In this document: one piece after another, positions 1-64,000 of the stretch
How the letters are laid out: every line of letters starts with the position of its first letter
Position numbering within the stretch: position 1 is the stretch's first letter
DNA from: Chitinophagaceae bacterium
Lineage (GTDB): Bacteria > Bacteroidota > Bacteroidia > Chitinophagales > Chitinophagaceae
Length of the DNA stretch: 64,000 nt
Assembly (NCBI GenBank): GCA_023957755.1
Contig: JAMLGT010000013.1
Span: 1-64,000, forward strand
Reading direction: 5' to 3'
Notes under the pieces: generated by a model
Database searches by the model: none
What the model was told of the DNA's origin: nothing
Seen by the model: the letters and a program-made list of their open reading frames with translations, nothing else
Translations under genes and position numbers: made by a program

Positions 1-6
1 ACAATT

Positions 7-22
7 GGCAGGTAAACCTGCC
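7..22. other. Short perfect hairpin at window start
   Basis: GGCAGG-TAAA-CCTGCC is a perfect 6-bp stem with a 4-base loop. There is no T-run after it, so it is not a convincing terminator on the plus strand. It may be the end of a feature that begins outside the window. Confidence 0.35.
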
Positions 23-131
23 AAAGGGGTGCCAACCCGCAGGCTGACATCACAAATATACAAACTTTTTAAATAAACAAATATGAATATATGAATAGAT
101 ATTGGCAAACAACAAAAAATGCTTTCCGAAA

Positions 132-419
132 TTATTGGTCAAGATCACGAAGAATTTGTTGCCAATAACCTTCATACCATCCGTGAGAAGACTTTAAATG
201 GTCCATTATCTCAGAAAGCGATTTATGATATAAGTTGTCAAAAAATCCGTCGGATAATTCAGGATAAATTGAACGATACAATTGGGAAATCAATTCCCGA
301 TGAACAGTAGATTCAGCTTTTAAACGGATGATTTCCGACATCATCTCACTGATTAATTTTTGTAAATCAAATTCTTGTGAATAATTGTCCACGTTTTTTT
401 TAAACCAAATATACTTCAA
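132..419 (-). CDS. Hypothetical protein, 95 aa
   Basis: This frame is open for 95 codons from a TTG at 419, with ATG codons at 344 and 341 that are more plausible starts (giving about 69-70 aa). The composition is protein-like and helical, with acidic and basic residues alternating around RELISQLYRSIYPEL. A 63-aa frame on the opposite strand (119-310) overlaps it and looks less natural. No family is recognised. It lies directly next to a truncated phage gene, so it may be part of a decayed prophage. Confidence 0.3.
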   Translation of the reverse strand: MKYIWFKKNVDNYSQEFDLQKLISEMMSEIIRLKAESTVHRELISQLYRSIYPELSDGFFDNLYHKSLSEIMDHLKSSHGWYEGYWQQILRDLDQ

Positions 420-895
420 TGGCAGGCTTTGATACCTTTTTTCAAAATACCCTCACCGATACCGAGGTAAAAGTAATGGAGCTGCTCCACGACAACATTC
501 GCCGCCAGGCTTTCTTTGATAAGCCCTGGCCGCGCTCAAAAAATCCCACAAAAGCCGGCAAGAAACTGCTGTACCGGAGTGGCGACTTGCAAGATGGATA
601 TATGAGCCATACAGAGGGCATGAACATACACATCACCAATAGCGTTGACTATGCGGGTGTACACAACGAAGGCGCCGAAATACCGGTAACCGCACAGATA
701 AAAAAGTATTTCTGGGCTATGTATTATAAGGCCGCCGGTGCGCGGAGTAAAACAAAGAAATGTAACTCGGGCAGTCTTTCAATGTGCTCCCTCTTTAACT
801 CCAGGCTCCTCAAAATTGAACCATTTGTTTTATTAATACGCACTTCACATTTCCCTGTGAAACTCGCACCATCCATGCGTTTTTATACTAACTAA
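419..895 (+). pseudogene. Truncated phage virion morphogenesis (tail completion) protein
   Basis: The first ~113 residues resemble the Mu gpG-like virion morphogenesis family: an N-terminal helix (FFQNTLTDTEVKVMELL), then DKPWPRSK..., then LYRSGDLQ, then VDYAGVHNEGAEIPVT and KKYFWAMYYK. That family normally continues after the YYK region with a basic C-terminal domain. Here the frame runs into a Ser/Leu-rich tail (from about base 765) that does not look like the family, so the 3' part has been replaced or deleted. There are no other phage genes on the plus strand in the window. The gene ends 54 bases from tRNA-Cys, a common kind of prophage attachment site, so this may be one edge of a lost prophage. 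Confidence 0.55.
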
Positions 896-948
896 ATTCG
901 GGAAACTTCGTTTTACCTCTCCGTATAGGAGAAACGGGAGAGAGAATG

Positions 949-1019
949 AGGTCCCGAGCAGATTCGAACTGCTGTAGAAGCTTTTGCAGAGCTCTGCCTA
1001 GCCACTCGGCCACGGGACC
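949..1019 (-). tRNA. tRNA-Cys (GCA)
   Basis: Read on the minus strand the 7-bp acceptor GGTCCCG/CGGGACC closes perfectly. The D arm is GCC...GGC, the anticodon stem GAGCT/AGCTT carries the loop CTGCAAA (anticodon GCA), and the T arm AGCAG-TTCGAAT-CTGCT is perfect. The discriminator base is T, and CCA is not encoded. All arms fold, so the gene looks functional. Confidence 0.97.
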
Positions 1020-1111
1020 ATTCGCTCAAAATGAGTGTGCAAAGCTAAGGATTTAAAATTTTGAAATGAAATTACCTCCTAAATTATTTCGCAGAAAAAT
1101 AAGTCCCGCGT

Positions 1112-1846
1112 TCACCTCCATTCCTTCCGAAGCTCGAGAAAATATTTTGGAGCCATCCGCATACGGCTTCCATACCAGGTGAACATTTCACCATCTACTA
1201 GCAGAATCTGACTTTCAGGCAACAGTTTTCTAAAGTAGGGAACGTGCTTTTCTGCAAAAGGATAGGGCTCCGAGGAAAGCATTAGGATTTCAGGCCTAGC
1301 ATTTGCCAACTCCTCTGCTGCCAAGACCGGATATCTTTTGCTGCTTCCAAAAATGTTATGATAGCCCGCGAGGTGCATCATGTCATTAATAAAAGTGTCA
1401 CCTCCTATTGTCATCAGCGGGTCTTTCCAGATCAAATAAACAGCTGATTTCAATGATATCTCCTGCCTGGAAAGTGCAGCGAATTCTTTTTCTATATCAC
1501 TGATAACCTGATTTGCCTCAGCCTGCCGTTCAGTAAGTGTGCCCGTTTTTCTGATCATTTCCAGGCTATCCTGATAATCTGCCACATCACTTACATACAC
1601 CCGGCAGAAAGTTTCACATTCCTCTATTTCTTCCCTGATATTCTCTTCCTTGTTGGCAAAAATCAGATCTGGTTTGAGTTGCCTGATAAGAGGTAGATTT
1701 AGTTTCTTGGGCCCGCCGATTCTGGTCTTAGAACGAAACCACTGGTCAGGATGAATACAGAATTTGGTAATCCCCACCACCTCGTCGCCCAGGTGTAGTT
1801 CATAAAGGAGTTCAGTGATAGAGGGTACTACAGAGATAATACGCAC
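1112..1846 (-). CDS. Helical-backbone metal receptor / BtuF-like substrate-binding protein
   Basis: The 244-aa protein begins RIISVVPSITELLYELHLG, followed by the DEVVGIT strand and PDLIFANKEE, the layout of BtuF/FepB-type periplasmic-binding proteins (vitamin B12 or chelated-iron uptake). The start is GTG at 1846. There is no signal peptide or lipobox, so unlike true BtuF it appears cytoplasmic, or is anchored in another way. Such short leaderless members are common in Bacteroidota. No permease or ATPase lies beside it, so the ligand cannot be told. It stands alone between tRNA-Cys and a dispersed repeat. Confidence 0.8.
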   Translation of the reverse strand: MRIISVVPSITELLYELHLGDEVVGITKFCIHPDQWFRSKTRIGGPKKLNLPLIRQLKPDLIFANKEENIREEIEECETFCRVYVSDVADYQDSLEMIRKTGTLTERQAEANQVISDIEKEFAALSRQEISLKSAVYLIWKDPLMTIGGDTFINDMMHLAGYHNIFGSSKRYPVLAAEELANARPEILMLSSEPYPFAEKHVPYFRKLLPESQILLVDGEMFTWYGSRMRMAPKYFLELRKEWR

Positions 1847-1937
1847 GATGTTACTTATATAGGTTTACATCAATAATAGTATTTTTCTTAGAAATGAAAA
1901 GTTACATTTGCTGATAGCTATTTGAAAATTAAATGTC

Positions 1938-2079
1938 ATTATTGTCGGGTTAAATGGTTCTCAATGTGGCTAAAGCCCTTGTTGTGTAAGTCTTTCATAA
2001 CCCTACCCATAAGAGCAGTGGAGTAAGATTAAAACCTAAGCCCGGTGGGCATTAGCCCAACATAATCGGACAATAATAA
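1938..2079. repeat. MITE-like dispersed repeat, copy 1
   Basis: The segment has imperfect terminal inverted repeats, ATTGTCGGGTTAAAT at the left and ATAATCGGACAAT at the right. Internal words GTGGCTAAAGCCC, TTTCATAACCCTACCC and TTAGCCCAAC are shared, in the opposite orientation, with the segment at 5631-5776. It fills most of the gap upstream of the nucleoside phosphorylase gene. No open reading frame is present. Confidence 0.75.
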
Positions 2080-2095
2080 TTAAATATAATATAGG

Positions 2096-2977
2096 ATGAA
2101 GCATAGAATAGAAGAATCAGAACTGATTATCAATCCGCGTGGTGCTATCTATCATTTAGATCTCCGCCCTGAGGAGCTTGCTCACAATGTGATTACAGTA
2201 GGTGATCCAGATCGGGTTCGTGAAGTTAGCAAGCACTTCGACCATATTGAAGTAAAGCAGCAGCATCGTGAATTTATTACCCATACGGGTACCATTGGAG
2301 GGAAAAGAATTTCAGTATTGAGTTCAGGAATCGGTCCTGATAATATTGATATAGTGCTCAACGAATTGGATGCACTTGTGAATATTGATTTTGAAACCAG
2401 GACGGTGAAGCAGGAATTAACGCAACTGAATATCATCAGGCTGGGCACTTCGGGTTCTCTGCAGGCGTCTGTACCTGTAGATAGCATGGTTGCAGGCACA
2501 CATGGGTTGGGTGTGGATAATCTACTCAACTTTTACAAGCATGAAAACAATGAAGAGGAGCGGCAACTGATACATAGCTTTGTTACTCAAACCGGACTTA
2601 ACCGGAGTGTAGGCGATCCTTATATTACAGGAGCTTCCCCCTCATTACTTAAGCATTTTGTAGAAGGATACCATCATGGCATTACCGTTACCTGTCCGGG
2701 ATTCTATGGGCCACAGGGAAGGGTGCTGCGCCTTGGGATATCAAACCCGGGATTTATTGACAGTCTGAGCCATTTCAGCTTCGGGCCTCACAAGATTGTA
2801 AACTTCGAGATGGAGACTTCTGCAATCTATGGGCTTGGGTCTGTCCTCGGACACCATTGTCTTTCCCTGAATGCAATTATTGCCAACCGAATCGACAAGA
2901 CCTTTAGTAAAGACCCTGCAGCATTAATTGAGCAACTGATTCAGAGATCGCTGCAAATTATGGCAGACAAATTGTGA
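2096..2977 (+). CDS. Nucleoside phosphorylase (uridine/purine phosphorylase family)
   Basis: The 293-aa protein belongs to the PNP/UDP phosphorylase family, which splits nucleosides with phosphate to give ribose-1-phosphate and the free base. Visible family marks are VITVGDPDRV near residue 37 (phosphate loop), IIRLGTSGSLQ near residue 122, and FEMETSAIYGLG near residue 243, which holds the Glu-Met-Glu ribose-binding motif. Start ATG at 2096 gives a full-length protein. The gene is followed 18 bases later by dapF on the same strand and may be co-transcribed. Base specificity (uridine versus purine) is not settled by the motifs. Confidence 0.88.
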   Translation: MKHRIEESELIINPRGAIYHLDLRPEELAHNVITVGDPDRVREVSKHFDHIEVKQQHREFITHTGTIGGKRISVLSSGIGPDNIDIVLNELDALVNIDFETRTVKQELTQLNIIRLGTSGSLQASVPVDSMVAGTHGLGVDNLLNFYKHENNEEERQLIHSFVTQTGLNRSVGDPYITGASPSLLKHFVEGYHHGITVTCPGFYGPQGRVLRLGISNPGFIDSLSHFSFGPHKIVNFEMETSAIYGLGSVLGHHCLSLNAIIANRIDKTFSKDPAALIEQLIQRSLQIMADKL

Positions 2978-2995
2978 TTTTACAGATAGCATTAA

Positions 2996-3781
2996 ATGTC
3001 ATCTATGAAGTTGAGTTTTGAAAAATATCAGGCCACGGGCAACGACTTTGTAATGCTCGATAACAGAGATGGCAGGTATGACATACTTGAAAGGGAAGCC
3101 ATTCAACGCTTGTGCGACAGACGTTTTGGGATTGGAGGCGACGGGTTGATCATGCTTAATGATAGTAAAAAGTATGATTTTGAAATGCACTATTTTAATG
3201 CCGACGGCGCACCGGGAAGTATGTGTGGCAATGGAGGCAGGTGTATATTGGCATTTGCTTCAAAGAAAGGTATTGAGGGAGATGAATTGCATTTCCTGGC
3301 ATATGATGGAGTGCATAGTGGCCGATTTGAAGATGGGCTTGTGAGCCTGAAAATGAACTCCGTTACCGGAGTGCATGACAATGGTGATGATAAGGTGCTG
3401 GATACCGGATCACCTCACTATGTAAGGTTCGTGCATTCGCTTAATCATCTGGATGTCTTTAACGAAGGGCGGAGCATAAGAGATTCGGATACTTTTAAAG
3501 CAAAAGGTATTAATGTAAATTTTGTAGAGCGCGTAGGCAATGATGAAATTTATGTAAGAACGTATGAGAGGGGAGTGGAGGACGAGACGTATAGCTGCGG
3601 TACTGGAGTTACAGCAGCTTCGATTGCTGCCGGAAGCCCGGCAGATGGGAATAAACAATTTAAAATCCGTACCCGGGGCGGAAGCCTTAAAGTGAGTTAT
3701 ACGAAGAAGGGTGATCGTTATGAAGATATCTGGCTGACCGGACCGGCGACTTTTGTATTTGATGGTGAGATAGAAATCTAG
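2996..3781 (+). CDS. dapF: Diaminopimelate epimerase
   Basis: DapF interconverts LL- and meso-diaminopimelate for lysine and peptidoglycan synthesis using two cysteines. Both catalytic Cys motifs are present: SMCGNGGRC near residue 77 and YSCGTGV near residue 201. The N-terminal KYQATGNDFV signature is intact. The length of 261 aa is normal. A second in-frame ATG lies three codons in (3005), so either start is possible. It lies in a same-strand run with the phosphorylase upstream and the Nudix gene 5 bases downstream. Confidence 0.95.
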   Translation: MSSMKLSFEKYQATGNDFVMLDNRDGRYDILEREAIQRLCDRRFGIGGDGLIMLNDSKKYDFEMHYFNADGAPGSMCGNGGRCILAFASKKGIEGDELHFLAYDGVHSGRFEDGLVSLKMNSVTGVHDNGDDKVLDTGSPHYVRFVHSLNHLDVFNEGRSIRDSDTFKAKGINVNFVERVGNDEIYVRTYERGVEDETYSCGTGVTAASIAAGSPADGNKQFKIRTRGGSLKVSYTKKGDRYEDIWLTGPATFVFDGEIEI

Positions 3782-3786
3782 TTGAT

Positions 3787-4272
3787 ATGAGTTTTAATGT
3801 TAGGGTGTATGGGATTCTGATTGACGCTTCTGACAGGATTCTGGTGAGCGACGAAATGATACAGGGGAACTCTTTCACAAAATTCCCCGGCGGAGGGATG
3901 GAGTACGGTGAAGGCACGAGGGAGTGTCTTAGAAGAGAATTCAGAGAGGAACTGGAGTTGGATATTGAGGTGAAAGACCATATTTATACCACGGATTTTT
4001 TTCAGGAAAGTGCATTTAAACCGCATGACCAGTTGATTTCCATTTATTATAGTATTGTCGCGAAGGGGATAATAGATCTAACCAGAATTCACATTGACGA
4101 TGAAAAGGAGGCATTCGATATAAAACCACATGCAGACCAGGAATCTTTCCGTCTGGTTCCGCTTAGTCGCTTTAACCCCGCAATGCTGAGTTTTCCGATC
4201 GATAAGGTGGTAGGTCAGTTAATCTGCAAAAACTATAATGACAGGGTTACTCTGTTCAGTCCGCACAAATAA
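3787..4272 (+). CDS. Nudix hydrolase
   Basis: The 161-aa protein contains a good Nudix box (GX5EX7REUXEEXGU) running from GGGMEYGEGTRECLRREF to REELEL at about residues 36-58, which coordinates metal for hydrolysis of a nucleoside diphosphate linked to another group. The flanking strands fit the fold: YGILIDASDRILVSDE before the box and IYTTDFFQES after. Substrate is not evident. The gene follows dapF by 5 bases and is probably in the same transcript. Confidence 0.85.
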   Translation: MSFNVRVYGILIDASDRILVSDEMIQGNSFTKFPGGGMEYGEGTRECLRREFREELELDIEVKDHIYTTDFFQESAFKPHDQLISIYYSIVAKGIIDLTRIHIDDEKEAFDIKPHADQESFRLVPLSRFNPAMLSFPIDKVVGQLICKNYNDRVTLFSPHK

Positions 4273-4299
4273 TGAGCAGGGAATAAATTTGTGCAGCCT

Positions 4300-4605
4300 T
4301 CAAAAAATGAAATAATAGACCTCGGCAATCAGCAGGAAGACATTAAAAATTCCGATCCATTTGGGAATCATTGTTTTCTTTTTAAGGAGTATGAGTATCA
4401 GATAGGTAATGCACATAAGCGAATTGATCACTATTGCTGAAAATCCTAACACAATAATCAATTCTTTAAAGAAGGGAATTCTGGCAGCCATATCAGCCAC
4501 CGCTCCCTGAGGTGCATTAACCTCAAGATAGCTGAAAAGCACAAATAGCAGGAAGCAAATATTACATATCAGGGTAAACCTGGACAGAAAGCGGATAATA
4601 TTCAT
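4300..4605 (-). CDS. Small membrane protein, three predicted TM helices
   Basis: A 101-aa hydrophobic protein starting at ATG 4605 (MNIIRFLSRF); the frame can be extended upstream to a TTG at 4632, which is less likely. Three membrane segments are visible: ICNICFLLFVLFSYL, a long ELIIVLGFSAIVIN...LILILL stretch, and WIGIFNVFLLIAEVYYFIF at the very C-terminus. No family is recognised. It is convergent with the Nudix gene and divergent from the glycosyltransferase. Confidence 0.65.
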   Translation of the reverse strand: MNIIRFLSRFTLICNICFLLFVLFSYLEVNAPQGAVADMAARIPFFKELIIVLGFSAIVINSLMCITYLILILLKKKTMIPKWIGIFNVFLLIAEVYYFIF

Positions 4606-4672
4606 TTTTTGCGGTCGCTTTTTTCGCAACAAAATAATAGTAATTTGCCCGAATTAATACATTAGTGCACTA

Positions 4673-5584
4673 ATGCCTGAAATTCCAGCCATATCCCTTG
4701 TGATATGTACTTATAATCGTTGCAAATATCTGCCTGCTGCTTTAGAAAGCGTGGCATCACAGCAATGTGCACCCGGTCTTTTTGAATTGATAATAGTGGA
4801 CAATGCGAGCACCGATGATACGGCTGTAATTGCGAAGGGCTTTTTAAAGAATCATCCGGAACTGGCTGTGAGATACGTATTTGAGGTCAACAAAGGCCTG
4901 TCTTTTGCCCGAAACAGAGGAAGAACGGAGGCGATGGCTCCTGTAGTGGCTTATATCGATGATGATGTGATTTTATTTGAAGATTATGTGGCACGCCTGA
5001 ATGAATTTTTTATCAATTTTCCTGGGGCGGCAGGAGCAGGCGGACGGGTTATACCTAAATACGAACACGGCAAGCCAAAGTGGATGAACAAATATTTAAA
5101 GGGATTTGTGGGCGAAGTATCACATGGCAATCAGATAAAAAAATTTGACAAAGGGATGAAATACCCCGCAGGGGCGAGTATGATATATACAAAGGAAATA
5201 CTTGAGAGGGCCGGAGGGTTTAATAATGAACTGAAGTTCAGAAGCGATGATAAGTATATATTTTACGCGGTAAGTGCGATTTCGGATGAAATTTATTATT
5301 TACCTGATGTGCAGCTTTATCACTTCATTGATGATGCGAGACTGGAGCTTGATAACTTTAGAAAGCTGTTTCTGAAAACGGGAAATGAAGAGAAACGCCG
5401 GCTGGCATCGGCCGGTAAGAGCCTGCTGCCCAAGGCATTTGAGTTTATGACAAAAACAGGAGCAGCCACCGCGTTGTGTGTGCTTTATACCCTTAAAGGA
5501 CAATTTGGAAAGGGTAAGATGATTTTTCTTTCCCAATGGTTTACATTAATTGGATTTTTCAAAAAAGATGTTTTTGTAAGATAG
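4673..5584 (+). CDS. Family 2 glycosyltransferase
   Basis: The 303-aa protein has a GT-A fold N-terminal domain: SLVICTYNRCKYL (residues ~8-20), ELIIVDNASTDDT (~37-50), NKGLSFARNRGR (~77-88) and the metal-binding YIDDDV (~99-104). GT2 enzymes transfer sugars from nucleotide-sugars to polysaccharide or lipid acceptors. The C-terminal part has a weakly hydrophobic stretch but no clear TM helices. No surface polysaccharide cluster lies around it, so the acceptor is unknown. It starts at ATG 4673 and is divergently arranged with the small membrane protein. Confidence 0.88.
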   Translation: MPEIPAISLVICTYNRCKYLPAALESVASQQCAPGLFELIIVDNASTDDTAVIAKGFLKNHPELAVRYVFEVNKGLSFARNRGRTEAMAPVVAYIDDDVILFEDYVARLNEFFINFPGAAGAGGRVIPKYEHGKPKWMNKYLKGFVGEVSHGNQIKKFDKGMKYPAGASMIYTKEILERAGGFNNELKFRSDDKYIFYAVSAISDEIYYLPDVQLYHFIDDARLELDNFRKLFLKTGNEEKRRLASAGKSLLPKAFEFMTKTGAATALCVLYTLKGQFGKGKMIFLSQWFTLIGFFKKDVFVR

Positions 5585-5630
5585 TTCATATTCTTTTCCG
5601 TTTGCTGGAAAATAATTATTGAATGGAAAT

Positions 5631-5776
5631 TTATTATTGTTGTCCGATTAAGTTGGGTTAAAACCCACTGGCCTTAGGTTTAATATTTATTACGCTACCA
5701 TTTAGGGTAGGGCTATGAAAGCCGTACTCAACAAGGGCTTTAGCCACATTTTGAATAATTTAACCGGACAATGATA
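5631..5776. repeat. MITE-like dispersed repeat, copy 2 (inverted)
   Basis: The reverse complement of this segment matches 1938-2079 along its full length: ATTGTCCGGTTAAAT, AATGTGGCTAAAGCCCTTG, TTTCATAGCCCTACCC and TTTTAACCCAAC. It begins ATTGTCCGATTAAG and ends TTAACCGGACAAT, so its termini are inverted repeats of each other. It fills the space between the glycosyltransferase and lemA and has no coding capacity. Confidence 0.75.
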
Positions 5777-5849
5777 GAAATTTATATTTAATTCATAATT
5801 TCATCTGCGAAACGGCACTTCCTTTCAAACAATAAATTTTTGATTGCTT

Positions 5850-6410
5850 ATGACAGGTATTATGATTTTTTTTGGGCTTGTAGCTCTATTTATCATCTGG
5901 ATGATCGCTATATACAACAGCCTTGTGAGGATGAAGGTGAAAATCGATAACAGTTGGAGTGACATAAAAGTCTTCCTTAAGAAACGATTTGATTTGATAC
6001 CTAATCTGGTAAATACGGTGAAGGGGTATGCAGAGCACGAGAAGAGCACTTTTGAAGCGGTAACGAATGCCAGAACTGCCGCAATGAATGCGGCCCCCAA
6101 TGATGTCCAGGCCCAGACAGCTGCCAATCAGGGCCTTGCAGGCGCATTAGGACGTTTGTTTGCATTAGCTGAAAATTATCCGGAACTAAAGGCCAATACC
6201 AACTTTCTCGATTTGCAGACTGCACTTCAGAATATAGAGGGTGACCTGGGAAATGCGCGGCGTTACTATAATGCTACTGTGCGAGATTTCAACACAGCGA
6301 TCCAGCAATTTCCTGCTGTAATTATCGCTGGTATGCTTGGCTTTACCAAAAGAGAATTTTTTGAACTCGAAAACCCCGACGAAGCAAAAAACGTTGAGGT
6401 GAAGTTTTAA
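5850..6410 (+). CDS. lemA: LemA family protein
   Basis: The 186-aa protein starts at ATG 5850 (MTGIMIFFG); a TTG two codons earlier is unlikely. One N-terminal TM helix (IMIFFGLVALFIIWMIAIYN) is followed by the conserved NSLVRMKVKIDNSWSDI and RFDLIPNLVNTVKGYA motifs and later by RRYYNATVRDFNT and FPAVIIAG. LemA proteins are membrane-anchored helical-bundle proteins of poorly defined role, often next to a DUF2207 or TPM-domain partner, as here. It lies 12 bases upstream of the DUF2207 gene in a likely operon. Confidence 0.93.
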   Translation: MTGIMIFFGLVALFIIWMIAIYNSLVRMKVKIDNSWSDIKVFLKKRFDLIPNLVNTVKGYAEHEKSTFEAVTNARTAAMNAAPNDVQAQTAANQGLAGALGRLFALAENYPELKANTNFLDLQTALQNIEGDLGNARRYYNATVRDFNTAIQQFPAVIIAGMLGFTKREFFELENPDEAKNVEVKF

Positions 6411-6422
6411 ACCAGGTTTAGG

Positions 6423-8147
6423 ATGAAGGGTGTCTTCATTGCAATACTGTTGCTGCTTTCCGGCTGCCTGACGCTCCATGCGCAGGAGGCATTCTATATT
6501 AAAGATTTTGACGTGGATGTGAAGGTGAACAAAGACGCCTCTCTTCAGATAACCGAAAAACTATCACTTTACTTTACACAATCGCGACATGGGATAATCC
6601 GATATATCCCTTTTAGGTACAAAATAAACAAACTGCAGGAGGGTATGGAGCGCGCTGACATGTCGTGGAGTTCTGGCGATTACCGGTATATCCGCATCAC
6701 CGATGTAAATGTGAAAGGGGCTAAATTTAAAACTTCAACCACCGGCGATTTTGAGACTATAAAAATAGGTTCGGAAAACACACTTATCTCAGGCGACCAG
6801 AATTATGAAATATCTTATAAGATTGAAGGTGCAATTAATTTCTTCAGGCAATATTCTGAATTATATTTGAACCTTACAGGCAACAATTGGGCTACCGAAA
6901 TTCAGGAAGTTCATTTTACTATTCATTTTCCTGCACCAGTGCCGGATACAGCCAGGTGGTTCGTGGCTACAGGCAGGCTGGGTTCACAGGAAAATAATAC
7001 TGCCACCAAATGGAGCTCGGATCGAACTACCCTTCAGGGTATGAGCATCGCTCCCCTGAAGAGTTATGAAGGAATCACAGTGGGAGTATCAATGCCATCA
7101 GGATTCCTTACGAAACCTAATTATAGCCGCCGTGAAATTCCGTGGTTACTGCTTCCTCTGATTACTTTCTTTGGGATGCTTGCTGTATGGAAAAGATGGG
7201 GGAAAGATCCTGAGGTGACGATAGTTCCTTCTTATTATCCACCGGAGGAAGTGAATCCACCTTTGGCTGGTTATCTGATTGATGGAAGGATTGACCGTAG
7301 AGACCTTACTGCATTGATTCCCTATTGGGGGGCAAAAGGATACTTAAAGGTGGAGGAGAATGAACGAAAAGTATTACTGGGCCTTCTGAAGAATTTTGAT
7401 TATAAATTTATTAAGTTGAAGAACCTTGATCCTGGTGCAGAGAAGTTTGAACATACTATGTTTGATGGGCTATTCCGATCTGGCAATGAAGTAGATTTAT
7501 CTGATCTCGAGAATACCTTTTACATTACTATGGCGAATACGAAGAATGATCTGGAAAAGGAGATGGATACGCGGAAATATTATGTACAGTACTCCAGAGG
7601 CTTTGCGGTATTGTTTGCTGTATTTGGGGTTATTATTTTGATATTGTCTCTGTTAAAGTTTGTGGGATCATATCCGGTGGGCACTTTTAAATGGGGCGCT
7701 TGCGTTTTGGCCAGTCTGATTGTGATTATTTTCGGATCATTAATGTCTAAGAAGAGTGAGAAGGGTACTGAAGTGTATCAAAAGCTTCTTGGGTTTAAAG
7801 AATTTATAAAGAGTGTGGAACAAGATAAGCTTAACACCTTTCTGAAGGAAGACCCCAATTATTTTGATAAGGTGCTGCCTTATGCCATTGTCTTCAATCT
7901 GGCAGATAAGTGGAAGGACAAACTAAAGGGGCTGGATGTGCCTCCTCCTTCATGGTTTGCATCTTCCTCTACGTCGGGAGCTAATTTTAGTAACCTGATG
8001 TTCCTTAATGGTCTGAATCGATCCATGAATTCAATGAGCCAGACTTTTTACAGCCAGCCTTCTTCGTCTGGCTCTTCAGGCGGCAGTTTTGGAGGGGGTG
8101 GATCTTCAGGTGGTGGATTTGGAGGTGGAGGAGGAAGTAGCTGGTAG
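6423..8147 (+). CDS. DUF2207 domain membrane protein
   Basis: The 574-aa protein has a signal peptide (MKGVFIAILLLLSGCLTLHAQ), an extracytoplasmic DUF2207 domain (FDVDVKVNKDASLQITEKL..., about residues 27-225), and a TM helix (IPWLLLPLITFFGMLAVW) near 240. A cytoplasmic region follows, then a TM pair near 395-440. A C-terminal tail of Gly and Ser repeats ends GGGGGSSW, typical of this family. DUF2207 proteins commonly accompany LemA; their function is not established. The gene follows lemA and precedes the degenerate nuo cluster by 67 bases on the same strand. Confidence 0.88.
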   Translation: MKGVFIAILLLLSGCLTLHAQEAFYIKDFDVDVKVNKDASLQITEKLSLYFTQSRHGIIRYIPFRYKINKLQEGMERADMSWSSGDYRYIRITDVNVKGAKFKTSTTGDFETIKIGSENTLISGDQNYEISYKIEGAINFFRQYSELYLNLTGNNWATEIQEVHFTIHFPAPVPDTARWFVATGRLGSQENNTATKWSSDRTTLQGMSIAPLKSYEGITVGVSMPSGFLTKPNYSRREIPWLLLPLITFFGMLAVWKRWGKDPEVTIVPSYYPPEEVNPPLAGYLIDGRIDRRDLTALIPYWGAKGYLKVEENERKVLLGLLKNFDYKFIKLKNLDPGAEKFEHTMFDGLFRSGNEVDLSDLENTFYITMANTKNDLEKEMDTRKYYVQYSRGFAVLFAVFGVIILILSLLKFVGSYPVGTFKWGACVLASLIVIIFGSLMSKKSEKGTEVYQKLLGFKEFIKSVEQDKLNTFLKEDPNYFDKVLPYAIVFNLADKWKDKLKGLDVPPPSWFASSSTSGANFSNLMFLNGLNRSMNSMSQTFYSQPSSSGSSGGSFGGGGSSGGGFGGGGGSSW

Positions 8148-8214
8148 GTAGGCTTCCGATTGGGAGTGCCTATTTTCCATCTACCCGAATTTCATTTGCC
8201 ACAGTATCTTATTT

Positions 8215-8658
8215 TTGATAAAATTTCATCGATTGCTGCCACTGATTCAAATTCACCCGAACATCAATAATACACCTGATTATTTTCCGGTGATACTTCA
8301 ACTATTGGTTGTTACCACAATAGTGGCAGTACTTGCCGGGTTTGGGCTCTTGAAGAACAGGGGTGAAGTCGGGACTGCCGAAAAGGAGCCGGAACCGACG
8401 AAATCCCCACAACCGATTTCATACAAAATCGCGGATAGCGAAAAGGGGCTTATTGCAGCCGGGGCATTTGTGTCGCTGGGTATAGCATTGGTATTTTTAT
8501 TCTCTTATGCGGTGAACCTGAAAAAGTTGGGATGGCATGGGGTGGTGCCTGTGGCGGTATTTATTTTGATGATGTCATGCGGATATTTTTATGCTATAAA
8601 GAAAATCGGAAGGGACATGAAGGGTGAGCAAAATAATGGATTAAACCATGAGAAATGA
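8215..8658 (+). CDS. Degenerate NuoA-like membrane subunit
   Basis: The protein can be aligned to NuoA (complex I subunit A): the N-terminal helix DYFPVILQLLVV matches the family's YxPxLLQLL helix. The C-terminal half LVFLFSYAVNLKKLGWHG...YFYAIKKIG matches the family's FLYPWAV..LGW..G...YAWKKG. However, the invariant FDxE is replaced (Gly89 and Ala91 stand where Asp and Glu should be), and YPW has become FSY. The start is uncertain: TTG at 8215 is used because no in-frame ATG lies near the N-terminal helix. It overlaps the next gene by four bases (ATGA), showing an operon. Identification rests on residue patterns and gene order. Confidence 0.6.
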   Translation: MIKFHRLLPLIQIHPNINNTPDYFPVILQLLVVTTIVAVLAGFGLLKNRGEVGTAEKEPEPTKSPQPISYKIADSEKGLIAAGAFVSLGIALVFLFSYAVNLKKLGWHGVVPVAVFILMMSCGYFYAIKKIGRDMKGEQNNGLNHEK

Positions 8659-9629
8659 AAGGTAACTATGTTACGATTGATCTGGCATTGGTTATTGAGA
8701 AGTTGGTGCTGATAATAGCCGTAACTTTTCTGGTGTGGGTTGCGGCCCGCATGATTGCAATGGCGGATAGAAAATGGCTACACCCTTCACCCGGAACAGG
8801 TGTTAAAGACATTTCCGAATCATTATTCGGAGCAACACCAAGACTGTTAGTAAAAGCAGCCGCAGTACTCATGCTGGTTGTTTCGATAATGATCAGTACG
8901 GTGATTCCCTGGGGAGAGGCAGTCAGGATAGGCAGTAGAAATGTTTCTTTATTTATAGCAAGGGTTGACATTGGTGTGTTATTAATTCTTGCTTTCCTCT
9001 GGCTGGGGATTTATGGAGGTATTGCGCAGAGGTGGAGTTATGTGAAGAACGATAGGATAGGAGCTCTATTCAGATTCGGGTCACTTTTTATTGCCTGTGC
9101 ACTGGCAATGGGTTTGGCGATTGTCCCCCTGTTAATGCTTGCGGCATCGACCGATTTGCAGAATATTATTTCCTTACAGAAGGATGCAGTGTGGAATATT
9201 TTTTATCAACTACCGGGGTTTCTGATTATGTTGTTAGGAACAGCGGTATTGTCAAAGCCCTCTTTCACAAATGACGGGAGGAGGATTGCAGGAGCAGGAT
9301 TTGGTTCAGTCAATGCCATGTATAATCTTACCGGCTATGTGCTCTTGTTTTTGATGGGTACATTCATTACCGCTTTATATCTGGGAGGGTACGAAATTCC
9401 TTTTGTGAGTGACCTGGCACTGAGGAGGAGGTTTGGAGTAAATGTGTTGTTTATATTGCAGGGGATTTCATTTTCGTTCAAGATTATAATGGTAGTTGCC
9501 ATTTTGCTGTGGACGCGAAGAGTACTGGAAAGATATGACGAATCCATATTGATTCGTTGGGGCTGGAAGCTTATAATCCCCGCTGCCTTAATAAACCTTG
9601 CCGGTACCGCTGTAGTCCTAGTGGCATAA
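8655..9629 (+). CDS. Degenerate NuoH-like membrane subunit
   Basis: A 324-aa polytopic protein with about eight TM segments. It follows the NuoH order: an N-terminal helix ending MADRKW (family ERK), a helix ending VIPWGEAV, the VDIGVLLILAFLWLGIYG helix, and a late FITALYLGGYEIPF (family ..FLGGW..P). The GPNRVGP loop, the SYE motif and the acidic TEYSG loop that form the quinone channel are all missing or replaced. This suggests loss of quinone chemistry. It sits exactly where nuoH would be in a nuo operon after deletion of B-G. The 4-base overlap with the A-like gene supports co-translation. Confidence 0.62.
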   Translation: MKGNYVTIDLALVIEKLVLIIAVTFLVWVAARMIAMADRKWLHPSPGTGVKDISESLFGATPRLLVKAAAVLMLVVSIMISTVIPWGEAVRIGSRNVSLFIARVDIGVLLILAFLWLGIYGGIAQRWSYVKNDRIGALFRFGSLFIACALAMGLAIVPLLMLAASTDLQNIISLQKDAVWNIFYQLPGFLIMLLGTAVLSKPSFTNDGRRIAGAGFGSVNAMYNLTGYVLLFLMGTFITALYLGGYEIPFVSDLALRRRFGVNVLFILQGISFSFKIIMVVAILLWTRRVLERYDESILIRWGWKLIIPAALINLAGTAVVLVA

Positions 9630-9680
9630 AAAAAATTAGTTCCGGAATTAAAAGAAGTTTTCCGGACAAAGTGAGATTTT

Positions 9681-10211
9681 ATGGGTGCAACATTTATACT
9701 TTTCTGGATTCTTTCAACTCTTGCATTTGCAGCGGCAATGGGTATTCTTGTCAGCAAGAAAGAGTTGTACAGTGTGCTGAGTTTTATTGTACTTGTTTTT
9801 GCAATCTCCGGTCATTTTATTTTAATGAATGCACAGTTTTTGGCAATCGTAAACATATTAGTGGTGGCAGGTGCGCTGGGGGTGATGTTCCTTTATGGAT
9901 TGATATTGGTACGTTCTCATCGCGATAGTGAACAGGTGAAGATTTTGTATATGAGGATTGCCGGGGTGATTGCTTCGCTCCTCTTACTGATTGTGCTTAC
10001 TGCTGCAGTGTCAAAGGCATCCCAAAATGAGGTGGTGCTGAGGCCGGGCACGTGGATTGGACATGTGGACAAGATTGGCGAAGAATTGTTTTCACGTTTT
10101 TTTGTTCCTTTTGTAATCAGTGGACTTTTGCTGCTGAGTGTACTTGTGGGGACAGTGGTTATAATTATTAACAGGGAGCCGGCTCCCGATCCTAAATCCG
10201 TTACGTTATGA
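9681..10211 (+). CDS. nuoJ: NADH-quinone oxidoreductase subunit J (NuoJ)
   Basis: The 176-aa protein has five predicted TM helices and the family core NAQFLAIVNILVVAGALGVMFLYGLILV at about residues 50-77 (family AEFLAxxQxLVYxGAIxVLFLFVIML). The family's Tyr in VYxGAI is Val here, and the Gln is Asn. NuoJ is part of the E-channel linking the quinone site to antiporter subunits. The gene follows the NuoH-like gene by 51 bases, where nuoI would be expected, and overlaps the next gene by four bases (ATGA). Confidence 0.82.
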   Translation: MGATFILFWILSTLAFAAAMGILVSKKELYSVLSFIVLVFAISGHFILMNAQFLAIVNILVVAGALGVMFLYGLILVRSHRDSEQVKILYMRIAGVIASLLLLIVLTAAVSKASQNEVVLRPGTWIGHVDKIGEELFSRFFVPFVISGLLLLSVLVGTVVIIINREPAPDPKSVTL

Positions 10212-10735
10212 AGAGAGTATTATTTATCCTCGCGCTGAGTTTTTTCTCAGTCAGAGCAGTACATGCCCAGATTAATCTGGATGATTTACGACTTAAAGAT
10301 CTTATTGGTCAGGTGATGAAAGTTGAAAAAGGTTTTGCTCCTAAATTTTCGCTAGGAAACCTGCCTATTAAGGAGGTTTCCAAGGTGGCAGAAATCCTGG
10401 GAATGAAAAAGAATGTGGATGTGGACAAATTGTTCAGGACCTTTCGTACAGGTAGAATTGTGTATAAAGTGGCCGCATATACGGGAAGTGCCATTGTGGT
10501 GTATGGACTTGCAAAGAAGATGGATAATTCTATTAAATCCGGTGATTACGAAACAGCATTGTATTCGGGCTTAGGAACAATCGTTTCGGGTCTGGCAGTT
10601 AAATTGCTGACGAAAGGTGCTTCCTATAAGGCCGTGGATATCTTCAATGGTATTGCTGTAAACAAGATTTTGGATATTTTCTCAATCGGGCCTGCCTCAG
10701 ATATGCCGGGGATAGGGATTTATGTCAAACTCTGA
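10208..10735 (+). CDS. Secreted or anchored hypothetical protein inserted between nuoJ and nuoK
   Basis: A 175-aa protein with a clear signal peptide (MKRVLFILALSFFSVRAVHAQ). The mature part is basic and moderately hydrophobic, with a stretch AAYTGSAIVVYGLA near residue 95 and a glycine-rich end PGIGIYVKL. No family is recognised. It overlaps the nuoJ stop by four bases and ends two bases before nuoK, so it is an integrated member of the operon, not a chance insertion. Its periplasmic address suggests a partner of the membrane subunits. Confidence 0.75.
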   Translation: MKRVLFILALSFFSVRAVHAQINLDDLRLKDLIGQVMKVEKGFAPKFSLGNLPIKEVSKVAEILGMKKNVDVDKLFRTFRTGRIVYKVAAYTGSAIVVYGLAKKMDNSIKSGDYETALYSGLGTIVSGLAVKLLTKGASYKAVDIFNGIAVNKILDIFSIGPASDMPGIGIYVKL

Positions 10736-10737
10736 TT

Positions 10738-11067
10738 ATGCTGACACACTTTTATGTAGTATTGGCATTTTTGTTATTCTCCATTGGAGTGATGGGCGTA
10801 TTAACAAGGCGTAATGCGCTGGTTTTACTTCTTTGCATTGAGTTGATGATGAGTGCCGGCATTTTGCTTCTGGTGGTTTTTTCAAAAATGCACCTCACTC
10901 ACGCTAATTCGTTCTCAGGTGCCCAGGCCTCACAGGGACAGATATTTGCGCTGTTTGCGATCATGGCAGCAGCAGTGATTGGGATAACCGGAATTGCAGT
11001 GATTTTTGCTTTCTTTAGAAAAACCCGATCGGTTGACATCAATTTCTTAAACCGGCTGAAAAATTAA
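10738..11067 (+). CDS. nuoK: NADH-quinone oxidoreductase subunit K (NuoK)
   Basis: The 109-aa protein has three TM helices and strong NuoK motifs: FSIGVMGVLTRRNALVLLL, CIELMMSAG and GQIFALFAIMAAAV, ending FRKTRSVDINFLNRLK. The first conserved membrane glutamate is kept (Glu35 in IELMM). The second (TVAAAEAAIG in the family) is Ile81 here. Both glutamates are required for proton transfer in studied complex I enzymes, so this copy is probably altered in function. Confidence 0.85.
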   Translation: MLTHFYVVLAFLLFSIGVMGVLTRRNALVLLLCIELMMSAGILLLVVFSKMHLTHANSFSGAQASQGQIFALFAIMAAAVIGITGIAVIFAFFRKTRSVDINFLNRLKN

Positions 11068-11094
11068 TTATCAGTATAGTGTAACCTACTGTAT

Positions 11095-11343
11095 ATGGAT
11101 AAGAAACAAAGTGAAACTTTAATGGGGAGGCTAATCATATTGCCATTGCAGAAGATATCCGCAGTACTTGAAAATATCGTGGATAATAAAATCCTTGATG
11201 GATTTGTGAATGGAATCGGAAAAGGGATGGAATATGCGGGCCGGCAGGTCCGTTATCTGCAGAGTGGGCAGCTATCCTCTTACTTTCTTATTATGGTACT
11301 CTGCCTGATTATCTTTCTGGTCGTACAGATTGGGCTGATGTAG
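11095..11343 (+). CDS. Stand-alone C-terminal fragment of NuoL
   Basis: The 82-aa protein matches only the last ~80 residues of NuoL: LPLQKISAVLENIVDN (family RPLxxLSxxLxxxVD), KILDGFVNGIGKG (family xIDGLVNGVA), RYLQSGQLSSYFLIM (family RxLQTGxxxxYAxxM), then one TM helix. The antiporter domain and most of the lateral helix are absent. It has an ATG start, and it lies at the nuoL position between nuoK and nuoM. The clean reading frame suggests it is retained as a gene rather than being debris. Confidence 0.65.
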   Translation: MDKKQSETLMGRLIILPLQKISAVLENIVDNKILDGFVNGIGKGMEYAGRQVRYLQSGQLSSYFLIMVLCLIIFLVVQIGLM

Positions 11344-11483
11344 ATTTCTTATTACCTAAATGAATTTCCAATGGCCATAAGACTATATTTCCAACCAGGC
11401 ATCACAGCAATGATTTTCATAGTTTTGTGGCGGCCAGATGCTAAACCGTTGGGTATCATCCATAAAAACTTTGAGAGTTAGAT

Positions 11484-12980
11484 ATGCTGGGCAATTATGT
11501 CACCTTTCCTGAACTGCTGCTTTGGATTCCATTTGTCATGGGGCTTATCGTGCTTCTGCTTAAGAGTGCAAAGGCAGTAAAGGTTGTGTCCCTGATTTCG
11601 GTTTGGCTGACTCTTGGCGTTGCGGTGGTGAGCCTTGTGTATGCATTGCCTGCAAAGGAAGCTGATTACTGGAATTATAATAACGTCAGTTACTACTGGT
11701 TGCGATATATAGGTTCCAGTTTCACCCTGGGGCTTGATGGGATTAGTCATGTATTTACATTGCTGACGTCTTTGGTTTTTGCTTTAGTATTTATGGTGAC
11801 TTCAGGAAGCAGTTATGAGAAACCAAATGCATTTTATGCCATGTTGTTGTTCTGGCAGTCTGCCATCACGGGTGTCTTTGTGGCTTTTGATGTGTTGGTG
11901 TTCTATTTCTTTTGGATTATAGTGTTGGTGTTGACTTTCTTTCTGATGGGGAGGTGGGGCGATTCCTGGAAGACCGGGTTTGCATTTAAATTCTTTATCT
12001 ATCAATTCACGGGCGCATTGTTGTTTCTTGCAGCAGTACTGATCTTGTATCCTTATACTGTACCTGTGCAAGCGGATTCAGCACACAGTTTTACAATATC
12101 CGCGTTTTTTATTTCTCCTTTTTTGGCAGGTGTGCAGGTGCGGGCTTTCCTGCTGATGGCAATTCCATTTTTTGTCATGATTCCGATATTTCCATTTCAT
12201 ACATGGTTTCCGGGCTCCTCCGCAAGGTCGCCTTATCCTGTAGCGATGATCCTGGGAAGTGTGATGGTGATCATGGGATTATATGGAATGATAAGACTCG
12301 CCATTCCCCTTTTTTCCATAGCCTTTGAGAAATTTCAGGATGTGATTTTCATTTTATGTGTAGTAAGTATTGTGTATAGCGGATTCATTGCACTCATTCA
12401 GGACGACCTGAAACGACTGGTGGCCTGGGCTTCGGTTACTCATGTCGGAATAGCTACACTGGGGGTATGCTCAGGAAATGCAGTAGCACTGGCAGCGGGT
12501 ATGTTTGAGACTATAAATCATGGAATTATCATAGCAGGCTTATGGATGGTAATGTTTATTATTGAAGCGCTGACAGGGAAAAGAAGTATTTCATCACTTG
12601 GCGGAATAGCAAAAAAGTCACCGGGACTGGCTGTCTTCTTTTTCTTTGTGCTATTTGCGGTTGTCGGGCTTCCTCTGACGGGCTCGTTTTATGCAAAGTG
12701 GCATATTCTGGAAGGGTTAGCCGGTGTAAGTACGGTGGCGCTCGTAGGACTGATACTTGGATATCTTCTGACTTTGCTACTTATGATTAATATTGCACGT
12801 AAGGTGTTTTTTGGAACTGTGAGTGAGGCCGTTGCAATGGCGGGCAGTATGTCGGTAATGCAGGTAATTGCATTGGTTTTGGTGATACTGGCTATTTTGA
12901 TTTTGGGTATTTATCCTGATGCGGTGACGGATTTATTTAAAGCTTCAGTGGATAATATTATTAAGAGAACAGGAGGGTAG
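11484..12980 (+). CDS. nuoM: NADH-quinone oxidoreductase subunit M (NuoM), proton-channel residues lost
   Basis: The 498-aa protein has about 14 TM helices and clear NuoM landmarks: VFYFFWIIVL (140-149), IPIFPFHTWFP (233-243), KRLVAWASVTHVGIATLG (310-327), NHGIIIAGLW (345-354) and GLPLTGSFYAKW (395-406). Key charged residues are replaced: the TM5 glutamate is Ile145, the TM7 lysine is Met232, the TM8 lysine is Ile263, and the TM12 glutamate is Lys405. It is therefore a NuoM homologue that probably cannot translocate protons in the usual way. A TAGTTTTG at 11420-11427 could be a -7 element for an internal promoter. Confidence 0.85.
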   Translation: MLGNYVTFPELLLWIPFVMGLIVLLLKSAKAVKVVSLISVWLTLGVAVVSLVYALPAKEADYWNYNNVSYYWLRYIGSSFTLGLDGISHVFTLLTSLVFALVFMVTSGSSYEKPNAFYAMLLFWQSAITGVFVAFDVLVFYFFWIIVLVLTFFLMGRWGDSWKTGFAFKFFIYQFTGALLFLAAVLILYPYTVPVQADSAHSFTISAFFISPFLAGVQVRAFLLMAIPFFVMIPIFPFHTWFPGSSARSPYPVAMILGSVMVIMGLYGMIRLAIPLFSIAFEKFQDVIFILCVVSIVYSGFIALIQDDLKRLVAWASVTHVGIATLGVCSGNAVALAAGMFETINHGIIIAGLWMVMFIIEALTGKRSISSLGGIAKKSPGLAVFFFFVLFAVVGLPLTGSFYAKWHILEGLAGVSTVALVGLILGYLLTLLLMINIARKVFFGTVSEAVAMAGSMSVMQVIALVLVILAILILGIYPDAVTDLFKASVDNIIKRTGG

Positions 12981-13011
12981 GATAATCAGATTACGTTTTT
13001 ATTGATAATTT

Positions 13012-14400
13012 ATGAATGCAATAATAATTAGTGGCGTGTGGGGAGTGGCAATGATGCTGGGAGGTGTCTTGTTCAGGAGAAGCCACACGACAGTTTTTAT
13101 TGCTATAGCGGGGATGATATTATTGCTTGCAGGAAATTTAATGGAGTTTTTTTCCACTCCGTTATTTTCGTTTGATGGATTTGAGATGTTGAAGGTGAGT
13201 TCCTTCGGTTTGCATTTCAACACGATTGCTTTTTTCGGAACGCTTTTAATATTCTTACTCAATGGAAAGGATATAGAAACCCTGGGGAATCATTCGGCTG
13301 AATATTTCAGCCTGATATTTTTCTCTTTATGTGGGGTATCTGTGGCCACCTCTTATAATACATTGCTCACCTTGTTCCTGGGAATAGAGTTGATGGTAGT
13401 GCCACTTTATTTTCTGGTAGGAAGTGATAACAGGAACCTGAAGGGAATTGAAGCCTCGTTGAAGATGTTCCTGACCGGTGCCTTCTTCTCGGCTATTATA
13501 TTGATGGGGATAGCCCTTATATATGGTGGTAACTCCCTGGGCTCCATGTATATCACATTTATCTCCCTGGGCAAGGTGGATGTCAATCCGATGATAATGA
13601 CTGGGATGGTATTATTGCTGGCAGGGATGGCCTTTAAGGTGTCCGCTGCGCCATTTCATTTTTGGGCGCCGGATGTGTATGACGGCACACCAACTGTCGT
13701 CTCCTCATTTTTGTCAGCGGTTGTTCAGGTAGGAGCGTTCATAGCTTTTTACAAGTTGTTCAGTACCACCTTCGGACAAATAAAACCTCAGTGGCAGACA
13801 CTATTGGTTACAGTGGCTGTATTATCAATGGTCATAGGAAATGTTACTGCTATATTTCAACAGAGTATCAAGCGAATGCTTGCCTATGCGGTCATTGCGC
13901 AATCAGGTTTTTTACTTCTTGGCCTGATTTCTTTTTCAGATGTGGGGCGCGAGGGGGTAGTACTTTTCATTGGATCCTATGCATTAGGTATGATTGGTAT
14001 GTTTGCAGTAATAAGCAGACTGCCCGACTATACAATTGATGGTTTTAGCGGATTGGGCAAACTGAATCCGGGTGTAGCGCTGTTTACTTCCATATTCTTA
14101 TTGTCGCTCACAGGAATACCATTGACGGCAGGCTTTTTGGGAAAGTTGTATCTGCTTTTAGGTCTGGCGGCAGGGCAGGGGTGGGGCTGGCTCATTATAA
14201 TCGCTTCAATCAGTATGGCGGTCAGCGCTGTTTATTATTTTAGGATTATCAGGGCAATGTATTTCAGAGAGCCGGTTCACCCCGTAGAAGGAGTACCTGA
14301 AATGCGGGTTTCGTTCAGATGGTTATTGGGGATCATTGCTGCAATTCTGATTTTACTCGGTCTGGTGCCCGACATACTCACAAGCTGGATATATTATTAA
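13012..14400 (+). CDS. nuoN: NADH-quinone oxidoreductase subunit N (NuoN)
   Basis: The 462-aa protein is the least degenerate antiporter-like subunit of the cluster. It keeps Glu126 (GIELMVVPLYFLVG), Lys209 (AFKVSAAPFHFWAPDVYDG), the SIKRMLAYAVIAQSGF motif and Lys378 (GFLGKLYLL). The TM8 lysine of the family appears to be Gln239 (SAVVQVGAF). It follows nuoM by 31 bases and is the last nuo gene. A MacB-type permease follows 87 bases later. Confidence 0.88.
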   Translation: MNAIIISGVWGVAMMLGGVLFRRSHTTVFIAIAGMILLLAGNLMEFFSTPLFSFDGFEMLKVSSFGLHFNTIAFFGTLLIFLLNGKDIETLGNHSAEYFSLIFFSLCGVSVATSYNTLLTLFLGIELMVVPLYFLVGSDNRNLKGIEASLKMFLTGAFFSAIILMGIALIYGGNSLGSMYITFISLGKVDVNPMIMTGMVLLLAGMAFKVSAAPFHFWAPDVYDGTPTVVSSFLSAVVQVGAFIAFYKLFSTTFGQIKPQWQTLLVTVAVLSMVIGNVTAIFQQSIKRMLAYAVIAQSGFLLLGLISFSDVGREGVVLFIGSYALGMIGMFAVISRLPDYTIDGFSGLGKLNPGVALFTSIFLLSLTGIPLTAGFLGKLYLLLGLAAGQGWGWLIIIASISMAVSAVYYFRIIRAMYFREPVHPVEGVPEMRVSFRWLLGIIAAILILLGLVPDILTSWIYY

Positions 14401-14486
14401 TTTTTTCACAAGAAGTAAATTTGAGAATGCACGGATGTTATTACCTTCACCCGCAGACAATCATACGATAAAAGAGTAAATAGCAG

Positions 14487-15755
14487 ATGCGGTTATCTGA
14501 TTCATTATCACTTGCCTTCAATACTACCAAAAGCAATAAGTTACGTACAGGGATCACTGTTGCAATAATTGCGTTTGGTATTATGGCTTTGATTGGTATT
14601 GTTACTGCTATAGCAGCAATGAACCAGAGCCTTAACGAAAGTTTTTCGCTGATGGGAGCCAACTCTTTTACAATTATGTATCGGGATATCAATATCTCGA
14701 TGGGCGGCGGTAACCGCAACAGAACAAAGAAGGAAAGCCTGAAAAGAAAAAAGAGTAATGAGGCTAAGATATTTACTTATGAAGAAGCGAAGGCTTTCAA
14801 AGAGCGTTACAAATTTCCGGCAAGGGTCAGCATCTCACTCAACTACCGGAATGTGATTGTCGGTCATGGAAGTATCCAGTCCAATCCGAATGTAACGCTG
14901 ATTGGTATTGATGAAAATTATTTATTACTCAGTGGTTATACACTTTCCGCAGGAAGGAACCTCACCCCGATAGATGTGCAAAGTGGTAATAGTATCTGTA
15001 TCATTGGAAATAGTGTAGCAAAGAAATTGTTTCCTGCGCATCCGGAGCAGGCATTGGATCAAAACATTAAGGTGTCCGGTATCAAATACCGGGTAGTAGG
15101 GATATTGAAAGATAAGGGGAGCAGTTCGTTTATGAATGCAGATAATGTGGTGTTCACCAGTTACAATAACCTTCGCCGGCTTTTTCCGGTAGGCTCCAGG
15201 TCGTTTAATATAGGGGTTTATGTCAATGATATTAACCAGATGCCGGCTGCCATATCAGAAGCGAAGGGGACACTTCGCCCGATACGGAAACTCAGGGTCG
15301 ATGAAGAGAACAACTTTTATTTTTTACAAAGCGACAGTATTGCTGAAGCCTTTATCAATAGTCTGGGTTCGGTAGCTGCCGCCGCAGGGCTTATCGGGCT
15401 AATTACTTTATTCAGTGCTGCAATCGGACTAATGAATATCATGCTGGTATCCGTAAATGAGCGGACGAGAGAGATAGGGCTGGTGAAGGCAATCGGAGGA
15501 AAAGCAAGCAGTATTAAGGCTCAATTTCTTTTTGAATCGGTCATTATCAGTCTGATGGGAGCTGTCTTTGGAATCATTCTGGGTATTCTGGTAGGGAATA
15601 TTTTCGGTATTTTTCTTGGGACTACTTTTGTGATCCCCTGGGGTTGGGTGATTGCAGGTGTGGTTACCTGTACTGTTGTGGGATTAGGAGCAGGAATTTA
15701 CCCTGCTGTTAAAGCATCCAAACTTGACCCTATTGTGGCCTTGCGCTACGAATAA
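14487..15755 (+). CDS. ABC transporter permease, MacB/FtsX type
   Basis: The 422-aa protein has an N-terminal TM helix (RTGITVAIIAFGIMALIGIV), a large extracytoplasmic MacB_PCD domain, and three C-terminal TM helices with the FtsX signature (LMNIMLVSVNERTREIGLVK and KAIGGKASSIKAQFLFES, about residues 316-353). It ends with DPIVALRYE, the family's usual terminus. Such permeases act as mechanotransmitters with a separate ATPase, which is not present here. The preceding cluster is on the same strand. Confidence 0.9.
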   Translation: MRLSDSLSLAFNTTKSNKLRTGITVAIIAFGIMALIGIVTAIAAMNQSLNESFSLMGANSFTIMYRDINISMGGGNRNRTKKESLKRKKSNEAKIFTYEEAKAFKERYKFPARVSISLNYRNVIVGHGSIQSNPNVTLIGIDENYLLLSGYTLSAGRNLTPIDVQSGNSICIIGNSVAKKLFPAHPEQALDQNIKVSGIKYRVVGILKDKGSSSFMNADNVVFTSYNNLRRLFPVGSRSFNIGVYVNDINQMPAAISEAKGTLRPIRKLRVDEENNFYFLQSDSIAEAFINSLGSVAAAAGLIGLITLFSAAIGLMNIMLVSVNERTREIGLVKAIGGKASSIKAQFLFESVIISLMGAVFGIILGILVGNIFGIFLGTTFVIPWGWVIAGVVTCTVVGLGAGIYPAVKASKLDPIVALRYE

Positions 15756-15870
15756 TTGTGGCACTTTAGTTTCTGCTATTTTTGTCTGAGTGAATCTTCA
15801 TTTTGATATCGGTGCACAAAACTTTTTTTGTGTATATGGTTCGTTTCAAAGATTTTATTGACTTATGTGG

Positions 15871-15929
15871 ATAAAATCCTGCTGAATGGGCTGAAAAGAC
15901 TGAATTTCGGATGTCAGCAGGGATTTTAT
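15871..15929. other. Large intergenic hairpin
   Basis: ATAAAATCCTGCTGA (15871-15885) pairs with TCAGCAGGGATTTTAT (15914-15929) with a single bulged base, around a 28-base loop. It lies in the 341-base gap between the ABC permease and exbB. A-rich and T-rich arms could make it a bidirectional terminator or a leader element of the exbB operon. The rest of the gap is AT-rich with no other structure seen. Confidence 0.55.
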
Positions 15930-16096
15930 GTGTCGTTTGTTATTGTAATTTATTACCTTGAGCCATTGAATCTTATTTTTTTATGGAAGGTGAAATTTTA
16001 TAAATAATTTTTCTTAGAATTGTAGCCTGAAACCAAAAAAATATTGGTGTATTTCAAACTTTTTTTTAAAACCTTAAACATTAAAATCTAGAAAAG

Positions 16097-16960
16097 ATGG
16101 CAGATTTAAAATCTACTGCGAGTTCTTCACCGAGAGCAACTACATCAGTGAAGGCGAAAAAATCGAGCAATATTATTTCTCTTCTTGCTCCGATTCTGTG
16201 TGTCGTTGTCGGTTACGTATTTTGGCGATTTGTAATTGGAAATCCTGACAATTTCAACCTTCCTGATAATTCAGGTGGTTTCTGGCCCAATCATAAAGAC
16301 CCGAAAGGTGACTTTGCAAGGATGTATGATGGTGGAATCATCGTGCCGATTCTTATCGGGTGTTTGTTGATCGTAACTACATTCGTTATTGAAAGAGCAC
16401 TTACCATTTCTAAGGCTACCGGAAAAGGATCCAATGCTGCCTTTGTAAGAAAAGTGCAGTTTTTCCTGGCTGATAAGAAAGTGGATGCTGCCATTGCTGA
16501 ATGCGACAAACAAAAAGGTTCTGTAGGTAATGTAATGAAAGCCGGCCTGAGGAAATATCAGGAAATGATTTCAAACACAGAATTAACTACTGACCAGAAA
16601 GTGATGGCTATCCAGAAAGAAGTAGAAGAAGCAACTGCGCTGGAACTGCCGATGCTAGAGAAAAATCTGGTATTCCTTTCAACCCTTGCATCAGTATCTA
16701 CATTGATTGGTCTGCTGGGTACGGTTATCGGGATGATTCGTGCATTTGGTAACCTGGGTGAATCTGGTGGTGGTGAAGCTGCCCGTGAATTGTCAAAAGG
16801 TATTGCAGAGGCACTGTATAACACCGCACTGGGTATCGGATCTTCCGCGTTCGCAATCATTACTTACAACATCTTTACTACTAAGATCGATGGCATTACA
16901 CACGGAATTGATGAGTCCGGATTTTCATTAACACAAAGTTTTGCATCTCTGTATAAATAA
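16097..16960 (+). CDS. exbB: MotA/TolQ/ExbB proton channel protein
   Basis: The 287-aa protein has an N-terminal TM helix (ISLLAPILCVVVGYVFW), a second (IIVPILIGCLLIVTTFVIER), and the family core VFLSTLASVSTLIGLLGTVIGMIRAF followed by the last TM helix with ALYNTALGIGSSAFAIITYN. ExbB forms the pentameric channel of the TonB energising complex in the inner membrane. It heads the operon with two exbD genes and tonB. Confidence 0.93.
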   Translation: MADLKSTASSSPRATTSVKAKKSSNIISLLAPILCVVVGYVFWRFVIGNPDNFNLPDNSGGFWPNHKDPKGDFARMYDGGIIVPILIGCLLIVTTFVIERALTISKATGKGSNAAFVRKVQFFLADKKVDAAIAECDKQKGSVGNVMKAGLRKYQEMISNTELTTDQKVMAIQKEVEEATALELPMLEKNLVFLSTLASVSTLIGLLGTVIGMIRAFGNLGESGGGEAARELSKGIAEALYNTALGIGSSAFAIITYNIFTTKIDGITHGIDESGFSLTQSFASLYK

Positions 16961-17012
16961 TTCTGTGGAATTTGAATAAGAAATGCATCTAAATAATTAA
17001 AAGGAAAAAATT

Positions 17013-17696
17013 ATGGCCAGACCAAAGATAAAAAGAGGGAGTACCGCAGTGGATATGACGGCTATGTGCGACGTAGCATTCCTGCTGCTTACTTTCTTTA
17101 TTCTGGCTGCTCAGTTTAAACCTTCAGAAGCTATTACGGTTGTCACGCCCGCTTCAGTATCGACCAAACACGCACCTCAAAAGGATTATTTTACAGTTAC
17201 CATTGATAAAGAAAACAAGGTATATGTAGATATGGATCCCAACCTGAGGCAGCAAGTAATCGAGAAGATGGCAGAATTGACCAAAACAGAGTTCTCTCCG
17301 GCCGATGTACAGGCTTTTGTAGCAGTTGATTTTGTGGGTGTACCCTTTAATCAGCTAAAGCAATTTGATCAGCTTCGTCCCGAAGAAAGAGCTAAGGTTA
17401 CCTTGCCGGGAATCCCCGTGGATAGTGCCAATAATGAGCTATACACCTGGATTAGAGCTTTGAAGGAAGCAGCACAGGGTTCCAGGGTGAATTTCCTGAT
17501 AAAAGGAGATAATGATACCAAATACCCTGCTTTTGAAAAAGTAATCAACGCCTTTAAGAAAAATGATGAATTTAAGTTTAACCTGATGACTGATGCACGT
17601 GAAGTGCCACCGGGAACTGACTTATACAAGAAGAACTTGGAGCGGATTATGAATAAAGAAAAAGGCGGAGCAGCAGCAGACGATCCAAACAGTTAA
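17013..17696 (+). CDS. exbD: ExbD/TolR biopolymer transport protein (first copy)
   Basis: The 227-aa protein begins with a cytoplasmic basic stretch, then the TM helix AVDMTAMCDVAFLLLTFFILAA with the conserved proton-carrying Asp (MCDVAF, residue ~20). The rest is periplasmic. The extended periplasmic region is longer than in proteobacterial ExbD (~140 aa), a usual feature in Bacteroidota. It follows exbB by 52 bases. Confidence 0.92.
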   Translation: MARPKIKRGSTAVDMTAMCDVAFLLLTFFILAAQFKPSEAITVVTPASVSTKHAPQKDYFTVTIDKENKVYVDMDPNLRQQVIEKMAELTKTEFSPADVQAFVAVDFVGVPFNQLKQFDQLRPEERAKVTLPGIPVDSANNELYTWIRALKEAAQGSRVNFLIKGDNDTKYPAFEKVINAFKKNDEFKFNLMTDAREVPPGTDLYKKNLERIMNKEKGGAAADDPNS

Positions 17697-17723
17697 TTTT
17701 AAAACCAAAAAAACCAGATTACT

Positions 17724-18254
17724 ATGGCAGAAATGGAAGTGAAGGACTCCGGTGGTAAAAAAGGCCCCGGCGTCAAGAAAAGTAAGAAGGCCTCTACAAG
17801 AGTGGACCTGACTCCAATGGTGGATCTTGGGTTCCTGCTGATTACTTTCTTCATCTTTACTACGACGATGTCTCAGCCTACTTCTATGAACCTGAATATG
17901 CCGAAGGATACTGAAAAGCCAAGCGATGATACGAAGGTGAAAGAATCGGGATCTCTTACAATAATGTTGGGAAAAGCAGATGTGGTTTATTACTATTATG
18001 GTAATGAACTTATGAATCTGAAGACTACCAACTATAAAGATATCAGAGACATTATTATGGAGAAAAAAAGAAATACTCCGGCTGAGGATTTATATATTAT
18101 CATTAAGCCTGACAAGGATGCCTCATACAAAAATGTGGTGGACTTATTGGATGAGATGAATATTTGTGATATTTCACGATATGCAATGCTCAATCCGACA
18201 GACGATGAATATATGTTGATCCAAAAGACAGAGCAGGCATCAGGGATTAAATAG
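17724..18254 (+). CDS. exbD: ExbD/TolR biopolymer transport protein (second copy)
   Basis: The 176-aa protein has a Lys-rich N-terminus, then TRVDLTPMVDLGFLLITFFIFTT, the family TM helix with the conserved Asp (PMVDLGF), then a periplasmic domain. Bacteroidota ExbB-ExbD-ExbD-TonB operons typically carry two ExbD paralogues that may form heteromers. It lies 27 bases after the first exbD and 46 before tonB. Confidence 0.92.
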   Translation: MAEMEVKDSGGKKGPGVKKSKKASTRVDLTPMVDLGFLLITFFIFTTTMSQPTSMNLNMPKDTEKPSDDTKVKESGSLTIMLGKADVVYYYYGNELMNLKTTNYKDIRDIIMEKKRNTPAEDLYIIIKPDKDASYKNVVDLLDEMNICDISRYAMLNPTDDEYMLIQKTEQASGIK

Positions 18255-18300
18255 TAGTTAGCCCCATTTATTAAACTTATATTTTTTAATACTAAAAGAA

Positions 18301-19128
18301 ATGATGGATCCAAAAGATATATTAAAGTCTGACTTCCTCGACATACTGTTTGACGGAAGGAATAAGGCTTATGGAGCCTATCAGCTGAGGCGCACCTATA
18401 ACCGACGGCTTACCATAGCATTGTCCGGAATGGCTTTGCTGGCTTTGTTGGTTATTGGAGGTAACTTACTGGCCTCCAAACTAAAGCCCAAGGAAGTTGC
18501 AATGGAGATGATCACCAATGAGACAACCTTGCAAAACCTTAAAGCTGATGAGCCACCACCACCACCACCACCGCCACCACCGGCATTGCCGCCGCCGCCA
18601 CAGGTGCAGACAATCCAGTTTACACCACCAAAAATTGTAAAGGATGAGGAAGTGGTTCAGCCACCACCGGAAGTAAAGCAGATTGAGGAAGCTAAGATTG
18701 ATATCAAAACTCAGGAAGGTACAAAAGACCTCGGTATCATTGCTCCTCCCGCTGAAGAAGTAGGTACTCAGGTTGTCGCTGCTCCGGTTGAGAAGAAAGA
18801 AGACGAAGACAGAATCTTCACGAAGGTGGAGAAAGATGCCCAGTTCCCCGGAGGTCTGAATGCATGGAATGCATACGTGAAGAAAGCTATTGAAAGAGAA
18901 ATTGACGAGTTTACCGACTCTGATTTCGGAACCTGTATTGTGAAGTTTGTTGTGGACAAACAAGGAAATGTGAGTGATGTACAAGCTACTACAATGAAAG
19001 GAACGAAGCTCGCTGAAATAGCCGTAAACGCGATCCGTAAAGGACCAAAGTGGATTCCTGCTCAGCAGAACGGCCGTATGGTAAATGCTTACAGATACCA
19101 GCCGGTAACACTACTGAATCCTAATTAG
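18301..19128 (+). CDS. tonB: TonB energy transducer
   Basis: The 275-aa protein carries the Bacteroidota TonB N-terminus FDGRNKAYGAYQLRRTYNRR, one TM helix (IALSGMALLALLVIGGNLLA), a periplasmic run of ten prolines plus a PPPP linker (residues ~83-105), and a C-terminal TonB domain. In that domain, FPGGLNAWNAYVKK, GTCIVKFVVDKQGNVSDV and KGPKWIPAQQNGRMVNAYRY are typical. It couples ExbBD to outer membrane receptors such as the one at 45.2 kb. A terminator follows. Confidence 0.94.
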   Translation: MMDPKDILKSDFLDILFDGRNKAYGAYQLRRTYNRRLTIALSGMALLALLVIGGNLLASKLKPKEVAMEMITNETTLQNLKADEPPPPPPPPPPALPPPPQVQTIQFTPPKIVKDEEVVQPPPEVKQIEEAKIDIKTQEGTKDLGIIAPPAEEVGTQVVAAPVEKKEDEDRIFTKVEKDAQFPGGLNAWNAYVKKAIEREIDEFTDSDFGTCIVKFVVDKQGNVSDVQATTMKGTKLAEIAVNAIRKGPKWIPAQQNGRMVNAYRYQPVTLLNPN

Positions 19129-19154
19129 TAGATTTTTATCTTGCGATAATTTAG

Positions 19155-19184
19155 AAGGTCACGCCCAAAAGCGTGGCCTTTTTT
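19155..19184 (+). terminator. Rho-independent terminator of the exbBD-tonB operon
   Basis: AAGGTCACGC-CCAAAA-GCGTGGCCTT forms a 10-bp stem (one G-T pair) followed by TTTT, 26 bases after the tonB stop. Confidence 0.85.
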
Positions 19185-19319
19185 ATTTGAGGATATCTAA
19201 AGAGTGGTGAACTTCAGCGTTCTTTGCGCATCTCTCTGCGGACTCTGCGTGAGATTCATTATATCCACTAAGAATGGCGCAGTAATTTCAAGAAAGTGAG
19301 CAGGGGGCTTCAAAAGGTT

Positions 19320-20891
19320 TCAAGTCCCCAAATGGTTCACCTCTTGGGACAAGTCTAAAAAAGAAAGATTTGTCCCATTTTTTTTACCTTGTAATTGGCT
19401 GGTTTTCAGATAGATATACGCGACCGCAGAATTTATTCTCTGAGTTCGATGTCGTGTCCCGTTAAATACCAGATTTTCGGGGAACATCGAACTCACTATT
19501 ACTCTTTTTTCCTCTGTATCGCCGTTTTCATAGCGTCTGTCTATGTTGGCTACCTTCTTTAGGGCAGTGGCGACTAAGTCCCTGATTTCAGTGCTTGCTA
19601 TCGCCAGATTGCCCAATTCCTTTTCCAGATTTTCTATCCTGGCCTGGGTTATTTTTTTCAATTCCTTGAAATCTTCATCTTCCATTTCTCCATCGGCATT
19701 CTTGACGAGTGCACTTTGATATCGTTTGTTTAAAGCATCAATTTGTCCGACGATGTTTTTTCTTTCAATGTTATTAGTCTTGGTTTGATGATTGAAATCG
19801 TGTATGAATGCTTCAATAAAAACATCAACTACCCCACACTTGGGGGAAAGATATCGCAACTGCTTTAGGAACATTTCATTGACCGGCTCTGCACTAAATC
19901 TTGTTCCGCAGGAAGTTGTACAATGGTAATAATAATAGTATTTACCCATTTTGCCTTTTGATGCACTTCCTGTCAGCATTCGATTACAATTCGGACATTT
20001 AAGAAATCCCCTAAGCGGCAATTTGTCCATAGACACTATTTTAGGCTTAATAGGTCTCCGTCTTCCATCAAGAATATCCTGAACTTCCTGAAACAGCTTT
20101 TCACTAATTAGCGGTTGATGTTGTCCTGTTACAAAATAGCCCTGTTCTTCTTTATAAGGCGGGATAAGGATCTTACCACAATACAAAGGGTTTCGGATAG
20201 CTACCCAAAAATTATTCTTGCTAAACCGGTATTTTCCTTTGGCTTTTTTCTGAACCTTTCTCCATATCTGCTCAGTATTAAAATTGCTTGCAGCAATTTG
20301 TTCAAAGGCCCATTTCAGGATAGGTGCTTCAAATTCGTGTAAGCCAATGTATTTCTTCTTATCCTCAGTTATTTTGTTGACATAACCTAATGGAGCTGTA
20401 CCCATATATCGCCCTTCTTTTTTCGCGCGGCGCATTCCATGGAATACGTTGAGGGCTCTACGGTCATTTTCTACCTCGGGTGCAGCGAGATAAAACGCCA
20501 GCATGATTTTATTTTCCGGTACCGACAAATCTAAAGGCTGTTCTATTGCTCCGGGTTCAACTCCGAATGTTCTCAACAGATTAATCATCTGATAAGCATC
20601 ACCAGCATTTCTGCTGAATCTATCCCACTTAGTAAATAGTAATAACGTTCCTGTTCTATTATTTTTTGATTTGCGCAGATTGTATAAATATTTCTGCCAT
20701 TCAGGACGTTTAAAAGACTTTGCAGAATGTTCTTCTATGTAAACATATCTTACTGGAATATTCTTGATTCCACAATATTTACGGAGGCGGTCTTCCTGGT
20801 CACGTTGAGAATATCCCTTATCTGCCTGTTCATCTGTTGAAACACGAATATATAAATCAGCTTTCCTCATGAGTACCGTTTTTATAGACAT
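19320..20891 (-). CDS. Large serine recombinase (element integrase)
   Basis: The 523-aa protein has a resolvase domain with the catalytic serine in LYIRVSTDEQADKGYS (Ser18), and the DRFSRNAGDAYQM and AAPEVENDRRALNV motifs. A recombinase domain (near GTAPLGYVNKI and NPLYCGKI) and a zinc ribbon (KCPNCNRMLTG...YYHCTTSCGTRF) follow, then a C-terminal coiled coil. Such enzymes integrate and excise conjugative elements. ATG at 20891 gives MSIKTVLMRKADL; ATG at 20870 (residue 8) is an alternative. It overlaps the small gene upstream by 10 bases. Confidence 0.92.
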   Translation of the reverse strand: MSIKTVLMRKADLYIRVSTDEQADKGYSQRDQEDRLRKYCGIKNIPVRYVYIEEHSAKSFKRPEWQKYLYNLRKSKNNRTGTLLLFTKWDRFSRNAGDAYQMINLLRTFGVEPGAIEQPLDLSVPENKIMLAFYLAAPEVENDRRALNVFHGMRRAKKEGRYMGTAPLGYVNKITEDKKKYIGLHEFEAPILKWAFEQIAASNFNTEQIWRKVQKKAKGKYRFSKNNFWVAIRNPLYCGKILIPPYKEEQGYFVTGQHQPLISEKLFQEVQDILDGRRRPIKPKIVSMDKLPLRGFLKCPNCNRMLTGSASKGKMGKYYYYYHCTTSCGTRFSAEPVNEMFLKQLRYLSPKCGVVDVFIEAFIHDFNHQTKTNNIERKNIVGQIDALNKRYQSALVKNADGEMEDEDFKELKKITQARIENLEKELGNLAIASTEIRDLVATALKKVANIDRRYENGDTEEKRVIVSSMFPENLVFNGTRHRTQRINSAVAYIYLKTSQLQGKKNGTNLSFLDLSQEVNHLGT

Positions 20892-21043
20892 CCTCTAAGG
20901 TACTGATTCACGGCAATGTGGGCAATCTTTTTAACAAACTCCAAAATTACTTTTGCCTCCTCTATGTCAATATGGTCCCCATACTTCGCCAAAATTTGGA
21001 TAACTCTTTCAGGAGTTAAACCTTTTTCTTCTTCTCCTTCCAC
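20882..21043 (-). CDS. Small helical protein overlapping the recombinase, 53 aa
   Basis: A 53-codon frame from GTG 21043 to TAA 20882 reads VEGEEEKGLTPERVIQILAK then YGDHIDIEEAKVILEFVKKI then AHIAVNQYLRGCL. Its composition is that of a compact helical protein. The stop overlaps the recombinase start (ATGTCTATAA), so the two are probably coupled. Similar small genes precede serine recombinases in related elements, as I recall. Function unknown; it may be a recombination accessory factor. Confidence 0.6.
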   Translation of the reverse strand: MEGEEEKGLTPERVIQILAKYGDHIDIEEAKVILEFVKKIAHIAVNQYLRGCL

Positions 21044-21304
21044 CTTGAAAAATATTTAAGTTATATCCGCTTCGGATTGTTCCATACTGATAAACTTAAT
21101 AGATTAGTTGAAGGATTTTGGCAGATTGTCCCCGGTCAGTATTACTTGGCTTTGATTGTCTTATTGGCTAATAAAAACACCTGAAATTCTATCCTGCGAT
21201 TAATTGTTTGCCGTCCAATTTGTGAGATTTTCAGGACGCTTTTTTCATTGTCTGCGTAAATTTTTATTCAGGATGCCGGAATGCTTTATTGTCCCGTTTC
21301 AAGC

Positions 21305-21427
21305 GCAAAGGTATGACCGTGTTTTTAACGGAGGCAAAAGGTCATGCAGGTTTGAAAAAAAATCTCCACCCGTTGGGTAGTATTTTTCTCCAAAACCTTG
21401 TGCCTCCTAAACACTGACCTTTTATGC
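21305..21427. other. Structured non-coding element with nested inverted repeats
   Basis: GGAGGCAAAAGGT (21330-21342) and ACCTTGTGCCTCC (21395-21407) are inverted repeats with one mismatch. The outer flanks AAAGGTATGACCGTGTTT and AAACACTGACCTTTT extend the pairing, and an inner ACCC-GTT-GGGT hairpin lies at 21368-21377. The whole can fold as a cruciform of about 120 bases. It lies between the recombinase and the tra operon end. It could be a recombination or transfer site, or an RNA; the rest of the gap 21044-21789 is otherwise featureless except for one small frame. Confidence 0.45.
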
Positions 21428-21564
21428 TCTTGAAACGAAACATAGCATACTCCGGCTCTTTATACGAATAAAAAAATTACCAGCAATGGAGATATTGCTT
21501 TTTAAAATGGTGAGAAGAAAAAAACAAAACAGCACCTCCTCTCATTACCGAATAAATTTGAAAA

Positions 21565-21708
21565 TTGGTTCAAATAACGATTGAATGCCTAAGCGGGATA
21601 GCTCTAAATAGAGATATCTTTGTAAGAGAACTTGTAGAGATAATGGGTGCCGTGGCAGGCTTTGATTATGGAGGTTATTCAGATTATGATTTTGTGGAGA
21701 TTATCTGA
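21565..21708 (+). CDS. Possible small ORF, 47 aa
   Basis: The frame from TTG 21565 reads ...QITIECLSGIALNRD, then IFVRELVEIMGAVAGFDYGG, then YSDYDFVEII. It looks protein-like but lacks an ATG near its start and a recognised family. It may be the C-terminal remnant of a longer gene. It is reported because its composition differs from the AT-rich non-coding sequence around it. Confidence 0.22.
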   Translation: MVQITIECLSGIALNRDIFVRELVEIMGAVAGFDYGGYSDYDFVEII

Positions 21709-21789
21709 TTGGAAACAGATATGAAATCTGTAATTGGGAAATAATTATTTATTGAAAAATCTCATTCCCCGGTAAAAGCAAAGCGATGA

Positions 21790-22227
21790 TTATAATTGCT
21801 GTTCAAAATATTTCTTTGCAGTTGCACTAACTCCCGCACTAAAATATTTTCTGTTTTCATGTAATACTTTAACGGCTGTTATCATTTCATTAGGGTCGGC
21901 ATACCTCAATATATAGCCAGATACACCGGCTACCAACATATTCGTTACAGCTTCCTCATTATCATTTGTGCTTGATATAAGTACTTTCAGGCTGGGATAA
22001 GTTTTCAATAAGAGGTTAGCTGCCTCTATATCGTCTTCGATGATGCAAACATCGGGTAGGGTATGGCTATTTCTTATTTTCTGAAGTGCATCTTGCCCTT
22101 TATCAGTTTGAAGGAACACGGTAAATCCGGCGCTTTCAATTTGTTCAACGGAATTGTCCCGGAGTTTCGAATGGCTATCTACGATGGCCACCCGGATTGC
22201 ATTTTTGTTTTCTTTTGCAGCTTCCAT
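21790..22227 (-). CDS. Stand-alone pseudo-receiver domain protein
   Basis: The 145-aa protein, started at ATG 22227, has the fold of a NarL-type receiver: RVAIVDSHSKLRDN, PDVCIIEDDIEAAN, LKVLISSTNDNEEAV, GVSGYILRYADPNEMI and HENRKYFSAG. The acidic pair is VDS rather than DD, the phospho-Asp position (PDLxLLD) is Glu, and the family Lys (GYLLK) is Arg. No DNA-binding domain follows. It probably acts as a phosphorylation-independent protein partner rather than as a true response regulator. It lies beyond the end of the tra operon. Confidence 0.6.
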   Translation of the reverse strand: MEAAKENKNAIRVAIVDSHSKLRDNSVEQIESAGFTVFLQTDKGQDALQKIRNSHTLPDVCIIEDDIEAANLLLKTYPSLKVLISSTNDNEEAVTNMLVAGVSGYILRYADPNEMITAVKVLHENRKYFSAGVSATAKKYFEQQL

Positions 22228-22548
22228 AATATCAGTTTTTAATAGTGGAAAACTGCACAAAAAAATAGCGCAGGCAACCACACTTACCGATACTAAGGCA
22301 CTGGTATGCCCAACCCCGAATAAGCGAGCGCCCACGCCGTAGCATGAGCGTTCTTACTTATATCGTCTCGGGATTTAAAAAATTACCAGTTTTTAGTATC
22401 GAGACTTAAAGCAAAAACACTTTAAGATTTTCAATATTTTGCGGATGTAAAGATAATGATGTTGTTTATTCTTCACAATCCAATATTTGTTGTACCTGTG
22501 CTGTATATGGTATTTCTGTTGGTTCCGTTTTGATTAGCTTACCCACCT

Positions 22549-22586
22549 AAAAGAAAACGGCACAAATCGCAAAGACTTGTGCCGTT
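22549..22586 (-). terminator. Terminator at end of the tra operon
   Basis: On the minus strand AACGGCACAA-GTCTTTGCGAT-TTGTGCCGTT is a perfect 10-bp stem followed by TTCTTTT. It lies 21 bases downstream of the stop of the last small membrane gene and matches the direction of the tra genes. Confidence 0.8.
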
Positions 22587-22606
22587 CATTCCTTTTGTAT
22601 CAGTAT

Positions 22607-22888
22607 TTACTGACGATTCTCTATCTCAGTTTTTTGCAATGCTTTTTCGTTTGCCTTTTTCTGCCTCGAATAGCTCCAGACAAATAACAGTCCCAATATT
22701 ATCAGGCCGTAGGCCACCCATTTGCCGACCCTTTCGATAAACGTAATGACAACTGATTTTTCATAGCTGGAGAAACCTTCTGCACCGGTAAGGCTTCGCC
22801 TATAGAATTTTCTGCGATTAATCCAATACCGCAGACTAAATCCCAAAAGCAATGCAATAATGCCTATGACTAATGATGAAGTCATCAC
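22607..22888 (-). CDS. Small conjugative-element membrane protein, 93 aa
   Basis: Two TM helices (SSLVIGIIALLLGFSLRYWI and WVAYGLIILGLLFVW) flank a conserved NRRKFYRRSLTGAEGFSSYEKSVVI loop. Related small proteins are commonly found at this position in Bacteroidetes conjugative elements (often misannotated as molybdenum transport). It is the last gene of the tra unit, and a perfect hairpin terminator follows. Confidence 0.6.
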   Translation of the reverse strand: MMTSSLVIGIIALLLGFSLRYWINRRKFYRRSLTGAEGFSSYEKSVVITFIERVGKWVAYGLIILGLLFVWSYSRQKKANEKALQKTEIENRQ

Positions 22889-22989
22889 TGATAATATATT
22901 AAGGTTTTACGCTATAACGAAAATACAAAATACAAACCGAGATAAATGAAGAAAGATTACGAAGTATGCAAGGCTATTTTTTTATTAGA

Positions 22990-23892
22990 TTAATTGATTT
23001 TTAGGTGTATTTCATTTATCAGTTTAGCTTTCATCAAGTCTGAATTTTTGACTTGTAACACTTGCTGCCGACCGCCGTTCTTTTCAAAGATTTCTACAAT
23101 GAGTATTTTGTCATCAGTCATCGTAAACTGGTCGAGCAGGAACACATTGCGGCCTGTGGTATTTCCAACGATTTCTGTGAGAGGTTTATATATGCGCAAT
23201 GGAGTGATTGTTTTCTCCTGCACGGTTGTTCGTTTGGCTACTTTCTTATCCACTATCTTGAAATTTACAAAGTCTATGTTGAACGGCACGTTACTTTTAT
23301 TATGCAATTCAGTATGGAAGTAGAACTTACCGTTATGGATATAGATACCTTTCAGAAGAAACTGAATGCCGTTACTTTTTGAGCGAATGTGCCTGATGTT
23401 TCTTTTGTTCTCTTCATAAATAGTTTTCAGTAACATACCGACTAAGGAAGGTGGATTGTTACCCAATTCTTCGAAAAGAATATTATTCCCATTTTTACTT
23501 TCGGAGGACTTCGTCATAGTAAGCAGGTTGTAATTCAGCACGGGAGGATAGGCGCTGTACCGGACATTGAAATTATAGAAACGACCATCATCAGTGATTA
23601 CAGAGAAATTGGTTTCGCAATCAAAGTCTTTCACACTTGCTTTTATCCGCAAAACATTTTCAGCATCTTCCGCTTTTCCTGCAATCACATATTCACTTCC
23701 CAAATCCACATAACGAATAGCCGCCGGAAAAATCAAATGGGTGGTCTTATTGTAAGTTACCGGTAGTTCGTAAGCATCAATTTTAGTCATAACAGATTTG
23801 TCTGTATTGGATGCAATCCGTTGGGCATGAATACTGATGCTAAGGAATACCAGACAAGTGATGATAAAAAGATTTTTAAATATCGTTTTCAT
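22990..23892 (-). CDS. traN: Conjugative transposon protein TraN
   Basis: The 300-aa protein has a signal peptide (MKTIFKNLFIITCLVFLSISIHAQ) and the TraN (DUF4138) pattern: THLIFPAAIRYVDLGSEYVI near residue 51 and the C-terminal HNKSNVPFNIDFVNFKIVDK. It is the VirB9-like outer-membrane component of the type IV secretion channel. TraM is 27 bases upstream in the operon order. Confidence 0.9.
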   Translation of the reverse strand: MKTIFKNLFIITCLVFLSISIHAQRIASNTDKSVMTKIDAYELPVTYNKTTHLIFPAAIRYVDLGSEYVIAGKAEDAENVLRIKASVKDFDCETNFSVITDDGRFYNFNVRYSAYPPVLNYNLLTMTKSSESKNGNNILFEELGNNPPSLVGMLLKTIYEENKRNIRHIRSKSNGIQFLLKGIYIHNGKFYFHTELHNKSNVPFNIDFVNFKIVDKKVAKRTTVQEKTITPLRIYKPLTEIVGNTTGRNVFLLDQFTMTDDKILIVEIFEKNGGRQQVLQVKNSDLMKAKLINEIHLKIN

Positions 23893-23919
23893 TTTATTTC
23901 TGATTTTTGCGTTGAATAT

Positions 23920-25245
23920 TCAATTTTTTGAGACAAGAAACACCTGGTGCCCCGCTTTGACGGTTACCTTCGGTGTCCTAATCTTTTTTGTGAAGTAACC
24001 GGACACGCCCTGTACCACACCGCGCGAAAGGTCGCCGGCTACCTGTTGCCCTGCGGAACGGGTCATCATGATGGAAGTACCGGCTGTTTGACTCATGTTG
24101 GCCGCGATTTCCGAAACGGCATTCATTTCGGGGGAGTTGGGGACATACAGGCCTTGCTGCCCGTCCAAATCATAGGCAGTTATATCTACAGGAATAATAT
24201 TACCATCCAATTCTATGGAAGTTACTTTTAGCTGCAGCCTTCCGCCTCCAAACCTGGCATTGGCGGTAAGTATCGTCCCCACCGGAATAGTTGAGTTCAG
24301 CGTTTTGGCGACTTCCAACAGACGTAATTGCACACTGCTTTCTCCTACAACCTTCTTCGTTTCTATCACAATTGCTCTAATGCTGTTTTTGGGTTGTGCT
24401 GTTTGTTCCGAAACGGCTGTAGTTTGAAAATTCCTGTTCCGGATTTCATTCAAATTTGCGAGAAAGGTGCTGTCGGAAGGTTCACGGTACAAGGCAGATA
24501 CGACATTCTTTTTTGCAGGCAAAAAAGCTATAAAATGTTCCTTGGGTGTAATGTTTTTTACTGAGTTTGTAATGTCTGGTTTTTCAGGCTGTACAGTGGG
24601 ATTGGATGGTAAATACTTTGATGCCATTTCATAAGATTTTTCCATCAACCTGAGTTGGTCCTGTACGGTGGTAGTGGGCGGAATATCTTTCTCTGCCAAC
24701 TGTTCTTTCAGTTCTTCAATCTGTCTACGGAGTTCCTGCGTTTCATAATCGCTGTTATCGTAAAATGAAGTCAGTGTATTCTGGGCGTTTCTGTAACTGT
24801 TCAGTGTTGGACTGCTGTTCCGCCGATTATGGTTGGTAGCAGGAACATTGCTTTCATAATCTTCATCGGCCTGGCTATCTTCTTCATCAATATCGTTATC
24901 GCTCCAATAATCCGATAAAGAGGTAAGTGCATTTCGTTTCTCTTCCATTCTTTGGTCAATCATTGCCTGTTCATAAGCCTTTTGTTTATCCGACTGAAGC
25001 TCTGCATCTGTCGCCTGAGGTACAGCGTCGTTCAAGCCGATATCTTCAATCTTACCCTTACTGGAAGAGGGTTTAAAAATAAGATACATGCAGCCGAGAA
25101 ATACTACCCCCATAAGAATAAAGATGACAGGCTTTTTCAGCTTTTCTATCTTGTGTCGCATATCCTCTTTAAGAGCATCTGTTCCGGTTTTCTGTTCATC
25201 TTCTTCGACCGGAAAACCTACGTTTTCATTTTTGCTATTTTTCAT
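23920..25245 (-). CDS. traM: Conjugative transposon protein TraM
   Basis: The 441-aa protein is VirB10-like: a short cytoplasmic N-terminus, one TM helix (KPVIFILMGVVFLGCMYLIF, residues ~38-57), a long variable linker with coiled coil near 165-185, and a C-terminal domain (IRAIVIETKKVVGESSVQLR, IPVGTILTANARF, LYVPNSPEMNAVSEIA, TVKAGHQVFLVSKN). It spans inner membrane and periplasm. Its start overlaps traL by 11 bases. Confidence 0.92.
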   Translation of the reverse strand: MKNSKNENVGFPVEEDEQKTGTDALKEDMRHKIEKLKKPVIFILMGVVFLGCMYLIFKPSSSKGKIEDIGLNDAVPQATDAELQSDKQKAYEQAMIDQRMEEKRNALTSLSDYWSDNDIDEEDSQADEDYESNVPATNHNRRNSSPTLNSYRNAQNTLTSFYDNSDYETQELRRQIEELKEQLAEKDIPPTTTVQDQLRLMEKSYEMASKYLPSNPTVQPEKPDITNSVKNITPKEHFIAFLPAKKNVVSALYREPSDSTFLANLNEIRNRNFQTTAVSEQTAQPKNSIRAIVIETKKVVGESSVQLRLLEVAKTLNSTIPVGTILTANARFGGGRLQLKVTSIELDGNIIPVDITAYDLDGQQGLYVPNSPEMNAVSEIAANMSQTAGTSIMMTRSAGQQVAGDLSRGVVQGVSGYFTKKIRTPKVTVKAGHQVFLVSKN

Positions 25246-25519
25246 ACATTTTATGTTTTAAAATTATTCTGATACTGTCCTGTGGTGTAACCTGAGCCTT
25301 GTTTTGTTGGATAACCGGATTTTCAATATGTTCTATCTTCATTTCATTACTGGAGTTCTTCACGTCATAGCCTACTTTCAAAAGGACGATAAAAGACAAC
25401 AACGCATAACCAGCGAAAAGTAGAATCATATAGCGGTGCTGCTTTTTAAGGGGCAATGTCCGCCACTGCCCATTGAGTTTGCGCAGCCGGTTATTGACGA
25501 TTGTTTTTAAATTTTTCAT
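25235..25519 (-). CDS. traL: Conjugative transposon protein TraL (DUF3989)
   Basis: The 94-aa protein has a basic N-terminus, a TM helix (RYMILLFAGYALLSFIVLLKV, residues ~29-49), and a short periplasmic tail, the DUF3989 layout. It is between the K-side genes and traM as in other Bacteroidetes elements, and overlaps traM. Confidence 0.8.
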   Translation of the reverse strand: MKNLKTIVNNRLRKLNGQWRTLPLKKQHRYMILLFAGYALLSFIVLLKVGYDVKNSSNEMKIEHIENPVIQQNKAQVTPQDSIRIILKHKMYEK

Positions 25520-25539
25520 GCCCTGACTATTATTCCGTT

Positions 25540-25968
25540 TCAGAACCTGAACCGCTTATTGCGGGGAACAGTTTTTTTCTTGGGGGCATCGCTCACCATA
25601 GCAATGGCCTCCGTTGCTTTAGGCGCATTCATGGTGGATAGATTAAGTAGCTCTGCTTGTTTCAGCAATTGTCCGAAGCAGTCCTTTTTCACGACCTGTA
25701 TTTTTTTGAGGTCAAATTTTCCGTTCAGGTACTTTACCCACATACTGCATTCTACCCTGGGTTTATCTTCCCCCGCCCATTGCAGGTAACCCGTAAGCAA
25801 TAAATCCCGTTTAGGTGCGCCCTCTGTACCTCTCCGGCAATTCTCCAAATATTCGCTGATGCTGTCTTTAAGCTTTCCGGCATACGCACCCTGCGTATGG
25901 AAATAGCCACTATATCCTTTATCTGTAAGAATGTTGGCAAACGTGTTTAAATCTGATAATGCTTCCAT
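25540..25968 (-). CDS. Hypothetical tra-operon protein, 142 aa
   Basis: A soluble basic protein (DLNTFANILTDKGYSGYFHT near the start, CRRGTEGAPKRDLLLTGYLQ in the middle, Lys/Arg-rich end PKKKTVPRNKRFRF) between TraK and TraL. I do not recognise it. It has no signal or TM segments, so it is probably a cytoplasmic accessory or regulator of transfer. It is a conserved-looking open frame with 13 bases from TraK and 20 to TraL. Confidence 0.7.
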   Translation of the reverse strand: MEALSDLNTFANILTDKGYSGYFHTQGAYAGKLKDSISEYLENCRRGTEGAPKRDLLLTGYLQWAGEDKPRVECSMWVKYLNGKFDLKKIQVVKKDCFGQLLKQAELLNLSTMNAPKATEAIAMVSDAPKKKTVPRNKRFRF

Positions 25969-25981
25969 AACAACATTGATT

Positions 25982-26605
25982 TTATCTTACAATGACTTCC
26001 AAATCTTTGTTTTCCAATACCCGAAACTTTTCGATATTGAACCCTTGCGGGTTGTTGTCGGAGCGAACAGAATTGATGAGATAACATGAAGTAATCAGCG
26101 TTCGTTTGGTAGCGTTACTGGAACGGATGATAAACTGCCTGGCATAAGTGCGTACCGAATATGGATAGGTATCAAAGTTGCAAACGATGCTGTCCACTTC
26201 AATACGTTGTTGCACATTCCCCGATATAATCCGGTTGTAATAGCCTTTTTCCGACAGGTCTTTGTAATAATCAAAAGCCGATTTGTCGGCGAGGTTAAAC
26301 GCCCGCTTCAGATTATTTTCGATAGCGTTTTTATCCGGCGCAAGCGTAAAAAATAATTCATGAAACCGGCGTACATGCTCTCTTGCCTCAACAGGACGAT
26401 TTATATTGGCATCCTGCGACAATGCGAGCATCAGCGATTTTCCATTATCCAGTACATAAATTTTTTGCCGTTGCAATTCCGCAAAGCGATAGGACTGCCA
26501 TACCGCATATCCTGCTATGGCAATGCACAGTGTCGAAAAAACAATTGCGTACAGGCGTATCTGCCTGAAGCTATTTTCGATATTTCTGAGTGTTTTAAAT
26601 TCCAT
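25982..26605 (-). CDS. traK: Conjugative transposon protein TraK
   Basis: The 207-aa protein has a short cytoplasmic N-terminus (MEFKTLRNIENSFRQIRLYA), one TM helix (IVFSTLCIAIAGYAVWQSYRF) and a periplasmic VirB8-like domain (VHRF... , DKSAFDYYKDLSEKGYYNRI). It nucleates the secretion channel at the inner membrane. Confidence 0.9.
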   Translation of the reverse strand: MEFKTLRNIENSFRQIRLYAIVFSTLCIAIAGYAVWQSYRFAELQRQKIYVLDNGKSLMLALSQDANINRPVEAREHVRRFHELFFTLAPDKNAIENNLKRAFNLADKSAFDYYKDLSEKGYYNRIISGNVQQRIEVDSIVCNFDTYPYSVRTYARQFIIRSSNATKRTLITSCYLINSVRSDNNPQGFNIEKFRVLENKDLEVIVR

Positions 26606-26615
26606 TTTTTGATGA

Positions 26616-27611
26616 TTATTTATTCAATAGCCGGCCACCGATATTCCCAGCAACTGAACCGGTTCCTGCTCCTGCAATATTTCCTGTTTTTGATGCCGTC
26701 TGATTGAGATTACGCATGAAGTTTCCTGCACCTCCTGCCTGGATAACCCAGCCCGCCACCGTCGGAACGGTGAAGTAACCCACAATGCCAATCAGCATAA
26801 AGATGATATACACTGTATTGGATGTGTCGGGAATAAAGGAGGGGTCAGCCAACATCGCGATATCCCGTTCCAGAATAAGTGATTGTATCTTGGCCAGCAT
26901 CGAGCTGAACATATCTGAGACAGGTAACCACAGGTACACACTGACATATCGGGTAACCCATTGGGTGAGGGTAGATTGAAAGCCACCCCAAACGGAAATA
27001 GCAAAAGCTATCGGTCCCAAAATAGAAAGCACGATGAGAAAGAAAGTTCGGATAGTGTCTATAACTAATGCCGCAGCCTGAAAAATAACTTCCAGTAATT
27101 CACGAAACCAATCTCTGATACTTTTCTTAATACTATATATACCTCTTTCCATGTACATGCCTGTCATAGTGGCCAGGTCGGATGGAGACCAACCCAATTC
27201 ATCCAGTTTTTTATCAAATTCCTCATCGCTCACGAGATAGGCTGTTTCAGGATTGCGAAGCAAGGCTTCTTTTTCCAACTGGTCTTTTTGTTCCTGTAGC
27301 TCATTCAGGTCAAGTACCTGATTGTCGAGGATGCCATGTGCGCCTTTTACTACCGGACTCATCACCGCATTGATAGTTCCCAAAACAATCGTCGGAAAAA
27401 ACATGATACAAATCCCTATTGCAAAAGGTCTCAAAAGTGGAAATACGTCTATTGGCTCCGCCTGGCTCAGCGCCTGCCAAACCTTTAATGCCACATAAAA
27501 CAGGGCTCCTAATCCGGCAATCCCTTTTGCCACCGCTGCCATATCAGCCGATAACGGTATCATCTCATCGTACAGCGCACGCAGGAGTTCGTGAAGATTA
27601 TTCCATTCCAT
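26616..27611 (-). CDS. traJ: Conjugative transposon protein TraJ
   Basis: The 331-aa protein is polytopic: N-terminal NNLHELLRALYDEMIPLSADM, TM segments around VAKGIAGLGALFYVALKVWQ, LLRPFAIGICIMFFPTIVLG, TFFLIVLSILGPIAFAISVW, VYIIFMLIGIVGYFTVPTVA, and a Gly-rich end. It is the VirB6/TrbL-like channel protein. It lies 4 bases from TraI. Confidence 0.9.
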   Translation of the reverse strand: MEWNNLHELLRALYDEMIPLSADMAAVAKGIAGLGALFYVALKVWQALSQAEPIDVFPLLRPFAIGICIMFFPTIVLGTINAVMSPVVKGAHGILDNQVLDLNELQEQKDQLEKEALLRNPETAYLVSDEEFDKKLDELGWSPSDLATMTGMYMERGIYSIKKSIRDWFRELLEVIFQAAALVIDTIRTFFLIVLSILGPIAFAISVWGGFQSTLTQWVTRYVSVYLWLPVSDMFSSMLAKIQSLILERDIAMLADPSFIPDTSNTVYIIFMLIGIVGYFTVPTVAGWVIQAGGAGNFMRNLNQTASKTGNIAGAGTGSVAGNIGGRLLNK

Positions 27612-27614
27612 AGG

Positions 27615-28247
27615 TTACCAATATTTCTGTTCAGCAGTTCCGTATAGCTCCAATACTCTTTTTGTATTGTTCTGTTTTTTAGCCCTCAAAATGCTTACGG
27701 AGATATTTTTGTTGGTATAGTAGCGAACAAGGTTGTGATAATCCTTCACCTCCTTATACACCCGCTCTATGACGTCCATGCGTTCCTTGTCGTTCAGGGA
27801 GAGGCCGGTAGAAGTGATAATCAACTTTAGTTCTTTCAACAGCTCTGTACTTTCGTTAAGCAGCGCCGAGTAGCCGTTGGCTATCGCCATCAATTCCTGA
27901 GAGGAAAAATTGGGGTCACTTATCATCTTGCCGAAGTTCTTTACATAGATTTCGGATACATCCCCCACCATCAGGACAGTGAGTTGTACCTTGCGGGCAT
28001 CTTTCACAAGGTTGTTGACAGCCTGCAGCTTATCGTAATATTCTTTTCCCTGTTCATATACCTTTTTTACTTCGTTGAAGTTCTTGATGACATTGCTGAC
28101 GGTAGCCGATGTTTGTACAATTTCGTTGGCGGAGTTGACGATACCGGATGCAAGATTTGAAGGGTCATGAACCACCCATTGTGCATGGACGGGAGGTGTT
28201 ACGGCAGAAAGAAATGCCAAACACACCAGTAATTTTAGTTTTTTCAT
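27615..28247 (-). CDS. traI: TraI-type DUF4141 protein
   Basis: The 210-aa protein has a signal peptide (MKKLKLLVCLAFLSAVTPPVHA) followed by the DUF4141 start QWVVHDPSNLASGIVNSANEI and a long helical region (NEVKKVYEQGKEYYDKLQAV). It is a periplasmic VirB5-like factor. It lies between the VirB4-like traG and traJ. Confidence 0.88.
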   Translation of the reverse strand: MKKLKLLVCLAFLSAVTPPVHAQWVVHDPSNLASGIVNSANEIVQTSATVSNVIKNFNEVKKVYEQGKEYYDKLQAVNNLVKDARKVQLTVLMVGDVSEIYVKNFGKMISDPNFSSQELMAIANGYSALLNESTELLKELKLIITSTGLSLNDKERMDVIERVYKEVKDYHNLVRYYTNKNISVSILRAKKQNNTKRVLELYGTAEQKYW

Positions 28248-28267
28248 TGTGTCTGATTTTTGAATAA

Positions 28268-30775
28268 TTAATAATTGTTTGTCTTTTCACGTCGCTGTTG
28301 AGCGATGCGTTTAATGGCCTGTTCCATGTCGCCATTTAATTCGGAAGCCAGGTGCATGACCTCCATTTTTTCTGTTTCTTCGGTTGTATAGGTCAGATAT
28401 TCTTCGGGCGATACCTCTGTGGCATATACGGCAGAGTGGGAACCACCCAGTCCAATCCATACTTCTTTGTAGAGCCTTGACGGATGGTTATTCATATTGA
28501 TGGAAAGTATTTGGGACTTCTCTTTTTCCGTCAGTCCCAGCATCGCCTGGATATCGTCAAACTTGTTCATGTACTTGCGCTGGTCAAGTAATATTTTACA
28601 GTCGCTGTTGTTGATGATACTTTCTTTGACAATGGGCGATTGAATGATGTCATCCACTTCCTGTGTAACCACAATTGCTTCACCGAAGAATTTTCGGACA
28701 GTTTTAAAAAGATATTTGATGTATTCTGCCATGCCCTCCTTTGCAATGGCCTTCCACGCTTCTTCAATAAGAATGAGCTTCCGTACACCTTTCAGCCTGC
28801 GCATCTTATTGATAAAGACTTCCATGATAATAATGGTGACTATCGGGAACAATATCTTGTGGTCTTTAATCGCATCAATTTCGAACACGATAAAGCGTTT
28901 GGAGAGCAGGTCTAACTGCTTATCTGAATTCAACAGATAATCATACTCTCCACCCCGATAATAAGGCTCTAAAACATTCAGAAAATTGGCGATGTCGAAA
29001 TCCTTTTCTCTCACCTGTTTTTCTTTCAATACCGTCCTGTATTCTCCCTTTACATACTCATAGAAACCCTTGAATGACGGGAATTCATGGTATTGACCGA
29101 TACGTTCAAGATAGCCGCTCACAGCATTGGACAATGCAACCTCTTCAGAGCGGGTGGGAGGTTCATCATCCCGTTTCCAAAGAGTCAGAATGAGCGTTTT
29201 GATGCTTTCTTTTTTTTCGATGTCGAAAACACCATCATCAGTATAAAAGGGGTTGAATGCAATCGGATTGTCTTCGGTATAGGTAAAATAAATACCGTCT
29301 TCGCCCCCTGTTTTTCCCTTAATCAAATCGCATAATCCCTGATAACTATTACCGGTATCTACCAGCAATACATGGGCGCCTTGTTCGTAATACTGACGTA
29401 CCAGATGGTTGGTGAAGAAGGATTTGCCTGAACCAGAAGGACCAAGGATAAACTTGTTCCGGTTGGTAATGATACCCCGTTTTAGCGGCAAGTCTGAAAT
29501 GTCTATGTGAATGGGCTTACCGGTGAGCCTGTCAGCCATCTTGATACCAAATGGAGACAGGGAACTTTGGTAGTTGGTTTCTTCGGTGAAGAAACACAAT
29601 GCCGGTTCAATAAACGTATAGAAACTCTCTTCATTTGGGAAATCTCCCGCATTGCCGGGCATTGCCGCCCAATACAATGTGGCGGTATCAACGGTATTTT
29701 GGCGGGGTTTGCATTCCATCAGAGCCAGGGCACTGCCGGTGTCATTTTTTATCTGCTTTAGTTCGTAGGGATTATCCGACCAGGCCATCACGTTGAAATG
29801 AGCGCGGATAGACGAAAGGCCGAAGCTGTGCGCCTCATTCAGGTACTTTTCAATCCACTCTTTATTAATCTGATTGGCACGGCTATACCTGGCAAGTGAA
29901 TGCATATTGCGTGCAGACTTTTCAAACTTGCGAAGATTCTCCTCACTGTTATCTAAAAACAGATATTGGTTGTAGATATGGTTGCAGCTAAGGAGGAGGC
30001 CTACCGGAGCAGCAAAGGACAAATGACAGTCACTTCTGTCTGTAGATAGCTTTTCGTACCGCATATTTGCGGACACCGTGTTGGGCAAATCATCAGTATC
30101 TGAAAGCGTATGCAGGCACAGCCTGTGATTACCGATTCGGACGTCTTCTGCGCCTAATGCGATATCCTGCATTGCGGTGCCGGCTTCCGTTGAAAGCGTG
30201 AGGTATTGTTCCAGCAATCCCTGCTTATCATTTGTACCGATAATTTCCTCTTCGGTCAGGCGCTCCAGTTTTAGTAACCCACTGTCATTGATGATGCCTT
30301 CAAATTGGGCAACGGTTTCCATGAATCGGCGAATAACTTCTTTATCCCTGATTTCCTTCGGAATAAGAACGCCTCTGCAAAGCGATGAGAAATTGCTTTG
30401 CGTCCGCATCCGCTCCTTGGTAGTCTTGGTTAAAAAGAGGTAGCAGTAATGGTTTAGGAAAGGCCGTTCGCTAAAGTGCTGTTGGTATGCCCTGGATAAA
30501 AAACTCCATTCCCCATTCGCGATATGCGGAGTATAACTTTCTTTAATGAACCAATCCTGCTTGTGAATGATGGAATAGTCTGGCAGTGTTCTGATAGCCT
30601 TATGCCAGGCAGAATGAATAGCATCATATTCCGCAGTGGCTACGGTAAACAACTCCGGCAGATGTACCCGAAAACAGGCTGTAATATCTGCATCTTTGGA
30701 TATGATGCAGTTGTTTTCTACAGCCAGTAACGGGAGCTTATTTTCAAGCGTTACAGCTTTTCCTGTGTTCCTCAT
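28268..30775 (-). CDS. traG: TraG family VirB4-like conjugation ATPase
   Basis: The 835-aa protein is the motor ATPase of the transfer channel. Walker A LGPSGSGKSFFTNH lies near residue 445, Walker B KLILIEEAWKAI near residue 668, and FKTVRKFFGEAIVVTQEVDD follows. The N-terminal half is the CagE/TrbE/VirB4 domain. It overlaps traF by four bases, so translation is coupled. Confidence 0.95.
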   Translation of the reverse strand: MRNTGKAVTLENKLPLLAVENNCIISKDADITACFRVHLPELFTVATAEYDAIHSAWHKAIRTLPDYSIIHKQDWFIKESYTPHIANGEWSFLSRAYQQHFSERPFLNHYCYLFLTKTTKERMRTQSNFSSLCRGVLIPKEIRDKEVIRRFMETVAQFEGIINDSGLLKLERLTEEEIIGTNDKQGLLEQYLTLSTEAGTAMQDIALGAEDVRIGNHRLCLHTLSDTDDLPNTVSANMRYEKLSTDRSDCHLSFAAPVGLLLSCNHIYNQYLFLDNSEENLRKFEKSARNMHSLARYSRANQINKEWIEKYLNEAHSFGLSSIRAHFNVMAWSDNPYELKQIKNDTGSALALMECKPRQNTVDTATLYWAAMPGNAGDFPNEESFYTFIEPALCFFTEETNYQSSLSPFGIKMADRLTGKPIHIDISDLPLKRGIITNRNKFILGPSGSGKSFFTNHLVRQYYEQGAHVLLVDTGNSYQGLCDLIKGKTGGEDGIYFTYTEDNPIAFNPFYTDDGVFDIEKKESIKTLILTLWKRDDEPPTRSEEVALSNAVSGYLERIGQYHEFPSFKGFYEYVKGEYRTVLKEKQVREKDFDIANFLNVLEPYYRGGEYDYLLNSDKQLDLLSKRFIVFEIDAIKDHKILFPIVTIIIMEVFINKMRRLKGVRKLILIEEAWKAIAKEGMAEYIKYLFKTVRKFFGEAIVVTQEVDDIIQSPIVKESIINNSDCKILLDQRKYMNKFDDIQAMLGLTEKEKSQILSINMNNHPSRLYKEVWIGLGGSHSAVYATEVSPEEYLTYTTEETEKMEVMHLASELNGDMEQAIKRIAQQRREKTNNY

Positions 30776-31104
30776 ATCCTATCTGGTTTAGTGCTGGTTT
30801 TTAAATAGCGGTGTACAGCTCTTCGGCGGATAATGTATCCGGGATGTTTCTTTTTTGCACGCTGCTTCATCAGTCCGTGTTCTCCGTACTTGCTGTTCAG
30901 TGCAAATGTTTGCCAGACAATGAGCGATGCACCACCCACTCCGATAAACAGGCAGATGTAGGAGTATACGCCTGCCATGTACAGTATCATTACCAGAATA
31001 AGTACAGCCAGTAAACTTCCGCCGAAAATGAACAGATACTGTGCTTTTAATCCTTTGAACTCTGCAGTTTTTCCAATACCCTTGTTGATGTTGTGGCTAC
31101 TCAT
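30772..31104 (-). CDS. traF: Conjugative transposon protein TraF (DUF4133)
   Basis: The 110-aa protein has two TM helices (YLFIFGGSLLAVLILVMILY and YICLFIGVGGASLIVWQTFA) after a KGIGKTAEFKGLKAQ N-terminus, the VirB3-like DUF4133 layout, and a basic C-terminus. Order E-F-G is canonical. Confidence 0.9.
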   Translation of the reverse strand: MSSHNINKGIGKTAEFKGLKAQYLFIFGGSLLAVLILVMILYMAGVYSYICLFIGVGGASLIVWQTFALNSKYGEHGLMKQRAKKKHPGYIIRRRAVHRYLKTSTKPDRI

Positions 31105-31113
31105 AGGATTGGC

Positions 31114-31419
31114 TTAAAGGAAGAAGGAGCGAAGGATGGTGGCAGCAACGATTAAGAAGATACAGGCTCCAAACCACGATGCAGCAGTCTTGGAAGTATC
31201 GGGGTCGCCGCTACTGAATTTGTTGTACACTTTTACGCCTCCAATTAGCCCCACCACTGCACCGATGGCATAGATTAGTTTGGTGGCCGGGTCAAAATAA
31301 GAGGTTACCATTTGTGTCGCTTCATCAATCCCTGCACCTCCGTTTCCCTGTGCTAATGCACTCATCGCCGACAGCAGTAATACTCCTGTCAGCAGCATCT
31401 TTTTCTTTTGTCTTTCCAT
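31114..31419 (-). CDS. traE: Conjugative transposon protein TraE (DUF4134)
   Basis: The 101-aa protein has a signal peptide (LLTGVLLLSAMSALAQGNG) and two TM helices (TKLIYAIGAVVGLIGGVKVY and SWFGACIFLIVAATILRSFF), a VirB2-like pilin-type subunit. It is the first gene of the E-N half operon; the region upstream contains a small CCTGC-GTTCG-GCAGG hairpin (31453-31467). Confidence 0.9.
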   Translation of the reverse strand: MERQKKKMLLTGVLLLSAMSALAQGNGGAGIDEATQMVTSYFDPATKLIYAIGAVVGLIGGVKVYNKFSSGDPDTSKTAASWFGACIFLIVAATILRSFFL

Positions 31420-32027
31420 GATTAAACTGAATTATTTTGTTAGTACTTTCCTGCGTTCGGCAGGTCTTCGAAACAAAAATGGAATGGAAAGAAAAGCAGT
31501 ATATAAAGGTGGCTGTAGAAGGAATAGCTTGGCGTTGAGAGGCAAGTTAAAGTATTCGAAAAGTGATTCAGTGAACTGTCTATCTGATTATAAGCATTTT
31601 AAAATATTATTCCTTCTATCGGGGGAAACAATAGAAATTAATATGACTTAAAATCGATGTGAAAATGAAGAAGAAAAAGTATTGAGCATTTAAAGATTGG
31701 TAATGCTCAAGGTCAAGCTACCTATGTGTGGCCAATTTACAAAATGAAATGGAGCGAGACTGTTTAACAAAACTAAAATATGTGAATATCTACAGCTAAC
31801 TATCAACGGATAGAAACGTTTTTCTACTTGAACTAATTTTTAGTCCAATAATAGAATTGATACCGCTTAAAAAAATTATTTTGTGTAGGTAACCCATTTT
31901 GAAAAAATCCGCCTATAGTGGAATCTCTCAGAATAAAAGCGGTAATGAAAGCTACTTAAGACCTACCATAAATAAATGGAACATTTGTTATTTTGGTAAT
32001 CCAAAACTGTCTTTTTATTACCTACAG
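31420..32027. other. Non-coding region upstream of traE and left of the IS element
   Basis: About 610 AT-rich bases. The traE promoter region on the minus strand should lie here, and a 5-bp hairpin CCTGC-GTTCG-GCAGG (31453-31467) is present. The only frame over 70 codons starts at 31418 and is not protein-like. No other structure is seen. Confidence 0.5.
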
Positions 32028-32094
32028 TGTCTTAGCCCCCTGAAAGACTGGACTAAAATAAAAAATTAATTTAGTCACAGTAAATTCAGGAAAT

Positions 32095-32412
32095 ATGTCA
32101 AAAACAAGACGTCAGTTTACACCAGAAGAGAAGTACAGTATTCTTCAGGAAGCCGAACGGGAAGGTCTGGCAGAAACAGCCCGTAAGTATAATCTTGCCC
32201 ATTCAGTAATCAACTATTGGAAAAAGAAATACCTGTCAAAGGGTAAGGATGGTCTGAAAGCTGGTTACCGAAAAGTGGATCCTCAATTACGTGAGTTAGA
32301 AGAGGAAAATGCCAGGTTAAAAAAGATCGTAGCCAACCAGGCATTGGAGCTGGAGTTTAAAACAGAGCTTTTAAAAAAAAGCGATGTCCATTACCGGAAA
32401 GTAAAGAAATAA
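32095..32412 (+). CDS. IS3-family transposase OrfA
   Basis: The 105-aa protein has a helix-turn-helix of IS3 OrfA type (TRRQFTPEEKYSILQEAERE then ETARKYNLAHSVINYWKKKY), followed by a leucine-zipper region (LRELEEENARLKKIV). It ends with KKSDVHYRKVKK. Codons TTA-AAA-AAA-AGC (near 32371) form a run of eight A, a plausible -1 frameshift site into orfB, whose frame is open back to it. Confidence 0.93.
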   Translation: MSKTRRQFTPEEKYSILQEAEREGLAETARKYNLAHSVINYWKKKYLSKGKDGLKAGYRKVDPQLRELEEENARLKKIVANQALELEFKTELLKKSDVHYRKVKK

Positions 32413-32414
32413 TA

Positions 32415-33509
32415 ATGCGCTACAAGGATAAAGCGAGCATAGATATACTTTGCCGGTGGACCGATGTGGCAAAGAGCAGCTTATATTACCATGCCCACCC
32501 CGGTCCCAGAGGTATGAAAGCCAGTACATATACGATCATTGGCGACTGTGGACTTGTGCCGAATAGCTTGGTTACAGATCAGATACGTGCCATTCTCTCT
32601 ATGGATTATTGTGTGTATGGCTACCGTAAAATGACCAAAGAGCTTCAGGAGCTTGAGTACCATATCAACCACAAGAAAGTGTATCGTCTGATGAAAGAGA
32701 GCCATTTGCTGAGTGGTAAGCGAATACAGGTTCAGGGCAAAAGAAAGTGGGTAAAGCATCGTCGTATTGAGACCAAAAGGCCAATGGAATATTTGTGTCT
32801 GGACATAAAATATATTTGGGTACAGGGGGAACGACGCTGGTATTATCAGTTGGCGATAATGGATGTATTCAGCCGCAGGATACTGTGTTGGATATTGCAG
32901 TCCAGTGTTCGGCAGACAGATGTAATAGCGCTGATGCGGTGGCTTGACCTTCGCTTTGGTCTCAAAGGAGTAATCATCCGTAATGATAATGGATCTCAAT
33001 TTATTGCCCACAGCGTACGTGAAGTGTTGCAATCTTTGGAAGCCAAACAGGAGTTTACCCACGTAGCCACTCCGGAAGAGAACGCCTACATTGAAGCCTT
33101 TCATTCCATAGAGCAAAGTGAGTTGATAGACCGGCACAGCTTTTCGAGCTATTACGATGCAAAGCAGCACATTGAAAAATATATGCACTGGTACAACTTT
33201 AAGCGAAGACATGGAGCTATAGGCTTCATGACTCCAATGAAAAAATGGAAAGACTTTTATAGTAAAACATTATTTACATTTACGTTGTCAGGTAAAGCGG
33301 AAACGGGCTCTGCCGGAGGGCAACCCGCCAGGAATAACCTGACCAACGAAGAAGATCAGCAAGGGATGCCGCAAATCGTCCCTTGCCTTTGCGGATCATC
33401 TTTGTTGCCTATACCTCAAAAAACTCAATTAGGGAGTAACAATGATGCTCAAAATGAGCAATCAGTAGCAAACCTCTTTGAAAAAATCGTCCAGTTTATA
33501 GGGGGTTAA
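32415..33509 (+). CDS. IS3-family transposase OrfB (DDE integrase)
   Basis: The 364-aa protein contains the rve core: D in EYLCLDIKYIWVQ, D in IIRNDNGSQF, and E in EENAYIEAFHS, the DDE triad. WYNFKRRHGAIGFMTPMKKW is the usual family end motif; an extra Ser/Gly-rich tail follows. It is in the -1 frame relative to orfA, with only two bases between them, and its stop lies inside the right inverted repeat. Confidence 0.93.
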   Translation: MRYKDKASIDILCRWTDVAKSSLYYHAHPGPRGMKASTYTIIGDCGLVPNSLVTDQIRAILSMDYCVYGYRKMTKELQELEYHINHKKVYRLMKESHLLSGKRIQVQGKRKWVKHRRIETKRPMEYLCLDIKYIWVQGERRWYYQLAIMDVFSRRILCWILQSSVRQTDVIALMRWLDLRFGLKGVIIRNDNGSQFIAHSVREVLQSLEAKQEFTHVATPEENAYIEAFHSIEQSELIDRHSFSSYYDAKQHIEKYMHWYNFKRRHGAIGFMTPMKKWKDFYSKTLFTFTLSGKAETGSAGGQPARNNLTNEEDQQGMPQIVPCLCGSSLLPIPQKTQLGSNNDAQNEQSVANLFEKIVQFIGG

Positions 33510-33560
33510 GACAACAGCAGATGACCGTTTGAGTAGATTATTGCATTTAATGTTAGAGGT

Positions 33561-34001
33561 TTAGTGTTTAATTTCTTTGCCCAACCAAACACCATATTTC
33601 TTCCACTGTTCGTAGAAAATTATCCATTCACAGATCCATGGGATCATTTTAAAAAGTGGAATAGTTAGATTAGAAGGGTTATCTATAATCGGATGGTATA
33701 GACATAAGGAAAGGTCTCTATATAAATGAATTTCTCTATTGTATTTGATCGCTTTGTCGTCGATATATATTCTATCATACCGATAGTCATGGAATGGAGA
33801 ATATGAAAGAAGAACTTTATACTTTTTGTTATCAACAACCAACTTACCCTTGCCTATTAAAGACTTCGAATGACTATTTAGATAAAGGTTTAGCCAGTCG
33901 AAATGTTTTTCTACGAGTAATTTTTGAACAAATAGAAAAGTAAACCAATCTCTCTGATGTAACGTCTTAATATTTCTCTCCAAAATTGTGGTGATTCTCA
34001 T
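33561..34001 (-). CDS. E2-like conjugating protein of short type II CBASS
   Basis: The 146-aa protein matches the E2-like family of type II CBASS. The central YKVLLSYSPF strand is followed by HLYRDLSLCLYHP, where Cys100 stands at the expected catalytic position. The C-terminal motif IPWICEWIIFYEQWKKYGVW is the family's most recognisable part. In published type II systems an E2 (alone, or fused with E1) links the C-terminus of the CD-NTase to other proteins and primes it. No E1 or JAB gene is present, which is the short form. It overlaps the CD-NTase by 35 bases. Confidence 0.8.
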   Translation of the reverse strand: MRITTILERNIKTLHQRDWFTFLFVQKLLVEKHFDWLNLYLNSHSKSLIGKGKLVVDNKKYKVLLSYSPFHDYRYDRIYIDDKAIKYNREIHLYRDLSLCLYHPIIDNPSNLTIPLFKMIPWICEWIIFYEQWKKYGVWLGKEIKH

Positions 34002-35142
34002 TTTTTATTCCTGTACTTAAATTAATATCCCCTTTAGAATTAGTGTATGCATTACCTCCAATTATTAAGCCGCTGGATTTGGCGATAGGATTAAGAGTTG
34101 ATTTAGAATACATCTTAAATTGTTCATTCAGAGACTTTTTATAGATACCCTCTCCGAAAAGTTCGATATAATCTTGCTTACCGGTTTCAAAGGAGTCTTT
34201 TAAATTTTGCCACTTCTTATAAAAGTCAGAAATAAAGTAGTAAAAACTCTCATAGTTTTTATACGTCCATGAATCAGTAAAGTCTTCTTCTGAATTTATC
34301 GGATTGAGTACTTTAAATCTATATCCCTTATTTACTGCTTCTATATAGTTCGACCCTATTCGAGAAATAATATTTTCTATTGTTTCGAAAATAGAATTTT
34401 CCTCCTGATAGAATTTGGCAGAAAGTGTAGTAAGAACTATACTGGAAACTCTAAAGTCTCGATTTTGAAAGTAAATATCACGGTATCTTTTTATCAACTG
34501 AACGGCCCTTTGTAAAGGGGTTTTCAAGTATAATTCTTTAGGTAATTCCTCTGTTTCAATCTGAGATTTCAGCAAGTATCTCTCGTATTTTTTGAGCATG
34601 GGCTCTCCTACTTTGCTTGCGACATTTAAAAACCATCCGGAAAATCCCTTCGGATTCCCAGAAGACCAGTTCCCGGTTCCTTTTTCAGGGATTTTGATCA
34701 TCTCCTTTTCGAAATGATTGGGCATACACCCAGGAAGTATATCCATGTGAAAATCACCTTTGTAATTTAAACGAACGCATCTCCTTTTCTTCTCCATTAT
34801 GGATTTGTAGTATCCGTTTTTTTCAAGTGCTCTTACAAGGGCATTGTATATTTGCTCGGGTGTATAATTATAATACAGATCATAAATATGTAAGACCACA
34901 TCCAAATCAAAATCCTCATCGTTAATAGGTCGTACAGTTGTTCCTATTCGCTTTGAGCCTTGGGCATATACTTCAATGTTTAATCCATCAAAAAAGTCCT
35001 CATCTTTCTTTAACAATTCGGCGACTGAATTATAAGCTGATTCCATTCGCTCTTGGCGGGTTTTATCGAGCTGTAGTTCTTGAGCAATTCGAGCTAGAAG
35101 TTCTTCTCTTTGAAGAACATAATTTTCAAAAATATCTATCAT
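33967..35142 (-). CDS. CBASS cyclic oligonucleotide synthase (CD-NTase)
   Basis: The 391-aa protein is a DncV/cGAS-like nucleotidyltransferase. GSKRIGTTVRP (residues 62-72) and DEDFDLDVV carry the metal-binding D79xD81, and the third Asp is D134 (FHMDILPG). The C-terminal half is helical. It makes a cyclic nucleotide second messenger upon phage infection that activates the effector. The tail ends HHNFGEKY; a Gly four residues from the end may matter for E2-mediated conjugation. Which nucleotides it makes cannot be read from sequence. Confidence 0.92.
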   Translation of the reverse strand: MIDIFENYVLQREELLARIAQELQLDKTRQERMESAYNSVAELLKKDEDFFDGLNIEVYAQGSKRIGTTVRPINDEDFDLDVVLHIYDLYYNYTPEQIYNALVRALEKNGYYKSIMEKKRRCVRLNYKGDFHMDILPGCMPNHFEKEMIKIPEKGTGNWSSGNPKGFSGWFLNVASKVGEPMLKKYERYLLKSQIETEELPKELYLKTPLQRAVQLIKRYRDIYFQNRDFRVSSIVLTTLSAKFYQEENSIFETIENIISRIGSNYIEAVNKGYRFKVLNPINSEEDFTDSWTYKNYESFYYFISDFYKKWQNLKDSFETGKQDYIELFGEGIYKKSLNEQFKMYSKSTLNPIAKSSGLIIGGNAYTNSKGDINLSTGIKNENHHNFGEKY

Positions 35143-35144
35143 TA

Positions 35145-35903
35145 TTAAAAATTTGCGTTTATTATCAGTTTTGTATGTTGCCCTATACGGGCGATTTGTT
35201 TTCCTCCTTTCATCAACCTAAGTTGTTCTATATCATCACAACTAACTATTGCAAATCCCTTAGATAGGTTGTTTTCTTGCTTGGAAAGTTCGATGAGTGA
35301 CTTCTCCTGCTCTTCATTCGGTATCAACTCGAAAATGTCATATGTCAAAATCTCATAACAACTGAAGTAGTCACTCCAAGTCAGACTTTTCGAATATCTC
35401 CTTATATGTTTTTGGTTGAAATGCTGAAATATGGAGGGGTCAAGAATACCGCTATCCAAGACCTCTTCTTTGAATTCCCGACGTGGATCAGTTTCTCTTT
35501 CTTTACCAATTTCGAACCAATTTAGCACTTCGATTACATTTTTCCCTTTGACTCTGAAGCGTAAATCTGACGAACTTTTTTCATCCACGTCAAGACCATT
35601 TTTGGAATTATCAGGTTTATATCCCCATTTGTTGAATAAGCTATCGTCTCCATACCTTTTATACGCGCCTCCAACCGGCTGCAATTGGTTTTCAATCCTT
35701 CGATTTAAAACCAACAGGTACTTGTTTGTCCCTGGAATTTGTATTTTATAGAGACCACTGATAGAAAAGCGAATGTCTTTGTCTCTATATTTTCCGAATT
35801 TGGTCTTGAAAAATACATTTAGATGATTTCGGTTTTCCCATGCGATTTCGGCTCCTTTTGAAACCAAAGGTTTTAATAATCCTATAAATGTTGAAGAAAT
35901 CAT
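35145..35903 (-). CDS. Probable CBASS effector with Nudix-like domain (S-NUDIX)
   Basis: The 252-aa protein is encoded two bases before the CD-NTase, in the effector position. ETDPRREFKEEVLDSGIL (about residues 139-156) resembles a Nudix box (REFxEEx..G), and WFEIGKER precedes it. Such SMODS-associated Nudix proteins are a known CD-NTase partner class (Burroughs and colleagues' genome-neighbourhood work). The N-terminus has a short hydrophobic stretch but no strong TM helix. The activity on activation (for example nucleotide or NAD-like cleavage) is not established. Assignment rests on operon position plus the motif. Confidence 0.65.
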   Translation of the reverse strand: MISSTFIGLLKPLVSKGAEIAWENRNHLNVFFKTKFGKYRDKDIRFSISGLYKIQIPGTNKYLLVLNRRIENQLQPVGGAYKRYGDDSLFNKWGYKPDNSKNGLDVDEKSSSDLRFRVKGKNVIEVLNWFEIGKERETDPRREFKEEVLDSGILDPSIFQHFNQKHIRRYSKSLTWSDYFSCYEILTYDIFELIPNEEQEKSLIELSKQENNLSKGFAIVSCDDIEQLRLMKGGKQIARIGQHTKLIINANF

Positions 35904-35972
35904 TATCGTTTTTTTAGATTTTTTGAAGTGGGATTTTCCTTCTCCTCCAATTTACCGATGAGTAAATATCAA

Positions 35973-36146
35973 TCATCTTTCTTTGCGTACACCTTTAAAA
36001 GGATTTTTATCCGACGTTTTTACGTCAATAAATCTACCGGTATCGGTATCTCGCTTAACCCATGATTTTGTCTTTGGGTTATATGTTTGAGAACGATTTT
36101 TAATTGCACCTTTCCGGGCGTTGTCTTTTGGTGGATTTTTAGCCAT
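35973..36146 (-). CDS. Small basic protein of unknown function, 57 aa
   Basis: A 57-codon frame from ATG 36146 to TGA 35973 reads MAKNPPKDNARKGAIKNRSQ, then TYNPKTKSWVKRDTDTGRFI, then DVKTSDKNPFKGVRKER. It is strongly basic and lacks hydrophobic stretches. The DVKT and KPFKGVRK motifs look like a conserved small protein family seen widely in bacterial accessory regions. It is transcribed with the CBASS operon and lies 70 bases upstream of the effector gene. It could be a regulator or inhibitor. Confidence 0.7.
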   Translation of the reverse strand: MAKNPPKDNARKGAIKNRSQTYNPKTKSWVKRDTDTGRFIDVKTSDKNPFKGVRKER

Positions 36147-36237
36147 CTTTTATTATTTATTATAAAGTATAACCTTAATTTATACCCGTAAAGGTTTTGC
36201 CTTGAAACCTAACGCTTCATAAGTGAAAAGGGAAAAG

Positions 36238-36294
36238 CGTGACAAGTAGCTTATTTTTCATTTTGTCACGGAGTTTTATTATACCTTCGGAAGG
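36238..36294 (+). promoter_or_regulatory. Inverted repeat and Shine-Dalgarno palindrome upstream of the sigma-factor gene
   Basis: CGTGACAA (36238-36245) and TTGTCACG (36263-36270) are perfect 8-bp inverted repeats. CCTTCGGAAGG (36284-36294) is a palindrome ending one base before the sigma-factor ATG and contains the GGAAGG ribosome binding sequence. Both lie in the 148-base divergent gap between the 57-aa gene and the sigma factor. An operator and a ribosome-masking hairpin are plausible. Confidence 0.6.
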
Positions 36295-36948
36295 ATGACG
36301 GTTGAAGAAATTGAAAATATATTACTTTTAATCTCTTATAAAGAGGAAGACGAAGATTCTGCTAAAGCAGGATTTACTGATTTATATCATGGTTATAGTA
36401 AATTTTTGAGCTCGGTTATTTCTCGAGCATTAAAAGATAGAGGAATCTATGACGAACAGATATTGAATACCGTAATTAGCAATACATTTTACAAACTTTA
36501 TAAAAACCCTTTACTTTTTTCATTTAAAAACGGAACTAAAAACGACAATGCCTTTAAAGCTTGGCTTTCAAAAGTTGCAAAAAATGAATTAAAACGATTG
36601 ATTGTAGAATATTACAGAGAAAGAGAGACTAGTTCATTAGAGTTGCTTGGTAATGAATCGGCTATAGAAAGTGATGAATTGGCAGATGAAATTTGTAGAA
36701 ATGTAAACTTTAAAATCTTGGATAATGCGTTGCAATTGTTATCTGAGAGAGATAAACATATACTCTTGACCCTATATCTGTATTATGAAGAAGGTAAAAA
36801 TACACCATCAGCTGTTTTAAAGTTGCTGTGCAAAATGTATGATACAACAACAGCAAACATTAGGAAAGTTAAAGAGCGCGGAGAAAAGAAAATTGTGGAA
36901 TATTTTTCGAAGAATACTCAATTAAAGCCTATTAAACATGTCAAATAG
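36295..36948 (+). CDS. Sigma-70-like RNA polymerase sigma factor
   Basis: The 217-aa protein has an ECF-like layout: region 2 (FTDLYHGYSKFLSSVISRAL, about 26-45, and AFKAWLSKVAKNELKRLIVEYY, about 86-107) and region 4 (LSERDKHILLTLYLYYEEGK, about 154-173, then DTTTANIRKVKERGEKKIVEYF). No HMG or zinc anti-sigma gene follows; instead a 101-aa protein and an ImmA/IrrE protease are translationally coupled. The start ATG at 36295 is preceded by GGAAGG. It is divergent from the CBASS unit. Confidence 0.8.
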   Translation: MTVEEIENILLLISYKEEDEDSAKAGFTDLYHGYSKFLSSVISRALKDRGIYDEQILNTVISNTFYKLYKNPLLFSFKNGTKNDNAFKAWLSKVAKNELKRLIVEYYRERETSSLELLGNESAIESDELADEICRNVNFKILDNALQLLSERDKHILLTLYLYYEEGKNTPSAVLKLLCKMYDTTTANIRKVKERGEKKIVEYFSKNTQLKPIKHVK

Positions 36949-37243
36949 GAAAAAAATAATCGACTTATTTCAATTAAGGGGATTCCTTTTCCCAGAGACT
37001 GAAAAAGAGATTGAAGAGTTTGAATTATTTAATTCGCCTGATAGCGAAAAACTGGCAGATTGGGATACACCTGAAAGCATACTGAAACGAGGCCCACAGA
37101 AATTAATTCAAATTCCAAAATCGTCTGAAAGTCCTCTAAATAATAAGATTGAGGAACTGCGTATGGTGGCAAGGAAAGGGAGCCATCTTCCCCAGAATAT
37201 TATTGATAAAATGATGGCAAAACATAAAAAAGATGATAAATAA
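36938..37243 (+). CDS. Acidic 101-aa protein between sigma factor and protease, candidate adaptor
   Basis: The protein (MSNRKKIIDLFQLRGFLFPE, then EIEEFELFNSPDSEKLADWD, then a basic Pro/Ser-rich middle, then MMAKHKKDDK) has no recognised domain. It is charged and probably partly disordered. It overlaps the sigma gene by 11 bases and the protease gene by 11 bases. By analogy with sigma/anti-sigma/protease triads it could be an anti-sigma factor or protease substrate, but this is inference from position only. Confidence 0.75.
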   Translation: MSNRKKIIDLFQLRGFLFPETEKEIEEFELFNSPDSEKLADWDTPESILKRGPQKLIQIPKSSESPLNNKIEELRMVARKGSHLPQNIIDKMMAKHKKDDK

Positions 37244-38030
37244 TACTCCCTTAATGAGTATTAAAGACCTTGCTGAGTTTATCGCATCTCAATACCAAGA
37301 AAAAATAACCCCGGTTAATATAATAGCCAAGAATGAAGGATTGCAAATATTTTATGACAATTATGAAAGTGGAACATTTGATGGGATGACGATTTACGTA
37401 AATAATCGTTTTTATATTCATTTAAATACGCATAATGGTAACAGTGAAAATTCCAAGAGAGGCAGGTTTACGTTAGCTCATGAATTAGGTCATTTTTTTA
37501 TTGATACTCATAGAATAGGATTAAAAAAAGGGATTTTAAAACCTCACCCATCCTTGGTCAATCGGAAGCAATTTTTTTCAATAGAACGAGAAGCAGATTA
37601 TTTTGCCTCTTGCCTGTTGATGCCTGAATCGCGGTTTAAACAGGATATCGTCAAGAAAAAATTCTCTCCGCAATTGATTGATGGCTTATGCGACCAATAT
37701 AGAGTGAGCAGGACAGCTTGTGCATTCCGTTTTGCTCAAATAGGTAACCATCCTATAATGTTAATATATGCTGAGGGTGGAATCGTCAAATGGAAATTGG
37801 AGAGTGACGACTTCCCTTACAAATGGTTGCGCAATGGCAGAAATGTGCCAGCAACCACAGTTATGGGAGAGTACTTCAACAAATCAAATTTACAAGACAT
37901 CTATAAGATAGAACAGATATGGGCGATTGATTGGTTTGATTATGTCAGAGAGGACGATACTAGAAAAGCTTTTTATGAATATTGTATTCCTTATAAGAAT
38001 AAAGCACTGAGTATTATATGGGAAGATTAG
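37233..38030 (+). CDS. ImmA/IrrE family metalloendopeptidase
   Basis: The 265-aa protein has a Zn-binding HELGH (residues 83-87) in RFTLAHELGHFFIDTH and the downstream EREADYFASCLLMPE motif with the third ligand. This family cleaves repressors in response to DNA damage or phage signals. Here it is coupled to a sigma factor and a 101-aa protein and lies next to CBASS, recalling the CapP protease of other CBASS loci (where a CapH repressor is cleaved). The sigma factor or the 101-aa protein is the likely substrate. Confidence 0.88.
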   Translation: MINNTPLMSIKDLAEFIASQYQEKITPVNIIAKNEGLQIFYDNYESGTFDGMTIYVNNRFYIHLNTHNGNSENSKRGRFTLAHELGHFFIDTHRIGLKKGILKPHPSLVNRKQFFSIEREADYFASCLLMPESRFKQDIVKKKFSPQLIDGLCDQYRVSRTACAFRFAQIGNHPIMLIYAEGGIVKWKLESDDFPYKWLRNGRNVPATTVMGEYFNKSNLQDIYKIEQIWAIDWFDYVREDDTRKAFYEYCIPYKNKALSIIWED

Positions 38031-38066
38031 AAGCCCATCAAATACCTTCGGTTTCGAGCTTTATGT

Positions 38067-38699
38067 TTACACAAACTCCCCTATATCAAAACCCTCTACG
38101 TCATTTTCCCGCAGATAAGAAGAACTGAAATCTGTTCCGGCGGAGAGGCTCTTATCCAACAACGCTGCTATCCTTCGCGAAGCGCCCTCCATTGAGTTCT
38201 CAAGCAAACTAAACAATTCGGTTCCTTGTATTCGCTGAACTATATCCACCGCTTTTTTCTGCAAGGAAGGCTCCGGCACATCTTGCTGAAGCACTGCCCC
38301 CACGGTACTTAGTTCATCAAAGGTAACCCCTGTGGCAAACCCATTGTCGCCGTTTGCCTGCCGATATCCTTCCCACTCTTCTTCTTCCTCTTCCCAGTCG
38401 GATACACTCCCGAAAACTTCATCCAGTTCTTCCTGCGGAATTTGGTTCTCAAAACCTGTTTTTCCGGTTTCTGATTCAAAACTACCAGCACTATCCTCGC
38501 TTTTATTTGATTGGCGATTAATGGTATCATTTGGCATGGAATGGCGTTCTTCAGGTTTGGGCAGTCCCATAATATCCGGCAGGTCAGGAGTTTTCTTTTC
38601 AGAATTGTTCTGCTTTTGCTCCTGTTTATAGATGACTATCTTGTCTTCCAGAAAGAGTATAATCACCAGGAGTAAACAAATGACGATAACTGTTTCCAT
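38067..38699 (-). CDS. Conjugal transfer protein TraD-like
   Basis: The 210-aa protein has an N-terminal TM helix (METVIVICLLLVIILFLEDK), then an acidic and Ser/Gln-rich disordered region (EVFGSVSDWEEEEEEWEGYR), and a C-terminal IAALLDKSLSAGTDF. It lies next to DUF3408 and TraA in the usual A-B-D order of Bacteroidetes elements, where such acidic membrane-anchored proteins are called TraD. The assignment rests on layout and position. Confidence 0.65.
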   Translation of the reverse strand: METVIVICLLLVIILFLEDKIVIYKQEQKQNNSEKKTPDLPDIMGLPKPEERHSMPNDTINRQSNKSEDSAGSFESETGKTGFENQIPQEELDEVFGSVSDWEEEEEEWEGYRQANGDNGFATGVTFDELSTVGAVLQQDVPEPSLQKKAVDIVQRIQGTELFSLLENSMEGASRRIAALLDKSLSAGTDFSSSYLRENDVEGFDIGEFV

Positions 38700-38707
38700 A
38701 ACCGGAT

Positions 38708-39115
38708 TTATAAAATAGGTTTATACTTTTCGTTGAAACTTTTGATAATGTCTTCTCCAAATTCAGAGAAATGGTATTCGAGCAGATTATCGAGGTAGGC
38801 GTATATCGTTATTTTATCTTCGCCGATGACCTGCACGATTCGGGACAACCGTTCATGAAAATCGGGACGTATATAAACAGACTTCCCGTTGCGTGCACTG
38901 GTTTCCGCTCTTTTGAAAAATATCTTTTCATAATTCGCTTCATTGCCTTTTTTGGAACGGGTTCTTTCCCGACCTACTGGTTTCGCAACCTCTTTCTCTG
39001 ACTCTGTTTTTTCTGGTAGGGTAGGCGAAACATTTAAGCCATCCTTTTTCACACCATCAGCAATGATTGACATCAGGTATTCTTCATCAATTTCCGACTT
39101 GCTTTTCTTTTCCAT
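38708..39115 (-). CDS. DUF3408 conjugative protein (TraB-like)
   Basis: The 135-aa protein carries the DUF3408 core: KSVYIRPDFHERLSRIVQVI, then KITIYAYLDNLLEYHFSEFG, preceded by a KRSKKGNEA-like linker region. It lies between TraA (ParA-like) and TraD. It has the layout of a DNA-binding ribbon-helix-helix partner of the ParA-like protein. Confidence 0.82.
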   Translation of the reverse strand: MEKKSKSEIDEEYLMSIIADGVKKDGLNVSPTLPEKTESEKEVAKPVGRERTRSKKGNEANYEKIFFKRAETSARNGKSVYIRPDFHERLSRIVQVIGEDKITIYAYLDNLLEYHFSEFGEDIIKSFNEKYKPIL

Positions 39116-39120
39116 AAGAC

Positions 39121-39888
39121 TTATAATTTTACTGTTCTTAAAAATTCCTCCATAAACAAATCCAGCCGACAGGATTTCATCAGTCGTTCGTCGGCTGGCA
39201 GGAGGGTAGAGCGGAATACTGTTTTCATATCGGCTTCTCCCTCTTTGCGAAACCTTTTGCTGTCTGTGATGCGGGTATTCATCAGGTGAATGCCCAGACT
39301 TTTGATTAGCTCATCGTAGATACTGTAGAGGCCGGATTTCTCTCTGCCGTCAACCTGGTTCCAAAAAAGATTGATGGTTTTGATGTTTGTGTTTCCCTGT
39401 TTCCTGATTACGTCATTCAGCACCTGTGTAAAAATCAATGTGCTTTCCATCACCACACGGTCGGCAGTGATGGGTGTAAAAATATGATGCATGCCCGCCA
39501 GTGTTTTTAATATACCGGCCGAATTCACCGTACCCGGCAGGTCGAAGAAAATCACGTCTATCATAATTGGCGAAGACGCCAGAAATTGTTCCACGGCTTC
39601 TAATACACCATCTGCCCGATGCTGCAAAACCGGGTATGCCTTCTTGTTGATACTCATAAACTGTTTATGAGCTATTTTTTTATACACCTCATTATCCATT
39701 ATACCACTGATGTCTCTGGCCCTCATTTGTACGAGACTATGCTGGGGAAAATCGCAGTCGAAGACTGCTACATTATAACCAAGCCGATAATGAAGAAGAC
39801 TTGCAATGAGGGTGGTAAAAGTGCTTTTGCCTACTCCGCCTTTTTGGGAGGAGAAGGCTATAAACTTGGGTTGTTTTTTGTTGTCCAT
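39121..39888 (-). CDS. traA: TraA, ParA-family ATPase
   Basis: The 255-aa protein has a deviant Walker A FSSQKGGVGKSTFTT (residues ~12-26), VAVFDCDFPQHS and VIFFDLPGTVNS (Walker B region). It leads the tra operon. ParA-like TraA probably handles element positioning or transfer regulation with DUF3408 as the DNA-binding partner. Confidence 0.92.
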   Translation of the reverse strand: MDNKKQPKFIAFSSQKGGVGKSTFTTLIASLLHYRLGYNVAVFDCDFPQHSLVQMRARDISGIMDNEVYKKIAHKQFMSINKKAYPVLQHRADGVLEAVEQFLASSPIMIDVIFFDLPGTVNSAGILKTLAGMHHIFTPITADRVVMESTLIFTQVLNDVIRKQGNTNIKTINLFWNQVDGREKSGLYSIYDELIKSLGIHLMNTRITDSKRFRKEGEADMKTVFRSTLLPADERLMKSCRLDLFMEEFLRTVKL

Positions 39889-40415
39889 CTGTATATCTGT
39901 TTTTAATTCTTTATTTATGTAGGTATCTCTGGGTCTTTATGATTAGTTACCTAATTACGTACGATTTTATAACTGTATATGTACACGCTTTCAGATACAG
40001 ATTTTCGTATGCGGTTATTTACCCGAGCAGATATATCCGGTTTTATGAACCTGTTCATATCTGTAATTTGATAAGTGAATACTAACATCATTACCTATAT
40101 GTTGTTATAATGCTATACACTGTTTTCTATCGGCTTATCTGACTGTATATGGATGTAGCTATGCAGCCACGTTCATACATACGTAATCAGTTAATACCGC
40201 ATGCAAATACAAAGCAATGCAGATACACCATTGATTTAGGGTTGGTGTCTTGTTTTGGCACTCTGTGGGGCTCTTTGGCATTGTTCAACAGAGCAATGCT
40301 ATAGAGCGTTCATCTTTACTTTGTAACAGGTATTGGAGAGAGGAGCTCAATGAAAAATCATTACTTGAAACATACAATAGATGGAACGCATTAAGGCCTT
40401 TTTTTCGCTACATCT
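39889..40415. other. Non-coding gap between traA and mobA, left part
   Basis: About 530 bases, AT-rich, with repeated words such as ACTGTATATG (39974 and 40142 regions), CATATCTGTA and AGATATAT. The frequent TGTATA/TATACA words could be binding sites for TraA/DUF3408, for the traA promoter or for a MobA site. No coding frame is supported. The hairpins in the right part are listed separately. Confidence 0.4.
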
Positions 40416-40522
40416 AATCCCGCGCGAGCGGGATTTTCTGTTCACATGAACAGAGCAAGTTGTGTTTTGAGGCACCGGAAACGCATTCCGTGCCTCAAAA
40501 CCCTGCCTGCAAGCGGCAGGCA
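40416..40522. other. Row of four hairpins, candidate oriT
   Basis: Four stems lie one after another upstream of mobA: AATCCCGC-GCGA-GCGGGATT (40416-40435), TGTTCA-CA-TGAACA (40439-40452), TTTTGAGGCACCGGAA paired with TTCCGTGCCTCAAAA with one bulge (40465-40500), and TGCCTGC-AAGCG-GCAGGCA (40504-40522). In relaxase-carrying elements the transfer origin usually lies just upstream of mobA and shows such palindromes. The nick site is not identified. Confidence 0.6.
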
Positions 40523-40587
40523 CTTGTCCGCCAACCGGCGAGAGCTTAAAAACACCCTCCAAAGTCGGAGTTTTATGATGAATTAAA

Positions 40588-41037
40588 ATGGAGTTTATAA
40601 TGAATGGACAAGTAAAAACGAAACAGTATAAGGGTGGGCGGAAACCCAAGGTAAACCCGAGTATCCACCGCTACGTATTTCGTCTTACTGATGAGGAAAA
40701 TGCCAAATTCCTTGCTGATTTTGAAGCATCAGGAGCCGATAACAAAGCGCATTTTATCACTTCAGTATTATTCAACAAGCCGATAAAGAGCGTAAAAGTA
40801 GATATGGCGGCAATGGAATATTACACCCGGCTCACCAATCTCTTCGGCCAGTTCAGGACTGTCGGTGTCAATTACAACCAGGTAGTGAAAATATTGTACC
40901 GCAATTTTTCAGAGAAGAAAGCTGCCGCTTATCTCTTTAAACTGGAAAAACAAACAACAGAACTGGCAAAGCTCTGTCGTGATATTATGCACCTGACGAA
41001 AGAATTTGAAGCCAAACATTTGAACAAAACCGGATAG
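40588..41037 (+). CDS. mobA: Mobilisation protein MobA (relaxosome accessory)
   Basis: The 149-aa protein begins MEFIMNGQVKTKQYKGGRKP and contains the ribbon-helix-helix-like region IHRYVFRLTDEENAKFLADF, followed by NLFGQFRTVGVNYNQVVKIL and a helical tail. MobA binds oriT for the relaxase. The ATG at 40588 or the one at 40600 could be the start. It is two bases before the relaxase gene. Confidence 0.82.
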   Translation: MEFIMNGQVKTKQYKGGRKPKVNPSIHRYVFRLTDEENAKFLADFEASGADNKAHFITSVLFNKPIKSVKVDMAAMEYYTRLTNLFGQFRTVGVNYNQVVKILYRNFSEKKAAAYLFKLEKQTTELAKLCRDIMHLTKEFEAKHLNKTG

Positions 41038-41039
41038 AT

Positions 41040-42353
41040 ATGATAGCGAAAATAGGTCGCGGTGCGAACATGATTGGGGCATTATCATACAATCAGCTTA
41101 AGGTTGACAAGAAAAACGGACAGGTTTTAGACACTCAAAAGATAATAGGCACCCCTGATGGTAATCATTCGGTAGCACAATTATACCGTTCTTTTGAGCC
41201 TTATCTTATAGCCAATAAAAGAACGGAAAAACCGGTATTACACATATCCCTTAATCCAGACCCAGACGACAAGGTCTCAGATGAAAACTATAGGCAAATA
41301 GCCCGAGACTATATGGAGCAGATGGGGTACGGTGAACAGCCGTATATTGTTTTTAAGCACACCGATATCAGCCGTACCCATATACATATTGTTTCTACCT
41401 GTGTTGACCGCCATGGCAGAAAGATATCTGATACTTATGAAAAACGGCGTTCAATGGATGCTTGTCGGGCTTTGGAACAAAAATATAATCTGTTACCCGC
41501 AACCGAAAAACAGCGTACCGGAAAAGAACAAATATTCCGTCCGGTGGATTACAGTGCAGGAGATATCAAGAGTCAGATTGCATCCGTAGTTAGATACCTG
41601 CCTAAGCATTATCAGTTTACAACGCTTGGAGCGTACAATGCTTTGCTATCGCTCTTTAATATTACTGCTGAAGAAGTGAAAGGAGAATTGCACGGACAGC
41701 CCAAAAGCGGCCTTGTTTATTTTGCGCTGAATGAGCAGAGAGAAAAAATTAGCCATCCTTTTAAGGCTTCTCTTTTTGGCAGACATGCCGGGCTAAATGA
41801 ATTACAAAACCATTTTGCAAGGTCTAAGGAGGAGATGAAAATTAACCCGGTAAAAACCATTCTCAAAAATAATATTGAAGCGGCAATGCATATTTCCCGC
41901 AATGAGATAGATTTTAAAAAGCAATTAATTGAGCAGGGTATTTATATGGTTGCCAGACGCAATGATGAAGGACGCCTCTATGGTATAACTTTCATAGACC
42001 ATGAAAGCCATACCGTTTGGAATGGTTCTGCTTTGGGTAAAAACCTTTCTGCTAATGTATTTAATGATTTGTGGAGTGAACAGACGCTTGGGCAACATAA
42101 TGGCAGCAGTCAGACAAGTTATGTTATTTCCTTACCAACGGAAGGGAAGAATATTGCTGATGAAAAAGAAGAAACACATGAGCTATTTGATTTTCTGCAC
42201 AAAGAGCAGCCTGAATATGTCGCAGACGATTTTGGATTTATAGAAGGTTTGGGTGGATTATTGCCTGGGGCATATGGAGAGGATTATGAAGAGTTGGCAT
42301 TTGCCAATAGAATGAGGAAAAAGAAACGGAAGCGAAGAAAGAAGGGTAGCTAA
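41040..42353 (+). CDS. mobB: Relaxase/mobilisation nuclease (MobB)
   Basis: The 437-aa protein has the relaxase/mobilisation nuclease fold: MIAKIGRGANMIGALSYNQL at the start, HISLNPDPDDKVSDENYRQI, then the metal-binding HTDISRTHIHIVST, where the H-x-H triad lies (about residues 109-122). It nicks oriT and stays linked to the strand. The candidate nucleophile is among the early Tyr residues (Tyr17 or others). It ends with a Lys/Arg-rich tail. Confidence 0.9.
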   Translation: MIAKIGRGANMIGALSYNQLKVDKKNGQVLDTQKIIGTPDGNHSVAQLYRSFEPYLIANKRTEKPVLHISLNPDPDDKVSDENYRQIARDYMEQMGYGEQPYIVFKHTDISRTHIHIVSTCVDRHGRKISDTYEKRRSMDACRALEQKYNLLPATEKQRTGKEQIFRPVDYSAGDIKSQIASVVRYLPKHYQFTTLGAYNALLSLFNITAEEVKGELHGQPKSGLVYFALNEQREKISHPFKASLFGRHAGLNELQNHFARSKEEMKINPVKTILKNNIEAAMHISRNEIDFKKQLIEQGIYMVARRNDEGRLYGITFIDHESHTVWNGSALGKNLSANVFNDLWSEQTLGQHNGSSQTSYVISLPTEGKNIADEKEETHELFDFLHKEQPEYVADDFGFIEGLGGLLPGAYGEDYEELAFANRMRKKKRKRRKKGS

Positions 42354-42535
42354 TGAATCATCTGTTCGATACCATCATATTTCACCCGGCCTGATTTTGA
42401 ACCAATAAGTGCCAAACAATTCAGGAGGTAAATTTAAAAGGCCAAATCGTACCATCAACTACCTTATACTTCCACCTTCAAGTATGACCGGTTCATCATT
42501 TTATATTCCTGTTCAACTTTTAAAAATTTATAAAA

Positions 42536-44536
42536 ATGCAGGGAGAAGATGATTTGAGAGGCCTGGCCAAAATCATGGCTTTTATGCGTGCAGTAAGTAT
42601 TCTTCTGATATTGATGCACTTCTATTGGTTCTGCTATAGCTTCTTCGTTGAACGTGGTTGGAAGCTGGAAATTATAGATAAAATCTTGACTGGTTTCGAC
42701 CGTACTGCCAGTTTATTCTCTCACATACTCTACACCAAAATTTTTGCCATCATATTGCTGGCACTAAGCTGTATAGGTACGAGGGGAGTCAAGAATGAAA
42801 GAATTACCTGGCAAAAAATTTATGTAGCCTTGGCTATCGGCCTTATTTTCTTCTTTCTAAACTTTCCGCTTTTACAATCGTCGTTAAACGTTTCCCTGGT
42901 TCTTTACATCCTTACCACTGGCGTCGGTTACATTGCGTTGATGGTGGCCGGTGTCTGGATGAGCCGGCTGCTCCGAAACAACCTGATGGATGACGTTTTT
43001 AATAGCGAAAATGAAAGTTTTCTTCAGGAAACCAGGCTGATGGCAAATGAATATTCCGTCAATCTGCCGACTAAATTTTATTACAAAAACAAATGGAATA
43101 ACGGCTGGATAAATATTGTCAACCCTTTCCGGGCGACAATAGTATTGGGAACACCTGGTTCGGGAAAATCTTATGCTATCATCAACAATTACATCAAACA
43201 GCAAATTGAGAAAGGGTTTAGTATGTATATCTACGATTTCAAGTTCGACGACCTTTCCACAATTGCCTATAACCATTTGTTGAAACACACCGACAAGTAT
43301 AAGGTAAAGCCAAAGTTCTATGTCATAAACTTTGATGACCCGCGGAAAAGCCATCGGTGCAATCCGCTGAATCCGGAATTTATGACAGATATCTCCGATG
43401 CCTATGAAGCGGCTTATACCATCATGCTGAACTTAAACCGAAGTTGGATTCAAAAACAAGGTGACTTTTTTGTAGAGAGTCCGATTATTTTATTAGCAGC
43501 TATTATCTGGTTTTTGAAAATTTATGAAGATGGCAAGTATTGCACTTTCCCTCATGCCATAGAATTATTAAATAAGAAATACGCAGATGTCTTTACGATT
43601 CTCACGTCTTATGCCGAACTTGAAAATTATCTGTCTCCGTTTATGGATGCCTGGCAGGGTGGTGCACAAGACCAATTGCAGGGGCAAATAGCATCGGCAA
43701 AAATACCATTGTCAAGAATGATTAGCCCGCAGCTTTACTGGGTGATGACCGGAGATGACTTTTCTTTAGATATTAATAATCCGAACGAACCAAAGATTCT
43801 ATGTGTAGGTAACAATCCGGACAGACAAAATATTTATTCGGCCGCATTGGGCTTATATAATTCAAGAATTGTAAAGCTCATCAATAAAAAAGGACAATTA
43901 AAGAGCTCTGTTATCATAGACGAATTACCGACAATATATTTTCGGGGGTTGGATAATCTTATTGCCACAGCCAGGAGCAATAAGGTAGCCGTTTGCCTGG
44001 GCTTTCAAGACTTTTCGCAATTGACAAGAGATTATGGCGACAAAGAAAGTAAGGTCATCCAGAATACCGTAGGAAATATTTTCTCCGGGCAGGTCGTTGG
44101 CGAGACTGCAAAAAGCCTTTCAGAACGTTTTGGGAAAGTATTGCAGAAACGCCAGAGCATGACCATTAATCGTAACGATAAATCTACTTCCATATCTACA
44201 CAGTTAGATAGTCTTATTCCCGCTTCCAAAATTTCCACACTCACTCAGGGTATGTTTGTGGGGGCTGTATCGGATAACTTTGATGAGCGAATCGAACAAA
44301 AGTTTTTTCATGCTGAAATAGTAGTAGATAATGAAAAGGTAGCTGCAGAGACCAAAGCGTATAAGAAGATACCACAAATTTTATCTTTTACGGATGAAAA
44401 AGGAGATGACAATTTGAAGCCCGAAATAGAAAGTAATTACCGTCGGATAAAATCAGATATTTTGAGTATTGTAGAAAGCGAAATGGAGCGGATTAAGAAC
44501 GACCCAGACTTACTGCATTTGATCCGATTGGATTAG
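42536..44536 (+). CDS. mobC: MobC / VirD4-like type IV coupling protein
   Basis: The 666-aa protein is a TraG/VirD4-type coupling ATPase that brings the relaxase-DNA complex to the channel. Four TM helices occupy the first 150 residues. Walker A VLGTPGSGKSYAII lies near residue 203, and SSVIIDELPTIYFRGLDN (about residues 456-473) contains the Walker B and the conserved Glu. The 182-base gap before it has no coding frame. Confidence 0.93.
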   Translation: MQGEDDLRGLAKIMAFMRAVSILLILMHFYWFCYSFFVERGWKLEIIDKILTGFDRTASLFSHILYTKIFAIILLALSCIGTRGVKNERITWQKIYVALAIGLIFFFLNFPLLQSSLNVSLVLYILTTGVGYIALMVAGVWMSRLLRNNLMDDVFNSENESFLQETRLMANEYSVNLPTKFYYKNKWNNGWINIVNPFRATIVLGTPGSGKSYAIINNYIKQQIEKGFSMYIYDFKFDDLSTIAYNHLLKHTDKYKVKPKFYVINFDDPRKSHRCNPLNPEFMTDISDAYEAAYTIMLNLNRSWIQKQGDFFVESPIILLAAIIWFLKIYEDGKYCTFPHAIELLNKKYADVFTILTSYAELENYLSPFMDAWQGGAQDQLQGQIASAKIPLSRMISPQLYWVMTGDDFSLDINNPNEPKILCVGNNPDRQNIYSAALGLYNSRIVKLINKKGQLKSSVIIDELPTIYFRGLDNLIATARSNKVAVCLGFQDFSQLTRDYGDKESKVIQNTVGNIFSGQVVGETAKSLSERFGKVLQKRQSMTINRNDKSTSISTQLDSLIPASKISTLTQGMFVGAVSDNFDERIEQKFFHAEIVVDNEKVAAETKAYKKIPQILSFTDEKGDDNLKPEIESNYRRIKSDILSIVESEMERIKNDPDLLHLIRLD

Positions 44537-44544
44537 TATAATTA

Positions 44545-44849
44545 ATGTTTCGAGATACGGATCGTCATAAAGCGTCGCGAATATATATTTTGTCCGATGA
44601 GAGAAGTGAGAAGGAGGCCTTATATAGAAATCAAACAGCCAACAACAAGACAGCATTAATTGAATTGGTTATGCTCTACATTGCCGGGGCGTCTTCGACA
44701 AAGGAAACAGTGACATCAGATTAATAGAAAGATATTTTGAAAACGTGTTCAATTTTGATTTTGGAGATTTTTATGGCACCTATCTGGAATTGAGAATAGG
44801 AAAGATAAACTACACAAAATTTTTGGATTCGTTAGAGAGGTACTTTTAA
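44545..44849 (+). pseudogene. RteC remnant with frameshift
   Basis: In frame 1 from ATG 44545 the text reads MFRDTDRHKASRIYIL, then EALYRNQTANNKTALIELVM, then LYIAG, ending in a stop at 44724. In frame 2, after a one-base shift near a G run at ~44686, the text continues GVFDKGNSDIRLIERYFENV, then FNFDFGDFYGTYLELRIGKI, then NYTKFLDSLERYF, which closely resembles the RteC C-terminal domain. Together they match the last third of RteC, the excision and transfer regulator of CTnDOT-type elements. The N-terminal two thirds are missing, so the regulator is dead. Confidence 0.7.
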
Positions 44850-45141
44850 AAAATGGACAACAGGATGGCGGATAGCAAATTACAACCTGTTGATGTATTG
44901 TCTTAGGAGAGCTATCAAGAAAGAATCTGAAGGTCATCGCCGTGACAAGAAAGAAAATGAAATAGACCATTCGGATTAGAGATATTTCCCAAACTTCTTC
45001 TCAGCCGGTGTTTTGTTTGAGAACCTCGCCAGACAAACTTCATTAACACCAACATTTTTTCTAATTATAGAGGAAAGTTATCGTTTTACTGGGTACACCG
45101 TTCAAGACCAGTTTCGTCCTTATTGTCAATCTTCATCAGTT
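44850..45141. other. Non-coding stretch, probable right end of the mobile element
   Basis: About 290 bases between the rteC remnant and the phosphate promoter. There are short protein-like remnants (e.g. ...LRRAIKKESEGHRRDKKENE near 44905) but no full gene. The element's right end probably lies here. No inverted or direct repeat matching the left side was found by eye. Confidence 0.4.
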
Positions 45142-45188
45142 CTTAATACGGTTGTAACACCGCGGTAATATTTGGTTTTCATTTTTGC
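45142..45188 (+). promoter_or_regulatory. Candidate PhoB box and promoter of the TonB receptor operon
   Basis: CTTAATA (45142), TGTAACA (45153) and GGTAATA (45164) are spaced exactly 11 bases apart with 4-base spacers, the periodicity of PhoB/OmpR-type response regulator sites. CATTTTTGC at 45180-45188 is a TAnnTTTG-like -7 element. The TonB receptor ATG is 20 bases downstream. Comparable repeats precede two other genes. Confidence 0.7.
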
Positions 45189-45208
45189 AGTGAAATTAAA
45201 AATCATCT

Positions 45209-47932
45209 ATGCGAATTTTACCAAACCAACGAACAACACTGCGATGGATTGCGTCGTTCTGCTGTTTATTACTTCTTTTTATCTTACATTCTTTCTCAGC
45301 TTTCAGCCAGAGTGGTGCTATCCGGGGGCGCATAACAGATTCTAAAACAAGGATGCCACTGGCGGCAGCGACTATCGTAATACAGGGGACTACCGATGCA
45401 GCAATCGCTGATTCCGCCGGAGTTTTCTTCATCGCTAATATCACACCAGGTGTTTATAGGATAACGGGTTCTAACTTATCGTACGAGACATTCACCAAAG
45501 AAGGAATAATTATTGCCGCCGGCAATACCACTCAGTTAGAAATCGCCCTTCATCCGCTGGGTATCAGCCTTGAGGAAATACAAATTGTGGCGCGAGCCAA
45601 TCGGGAAGCAGAAACTACCCTGTTGGCTGAACAGCGCAAATCGTTGCTGGCAGTTCAGAGCGTCGGCGCCGGCGAGTTATCGCGAAAAGGGGTAGGTGAT
45701 GCCCTGACCGCCGTGGCCAAAGTGTCCGGAATCTCAAATCAGGAAGGGGTGAAAAATGTGTTTGTGCGCGGACTGGGGGATCGATACAATGTGACCTTAT
45801 TAAATGGTATGCCCATTCCCTCTGAAGATCCGGAGTATAAAAATATTGCCTTGTCGTTCTTCGGCACAGATATCATCCAAAGCATTGGTGTTCATAAAGT
45901 TTTTTCAGCAGAAACGAGTGGTGATGTGGGCGGTGCTGTCATTAATATATTATCCAAAGAACTGTATAATAATTCGCAATTTGAATTGGAAGTTTCGCAG
46001 GGTGTCAATCTTCAGGCGAATAAAAATACTTTTTTTCGCCCCGGTGGAACAGATTTTCTGGGATTCGCCAATACGAAACAACCCGCATCCGGAAAATTTG
46101 ATTTCTCAAACAGTTTAGACCCTTCCGTAGTCAACCTGCCCATTGATCAAAGTTATAGAATATGGGGTGGAAAGCGGATTGAAGTGGGTAAAAATCCATT
46201 GTCTCTTTTCGGCGTACTCACCCACTCAACCGATTATTGGTTTGCTGATGAAGTCGTTCGGAATATTACTACCAACGGAACGATATACCAGGATCAGAAA
46301 GGAAAGAGGTACTCACAAAAAACGAATCAATTGGCTTTGGTCAATGCCAACTACAAGATAAACGGATTACATACAATAGCATACAATTTTATGGTACTTC
46401 ATGCGACAAGCCAGTACGTGGGAGAATACAGTGGTATGCATTCCGAAAAGCACCAGGACGGCTACAACTACATGGGATATCTCAGACGCCAGCAGATAAA
46501 TGACAACCGCCTGTTTACGCATCAATTGTTGACCAATTGGAAACTAACCAACAAATGGGCGCTTTCCGCAGATGCCTCATTAAATATAATAAAAGGCCTG
46601 GAGCCCGACCGCCGGGAGAATTATCTTTCTATGAAAGCAGATAGTTCGTACGGCCTTACGGGAAGTAACCGTCAAAAAAGATTTTTTTCTGACCTGAATG
46701 CCCGCGAGTATAATGGGAGGTTAGTGATTGACTACAAACCGGGTGGTGCCGGAGACAATCAATCTAAAATATCTTTCGGATATAATCTGCATCTGGCCGA
46801 CAATGAATTTAAATCTACAGAATATAATTTTTCATCAGTCCCCAATCAGTCTTTTTCTCTGAACCACATTATGCTTGATGAGGTGTACAATGAATCCAAT
46901 TTTGAAAAGGGTATGTTTTCTATGACAGAGGGATTTGCCAATAAATACAATGTAGAGACCAAAATCCATGCTGCATTTGCCGAAAGTGCCTATCAGATTA
47001 CAGAAGCACTCAGCGGAAAAATAGGCTTCCGGTTAGACATCGTTGACATGAAGGTGGTGTACGATGTGCCCGGCCGGCTGGATCATAACAGTATCAAAAA
47101 ACCTTATTATTTGCCGAGCATGAACCTGAGATATGAATTTGACAACAAAAATGCTTTGCGTTTGGGAGCGAGTAAGACATATACCCTGCCGCAGTCCAAA
47201 GAAATATCTCCCTATCAATATGTGGATATTGGCTTTTCAAGCGAGGGTAATCCCAAAATAAAGCCGTCTGACAATTATAATATCGACCTGAAATGGGACA
47301 ATTACCTCAGCTGGTCGGAGCTGTTGTCGGTAGGTGTTTTTTACAAGCAAATCAAAAACCCGATTGGCCGGGTGGACAAAGGAAATTCGGCAGGACTGCT
47401 TACCTATGACAATATTGGTGATATGGCCAATGTGGCTGGCATTGAATTAGAAGTGAGAAAAAATGTGGTAAGCAATGAAAATGCAGCCAATTCGAGTTCA
47501 AATAAATTTTCAGTAGGCTTCAATGCATCTTACATTCAAACATCTGTACTATTGAAGTTGGCGAACACGCCTGAACGAAAATCCGGGTTAGAAGGGGCAT
47601 CGCCCTTCCTTGCCAACGCAGACATCACTTATTATTATTCAAACAAAAACAGAAGCCTCACATCTTCTCTGGTATTCAGCTATTTCAGCAACCGCATTTA
47701 CACAAACGGCACGGTAGGATTTCAGGACATCATGGAAGAAGGAGTCGGTACCCTTGATTTTGTATCGTCATTTAAATTCAGCAGAAGGTTCAGCCTGAAG
47801 TTCAGAGCCGGCAATCTGTTGAACCCCTATTTCCGGCTGACCCGAAAACCAACTGTATCGAATGAAAAAATAATATTGAATGAATACAAAAAAGGAATGA
47901 ACCTCCGTATAGGAGCCAATTTTAATCTGTAA
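45209..47932 (+). CDS. TonB-dependent outer membrane receptor
   Basis: The 907-aa protein has a signal peptide (MRILPNQRTTLRWIASFCCL...FSAFSQ), a carboxypeptidase regulatory-like domain (IRGRITDSKTRMPLAAATIV, residues ~41-60), a plug (SVGAGELSRKGVGDALTAVA, then GVKNVFVRGLGDRYNVTLLN with the NGMPIPS box), then a 22-strand barrel ending LRIGANFNL. It takes up a ligand using TonB/ExbBD. Its promoter carries a Pho-like box, so the ligand is probably a phosphate-containing compound or an ion needed under phosphate limitation. The lipoprotein gene follows 15 to 54 bases later. Confidence 0.9.
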   Translation: MRILPNQRTTLRWIASFCCLLLLFILHSFSAFSQSGAIRGRITDSKTRMPLAAATIVIQGTTDAAIADSAGVFFIANITPGVYRITGSNLSYETFTKEGIIIAAGNTTQLEIALHPLGISLEEIQIVARANREAETTLLAEQRKSLLAVQSVGAGELSRKGVGDALTAVAKVSGISNQEGVKNVFVRGLGDRYNVTLLNGMPIPSEDPEYKNIALSFFGTDIIQSIGVHKVFSAETSGDVGGAVINILSKELYNNSQFELEVSQGVNLQANKNTFFRPGGTDFLGFANTKQPASGKFDFSNSLDPSVVNLPIDQSYRIWGGKRIEVGKNPLSLFGVLTHSTDYWFADEVVRNITTNGTIYQDQKGKRYSQKTNQLALVNANYKINGLHTIAYNFMVLHATSQYVGEYSGMHSEKHQDGYNYMGYLRRQQINDNRLFTHQLLTNWKLTNKWALSADASLNIIKGLEPDRRENYLSMKADSSYGLTGSNRQKRFFSDLNAREYNGRLVIDYKPGGAGDNQSKISFGYNLHLADNEFKSTEYNFSSVPNQSFSLNHIMLDEVYNESNFEKGMFSMTEGFANKYNVETKIHAAFAESAYQITEALSGKIGFRLDIVDMKVVYDVPGRLDHNSIKKPYYLPSMNLRYEFDNKNALRLGASKTYTLPQSKEISPYQYVDIGFSSEGNPKIKPSDNYNIDLKWDNYLSWSELLSVGVFYKQIKNPIGRVDKGNSAGLLTYDNIGDMANVAGIELEVRKNVVSNENAANSSSNKFSVGFNASYIQTSVLLKLANTPERKSGLEGASPFLANADITYYYSNKNRSLTSSLVFSYFSNRIYTNGTVGFQDIMEEGVGTLDFVSSFKFSRRFSLKFRAGNLLNPYFRLTRKPTVSNEKIILNEYKKGMNLRIGANFNL

Positions 47933-47986
47933 ACAAAAAAGTAAAGAATGAATTTAAAAATTTTTAAACACACAAACAAAAACAAC

Positions 47987-49174
47987 ATGAAAAAGACAAC
48001 TAAATTTTTAACTCTGAGTGTAATCTCACTGCTACTGTTCTCTGCCGTTCTGGTGTCTTGTAAAAAAGACAATGGCGGAGGCAACGTACCTGCACCGGTA
48101 ACCGCCGAAGACTTAAATGGTTCTATAACAGGCGTCAAAACACTGGATGCAGTTATTACTTATACCATCACTGGCCCGGTGATAGTACAAAGCGGAGCCA
48201 CACTGAATATTCCTGCCGGCACGATGATAAAGGCGAAAAAAGGATTCAACAATTACATTCTGGTGTTGCAAGGCGGAAAAATTAACGTGAATGGAACTGC
48301 AGAAAATCCGGTTACGATGACCGCAGATATTGATAACGCGCAGGCCGGACACTGGGGTGGTCTGATCATCAATGGTAAAGCTCCCCTGTCGGGTGGTACC
48401 ATCGGAAGTACGGAGATTAGTTCCGAACATGAATATGGCGGCAACGTGGCGAATGATAACTCCGGTTCTATCACCTACCTGATTATCGCCTATTCGGGCG
48501 CACGGTCAAGCGCAGATGTGGAACACAACGGATTGACGCTGAACGGCGTGGGAAATGGTACAAAAATTGAAAATATTTATATCATTAACGGTGCAGATGA
48601 CGGGGTAGAATTTTTCGGCGGGACGGTGAATGTCAAAAATCTTCTTGTGGTGAACCCTGATGATGATATGTTTGATTTCACCCAGGGATACACGGGAACA
48701 TTGGAAAATGCCTATGGAATTTGGGAGGCAGGCTATACCAGTTCCGAATCAGATCCGAGAGGAATAGAAGCTGATGGTAATTTGGATGGCAATTTTCCTG
48801 AACAATCCGGACAATCGGATTTTGTGGTAAAAAATGTAACTTTTGACTTGAGGCTTGCACCTGCTGCTGATGACGACGTGACAAACGTGACCAATAAAAT
48901 GCAGGATGTAATCAAAATGAGAAGAGGGGCCAAAGCCACGATTACCAACGCACTCGTCAAAGGCACAGGCACAGCCATCGACCTGATAGATTTTACCGAT
49001 GGAAAAGGAACGGGCGATGCAGCATCGTCTATCAGCCTGACAAGTTCACTTACCCCTGCACAAATTTTGGGAAAAAATGTTAATCCTGAAACGGGCTTCG
49101 CAGGTGCGAAAATTGAGGATGGAAATACAGGATGTGCCACCACAATTTTTGCCTGGACAAAATATAAGTTCTGA
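47987..49174 (+). CDS. Surface lipoprotein with beta-helix-like repeats
   Basis: Started at ATG 47987 (MKKTTKFLTLSVISLL..., lipobox VSCKKDN) the protein has 395 aa; an upstream ATG at 47948 would add 13 residues and is less likely. The body shows repeated short beta segments (VNGTAENPVTMTADIDN, GKAPLSGGTIGSTEISSEHE, NGLTLNGVGNGTKIENIYII, DDGVEFFGGTVNVKNLLVVN), a right-handed beta-helix pattern. No enzyme domain is recognised. It follows the TonB receptor, and receptor plus lipoprotein pairs often capture nutrients. Confidence 0.85.
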   Translation: MKKTTKFLTLSVISLLLFSAVLVSCKKDNGGGNVPAPVTAEDLNGSITGVKTLDAVITYTITGPVIVQSGATLNIPAGTMIKAKKGFNNYILVLQGGKINVNGTAENPVTMTADIDNAQAGHWGGLIINGKAPLSGGTIGSTEISSEHEYGGNVANDNSGSITYLIIAYSGARSSADVEHNGLTLNGVGNGTKIENIYIINGADDGVEFFGGTVNVKNLLVVNPDDDMFDFTQGYTGTLENAYGIWEAGYTSSESDPRGIEADGNLDGNFPEQSGQSDFVVKNVTFDLRLAPAADDDVTNVTNKMQDVIKMRRGAKATITNALVKGTGTAIDLIDFTDGKGTGDAASSISLTSSLTPAQILGKNVNPETGFAGAKIEDGNTGCATTIFAWTKYKF

Positions 49175-49314
49175 TCCCATCGACTCTTAAAATGGATTGA
49201 AGAATGTAAATTCTCTCACTTCATCATCTAATTTCAAAGTTTGTTAGAATCCCATAGATGCGCGGCAGAGTTTAGCTTTCAAGAGCGGCTCTGTCGCTTT
49301 TTTTGTTTACAATT

Positions 49315-49372
49315 CTTAATCCATATGTAATCGTTTCTTAACCTGTTGGTAATAACTTCTTTCTTGCTTTGC
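49315..49372 (+). promoter_or_regulatory. Candidate PhoB box and promoter of the PlcP-like gene
   Basis: CTTAATC (49315), TGTAATC (49326), CTTAACC (49337) and GGTAATA (49348) are spaced exactly 11 bases apart, four in a row with 4-base spacers. TTGCTTTGC at 49364-49372 is a -7-like element. The site matches those at 45142 and 51419. Confidence 0.75.
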
Positions 49373-49378
49373 ATATAA

Positions 49379-50257
49379 ATGAATATGAATACAAAAAGAA
49401 TGAGTATGAATACAAAAAGAAATATAGATGTGCTGGTACTGAGCGATGTGCATTTGGGTACTTTTGGTTGCAATGCGAAACCTTTGCTTAAGTATCTGAA
49501 AAGTATCCGCCCGAAGACAGTTGTTTTAAACGGCGATATTATTGATATATGGCAGTTTAAAAAGAGATACTGGCCGGATAGCCACATGAAAATTATCAGG
49601 CATATTATGGGGTGGGTGAGCGACAGCATTCCTGTATATTATGTTACCGGAAACCATGATGAAATGCTGCGAAAATTCTCAGGCTTCAAAATGGGCTCAC
49701 TGCAAGTCGTAAATAAAGTGATCCTGGAATTGGATAACGGGCAGACTGCCTGGATTTTTCATGGCGATGTTTTTGATGTCGTCATGAAGCATTCGAAGTG
49801 GGTAGCCAAATTAGGTGCAATAGGTTATGATATTTTGATCCGAATTAACCGGTTCGTAAATTTTATCGCTGAACACATTTTCAAAAAAGGAAAGCTATCT
49901 CTCTCCAAAAAAATTAAAAACAGCGTAAAGAGCGCCGTCAAGTATATCGATAATTTTGAAAACACCGCAGCGGAGATCGGAATTTCCAATAATTACGACT
50001 ATGTCGTGTGCGGGCACATTCACCAACCCGAAATACGGAAAATAACCAACGAACACAGTTCTATTATGTATCTGAATTCGGGCGATTGGATTGAGAACCT
50101 GACCGCCCTGGAATACAACAATGGCGAATGGAAAATTTACCGGTACAATGAATCGGAACCTGTAGAAGCGGATAATGAATTGGAAGAAGCCATACTCTCA
50201 AATAACCAGCTTTTTGAAAATATGCTGACCGACTTTCATCAAACCAGAAGAAGTTGA
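49379..50257 (+). CDS. PlcP-like calcineurin-type phosphoesterase (phospholipase C type)
   Basis: The metallophosphoesterase carries LSDVHLGTFGC (residues ~22-32), NGDIIDIW (~51-58), TGNHDE (~88-93), HGDVFDVV and VCGHIHQPE. These match the alphaproteobacterial PlcP family and UDP-2,3-diacylglucosamine pyrophosphatases. PlcP splits phospholipids during phosphate starvation to allow glycolipid replacement. Under a Pho-like promoter and beside a glycosyltransferase, that role is likely. The start is uncertain: the first 21 nt are duplicated (ATGAATACAAAAAGAA twice), and ATG at 49406 gives a better spacing from the -7 element. Confidence 0.8.
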   Translation: MNMNTKRMSMNTKRNIDVLVLSDVHLGTFGCNAKPLLKYLKSIRPKTVVLNGDIIDIWQFKKRYWPDSHMKIIRHIMGWVSDSIPVYYVTGNHDEMLRKFSGFKMGSLQVVNKVILELDNGQTAWIFHGDVFDVVMKHSKWVAKLGAIGYDILIRINRFVNFIAEHIFKKGKLSLSKKIKNSVKSAVKYIDNFENTAAEIGISNNYDYVVCGHIHQPEIRKITNEHSSIMYLNSGDWIENLTALEYNNGEWKIYRYNESEPVEADNELEEAILSNNQLFENMLTDFHQTRRS

Positions 50258-51342
50258 AAATTCTCTACGCGATACAGGGAACCGGCAACGGGCATATCAG
50301 CAGGGCACGCGATATCATTCCATTGCTCCGGCAAAAAGGTGAGCTTGAAGTTTTGATCAGTGGTACGGAAGCAGAAGTAGCGTTGGACTATCCGGTCAAA
50401 TTTGTACTGAAAGGCTTGAGCCTTGTGTTCGGCAAAAAAGGCGGTATAGATCTGGGTGCCACCTTTAAGAGGATGAATATCAGACGCTTGATCAGGGAGA
50501 TAAATGATCTTCCGGTACACGATTATGATATCGTTATCAATGATTTTGAACCGGTGAGCGCCTGGGCATGTTGCCTTCACAGAAAACCGTGTTTTGCACT
50601 CAGTCATCAGGCAGCAGTGGTACACAAACACTCTCCGCGTGCCGGTAATTTTTATCCTTTGGGGAAAATGATTTTGAAAAACTATGCACCCAGTACGGTG
50701 CAATATGGATTCCACTTTGAGCAGTACAGCAAAAAAATATATACACCGGTTATTCGCAATGAGATCCGCAATACTGCTATAACATCGGGAGATCACTATA
50801 CGGTGTATCTGCCGGCATACAGCGATAAGCGAATATTAGAAGTGCTTGGGAAAATTGAAAGTGTGGAGTGGCATGTGTTTTCAAAACGATCTAAAAAGAG
50901 TTACCGGGAAGGGAATATCACCGTACTTCCGATCAATAATGATCTGTTTGTAAAAAGTATGGCCTCTTCCGGGGGGATATTGTGCGGCGCCGGTTTCGAA
51001 ACACCCGCAGAATCATTATTTCTCCATAAAAAATTGATGGTTATCCCGATGAAAGGACAATACGAGCAACAATGCAATGCCGCAAGCCTCAAAAGTATGG
51101 GGATACCTGTTCTGAAAAAATTGGATACTGGTTATCTTGAAGAAATCAGGTCATGGATAAATTCTGATAATATCGTGTCGGTATATTTTCCGGATGTCAC
51201 CGCACAGATTATAGACGAGATTTTCGGACAATATGCGATGGTGCCCCAACAATACGAGGTAGCTTTTGATACCAATCCTTCTTCGTATAAAAAAATAAAA
51301 CAAAGGATGATTGGAAACATTTTAAATCATTCCCTTGAATAG
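50254..51342 (+). CDS. Glycosyltransferase, probable phosphate-starvation glycolipid synthase
   Basis: The 362-aa protein begins KILYAIQGTGNGHISRARDI, has IVINDFEPVSAWACCLHRKP in the middle, and MASSGGILCGAGFETPAESL near residue 240, the acceptor-binding and donor motif of family-28-like glycosyltransferases. It is translationally coupled to the PlcP-like gene (TTG start at 50254 overlaps its stop). In phosphate-starved bacteria PlcP with a lipid glycosyltransferase replaces phospholipid by glycolipid; the pair suggests the same here. Confidence 0.75.
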   Translation: MKILYAIQGTGNGHISRARDIIPLLRQKGELEVLISGTEAEVALDYPVKFVLKGLSLVFGKKGGIDLGATFKRMNIRRLIREINDLPVHDYDIVINDFEPVSAWACCLHRKPCFALSHQAAVVHKHSPRAGNFYPLGKMILKNYAPSTVQYGFHFEQYSKKIYTPVIRNEIRNTAITSGDHYTVYLPAYSDKRILEVLGKIESVEWHVFSKRSKKSYREGNITVLPINNDLFVKSMASSGGILCGAGFETPAESLFLHKKLMVIPMKGQYEQQCNAASLKSMGIPVLKKLDTGYLEEIRSWINSDNIVSVYFPDVTAQIIDEIFGQYAMVPQQYEVAFDTNPSSYKKIKQRMIGNILNHSLE

Positions 51343-51418
51343 TTGCGGTGTTGAGAAAAAGTGATTTCGTATTGGGCACCCGATTCATTTTCATGGTTTA
51401 AAAAAGAGATAATCGTCA

Positions 51419-51487
51419 TGACTTACAATCTTAATCAGATCTTAATATCGATATCACCTATCGGCAACTGCTGTTATTTACTTTTGC
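51419..51487 (+). promoter_or_regulatory. Candidate PhoB box and promoter of the porin-pst operon
   Basis: TGACTTA (51419), CTTAATC (51430), CTTAATA (51441) and TATCACC (51452) are 11 bases apart, the middle pair being the best matches. TACTTTTGC (51479-51487) is a perfect TAnnTTTG -7 element. The porin ATG is at 51530. Confidence 0.72.
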
Positions 51488-51529
51488 GGCGAAGAATTGA
51501 AACTAAATTCAAAACTGGGATAACATTAT

Positions 51530-52705
51530 ATGAAAAAATCAGTGCTTGTCGCGTTGCTGCTGTCTCTGGCCACCCTTGATGCGGGTGCACAAAACAACGA
51601 CCAACAAGACACTTCATTTAAGCCATCCGGCGAACTCTACGGCTATGTATTTGGCGATTATGCCTTTAAGTTTCAGACGGATGAACAAAAAAGGGGTGCG
51701 CAGCAGTACTCAGGCCTGAAAAAGGATTACAGTTCGTTCAATATTCGCAGGCTGTATTTGCAATACCGTTATCGATTTACACCTGTCATTTCTTCGCATA
51801 TTACCCTTGCACACGAATCGGGAACAGAGGCTAACAGCAACAGAACCGACCTGCTGCCGGATGGGAACCGGTCGATTTTTGTAAAGCATGCCTATATTCA
51901 ATTTGACCAGGTGATTTCACGGGCAGCCATTGTTTTGGGGCAACAGGCCACGCCTACCTTTTCCCGTCTTTCGGAGACGATATGGCACTACCGAAGTATT
52001 GAAAAAACGGTAACCGATATGCGGGGTATTTCTGCTTCAAGTGACTTGGGACTGGGAGTATATGGAAAAATAGGGAAGAAAGAAAGGTGGGGATATGATG
52101 TGCTGTACGCAAATAACAGTGGTACGAAGTTCATAACCGATACACATAAGAAACTTTATACTTCGCTCTATACTTATTTTTTCGACAAAAAACTGGTCGT
52201 TCAGGTAAACTATGAATACAACCGGACCTTGCCTTTTTCCAATATTTCGGGAAATACACAATTAGTAAAAGCCTTTATGGGTTACGAAACGGCACAGACA
52301 TCGGTCGGCGTAGAAGTTTTCAAACAATTCAATAAAAATGCTACGCTTTATCGCCATGCTGCAGGTGCTGTTAATTCTTTTTCGGCAAGAAATACAGCGG
52401 CTGGTATTTCGGCATTTTACACCGGGACTATACAATCCGAAAAATTGAATTTCTTCGCCCGAATAGACTGGTTCAATCCCGATACTAATTTTAAACCGGA
52501 TAGATTCTATTCAGAAGGATATCCTTCTGCCAAAGAATTGTTTGCCACAATTGGGGTGGACTACGAGCCGGTAAAAAACATCCATTTTATGCCTAATCTA
52601 TGGCTGAATCATTACGAAAGTAAAAGCATAAACCGCTTGAATACACCTAAAAACGGGAGCGACATAGTAGGCAGAGTCACTTTTTATTACCTTTTCAATA
52701 AATAG
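51530..52705 (+). CDS. Phosphate-selective porin (OprO/OprP type)
   Basis: The 391-aa protein has a signal peptide (MKKSVLVALLLSLATLDAGAQ) and a porin-like body rich in aromatic beta-strand residues (FKPSGELYGYVFGDYAFKF, FNIRRLYLQYRYRFTPVISS, KHAYIQFDQVISRAAIVLGQ). It is the first gene of the pst operon, which supports phosphate uptake across the outer membrane. pstS starts 62 bases later. Confidence 0.82.
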   Translation: MKKSVLVALLLSLATLDAGAQNNDQQDTSFKPSGELYGYVFGDYAFKFQTDEQKRGAQQYSGLKKDYSSFNIRRLYLQYRYRFTPVISSHITLAHESGTEANSNRTDLLPDGNRSIFVKHAYIQFDQVISRAAIVLGQQATPTFSRLSETIWHYRSIEKTVTDMRGISASSDLGLGVYGKIGKKERWGYDVLYANNSGTKFITDTHKKLYTSLYTYFFDKKLVVQVNYEYNRTLPFSNISGNTQLVKAFMGYETAQTSVGVEVFKQFNKNATLYRHAAGAVNSFSARNTAAGISAFYTGTIQSEKLNFFARIDWFNPDTNFKPDRFYSEGYPSAKELFATIGVDYEPVKNIHFMPNLWLNHYESKSINRLNTPKNGSDIVGRVTFYYLFNK

Positions 52706-52767
52706 AGAAAGACCATGCACATCCGGAATTTATTTAAGATAAGAAGAAAGAATAAAGTTTATAAATT

Positions 52768-53847
52768 ATGAAAATCAGAAACATTTTAATGGTGGCAAGC
52801 ACTTTACTTTTGCTTGTTTCCTGCGGGAATAATTCTTCGCAATCAGAGACAGAACAGACACCTGCCCCTAAGGCAAATACGCTGATAGGCGCGGGGGCTA
52901 CCTTTCCTTATCCGCTTTATTCAAAAATGTTTGATGAGTACAGCAAGCAAGAAGGAGTTAGGGTGAATTATCAGTCAGTAGGTTCAGGTGCGGGAATTAA
53001 GCAATTGCAAAATAAGATTGTTGACTTTGGAGCTTCCGATGCACCAATGAGCGATGAAGAACTAAAGAATTCACCGGCTCCGATCATACATATTCCTACG
53101 GCTTTAGGAGCGGTAGTTATTACCTACAACCTGCCTGATAATCCGACACTAAAGTTTACTCCGGAAGTGTTGTCAGGCGTGTTTTTGGGAGAGATAAAAA
53201 AATGGAATGATCCTAAGATCGCTCAATTAAATCCGGGTGTAAAATTGCCGGCTACTCCCATTTCGGTGATACATCGTTCGGATGGCAGCGGCACCACCTT
53301 TATCTTTTCAGACTATCTGGCCAAAGTGAGCCGGGGTTGGGAAACTGCAGTCGGCAGGGGCAAATCGCTCAACTGGCCGACAGGTCTGGGTGCAAAAGGA
53401 AATGAGGGTGTGAGCGGATTTATCAAACAAACTCCGGGCAGCATCGGATATGTAGAACTGGCTTATGCTTTTCAAAATAAGATGCCGATGGCCACGCTGC
53501 AAAACCAGTCGGGAAATTTTGTAGCTCCCACACTTACCGCCACAAGTGCCGCCGCCAATACAGATGATATGCCAGCTGATCTGAGGGTGTCTATCACCAA
53601 CACGCCAGCTGCCGATGGTTACCCGCTTTGTAGTTTTACCTATGTGTTACTTTACCAGAAACAGGCTTATAATAATCGTTCCCCGGAACAGGCTAAAAGA
53701 GTGGTTGACCTGATTGATTGGATGTTACACGATGGCCAACAATTCAACGAAGCGCTGGAATATGGAAAATTGCCGGAGCGCGTGGAAAAGAAAGCTACAG
53801 ATATTTTAAAGACCGTTACTTACAATAATGAACTTTTATTGAAATGA
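52768..53847 (+). CDS. pstS: Phosphate ABC transporter substrate-binding protein PstS
   Basis: The 359-aa lipoprotein has a lipobox ending in Cys19 (LLLVSCGNN). Motifs GAGATFPYPLYSKMFDEY, YQSVGSGAGIKQLQ, DFGASDAPMS and HRSDGSGTTFIFSDYL are the PstS phosphate-binding elements. It is co-oriented with the porin and pstC, overlapping pstC by four bases. Confidence 0.96.
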   Translation: MKIRNILMVASTLLLLVSCGNNSSQSETEQTPAPKANTLIGAGATFPYPLYSKMFDEYSKQEGVRVNYQSVGSGAGIKQLQNKIVDFGASDAPMSDEELKNSPAPIIHIPTALGAVVITYNLPDNPTLKFTPEVLSGVFLGEIKKWNDPKIAQLNPGVKLPATPISVIHRSDGSGTTFIFSDYLAKVSRGWETAVGRGKSLNWPTGLGAKGNEGVSGFIKQTPGSIGYVELAYAFQNKMPMATLQNQSGNFVAPTLTATSAAANTDDMPADLRVSITNTPAADGYPLCSFTYVLLYQKQAYNNRSPEQAKRVVDLIDWMLHDGQQFNEALEYGKLPERVEKKATDILKTVTYNNELLLK

Positions 53848-54758
53848 ACGAAACTTTAAAGTTAACAGACGCAAACTGGTCGAAGGCTATCAGCCGAAAA
53901 GAAAAAGGATTCACCATCACACTATGGTTGGTTGCCATCTCCGTCATCATTCTGGTAATGGCAGCTTTCCTCACCCTGTTGGTGCAATCAATTCCTTCTA
54001 TAAAAGCCAACGGGTTTAGCTTTATTTATGGAAGAATGTGGAATCCTATTACCGGAGAATTCGGGGCATTGCCTTTTCTGGCCGGTACGTTGCTTACTTC
54101 CTTTTTAGCACTCCTTATCGCCACGCCGTTTTCTATTGCGGTGGCCCTGTTTCTGGGTGAGTATTACAAAAAAGGAATGATGTCGCAGTTACTTAAAAAC
54201 ATGATTGACTTATTGGCGGCCATTCCTTCCGTTATTTATGGGTTTTGGGGCCTGTTTGTCCTGATTCCGATAGTCCGAAAACTACAAATCGCTCTTGATA
54301 TCCCGCCTTATGGGGTCGGAATTTTCAGTGCGTCTGTCATTCTCTCCATCATGATTATGCCCTACGCCATTTCGCTTTCGCGGCAAGTCATCCAAATGAT
54401 GCCGTCCGATTTAAAAGAAGCGGCGTATGCTTTGGGTGCCACCCGGTTTGAAGTGATTCGAAAAGTAATCTTTCCACATGTATTATCGGGACTTTTCGCC
54501 GGCATCTTGCTGGCCCTGGGAAGAGCTTTGGGAGAAACAATGGCAGTCACCATGTTGGTTGGGAATACGAATGCCCTGCCTGATTCTATTTTTGCTCCGG
54601 GAAACACGATGGCCAGCGTCATTGCTAATGAGTTTACCGAAGCCACAGGTGCAGTTTATTCGGCGGCTCTGGTAGAAATCGGCTTGTTGCTTTTTGTAGT
54701 AGTAGCCATCATCAACCTGGTTGGAAAAAGAATCATCAAACATTTAGCTTACACCTGA
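53844..54758 (+). CDS. pstC: Phosphate ABC transporter permease PstC
   Basis: The 304-aa protein has six TM segments and the EAA loop EAAYALGATRFEVIRKVIFP near residue 192. It forms the inner-membrane channel with PstA. Confidence 0.95.
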   Translation: MNETLKLTDANWSKAISRKEKGFTITLWLVAISVIILVMAAFLTLLVQSIPSIKANGFSFIYGRMWNPITGEFGALPFLAGTLLTSFLALLIATPFSIAVALFLGEYYKKGMMSQLLKNMIDLLAAIPSVIYGFWGLFVLIPIVRKLQIALDIPPYGVGIFSASVILSIMIMPYAISLSRQVIQMMPSDLKEAAYALGATRFEVIRKVIFPHVLSGLFAGILLALGRALGETMAVTMLVGNTNALPDSIFAPGNTMASVIANEFTEATGAVYSAALVEIGLLLFVVVAIINLVGKRIIKHLAYT

Positions 54759-54796
54759 TTGGCTTCAATCATTTTGACGCTAAAAACAAGATAAAT

Positions 54797-55645
54797 ATGG
54801 CGGATCCGCAAATAAAATGGAGAAAAATTAAAAACGACTTATTCAAAGGCCTGGTAGTCTTCCTGAGTCTATTGGCTACGCTCCCGTTACTCCTTATTCT
54901 TTTTTATATTCTCAGGCAGGGGTTTTCCTCAATTAACTGGTCATTTCTGACCAACCTGCCCAAACCGGTAGGCGAATCGGGAGGCGGTATTTCGAATGCC
55001 ATCGTTGGTACTTTAATCATTGTGGGAACGGCAGCGGTCATGGCGATACCTTTAGGTGTGCTGGCCGGAATTTATCTTAATGAGCAAAGGAATTCAAAAG
55101 TTGCCCGTTATTGTGATTTAGCAATCGATGTACTTCAGGGGATTCCTTCCATTGTCATCGGCATCATTATTTATGAATGGGTGGTTAGAACGATGGGTGG
55201 TTTTTCAGCGTTTTCGGGTAGCGCTGCCCTGGCCCTGATGATGTTGCCGTTCATAGCCAAGACCACGCAGGAAACTTTAAAATTGGTACCCAACCATCTG
55301 AAAGAAGCTTCCCTGGCCTTAGGGGTACCCTATTATAAAACGGTGCTGAAAGTCATTGTGCCGGCAGGTCTGAGTGGCATATTGTCGGGAGCTATTTTGG
55401 GTATTGCCCGTGTCATAGGGGAAACAGCACCGCTGTTATTTACCGCATTTGGCAATCCGTTTATGAGTACTGAGCTCTCTAAACCCATGAGTAGTCTGCC
55501 TTTGGTCATCTTCAATTACGCTACCAGCCCTTATGAAGACTGGCATCAATTGGCCTGGGGAGCGTCACTCATCTTAATTCTTATTGTTTTGACATTAAAT
55601 ATGATTACAAAGTTTATTGAAAGCAGATGGAAGATTCAGTTTTGA
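54797..55645 (+). CDS. pstA: Phosphate ABC transporter permease PstA
   Basis: The 282-aa protein has six TM segments, a GIPSIVIGIIIYEWVV region near 115, and the EAA loop EASLALGVPYYKTVLKVIVP near residue 173. It overlaps pstB by 19 bases. Confidence 0.95.
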   Translation: MADPQIKWRKIKNDLFKGLVVFLSLLATLPLLLILFYILRQGFSSINWSFLTNLPKPVGESGGGISNAIVGTLIIVGTAAVMAIPLGVLAGIYLNEQRNSKVARYCDLAIDVLQGIPSIVIGIIIYEWVVRTMGGFSAFSGSAALALMMLPFIAKTTQETLKLVPNHLKEASLALGVPYYKTVLKVIVPAGLSGILSGAILGIARVIGETAPLLFTAFGNPFMSTELSKPMSSLPLVIFNYATSPYEDWHQLAWGASLILILIVLTLNMITKFIESRWKIQF

Positions 55646-56385
55646 AATTAAAAGATTTCAATGCTTTTTTTGGCGAGAACAAAGTATTGAAAAATATCAA
55701 TTTGGATATTGAGGAAAGAAAGGTGTGGACTATCCTGGGGCCTTCGGGGTGTGGAAAAACAACCCTCATCCGCTGCATCAACCGGATGCACGAGATGACG
55801 CCCGGAGCGCATACTTCGGGTCAGATATTCCTGAAAGAAAAGGATATATTCGGCATCAATCCTGTTTTGTTGCGCCGCAAAATAGGGATGGTTTTTCAGC
55901 GCCCCAATCCGTTCCCTACCATGAGTATTGCTCATAATGTATTGGCCGGATATTCGCTCAATGGTATCAAGCTGAGTAAAAACGAACGAAATGAAATCGT
56001 GGAAACATCACTCAAAGATGCCGCCCTCTGGGATGAGGTGAAAGATAAATTATCTCAAAAGGGAACTTTTTTATCGGGAGGCCAGCAACAACGGCTTTGC
56101 ATTGCCCGCACGCTGGCCATGAAGCCTGAGGTGTTGCTTTTGGATGAAGCAACCTCCGCGCTGGATCCTGTTTCTACTGCCAAAATCGAAGAGTTGATCT
56201 TCCAGTTAAAGAACCAATATACCATCCTGATGGTGACGCACAATATGCAACAGGCGGCGCGGGTGAGCGACAAAACAGCTTTTCTGTTTTTGGGTGAATT
56301 AATCGAATATAACGACACCAAGGAAATCTTCACCAATCCCCGCCACAAAAAAACACAGGATTACATTACTGGAAGGTTTGGGTAA
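55627..56385 (+). CDS. pstB: Phosphate ABC transporter ATP-binding protein PstB
   Basis: The 252-aa protein carries Walker A GPSGCGKTTLIRC (residues ~38-50), the Q-loop MVFQRPNPFP, signature LSGGQQQRLCIARTLA, Walker B LLLDEATSALDP and the H-loop TH. The overlap with pstA shows translational coupling. Confidence 0.97.
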   Translation: MEDSVLKLKDFNAFFGENKVLKNINLDIEERKVWTILGPSGCGKTTLIRCINRMHEMTPGAHTSGQIFLKEKDIFGINPVLLRRKIGMVFQRPNPFPTMSIAHNVLAGYSLNGIKLSKNERNEIVETSLKDAALWDEVKDKLSQKGTFLSGGQQQRLCIARTLAMKPEVLLLDEATSALDPVSTAKIEELIFQLKNQYTILMVTHNMQQAARVSDKTAFLFLGELIEYNDTKEIFTNPRHKKTQDYITGRFG

Positions 56386-56435
56386 TCGACAGTTTAAAAA
56401 AGAAACAATGCTTTGATAGTTAAAAATAAGATACC

Positions 56436-57104
56436 ATGAAGAATAGCGATAAAGAAATGCAGCTGCTGAAGGAAGAAATCTACAAAATGTGGGAGTTAGT
56501 CTTGTCGCAGTTGGAGAAGGCCAAGCAGGCTTTTATGAATAATGATGTGGACCTGGCGTTGGAAATCATAACGCTGGAAAGAAGAGTCAATGCCTTTGAA
56601 TTGAAAGTGGATAGTAATTGCGAAAATTACATCGCTTTATTCAGTCCCGTAGCCATAGACCTGCGGCTGGTACTTTCTGCCCAAAAGATTGGAATATTTT
56701 TAGAACGAATCGGAGATTTGGCTGCCGGAGTTGCCAGGCACATCACCGACAGGGATAAATCACGGATGGATGAACAATTAAAAGAAGGCCTGGACTTGGA
56801 AAATCTATTCGATACATTGCTGCACATGTTGTCAGATTGTTTCGTTCAATTTCGCACAGAGAGTACCCACGCCTATCGGAAGATACTGGCCAAAGAAGAA
56901 ATAGTCAATGCTATTTACGAAAAGTCTTTCTTGCGAACCGCCGATTATCTGAAAGCAAATCCCGAAGAAATTCCTTACGGACTGAAGGCTATTTTACTGA
57001 TTCACCGGCTGGAAAGAATCGGTGATTATTGCAGTAATATTGTGGAAGAAACCGTTTTTTATGTAAAGGCAAAAGTCTTGAAACACAAAGGAAAAACGGA
57101 ATAA
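56436..57104 (+). CDS. phoU: Phosphate transport system regulator PhoU
   Basis: The 222-aa protein is helical with two PhoU repeats: EIITLERRVNAFELKVDSNC, then VAIDLRLVLSAQKIGIFLER, then IGDLAAGVARHI. PhoU links PstSCAB to PhoR signalling. Confidence 0.93.
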   Translation: MKNSDKEMQLLKEEIYKMWELVLSQLEKAKQAFMNNDVDLALEIITLERRVNAFELKVDSNCENYIALFSPVAIDLRLVLSAQKIGIFLERIGDLAAGVARHITDRDKSRMDEQLKEGLDLENLFDTLLHMLSDCFVQFRTESTHAYRKILAKEEIVNAIYEKSFLRTADYLKANPEEIPYGLKAILLIHRLERIGDYCSNIVEETVFYVKAKVLKHKGKTE

Positions 57105-57156
57105 TTTGAGTCAATTTGAAATGTGAAAAACCGGTTTTAATAAAAATATTTATTTG

Positions 57157-57849
57157 ATGGCGGAGGTCCCACACATATTGTTGGTAGATGACGACAAAAG
57201 CATCTCTGAAATTTTGACATTCAACCTGGAGAACAGCGGATTTGAGGTGGACACAGCCTATTCTGCTGAGGAAGCCCTGGAAAAAAATTTCACTGATTTT
57301 CAAATTCTTTTGCTGGATATTATGATGGGTGGGATGTCAGGACTTAAATTGGCGGAGAAGCTAAGAAATGAAAACATTCATATCCCAATTATTTTTCTCA
57401 CCGCCAGAGATACGGAAGACGACATGCTCACAGGCTTTACCGCAGGGGCAGATGATTATATTTCAAAGCCTTTTTCTGTCAAAGAAGTAATCGCTCGTAT
57501 AAAAGCTGTGTTGAAGCGTACGGCTCCATTTGCTGAACAAATGACCGGCAACCGCATTGAGTTAAACCAACTCATCATTGACTTAAAGACAAAAGAGGTT
57601 TTTATTGCAGGAGAAGTTATCGCTTTCACCAAAACCGAATTTGAGCTCCTGTCACTGCTTGCCGGCAATCCCGGCACCTTGTACTCCAGGGAACGAATTA
57701 TTGAACGGCTGTGGAAAGAAACGCCTTATATCACCGAAAGGACTGTAGATGTGCACATAGCAAGAATCAGAAAGAAACTAAAGGAATACGGGGATTTGAT
57801 TACCAGCCGCACAGGTTACGGATACCAGTTTAATGACACCACCCCATGA
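57157..57849 (+). CDS. phoB: PhoB-type response regulator
   Basis: The 230-aa OmpR-class regulator has a receiver domain with LLVDDDKSISEIL, phospho-Asp in ILLLDIMMGGMSG (about residue 53), TARDTED and SKPFSVKEV (Lys), and a winged-helix DNA-binding domain in the C-terminal half (TKTEFELLSLLAGNPGTLYS). ATG 57157 is preferred over the TTG at 57154. It overlaps the kinase by four bases. The pho-like repeats found at three promoters are probable targets. Confidence 0.92.
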   Translation: MAEVPHILLVDDDKSISEILTFNLENSGFEVDTAYSAEEALEKNFTDFQILLLDIMMGGMSGLKLAEKLRNENIHIPIIFLTARDTEDDMLTGFTAGADDYISKPFSVKEVIARIKAVLKRTAPFAEQMTGNRIELNQLIIDLKTKEVFIAGEVIAFTKTEFELLSLLAGNPGTLYSRERIIERLWKETPYITERTVDVHIARIRKKLKEYGDLITSRTGYGYQFNDTTP

Positions 57850-59558
57850 AACTCAGTTATCGTCAACGACTTTTCCTGTATTTTTCCGCGCTGTTCGTGG
57901 TTTTTACCATCGGAATAGCCTTGTTTGAACATGTGCAGGAGTTGTCGTTTAAGCGGGAGGCAATGGAGGAAAGATTGGATGCGTATAGCGACATCATACA
58001 GTCTGCACTGAAGGATGAAACTGTTGATTATGCAAATTTAACGCATAATCTGCCGGCTGCCATATCTGAAGAATTGCGGATAACCGTCATTGACCATCAG
58101 GGTAAAGTTTTGTTCGACAATTCCGTACGGGATTCCCGTACAATGGAAAATCACCTGGACCGTAAAGAGATAAAGCAGGCGGCAACCAGAGGTATAGGTT
58201 CCGACGTCAGGAAGTCAGCGTCTAACCTTCATCCATACCTGTATTATGCAAAAGACTATGGTGATAAATATATCCGGGTAGCCATGCCCTACAGCCTTCA
58301 ACTGAAACAATTTTTAAAGGCGGACAATGCATTTTTATATTTCCTGATTGGGTTTATGATTGTCTTTTTGTTGCTTATTTACAAAATCACTTCACAGTTC
58401 GGGGCATCCATTCGGCGGTTACGCGATTTCGCTCTGCAAAAAAGTGAAACCAGGCCTTCATCTATTCAGTTTCCCAATGATGAACTGGGTGAAATCGGTA
58501 CGAAGATTACCGAAAATTACAGACAGTTGGAAGCCAACAGAAAAAGTATTGCGCTGGAAAAGCAAAAGCTGTTACAGCACATCCAAATATCAGAAGAGGG
58601 TATTTGTTTTGCGTCGGCTGATAATGAGGTGGAGTTTCATAATGGATTGTTTATTCAATACCTCAACCAGTTGGCGGACGAACCAACAGGTAATGCCAGT
58701 GCAGTTTTCAGCGATGCGACCTTTGCACCACTACATCAATTTTTGAAACAAAGGAGCGAAAATTATTTTGAAATCAAAGTCAATAAGCACGGTAAAATAT
58801 TTTCTCTGCAGGTAAATGTTTTCAGCGACAAAAGTTTTGAAATCGTGCTGAACGATATTACCCGACAGGAAAAAACAAAACGGTTAAAGCAGGAAATGAC
58901 CGGTAATATTGCCCATGAACTGCGTACCCCCGTCACGAGCATCAGAGCCTATTTGGAAACAGTTTTGTTGCCCAATGTTGCTGCCGATAAAAAAGAATAT
59001 TTCATCAGGCAGGCCTATAATCAAACATTGACCCTTTCTGAAATCTTGAAAGATATGGGGCTGATAGCCAAAATGGAGGAGGCGCCGGATTCATTTTTGC
59101 TGGAACAAATAGATATCAACACGTTGCTGGCCAAGCTAAAGACAGAGCTGGCCACAGCCCTCTTTGAAAAACATATTGAAATGAACTGGCAATTACCGGA
59201 AGGGCTCACCGTTAAAGGCAATCCTGTTTTACTGCATTCCATCTTTAATAATCTTACAGAAAATGCCATCCGGTACGCCGGAGAAAATATAAACATCAGC
59301 GTTTCAGTTTTTAATGAAGACAGTGAATTTTATTATTTTTCATTTTACGATACGGGTATAGGAATAGAAAATGAGATACATCTCAACCGCCTTTTTGAAC
59401 GTTTTTATCGCGTACAGGAGGGCCGCACCCGCGATACCGGTGGCTCCGGTCTGGGCTTATCCATCGTCAAGAATGCGGTGCAATTCCATGGAGGAACCAT
59501 CACCGCAAGAAACAGAAAGAGCGGTGGATTGGAGTTTATTTTTAAGCTGCAGAAGTAA
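57846..59558 (+). CDS. phoR: PhoR-type sensor histidine kinase
   Basis: The 570-aa protein has two N-terminal TM helices (LFLYFSALFVVFTIGIALFE; FLYFLIGFMIVFLLLIYKI near 160-178) with a periplasmic segment between, a PAS-like domain, and a kinase core with the H-box NIAHELRTPVTSIRAYLETV (His at ~residue 358) and G boxes GIGIENEI, GSGLGLSIV. It senses the phosphate state with PhoU/Pst. Confidence 0.92.
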   Translation: MKLSYRQRLFLYFSALFVVFTIGIALFEHVQELSFKREAMEERLDAYSDIIQSALKDETVDYANLTHNLPAAISEELRITVIDHQGKVLFDNSVRDSRTMENHLDRKEIKQAATRGIGSDVRKSASNLHPYLYYAKDYGDKYIRVAMPYSLQLKQFLKADNAFLYFLIGFMIVFLLLIYKITSQFGASIRRLRDFALQKSETRPSSIQFPNDELGEIGTKITENYRQLEANRKSIALEKQKLLQHIQISEEGICFASADNEVEFHNGLFIQYLNQLADEPTGNASAVFSDATFAPLHQFLKQRSENYFEIKVNKHGKIFSLQVNVFSDKSFEIVLNDITRQEKTKRLKQEMTGNIAHELRTPVTSIRAYLETVLLPNVAADKKEYFIRQAYNQTLTLSEILKDMGLIAKMEEAPDSFLLEQIDINTLLAKLKTELATALFEKHIEMNWQLPEGLTVKGNPVLLHSIFNNLTENAIRYAGENINISVSVFNEDSEFYYFSFYDTGIGIENEIHLNRLFERFYRVQEGRTRDTGGSGLGLSIVKNAVQFHGGTITARNRKSGGLEFIFKLQK

Positions 59559-59596
59559 AGGAATTAAAGATTTTCTGGTCTTTTAAAGATCAGTTC

Positions 59597-59633
59597 ATTC
59601 CAAATTAATTCCAAATTACACCGGTAATTTTGC
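59597..59633 (+). promoter_or_regulatory. Candidate binding site of the second response regulator, own promoter
   Basis: ATTCCAAATTA occurs twice in tandem (59597-59607 and 59608-59618), a perfect 11-bp repeat. Six bases later TAATTTTGC (59625-59633) is a perfect TAnnTTTG -7 element. The second regulator's ATG is 18 bases downstream. Confidence 0.72.
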
Positions 59634-59651
59634 GGAATAAAAGCCCGGAAA

Positions 59652-60332
59652 ATGAAGATCCTGATTATAGAAGATGAAGAAGAGCTGGCTAAAAGTATTG
59701 ACCAATATCTTTCGGCAGAAAATTATTTGTGTGAGACCGTTTCCACTTTCAGTGAAGCCATGGCTAAAGTAGGTATTTATGAATATGACTGTATCTTGTT
59801 AGATATCACTTTGCCGGATGGCAACGGATTAAAAATATTGGAAGAATTAAAAAAAGAAAATAAGCAGGATGGGGTTATCATAATTTCTGCGAGGAATTCG
59901 TTGGATGATAAAATTAAAGGATTGGAAATAGGTGCTGATGACTATCTTACAAAACCTTTTCATCTTTCAGAACTTACAGCACGCATTTTTTCATTAATCA
60001 GGAGGAAACAGTTTAGCAACGCGAATATCATAAGGCACAATGAATTGGAAATAGACCTTCTTGCCCGGACAGTGTCGGTAAATCATACTGGGGTTTCACT
60101 TACAAAAAAGGAATTTGATTTGCTGATTTACTTTATTGGCAACAAGAATCGTGTATTGTCAAAAAGCATTTTGGCAGAACATCTTTCAGGAGACTTTGCG
60201 GATATGTTAGACAATCACGATTTCGTGTATGCACACGTCAAGAACCTGAAGAAAAAATTAACGGACGCGGGTTGTGAGCCTTATATAAAAACGGTTTACG
60301 GCACAGGTTATAAGTGGGAGAGTGATAATTAA
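59652..60332 (+). CDS. OmpR-class response regulator (second two-component system)
   Basis: The 226-aa protein has a receiver domain (LIIEDEEELAKSI; phospho-Asp in CILLDITLPDGNG; SARNSLDD; TKPFHLSEL) and a winged-helix C-terminal domain (TKKEFDLLIYFIGNKNRVLS). It pairs with the kinase immediately downstream (10 bases). Its own promoter carries a tandem 11-bp repeat, as do those of acpA-like and dgkA/PAP2, making autoregulation and control of lipid-phosphate enzymes likely. Confidence 0.9.
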   Translation: MKILIIEDEEELAKSIDQYLSAENYLCETVSTFSEAMAKVGIYEYDCILLDITLPDGNGLKILEELKKENKQDGVIIISARNSLDDKIKGLEIGADDYLTKPFHLSELTARIFSLIRRKQFSNANIIRHNELEIDLLARTVSVNHTGVSLTKKEFDLLIYFIGNKNRVLSKSILAEHLSGDFADMLDNHDFVYAHVKNLKKKLTDAGCEPYIKTVYGTGYKWESDN

Positions 60333-60342
60333 TTGGTAGTTT

Positions 60343-61629
60343 ATGAAACCATTACTAAGTAAAACAACAAGACCATTTATTATTTATGTGCTTATTGTTT
60401 TTGCTATCAGCATACCGGTTTATTACGTAGTGGTTGACAGTATCTGGAGTGCAGAATTGGATGCACACAATAAAATTGTCGCCGCCAAAACGGCCTATGA
60501 GTTAAACCGGAGAAATCTTTCAGACGAAAAATTAGAAAACAGTATTGAAGTATGGAATAGCATTCAACCCGGCACCAATATTCTTGAACTAAAGCCAGGC
60601 GATAACCAGAAGGACACTACATTTACGATTTATAAAAACACGCCTTATTATCCCCCTGAAAAGATTGATCGCTTCAGGGTTTTATCCACCATCGTTCAGC
60701 TTAATGGCAAGCCTTACCGTTTTGTTTCCGAAACAAACATCGAAGAAACCAAGGATACGATTATTGCACTAACCATTGTGACGATATTTTTCTTTATTCT
60801 TGTTGTCATCGGATTATTATTACTCAACCGTAAACTTTCCTATACCATTTGGAAGCCTTTCCAAAACACCCTGGATAAATTGAGAAAGTTTAATCTCAAT
60901 AGTCAGACTGAAATTGATTTTGAAAAAACGAATACTAAGGAATTTGAAGAGCTAAATGAATCTTTGAAAAAATTAATCGCTCACAATATTTCAGCCTATA
61001 AAACGCAAAAGGAATTTACAGAAAATGCCTCTCATGAGCTGCAAACACCACTTGCCATACTCAAGAATAAATTGGACATTCTGTTACAGAGCGACGACCT
61101 GACGGAACGCCAATATCACATTGCAGAGGAAATGAATAAAGCCCTGATAAGAAGCTCCCGAATCAACAAAGGGTTATTGTTGCTGGCGAAGATTGAAAAC
61201 AATCAGTTTGACAATTCAGAAAACATACGGCTTGATAATTTGGTGAACCAACGCTTGGAGGCGTTACAAGAACATTTTAAAGAAAAGCAGATAGCTATCA
61301 GCACCAATATTCATCCCGATATTACATTGAATGGCAATGGTAATCTGACTGAAACATTAATCAACAATCTCCTTGTCAATGCGGTACTCCATACAGCGCC
61401 AGGCGGTGCTATTAAAGTAAATGTTTCTGAGTCTGGCTTTCAAATCAGCAATACCGGTAAGCAGGTATTAGATCAGCATCTGTTATTTAAAAGGTTTTCA
61501 AAAATGTCAGCCAACAGCAGCGGAAGCGGATTAGGGTTATCTATTGTTAGTGAAATTTGCAAATTCCACGGCTGGAAGGTGAGTTATGAATTTGATGGGG
61601 AATATCATCAATTCACCGTACTGACATAA
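60343..61629 (+). CDS. Sensor histidine kinase (second two-component system)
   Basis: The 428-aa protein has two TM helices (FIIYVLIVFAISIPVYYVVV and TIIALTIVTIFFFILVVIGL) flanking a ~110-residue extracytoplasmic sensor domain, an H-box FTENASHELQTPLAILKNKL (His near 231) and G2 GSGLGLSIV. It lacks an obvious HAMP. It is the partner of the regulator upstream. Confidence 0.9.
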   Translation: MKPLLSKTTRPFIIYVLIVFAISIPVYYVVVDSIWSAELDAHNKIVAAKTAYELNRRNLSDEKLENSIEVWNSIQPGTNILELKPGDNQKDTTFTIYKNTPYYPPEKIDRFRVLSTIVQLNGKPYRFVSETNIEETKDTIIALTIVTIFFFILVVIGLLLLNRKLSYTIWKPFQNTLDKLRKFNLNSQTEIDFEKTNTKEFEELNESLKKLIAHNISAYKTQKEFTENASHELQTPLAILKNKLDILLQSDDLTERQYHIAEEMNKALIRSSRINKGLLLLAKIENNQFDNSENIRLDNLVNQRLEALQEHFKEKQIAISTNIHPDITLNGNGNLTETLINNLLVNAVLHTAPGGAIKVNVSESGFQISNTGKQVLDQHLLFKRFSKMSANSSGSGLGLSIVSEICKFHGWKVSYEFDGEYHQFTVLT

Positions 61630-61668
61630 ATAAAGTCTTTTCACTTAATAGAATACTTTTCTATAATT

Positions 61669-62586
61669 CTATTTATTCCAGATATTTTCAATAACCCTTC
61701 CCATATTAGTACCTTGAACTGGGAGCTGAAATAAATCTGCAATAGTCTGGAACACGTCATAATGGTCAATCCTTTCAGAATAATTACCTGCTTTGATCAT
61801 GGGACCGAAAAATAACGTTACAATGTGATTTTCATTTTTGAAGTCATCTTCATCAAATGTCAGAATGAGCAAGCTATTATGAGTCTCCGCCCATTGTACA
61901 TAGGAGGCTATATTTTTTTCTAACCACTCATCACCTCTTTTTATTGCTGCGGCACTACCCAATACGGCGGTGTTGTGCATATCATAATCCTGGTCGGGGA
62001 TGACAAAAGATAACGTAGGTAGTTTATTAAAATCTGTGGGAAATTCTGACATAGGCAGGCTGACAGAGTCAGGAATATTATTTTGTCCGTTTCCTATCCA
62101 GTTTACCCAGGGAGTATGTTTACGCGCATACAATGCCCCCTGAGTCAGATCACTTATTTGGTAGGAGCATCCCAAATATCCCGCTGAAGGCATCGTCTGC
62201 GCATATCCCTTAAAAGTTAATCCTTTCATCATTAACGAAGCAGCCAGATTTGGTGTAATAAAAGGGCTTTCTTTTGTCAGACAGTGATCATCTGTTACAC
62301 CCTGCATGTCACCAGAAAAAAGGGCCAGGTAATTGGGCTGGCTGGGATGAATAACCCCATGGGCGTCAGTAAATAAGGCTGATTTCTTCGCCAGTTGATT
62401 AATATAGGGAGCATTTTCAGATCCAATAATATTTCCGAATCCCTGATTCTCCTCCACAACAATAACCACATGATCCGGACGATGTGAGACTGTAATTTCT
62501 ACCGGATCAGTTTTAGAATGGCAGGCAATCAACAGGATTCCTAATATGAAAGGGAAACTGAATAAGGTGAATTTTACCTTTTTCAT
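61669..62586 (-). CDS. AcpA-like phosphoesterase family lipoprotein
   Basis: The 305-aa lipoprotein has a lipobox at Cys22 (GILLIACHSK). The phosphoesterase (PF04185-like) motifs are HVVIVVEENQGFGNIIGSEN, GVIHPSQPNYLALFSGD, and LILTFDEDDFKNENHI. Members hydrolyse phosphomonoesters or phospholipids; substrate not known here. It is convergent with the kinase. Upstream is a site like the second regulator's repeat. Confidence 0.87.
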   Translation of the reverse strand: MKKVKFTLFSFPFILGILLIACHSKTDPVEITVSHRPDHVVIVVEENQGFGNIIGSENAPYINQLAKKSALFTDAHGVIHPSQPNYLALFSGDMQGVTDDHCLTKESPFITPNLAASLMMKGLTFKGYAQTMPSAGYLGCSYQISDLTQGALYARKHTPWVNWIGNGQNNIPDSVSLPMSEFPTDFNKLPTLSFVIPDQDYDMHNTAVLGSAAAIKRGDEWLEKNIASYVQWAETHNSLLILTFDEDDFKNENHIVTLFFGPMIKAGNYSERIDHYDVFQTIADLFQLPVQGTNMGRVIENIWNK

Positions 62587-62622
62587 GATTGAATTATTTT
62601 AAAATTATAACAGAAATAAATT

Positions 62623-62657
62623 CGAAAGTCGGGGACGATTTAGAAGAAATCTTGAAC
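62623..62657 (-). promoter_or_regulatory. Candidate response regulator site and promoter of the AcpA-like gene
   Basis: On the minus strand GTTCAAGATTT (62657-62647) is followed by CTTCTAAATCG (62646-62636), an 11-bp tandem, then CGACTTTCG (62631-62623) at the -7 position. Match to the second regulator's repeat is imperfect in the first unit but good in the second. Confidence 0.5.
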
Positions 62658-62996
62658 GCGCAGTAAGCTTTTGGATTCATATTGTGAAACCCAATTCAGA
62701 AAGCCGGGAACAAGGAGATATAGCATTCAAGTCGTGCATACTCCGGTATAAAGGCACAATGAGAGTGGGACTATCAAAACTTGGTTTTGAAATTATAAAT
62801 TCGGGTGAGTAAGCACTCGATATCGGTTTATTGTTCAAAAGATTTTAAAAATATCTACGGATAATAGCCGTATTGGATTGCGCTTATCAATTAATAAGAA
62901 AATACGCAATCTTCACAGTTTGCAAGTAACATGCAGCCTTGAAATTAACCAGCATAATTCCAAAAAGACATTTTCATCTAATACTTAAAAATGATA

Positions 62997-63032
62997 ATTC
63001 TAAATTTTTTCTAAATCCATTTTCAACTTTGC
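62997..63032 (+). promoter_or_regulatory. Candidate response regulator site and promoter of the dgkA-PAP2 unit
   Basis: ATTCTAAATTT (62997-63007) and TTTCTAAATCC (63008-63018) are tandem 11-bp repeats followed by CAACTTTGC (63024-63032), a -7-like element. Architecture and spacing are the same as at 59597-59633. The rest of the 471-base gap 62587-63057 has no coding frame or other structure. Confidence 0.6.
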
Positions 63033-63057
63033 TCGTTTGATTTTAACCGAGCAGGAA

Positions 63058-63341
63058 ATGAAAAAATCCGATAATAGTTTTTTTATAGGCAGGGTAAGGA
63101 ACTTTCGGTATGCTTTTGAAGGAGCCTGTTTGTTACTTCTCACCGAACGTTTTGTTATAACACGGTCTTTTTTAGCAATGCTTTCTGTTTTTATTAGGCT
63201 TATATCCGGCATTACAAAAACGCGACGGCTTTTCCAAATTCTATCTAATAGGCCGATTTTAACGAAGAGATTTCTGCTGCATTTGCCGGGTTGTCTATTA
63301 TCATGGCTATTTATTTCCCCTATCCATTTTTCTGTCCATGA
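63058..63341 (+). pseudogene. Decayed diacylglycerol kinase (dgkA)
   Basis: From ATG 63058 the frame reads MKKSDNSFFIGRVRNF, then RYAFEGACLLLLTERFVITR, matching the N-terminus of DgkA (FIKSRVNSFRYAFxG...KTE). After about 63250 the frame must shift: a second frame reads NEEISAAFAGLSIIMAIYF, like the family's KDISAAAVL...IxxxxxGLIIF end, ending TGA at 63339-63341. The central ExxNTAIE active-site motif is absent. The stop overlaps the PAP2 ATG, showing an old coupling. Confidence 0.5.
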
Positions 63342-64000
63342 ATGTTTTCAGTAGCAAACCGCAGCTTATATCGAATACAGCCGTTAGCGAAAATCTTTCG
63401 AGGCTTCGGGCAATCATATTTCTTTTACCTGTATTATTGGTTATTTGTCTTCTCTGGTTTCTGCATTACCAAAATGCTTTAAGTATTGACGGATATATCC
63501 GGGTCCAAAAAAATAGTTTCTATTTTCTTAATTCATTCCTTGGAAAATATCCGAATTTACTGTTTAACCTTACTCAATTGGGCGATGCAATCGTTTTTTT
63601 ATCATTTTTAAGTGTTTTCATAGTGTACACGCCTAAAATATGGGAGGTATTAATTCCGGCTTTGCTATTATCATTTATATTATCCTATTCATTAAAAGCG
63701 ATTTTTGCTGTACCAAGGCCGGCTGCAGTGTTCGACCACAATAGTTTTGTTATCGTCGGAAAAATCCGAGCCGGAAATACCAGTTTGCCTTCAGGGCATT
63801 CTATCACCGTTTTCACCATTTTGGCGGTTCTGTTGTTTGCTTTTATGCCGCGAAAAATGGATAATAAAATCATCTGGTCCCTTCTGATAGTTTCTTTTGG
63901 TATCATGCTTATATTCACAAGAGTGGGCATAGGCGCACATTATCCGATTGATGTGATAGCAGGAGGAATAGTCGGCTATATTGCGGGACTTACAGGCATT
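63338..64000 (+). CDS. PAP2-family lipid phosphatase, 3' end beyond the window
   Basis: The open frame runs from ATG 63338 to the window end (221 codons). Two TM helices lie near 30-50 and 95-130. PAP2 motifs are KAIFAVPRP (motif 1, Lys and Arg), SLPSGHS (motif 2) and TRVGIGAHYPIDVIAG (motif 3, Arg-His-Asp). Such enzymes remove phosphate from lipid phosphates such as undecaprenyl-PP or phosphatidate. It starts inside the dgkA remnant's stop (ATGA overlap). Confidence 0.9.
   Translation, partial: MNVFSSKPQLISNTAVSENLSRLRAIIFLLPVLLVICLLWFLHYQNALSIDGYIRVQKNSFYFLNSFLGKYPNLLFNLTQLGDAIVFLSFLSVFIVYTPKIWEVLIPALLLSFILSYSLKAIFAVPRPAAVFDHNSFVIVGKIRAGNTSLPSGHSITVFTILAVLLFAFMPRKMDNKIIWSLLIVSFGIMLIFTRVGIGAHYPIDVIAGGIVGYIAGLTGI

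Follow-up and report, generated by a model that had tools for sequence, protein, structure and literature searches.

A membrane-arm remainder of the native complex I operon in a Chitinophagaceae clade that also encodes a complete fused-CD enzyme

In a 64,000-nucleotide stretch of contig JAMLGT010000013.1 from a Chitinophagaceae bacterium (the window), positions 8215-14400 of the forward strand carry genes in the order A-H-J-X-K-L(tail)-M-N, and every frame was found open by ORF reading and profile searches. Homologs of A, H, J, K, M and N of respiratory complex I (NDH-1) are present in nuo order. The NuoA-like protein (147 aa, 8215..8658; Oxidored_q4, 7.8e-8) retains 3 TM helices, with D79 and E81 (E. 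coli numbering) substituted; the NuoH-like protein (324 aa, 8655..9629; NADHdh, 2.2e-21), the gene of which overlaps A by 4 bp, retains 8 TM helices, and the NuoJ-like protein (176 aa, 9681..10211; Oxidored_q3, 2.4e-25) retains 5. The next gene, overlapping J by 4 bp, encodes protein X (175 aa, 10208..10735), in which a signal peptide is predicted by eye, and the family of which sits between nuoJ and nuoK. It is followed by a NuoK-like protein (109 aa, 10738..11067; Oxidored_q2, 1.8e-19), in which the first Glu is retained and the second is replaced by Ile, and by a C-terminal remnant of NuoL (82 aa, 11095..11343) with one TM helix, the match of which to the NuoL model is confined to positions 559-628 of 630 (4.9e-8). 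The NuoM-like protein (498 aa, 11484..12980; TIGR01972, 2.6e-97) has I, M, I and K in place of E144, K234, K265 and E407. The NuoN-like protein (462 aa, 13012..14400; TIGR01770, 1.3e-93) retains E133, K217 and K395, and has Gln in place of K247; our numbering of these four positions follows the motif and is presumed to be the usual one.

Thus, the profiles and open frames agree with an earlier note on this DNA, which had read the locus as a nuo operon without B, C, D, E, F, G, I and most of L, with the membrane-arm genes open. The profiles assign A, H, J, K, the L tail, M and N to complex I families, and neither the A-, H- nor L-like protein falls to another family. The core of the proposed seven-gene block stands; the count becomes eight because X belongs to the set. 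Neither the quinone-module genes NuoB, C, D and I nor the NADH-module genes NuoE, F and G are encoded with the block, and tblastn queries drawn from as many as four intact sisters returned no credible remnants of these seven genes, only short weak matches of which the best (E 0.052) lies outside the block. In a related genome (G014), a 116-aa ORF that separates H from J has no Pfam match and no NuoI match by tblastn. The block and the neighbours that were scanned contain no recognised soluble redox gene. Upstream, on the same strand, lie genes for LemA (5844..6410), which holds this place ahead of the block in all of G000, G004 and G014, the trimmed lineages considered below, and for a DUF2207 membrane protein (6423..8147), which ends 67 bp ahead of A and is perhaps co-transcribed with the block; no match to what we take to be the Bacteroidota promoter pattern was found in 5500-14600. 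The downstream neighbour on this strand, a MacB/FtsX-like permease (14487..15755), served as the rate yardstick.

Sister species of the genus carry an intact native operon, A-B-C-D-E-F-G-H-I-J-(X)-K-L-M-N, with the same gene order as the block, including X between J and K, and MacB-ExbB comes next after N in 9 of the 12 intact sister operons for which the contig runs beyond N. Since the intact operon is found in sister species, the block is, on this comparative ground, the lineage's native operon after loss of the peripheral arm, and not a copy of the enzyme resident elsewhere in the genome; it differs from the intact form in the missing B, C, D, E, F, G and I, in an L reduced to its last 82 aa, and in having lost the loops of the quinone chamber together with most residues of the axis. 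That the sister operons hold nuoBCDI intact and linked shows derivation by deletion and refutes an old membrane-only family, leaving a later change of role standing. The trimmed form was found in four genomes of one clade (G000, G004, G006 and G014), which represent three divergent lineages, G000 and G006 being near-identical; the three lineages group as one clade within the genus (tree support 100/99 for MacB and 96/92 for N). An assembly artefact is unlikely because three further genomes share the arrangement: on a single 72,771-base contig in G004, with an 83-aa counterpart of the L tail, spread over two contigs in G006, and on one contig of 107,303 bases in G014, where L is full-length. 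Because G014 retains this full-length L, the trimming proceeded in steps rather than by a single clean cut.

That note had also supposed a complete complex I elsewhere in the genome, and this is the case. In the whole-genome search, the only 49 kDa/NuoD gene, a NuoCD fusion that is the sole PF00346 match, lies inside another operon; the profile search found one further NuoH and five Proton_antipo_M genes in all. Contig 1 holds the copies outside the window, in an operon with the full set A-B-CD-E-F-G-H-I-J-K-L-M-N. The block subunits share about 18-40% identity with these counterparts in local alignments, which marks the complete copy as a distant isozyme; the suggested paralogue, in the sense of a duplicate of the resident enzyme, is not supported. 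The fused-CD enzyme is present in all four trimmed genomes (80-100% identity) and was found in none of the 16 other genomes of the genus, for which completeness is 92% or more in 7 and 59-87% in 9.

The conserved Glu/Lys axis of the antiporter-like subunits and the H-A-K E-channel path are not intact in the block. Altered catalytic-axis positions number 9, 10 and 6 of 13 in the three trimmed lineages, and both quinone-chamber loops of NuoH (TM1-2 and TM5-6) are lost in all three; the block NuoH has also lost the TM4 Glu. The E-channel path, outlined in PMC13324432 as H E157 - A D79 - K E36, has lost A D79 in 3/3 lineages, H E157 in 2/3 and K E36 in 1/3. The key Glu/Lys residues of NuoM are substituted at 4/4 positions in G000 and G004 and at 3/4 in G014, and three of the four key NuoN positions are retained in every lineage; G000 and G004 lack the central Lys of N and the second Glu of K. 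It should be noted that pumping may persist after single residue losses (PMC9271201). A selective erasure of charge, considered for the sites invariant across A, H, J, K, M and N, is unsupported overall. Charged sites are kept at 61/114 compared to 436/776 for other sites in G000 (p 0.61), 57/114 compared to 461/776 in G004 (p 0.067), and 64/114 compared to 511/776 in G014 (p 0.047); the loss of invariant charged residues is non-selective in G000 and G004 and barely selective in G014.

We also scored, by side of the membrane, the loop sites that are invariant in intact relatives, with topology drawn from hydropathy, the K+R balance and an N-out orientation, which we assume. In G000, cytoplasmic loop sites are kept at 20/107 in H, 7/27 in A and 3/10 in J, compared to 18/33, 11/16 and 15/18 of the periplasmic sites. 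With H, A, J and K taken together, the side bias gives Fisher p values of 9.9e-8, 4e-7 and 3.7e-10 in the three genomes, which are non-independent. K is opposite in direction (cytoplasmic sites kept 16/18, 16/18 and 17/18), and M and N show no side bias. A periplasmic working face was rejected, the side bias being clear in H, A and J, yet absent in M and N and reversed in K; the cytoplasmic-side loss in H, A and J may reflect merely the lost docking partner.

No frame is broken among the eight genes in the three divergent trimmed lineages, and the L tail is open in both lineages in which the rest of L is gone. Under simulated neutral drift at 0.1 substitutions per site, a mean of 17 stops arose, and 0/200 runs were stop-free. 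Between G000 and G004, where dS is saturated, omega=1 was rejected for all eight block genes. Between G000 and G006, we counted 5 synonymous versus 3 nonsynonymous substitutions in A, H, J, K, the L tail, M and N (binomial p 0.023), a count that omits X, since its gene is divided between two contigs in G006; the flanking LemA, DUF2207 and MacB genes gave 6 synonymous to 1 nonsynonymous, and therefore the block is under weaker constraint than its flanks. TM counts are the same as in intact relatives or off by at most one. The open frames, omega below 1 and retained helices agree with the statement of the earlier note that this is not random decay. At the same time, constraint on the block is strongly relaxed. 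In ranges that exclude two mixed trimmed-intact pairs, the membrane proteins of trimmed pairs diverge 1.7-6.2 times as much as the neighbouring MacB; for H, the ratio is 3.1-6.2 in trimmed pairs compared to 0.6-1.0 in nine intact pairs. Between G000 and G004, dN for A, H, J, K, M and N of the block is higher than for their counterparts in the complete enzyme by a factor of 2.6-25. Tip lengths in the N tree are 0.52-0.68 for the trimmed lineages compared to 0.01-0.16 for intact genus members, which fits continuing erosion.

Protein X has no Pfam match and no NCBIfam match better than 0.13. It is predicted to be secreted, and its family otherwise occurs inside intact nuo operons. The ratio of X distance to MacB distance is 1.0-1.7 in three trimmed pairs versus 1.7-2.3 in two intact pairs, which demonstrates, at the sequence level, continued constraint on X without acceleration in trimmed lineages. 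AlphaFold2 models of X were unreliable (mean pLDDT 48.5 with 9 sequences and 44.7 with 22); Foldseek of the first model found no PDB match at E<=0.001, and the best match of an X profile to PDB sequences (E 0.08) was disregarded. X, an uncharacterised protein, likely serves complex I as an accessory in some Chitinophagaceae.

Taken together, comparison of the genomes establishes the deletion origin of the block, its co-occurrence with the fused-CD enzyme and its loss of the quinone loops and most proton-axis residues. For what remains, we give about an even chance (0.5) to a redox-free, pump-impaired membrane assembly that would be retained for a non-energetic role involving X. The fused-CD complex I would have taken over NADH oxidation from the native enzyme, a takeover that may be the cause of the subsequent changes; the native operon would then have lost the peripheral arm (B-G and I) by deletion, and L would next have been shortened to its final helix. 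The seven membrane proteins would continue to form a complex in which the L remnant acts as a strut and X sits near J/K as a periplasmic subunit. The role, which the parent complex would already have had, would be that of a scaffold or tether at the periplasmic face of the membrane.

The main rival is a slowly decaying relic: beside the fused-CD enzyme the native complex became redundant and is being lost stepwise under weak residual selection, e.g., to avoid misfolding of membrane protein, or to keep X or the downstream genes expressed. "Neofunctionalised", the term of the earlier note, is only one reading of the block, and the strongly relaxed constraint may be decay. The passage from full-length L in G014 to the L tail alone, the long trimmed tips in the N tree, the many altered catalytic-axis positions, a block dN that greatly exceeds the dN of the complete enzyme and the weaker constraint relative to the flanks between G000 and G006 are all consistent with such decay; however, eight genes unbroken in three divergent lineages, the gene-by-gene rejection of omega=1 between G000 and G004, the retained TM counts, the absence of acceleration in X and the L tail kept open in both lineages without the rest of L argue against it, and we consider it a serious but somewhat doubtful alternative. 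Mrp-type Na+/H+ antiporters are multi-subunit membrane complexes that have no redox module and are related to the membrane subunits of complex I. An Mrp-like cation/proton transporter or regulated leak, driven by N with J and K, would draw on this homology and on the 3/4 key positions that N keeps in each lineage; in addition, change of NuoN E133 is described in PMC3046159 as harmless to function, unlike that of E144 in L and M. Nevertheless, M has lost all four key residues and N and K their central Lys and second Glu in G000 and G004, L no longer has its channel part, no MrpE/F/G-type protein occurs among the eight scanned, and the block descends from the local nuo operon, all of which make this reading unlikely. 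Still less probable, and in our view close to negligible, is a membrane arm that works with a borrowed redox module, either the peripheral arm of the resident fused-CD enzyme or some other soluble one: the same cell does encode one complete peripheral arm, but the heaviest losses fall on the H quinone loops and on the side of H, A and J where a cytoplasmic partner would dock, the resident subunits are only distantly related, and the block and its scanned neighbours offered no recognisable soluble redox gene. Nor does the block resemble a group 4 membrane-bound hydrogenase, as it contains no large or small redox subunits, and the genome's only PF00346 match is NuoCD.

The preferred assembly without a redox module can be set beside natural complexes. 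The 11-subunit complex I-like enzyme outlined in PMC11238625 is likewise a natural complex I minus a module; only the NADH-oxidising module is missing there, and that enzyme is essential under some growth conditions, whereas the block lacks the whole peripheral arm, including B, C, D and I. In Rhodobacter sphaeroides, according to PMC4859585, two complex I isozymes coexist, the second horizontally acquired. Here, too, a second isozyme stands beside the native one, with a horizontal origin that is only putative; own functions for both isozymes are a feature of the Rhodobacter system. Among the literature matches listed, in a coverage that leaves out most subscription papers, we found no description of a membrane-arm-only nuo block, and the accessible part of PMC8235220 contains nothing on incomplete operons. 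The locus is a natural experiment, a complex I minus its whole redox arm with membrane subunits still open and with predicted helices, in which the sequences reveal the contacts that survive once selection no longer acts on redox coupling and pumping. The series from intact, to trimmed with full L, to trimmed with the L tail traces the dismantling of a large enzyme, and the case draws attention to X; if the product assembles, a non-energetic role of the membrane arm becomes testable.

Other trimmed loci were also sought across the family. Among 394 family genomes surveyed, 12 had no NuoD match, and 8 of these had an N match (G223, G224, G241, G262, G267, G358, G411 and G456). The N loci were read in six of the eight (all except G262 and G267). 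Four of them (G223, G224, G358 and G411) are uninformative, on contigs that measure 3.7-5.1 kb; G456 carries J-K-L-M-N only, and G241 carries K-L-M-N, plus NuoH on a separate contig.

Using Pfam and NCBIfam profiles, we assigned A, H, J, K, M and N of the trimmed nuo block (window positions 8215-14400; contig 5 of the genome studied, G000) to membrane subunits of complex I. The block comprises eight genes, all open frames on the plus strand, in the order A-H-J-X-K-NuoL tail-M-N, where the tail is an 82-aa ORF matching positions 559-628 of the 630-position NCBIfam NuoL model; A/H and J/X overlap by 4 bp, and X and K are spaced by 2 bp. Neither peripheral-arm genes nor credible remnants of them were found in the block. 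The earlier note had proposed this order, with open frames and no peripheral arm, and the profiles and the remnant search bear it out. A second, complete complex I, which it had considered possible, was found as well: in genome-wide searches with three families, the single match to PF00346 (NuoD) belongs to a full operon (A, B, fused CD, E, F, G, H, I, J, K, L, M, N) located on contig 1, and, besides the block, PF00146 matched only NuoH and PF00361 matched L, M and N of that operon. Given these matches and the low identity of block subunits to those of the complete enzyme (~18-40%, local alignments), the cell carries a single complete complex I alongside a single membrane-arm-only set.

We compared the block proteins with regions of related genomes, in sets of 20, 8 and 9. 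The intact operon of the genus reads A-B-C-D-E-F-G-H-I-J-(X)-K-L-M-N, and in nine of the 12 operons whose contig continues past N, MacB and ExbB come next (G001, G003, G010, G011, G012, G013, G016, G017 and G019, the other three being G005, G007 and G018). The block keeps this order but lacks B-G, I and most of L, and its N is followed by MacB, ExbB, ExbD and ExbD. It is what deletion left of the native operon. The proposal of a neofunctionalised paralogue is borne out as to a complete enzyme encoded elsewhere, but not as to an origin of the block by duplication of that enzyme; intact nuoBCDI linked in the same operon of sister genomes, named in advance as evidence against that proposal, is present in the intact genus relatives. 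The upstream sides are unlike, with LemA-DUF2207 in the trimmed lineages versus TPR and PBP-like proteins in an intact relative (locus L044). An ExbB-ExbD-ExbD-TonB cluster occupies window positions 16097-19128, 3' of the block and MacB, and many intact relatives also have ExbB/ExbD as neighbours.

The trimmed form was found in G000, in the near-identical G006 (block split over two contigs), in G004 (A-H-J-X-K-Ltail-M-N, tail ORF of 83 aa) and in G014 (A-H-J-X-K-L-M-N), which, with its full-length L of 638 aa, is an intermediate stage. G000, G004 and G014 form one clade nested among intact genus members in the MacB and N trees (support 100/99 and 96/92, respectively); support for it from the X tree is weak (60/97). 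When N and NuoD were sought in 394 family genomes, a native-type N together with a single, fused-CD NuoD was found in the four trimmed genomes only; N-NuoD linkage was checked in part of the genomes with more than one NuoD. In five other genomes whose single NuoD is a fused CD (G033, G190, G309, G348 and G353), N gave either no match or just one near 1e-51, as would be expected of the other isozyme. At 80-100% identity, fused CD was found in 4/4 trimmed and 0/16 other genus genomes, where the best relatives reach at most 41% in 15 and G019 has none; completeness is at least 92% for seven of these 16 and 59-87% for nine, in which absence is less firm. Since the trimmed genomes are a single clade, the co-occurrence of trimming and fused CD counts as one event rather than as 20 independent observations, and since the fused-CD enzyme stands beside an unfused NuoD elsewhere in the family (e.g., G025), its possession alone does not cause trimming. 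There is good support for the operon having arisen by deletion within a single clade, whose members also have the fused-CD enzyme. Other genus members encode an additional complex I-like D protein with 38-41% identity to fused CD (G001:C18, G003:C183, G010:C140).

Thirteen positions were compared, i.e., A D79 and E81; H E157; K E36 and E72; M E144, K234, K265 and E407; N E133, K217, K247 and K395, with A and M mapped onto E. coli chains and K and H onto Thermus chains; for K, H, N and L the E. coli numbering is by motif or presumed. Nine positions are changed in G000, 10 in G004 and six in G014 (including N K217 to Arg). All three lineages have lost A D79 and the two quinone loops on the cytoplasmic side of H, and in the full-length L of G014 the conserved TM5 Glu is Ala and the distal Lys is Ile (by motif). 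PMC13324432 describes a proton path E157H-D79A-E36K and, in E. coli D79N, unaffected production and assembly of the complex; PMC9271201 reports that E. coli with Lys replacing the conserved NuoM Glu, a substitution also present in G000 and G014, assembles the complex and pumps at lower stoichiometry. Single losses thus need not abolish pumping; the combined losses probably do. The block is descended from complex I, yet does not qualify as a working one.

By hydropathy, helix counts of J and K equal those of two intact relatives, A equals one of them, and H, M and N are within one. Between G000 and G004, identity in the block is 39% for A, 37% for H, 61% for J, 75% for X, 67% for K, 51% for the L tail, 56% for M and 64% for N, versus 85%, 92% and 90% for the flanking MacB, ExbB and LemA and 83-100% for the complete enzyme. 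Relative to MacB distance, three trimmed pairs versus nine intact pairs (fewer for A and X) gave 3.1-6.2 versus 0.6-1.0 for H, 2.9-5.8 versus 0.8-1.5 for A (three intact pairs), 2.3-3.6 versus 1.1-2.0 for M, 2.0-3.1 versus 0.8-1.9 for J, 1.7-2.5 versus 0.4-0.9 for K and 1.7-2.8 versus 0.8-1.4 for N. X, at 1.0-1.7 versus 1.7-2.3 (two intact pairs), is on these few pairs the sole member without a visible fall in constraint. Sites invariant in intact relatives were kept (in G000, G004 and G014, respectively) at 20, 29 and 17 of 107 in cytoplasmic loops versus 18, 20 and 21 of 33 periplasmic ones in H, 7, 6 and 9 of 27 versus 11, 13 and 11 of 16 in A, and 3, 4 and 5 of 10 versus 15, 12 and 14 of 18 in J. 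Loss is thus concentrated at the docking side of the peripheral arm, with H, A and J better kept on their periplasmic side; K is an exception (16, 16 and 17 of 18 versus 9, 11 and 13 of 15), and M and N showed no clear side bias in these genomes.

X (window positions 10208-10735), which belongs to no named family and has a likely signal peptide (predicted by eye), lies between nuoJ and nuoK in Ferruginibacter-like genomes. A scan of named genomes yielded 24 loci with X; K follows it in all 24 and J precedes it in 21, the remaining three lying at contig ends; NuoI is upstream in 19, while three are trimmed genomes and two cannot be judged from the locus. It is rare in the family (8/394 genomes, four of them trimmed) and present in 10/20 genus genomes, the four trimmed included. 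We infer that X acts in the periplasm as an accessory protein of complex I and regard it as a candidate accessory subunit of the intact enzyme; structure prediction and search yielded no reliable model of its fold.

The trimmed arm may form a pump-impaired membrane assembly retained for a non-energetic role tied to X, to which we give a probability of about 0.5, ranking it above slow decay of the block, a possible but less probable course. Counted against this reading are the long tips of the N tree, the magnitude of the rate increase, unselective charged-site loss, block constraint weaker than that of the flanks, and the fragile complex of E. coli with truncated NuoL (PMC3274701). For G000-G006, A+H+J+K+L-tail+M+N (X, split over contigs, excluded) show 5 synonymous changes over 1294 sites and 3 nonsynonymous ones over 4121 (ratio 0.19, binomial p 0.023), versus 6 and 1 for LemA, DUF2207 and MacB (ratio 0.05). 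In G000-G004 codon models, omega=1 is rejected for each of the eight genes (likelihood ratio 23-324); because of saturated dS, the omega values themselves are left out. For the subunits A, H, J, K, M and N, dN is 2.6-25 times higher in the block than in the complete enzyme (for H, 0.71 versus 0.028). Under simulated neutral drift of 0.1 substitutions per site, the eight genes acquired 17 stops on average, and none of 200 runs stayed free of them. Selection keeps the frames open, or did so until very recently.

Complex I without the NADH module and cells with two isozymes are already known (PMC11238625 and PMC4859585, respectively); among the papers listed in a literature search, largely without subscription papers, there was no membrane-arm-only derivative. 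Another family member, G456 (1.8 Mb, 99% complete), carries J-K-L-M-N before MacB-ExbB on contig 8 (L079 11940-17587), with PBP and TPR genes directly upstream; A-I are absent at this locus, the genome has no NADHdh or 49 kDa match, and M and N keep their key motifs, possibly reflecting an independent loss of the peripheral arm. Window positions 19320-44536 hold a CTnDOT-like conjugative element with a serine recombinase, DUF4138 (which we take to be TraN-type), TraM, TraJ, a TraG ATPase, a MobA-type relaxase and a coupling protein. Inside it, at 33967-35142 on the minus strand, lies a SMODS/DncV-like nucleotidyltransferase, a candidate CBASS-type defence gene.
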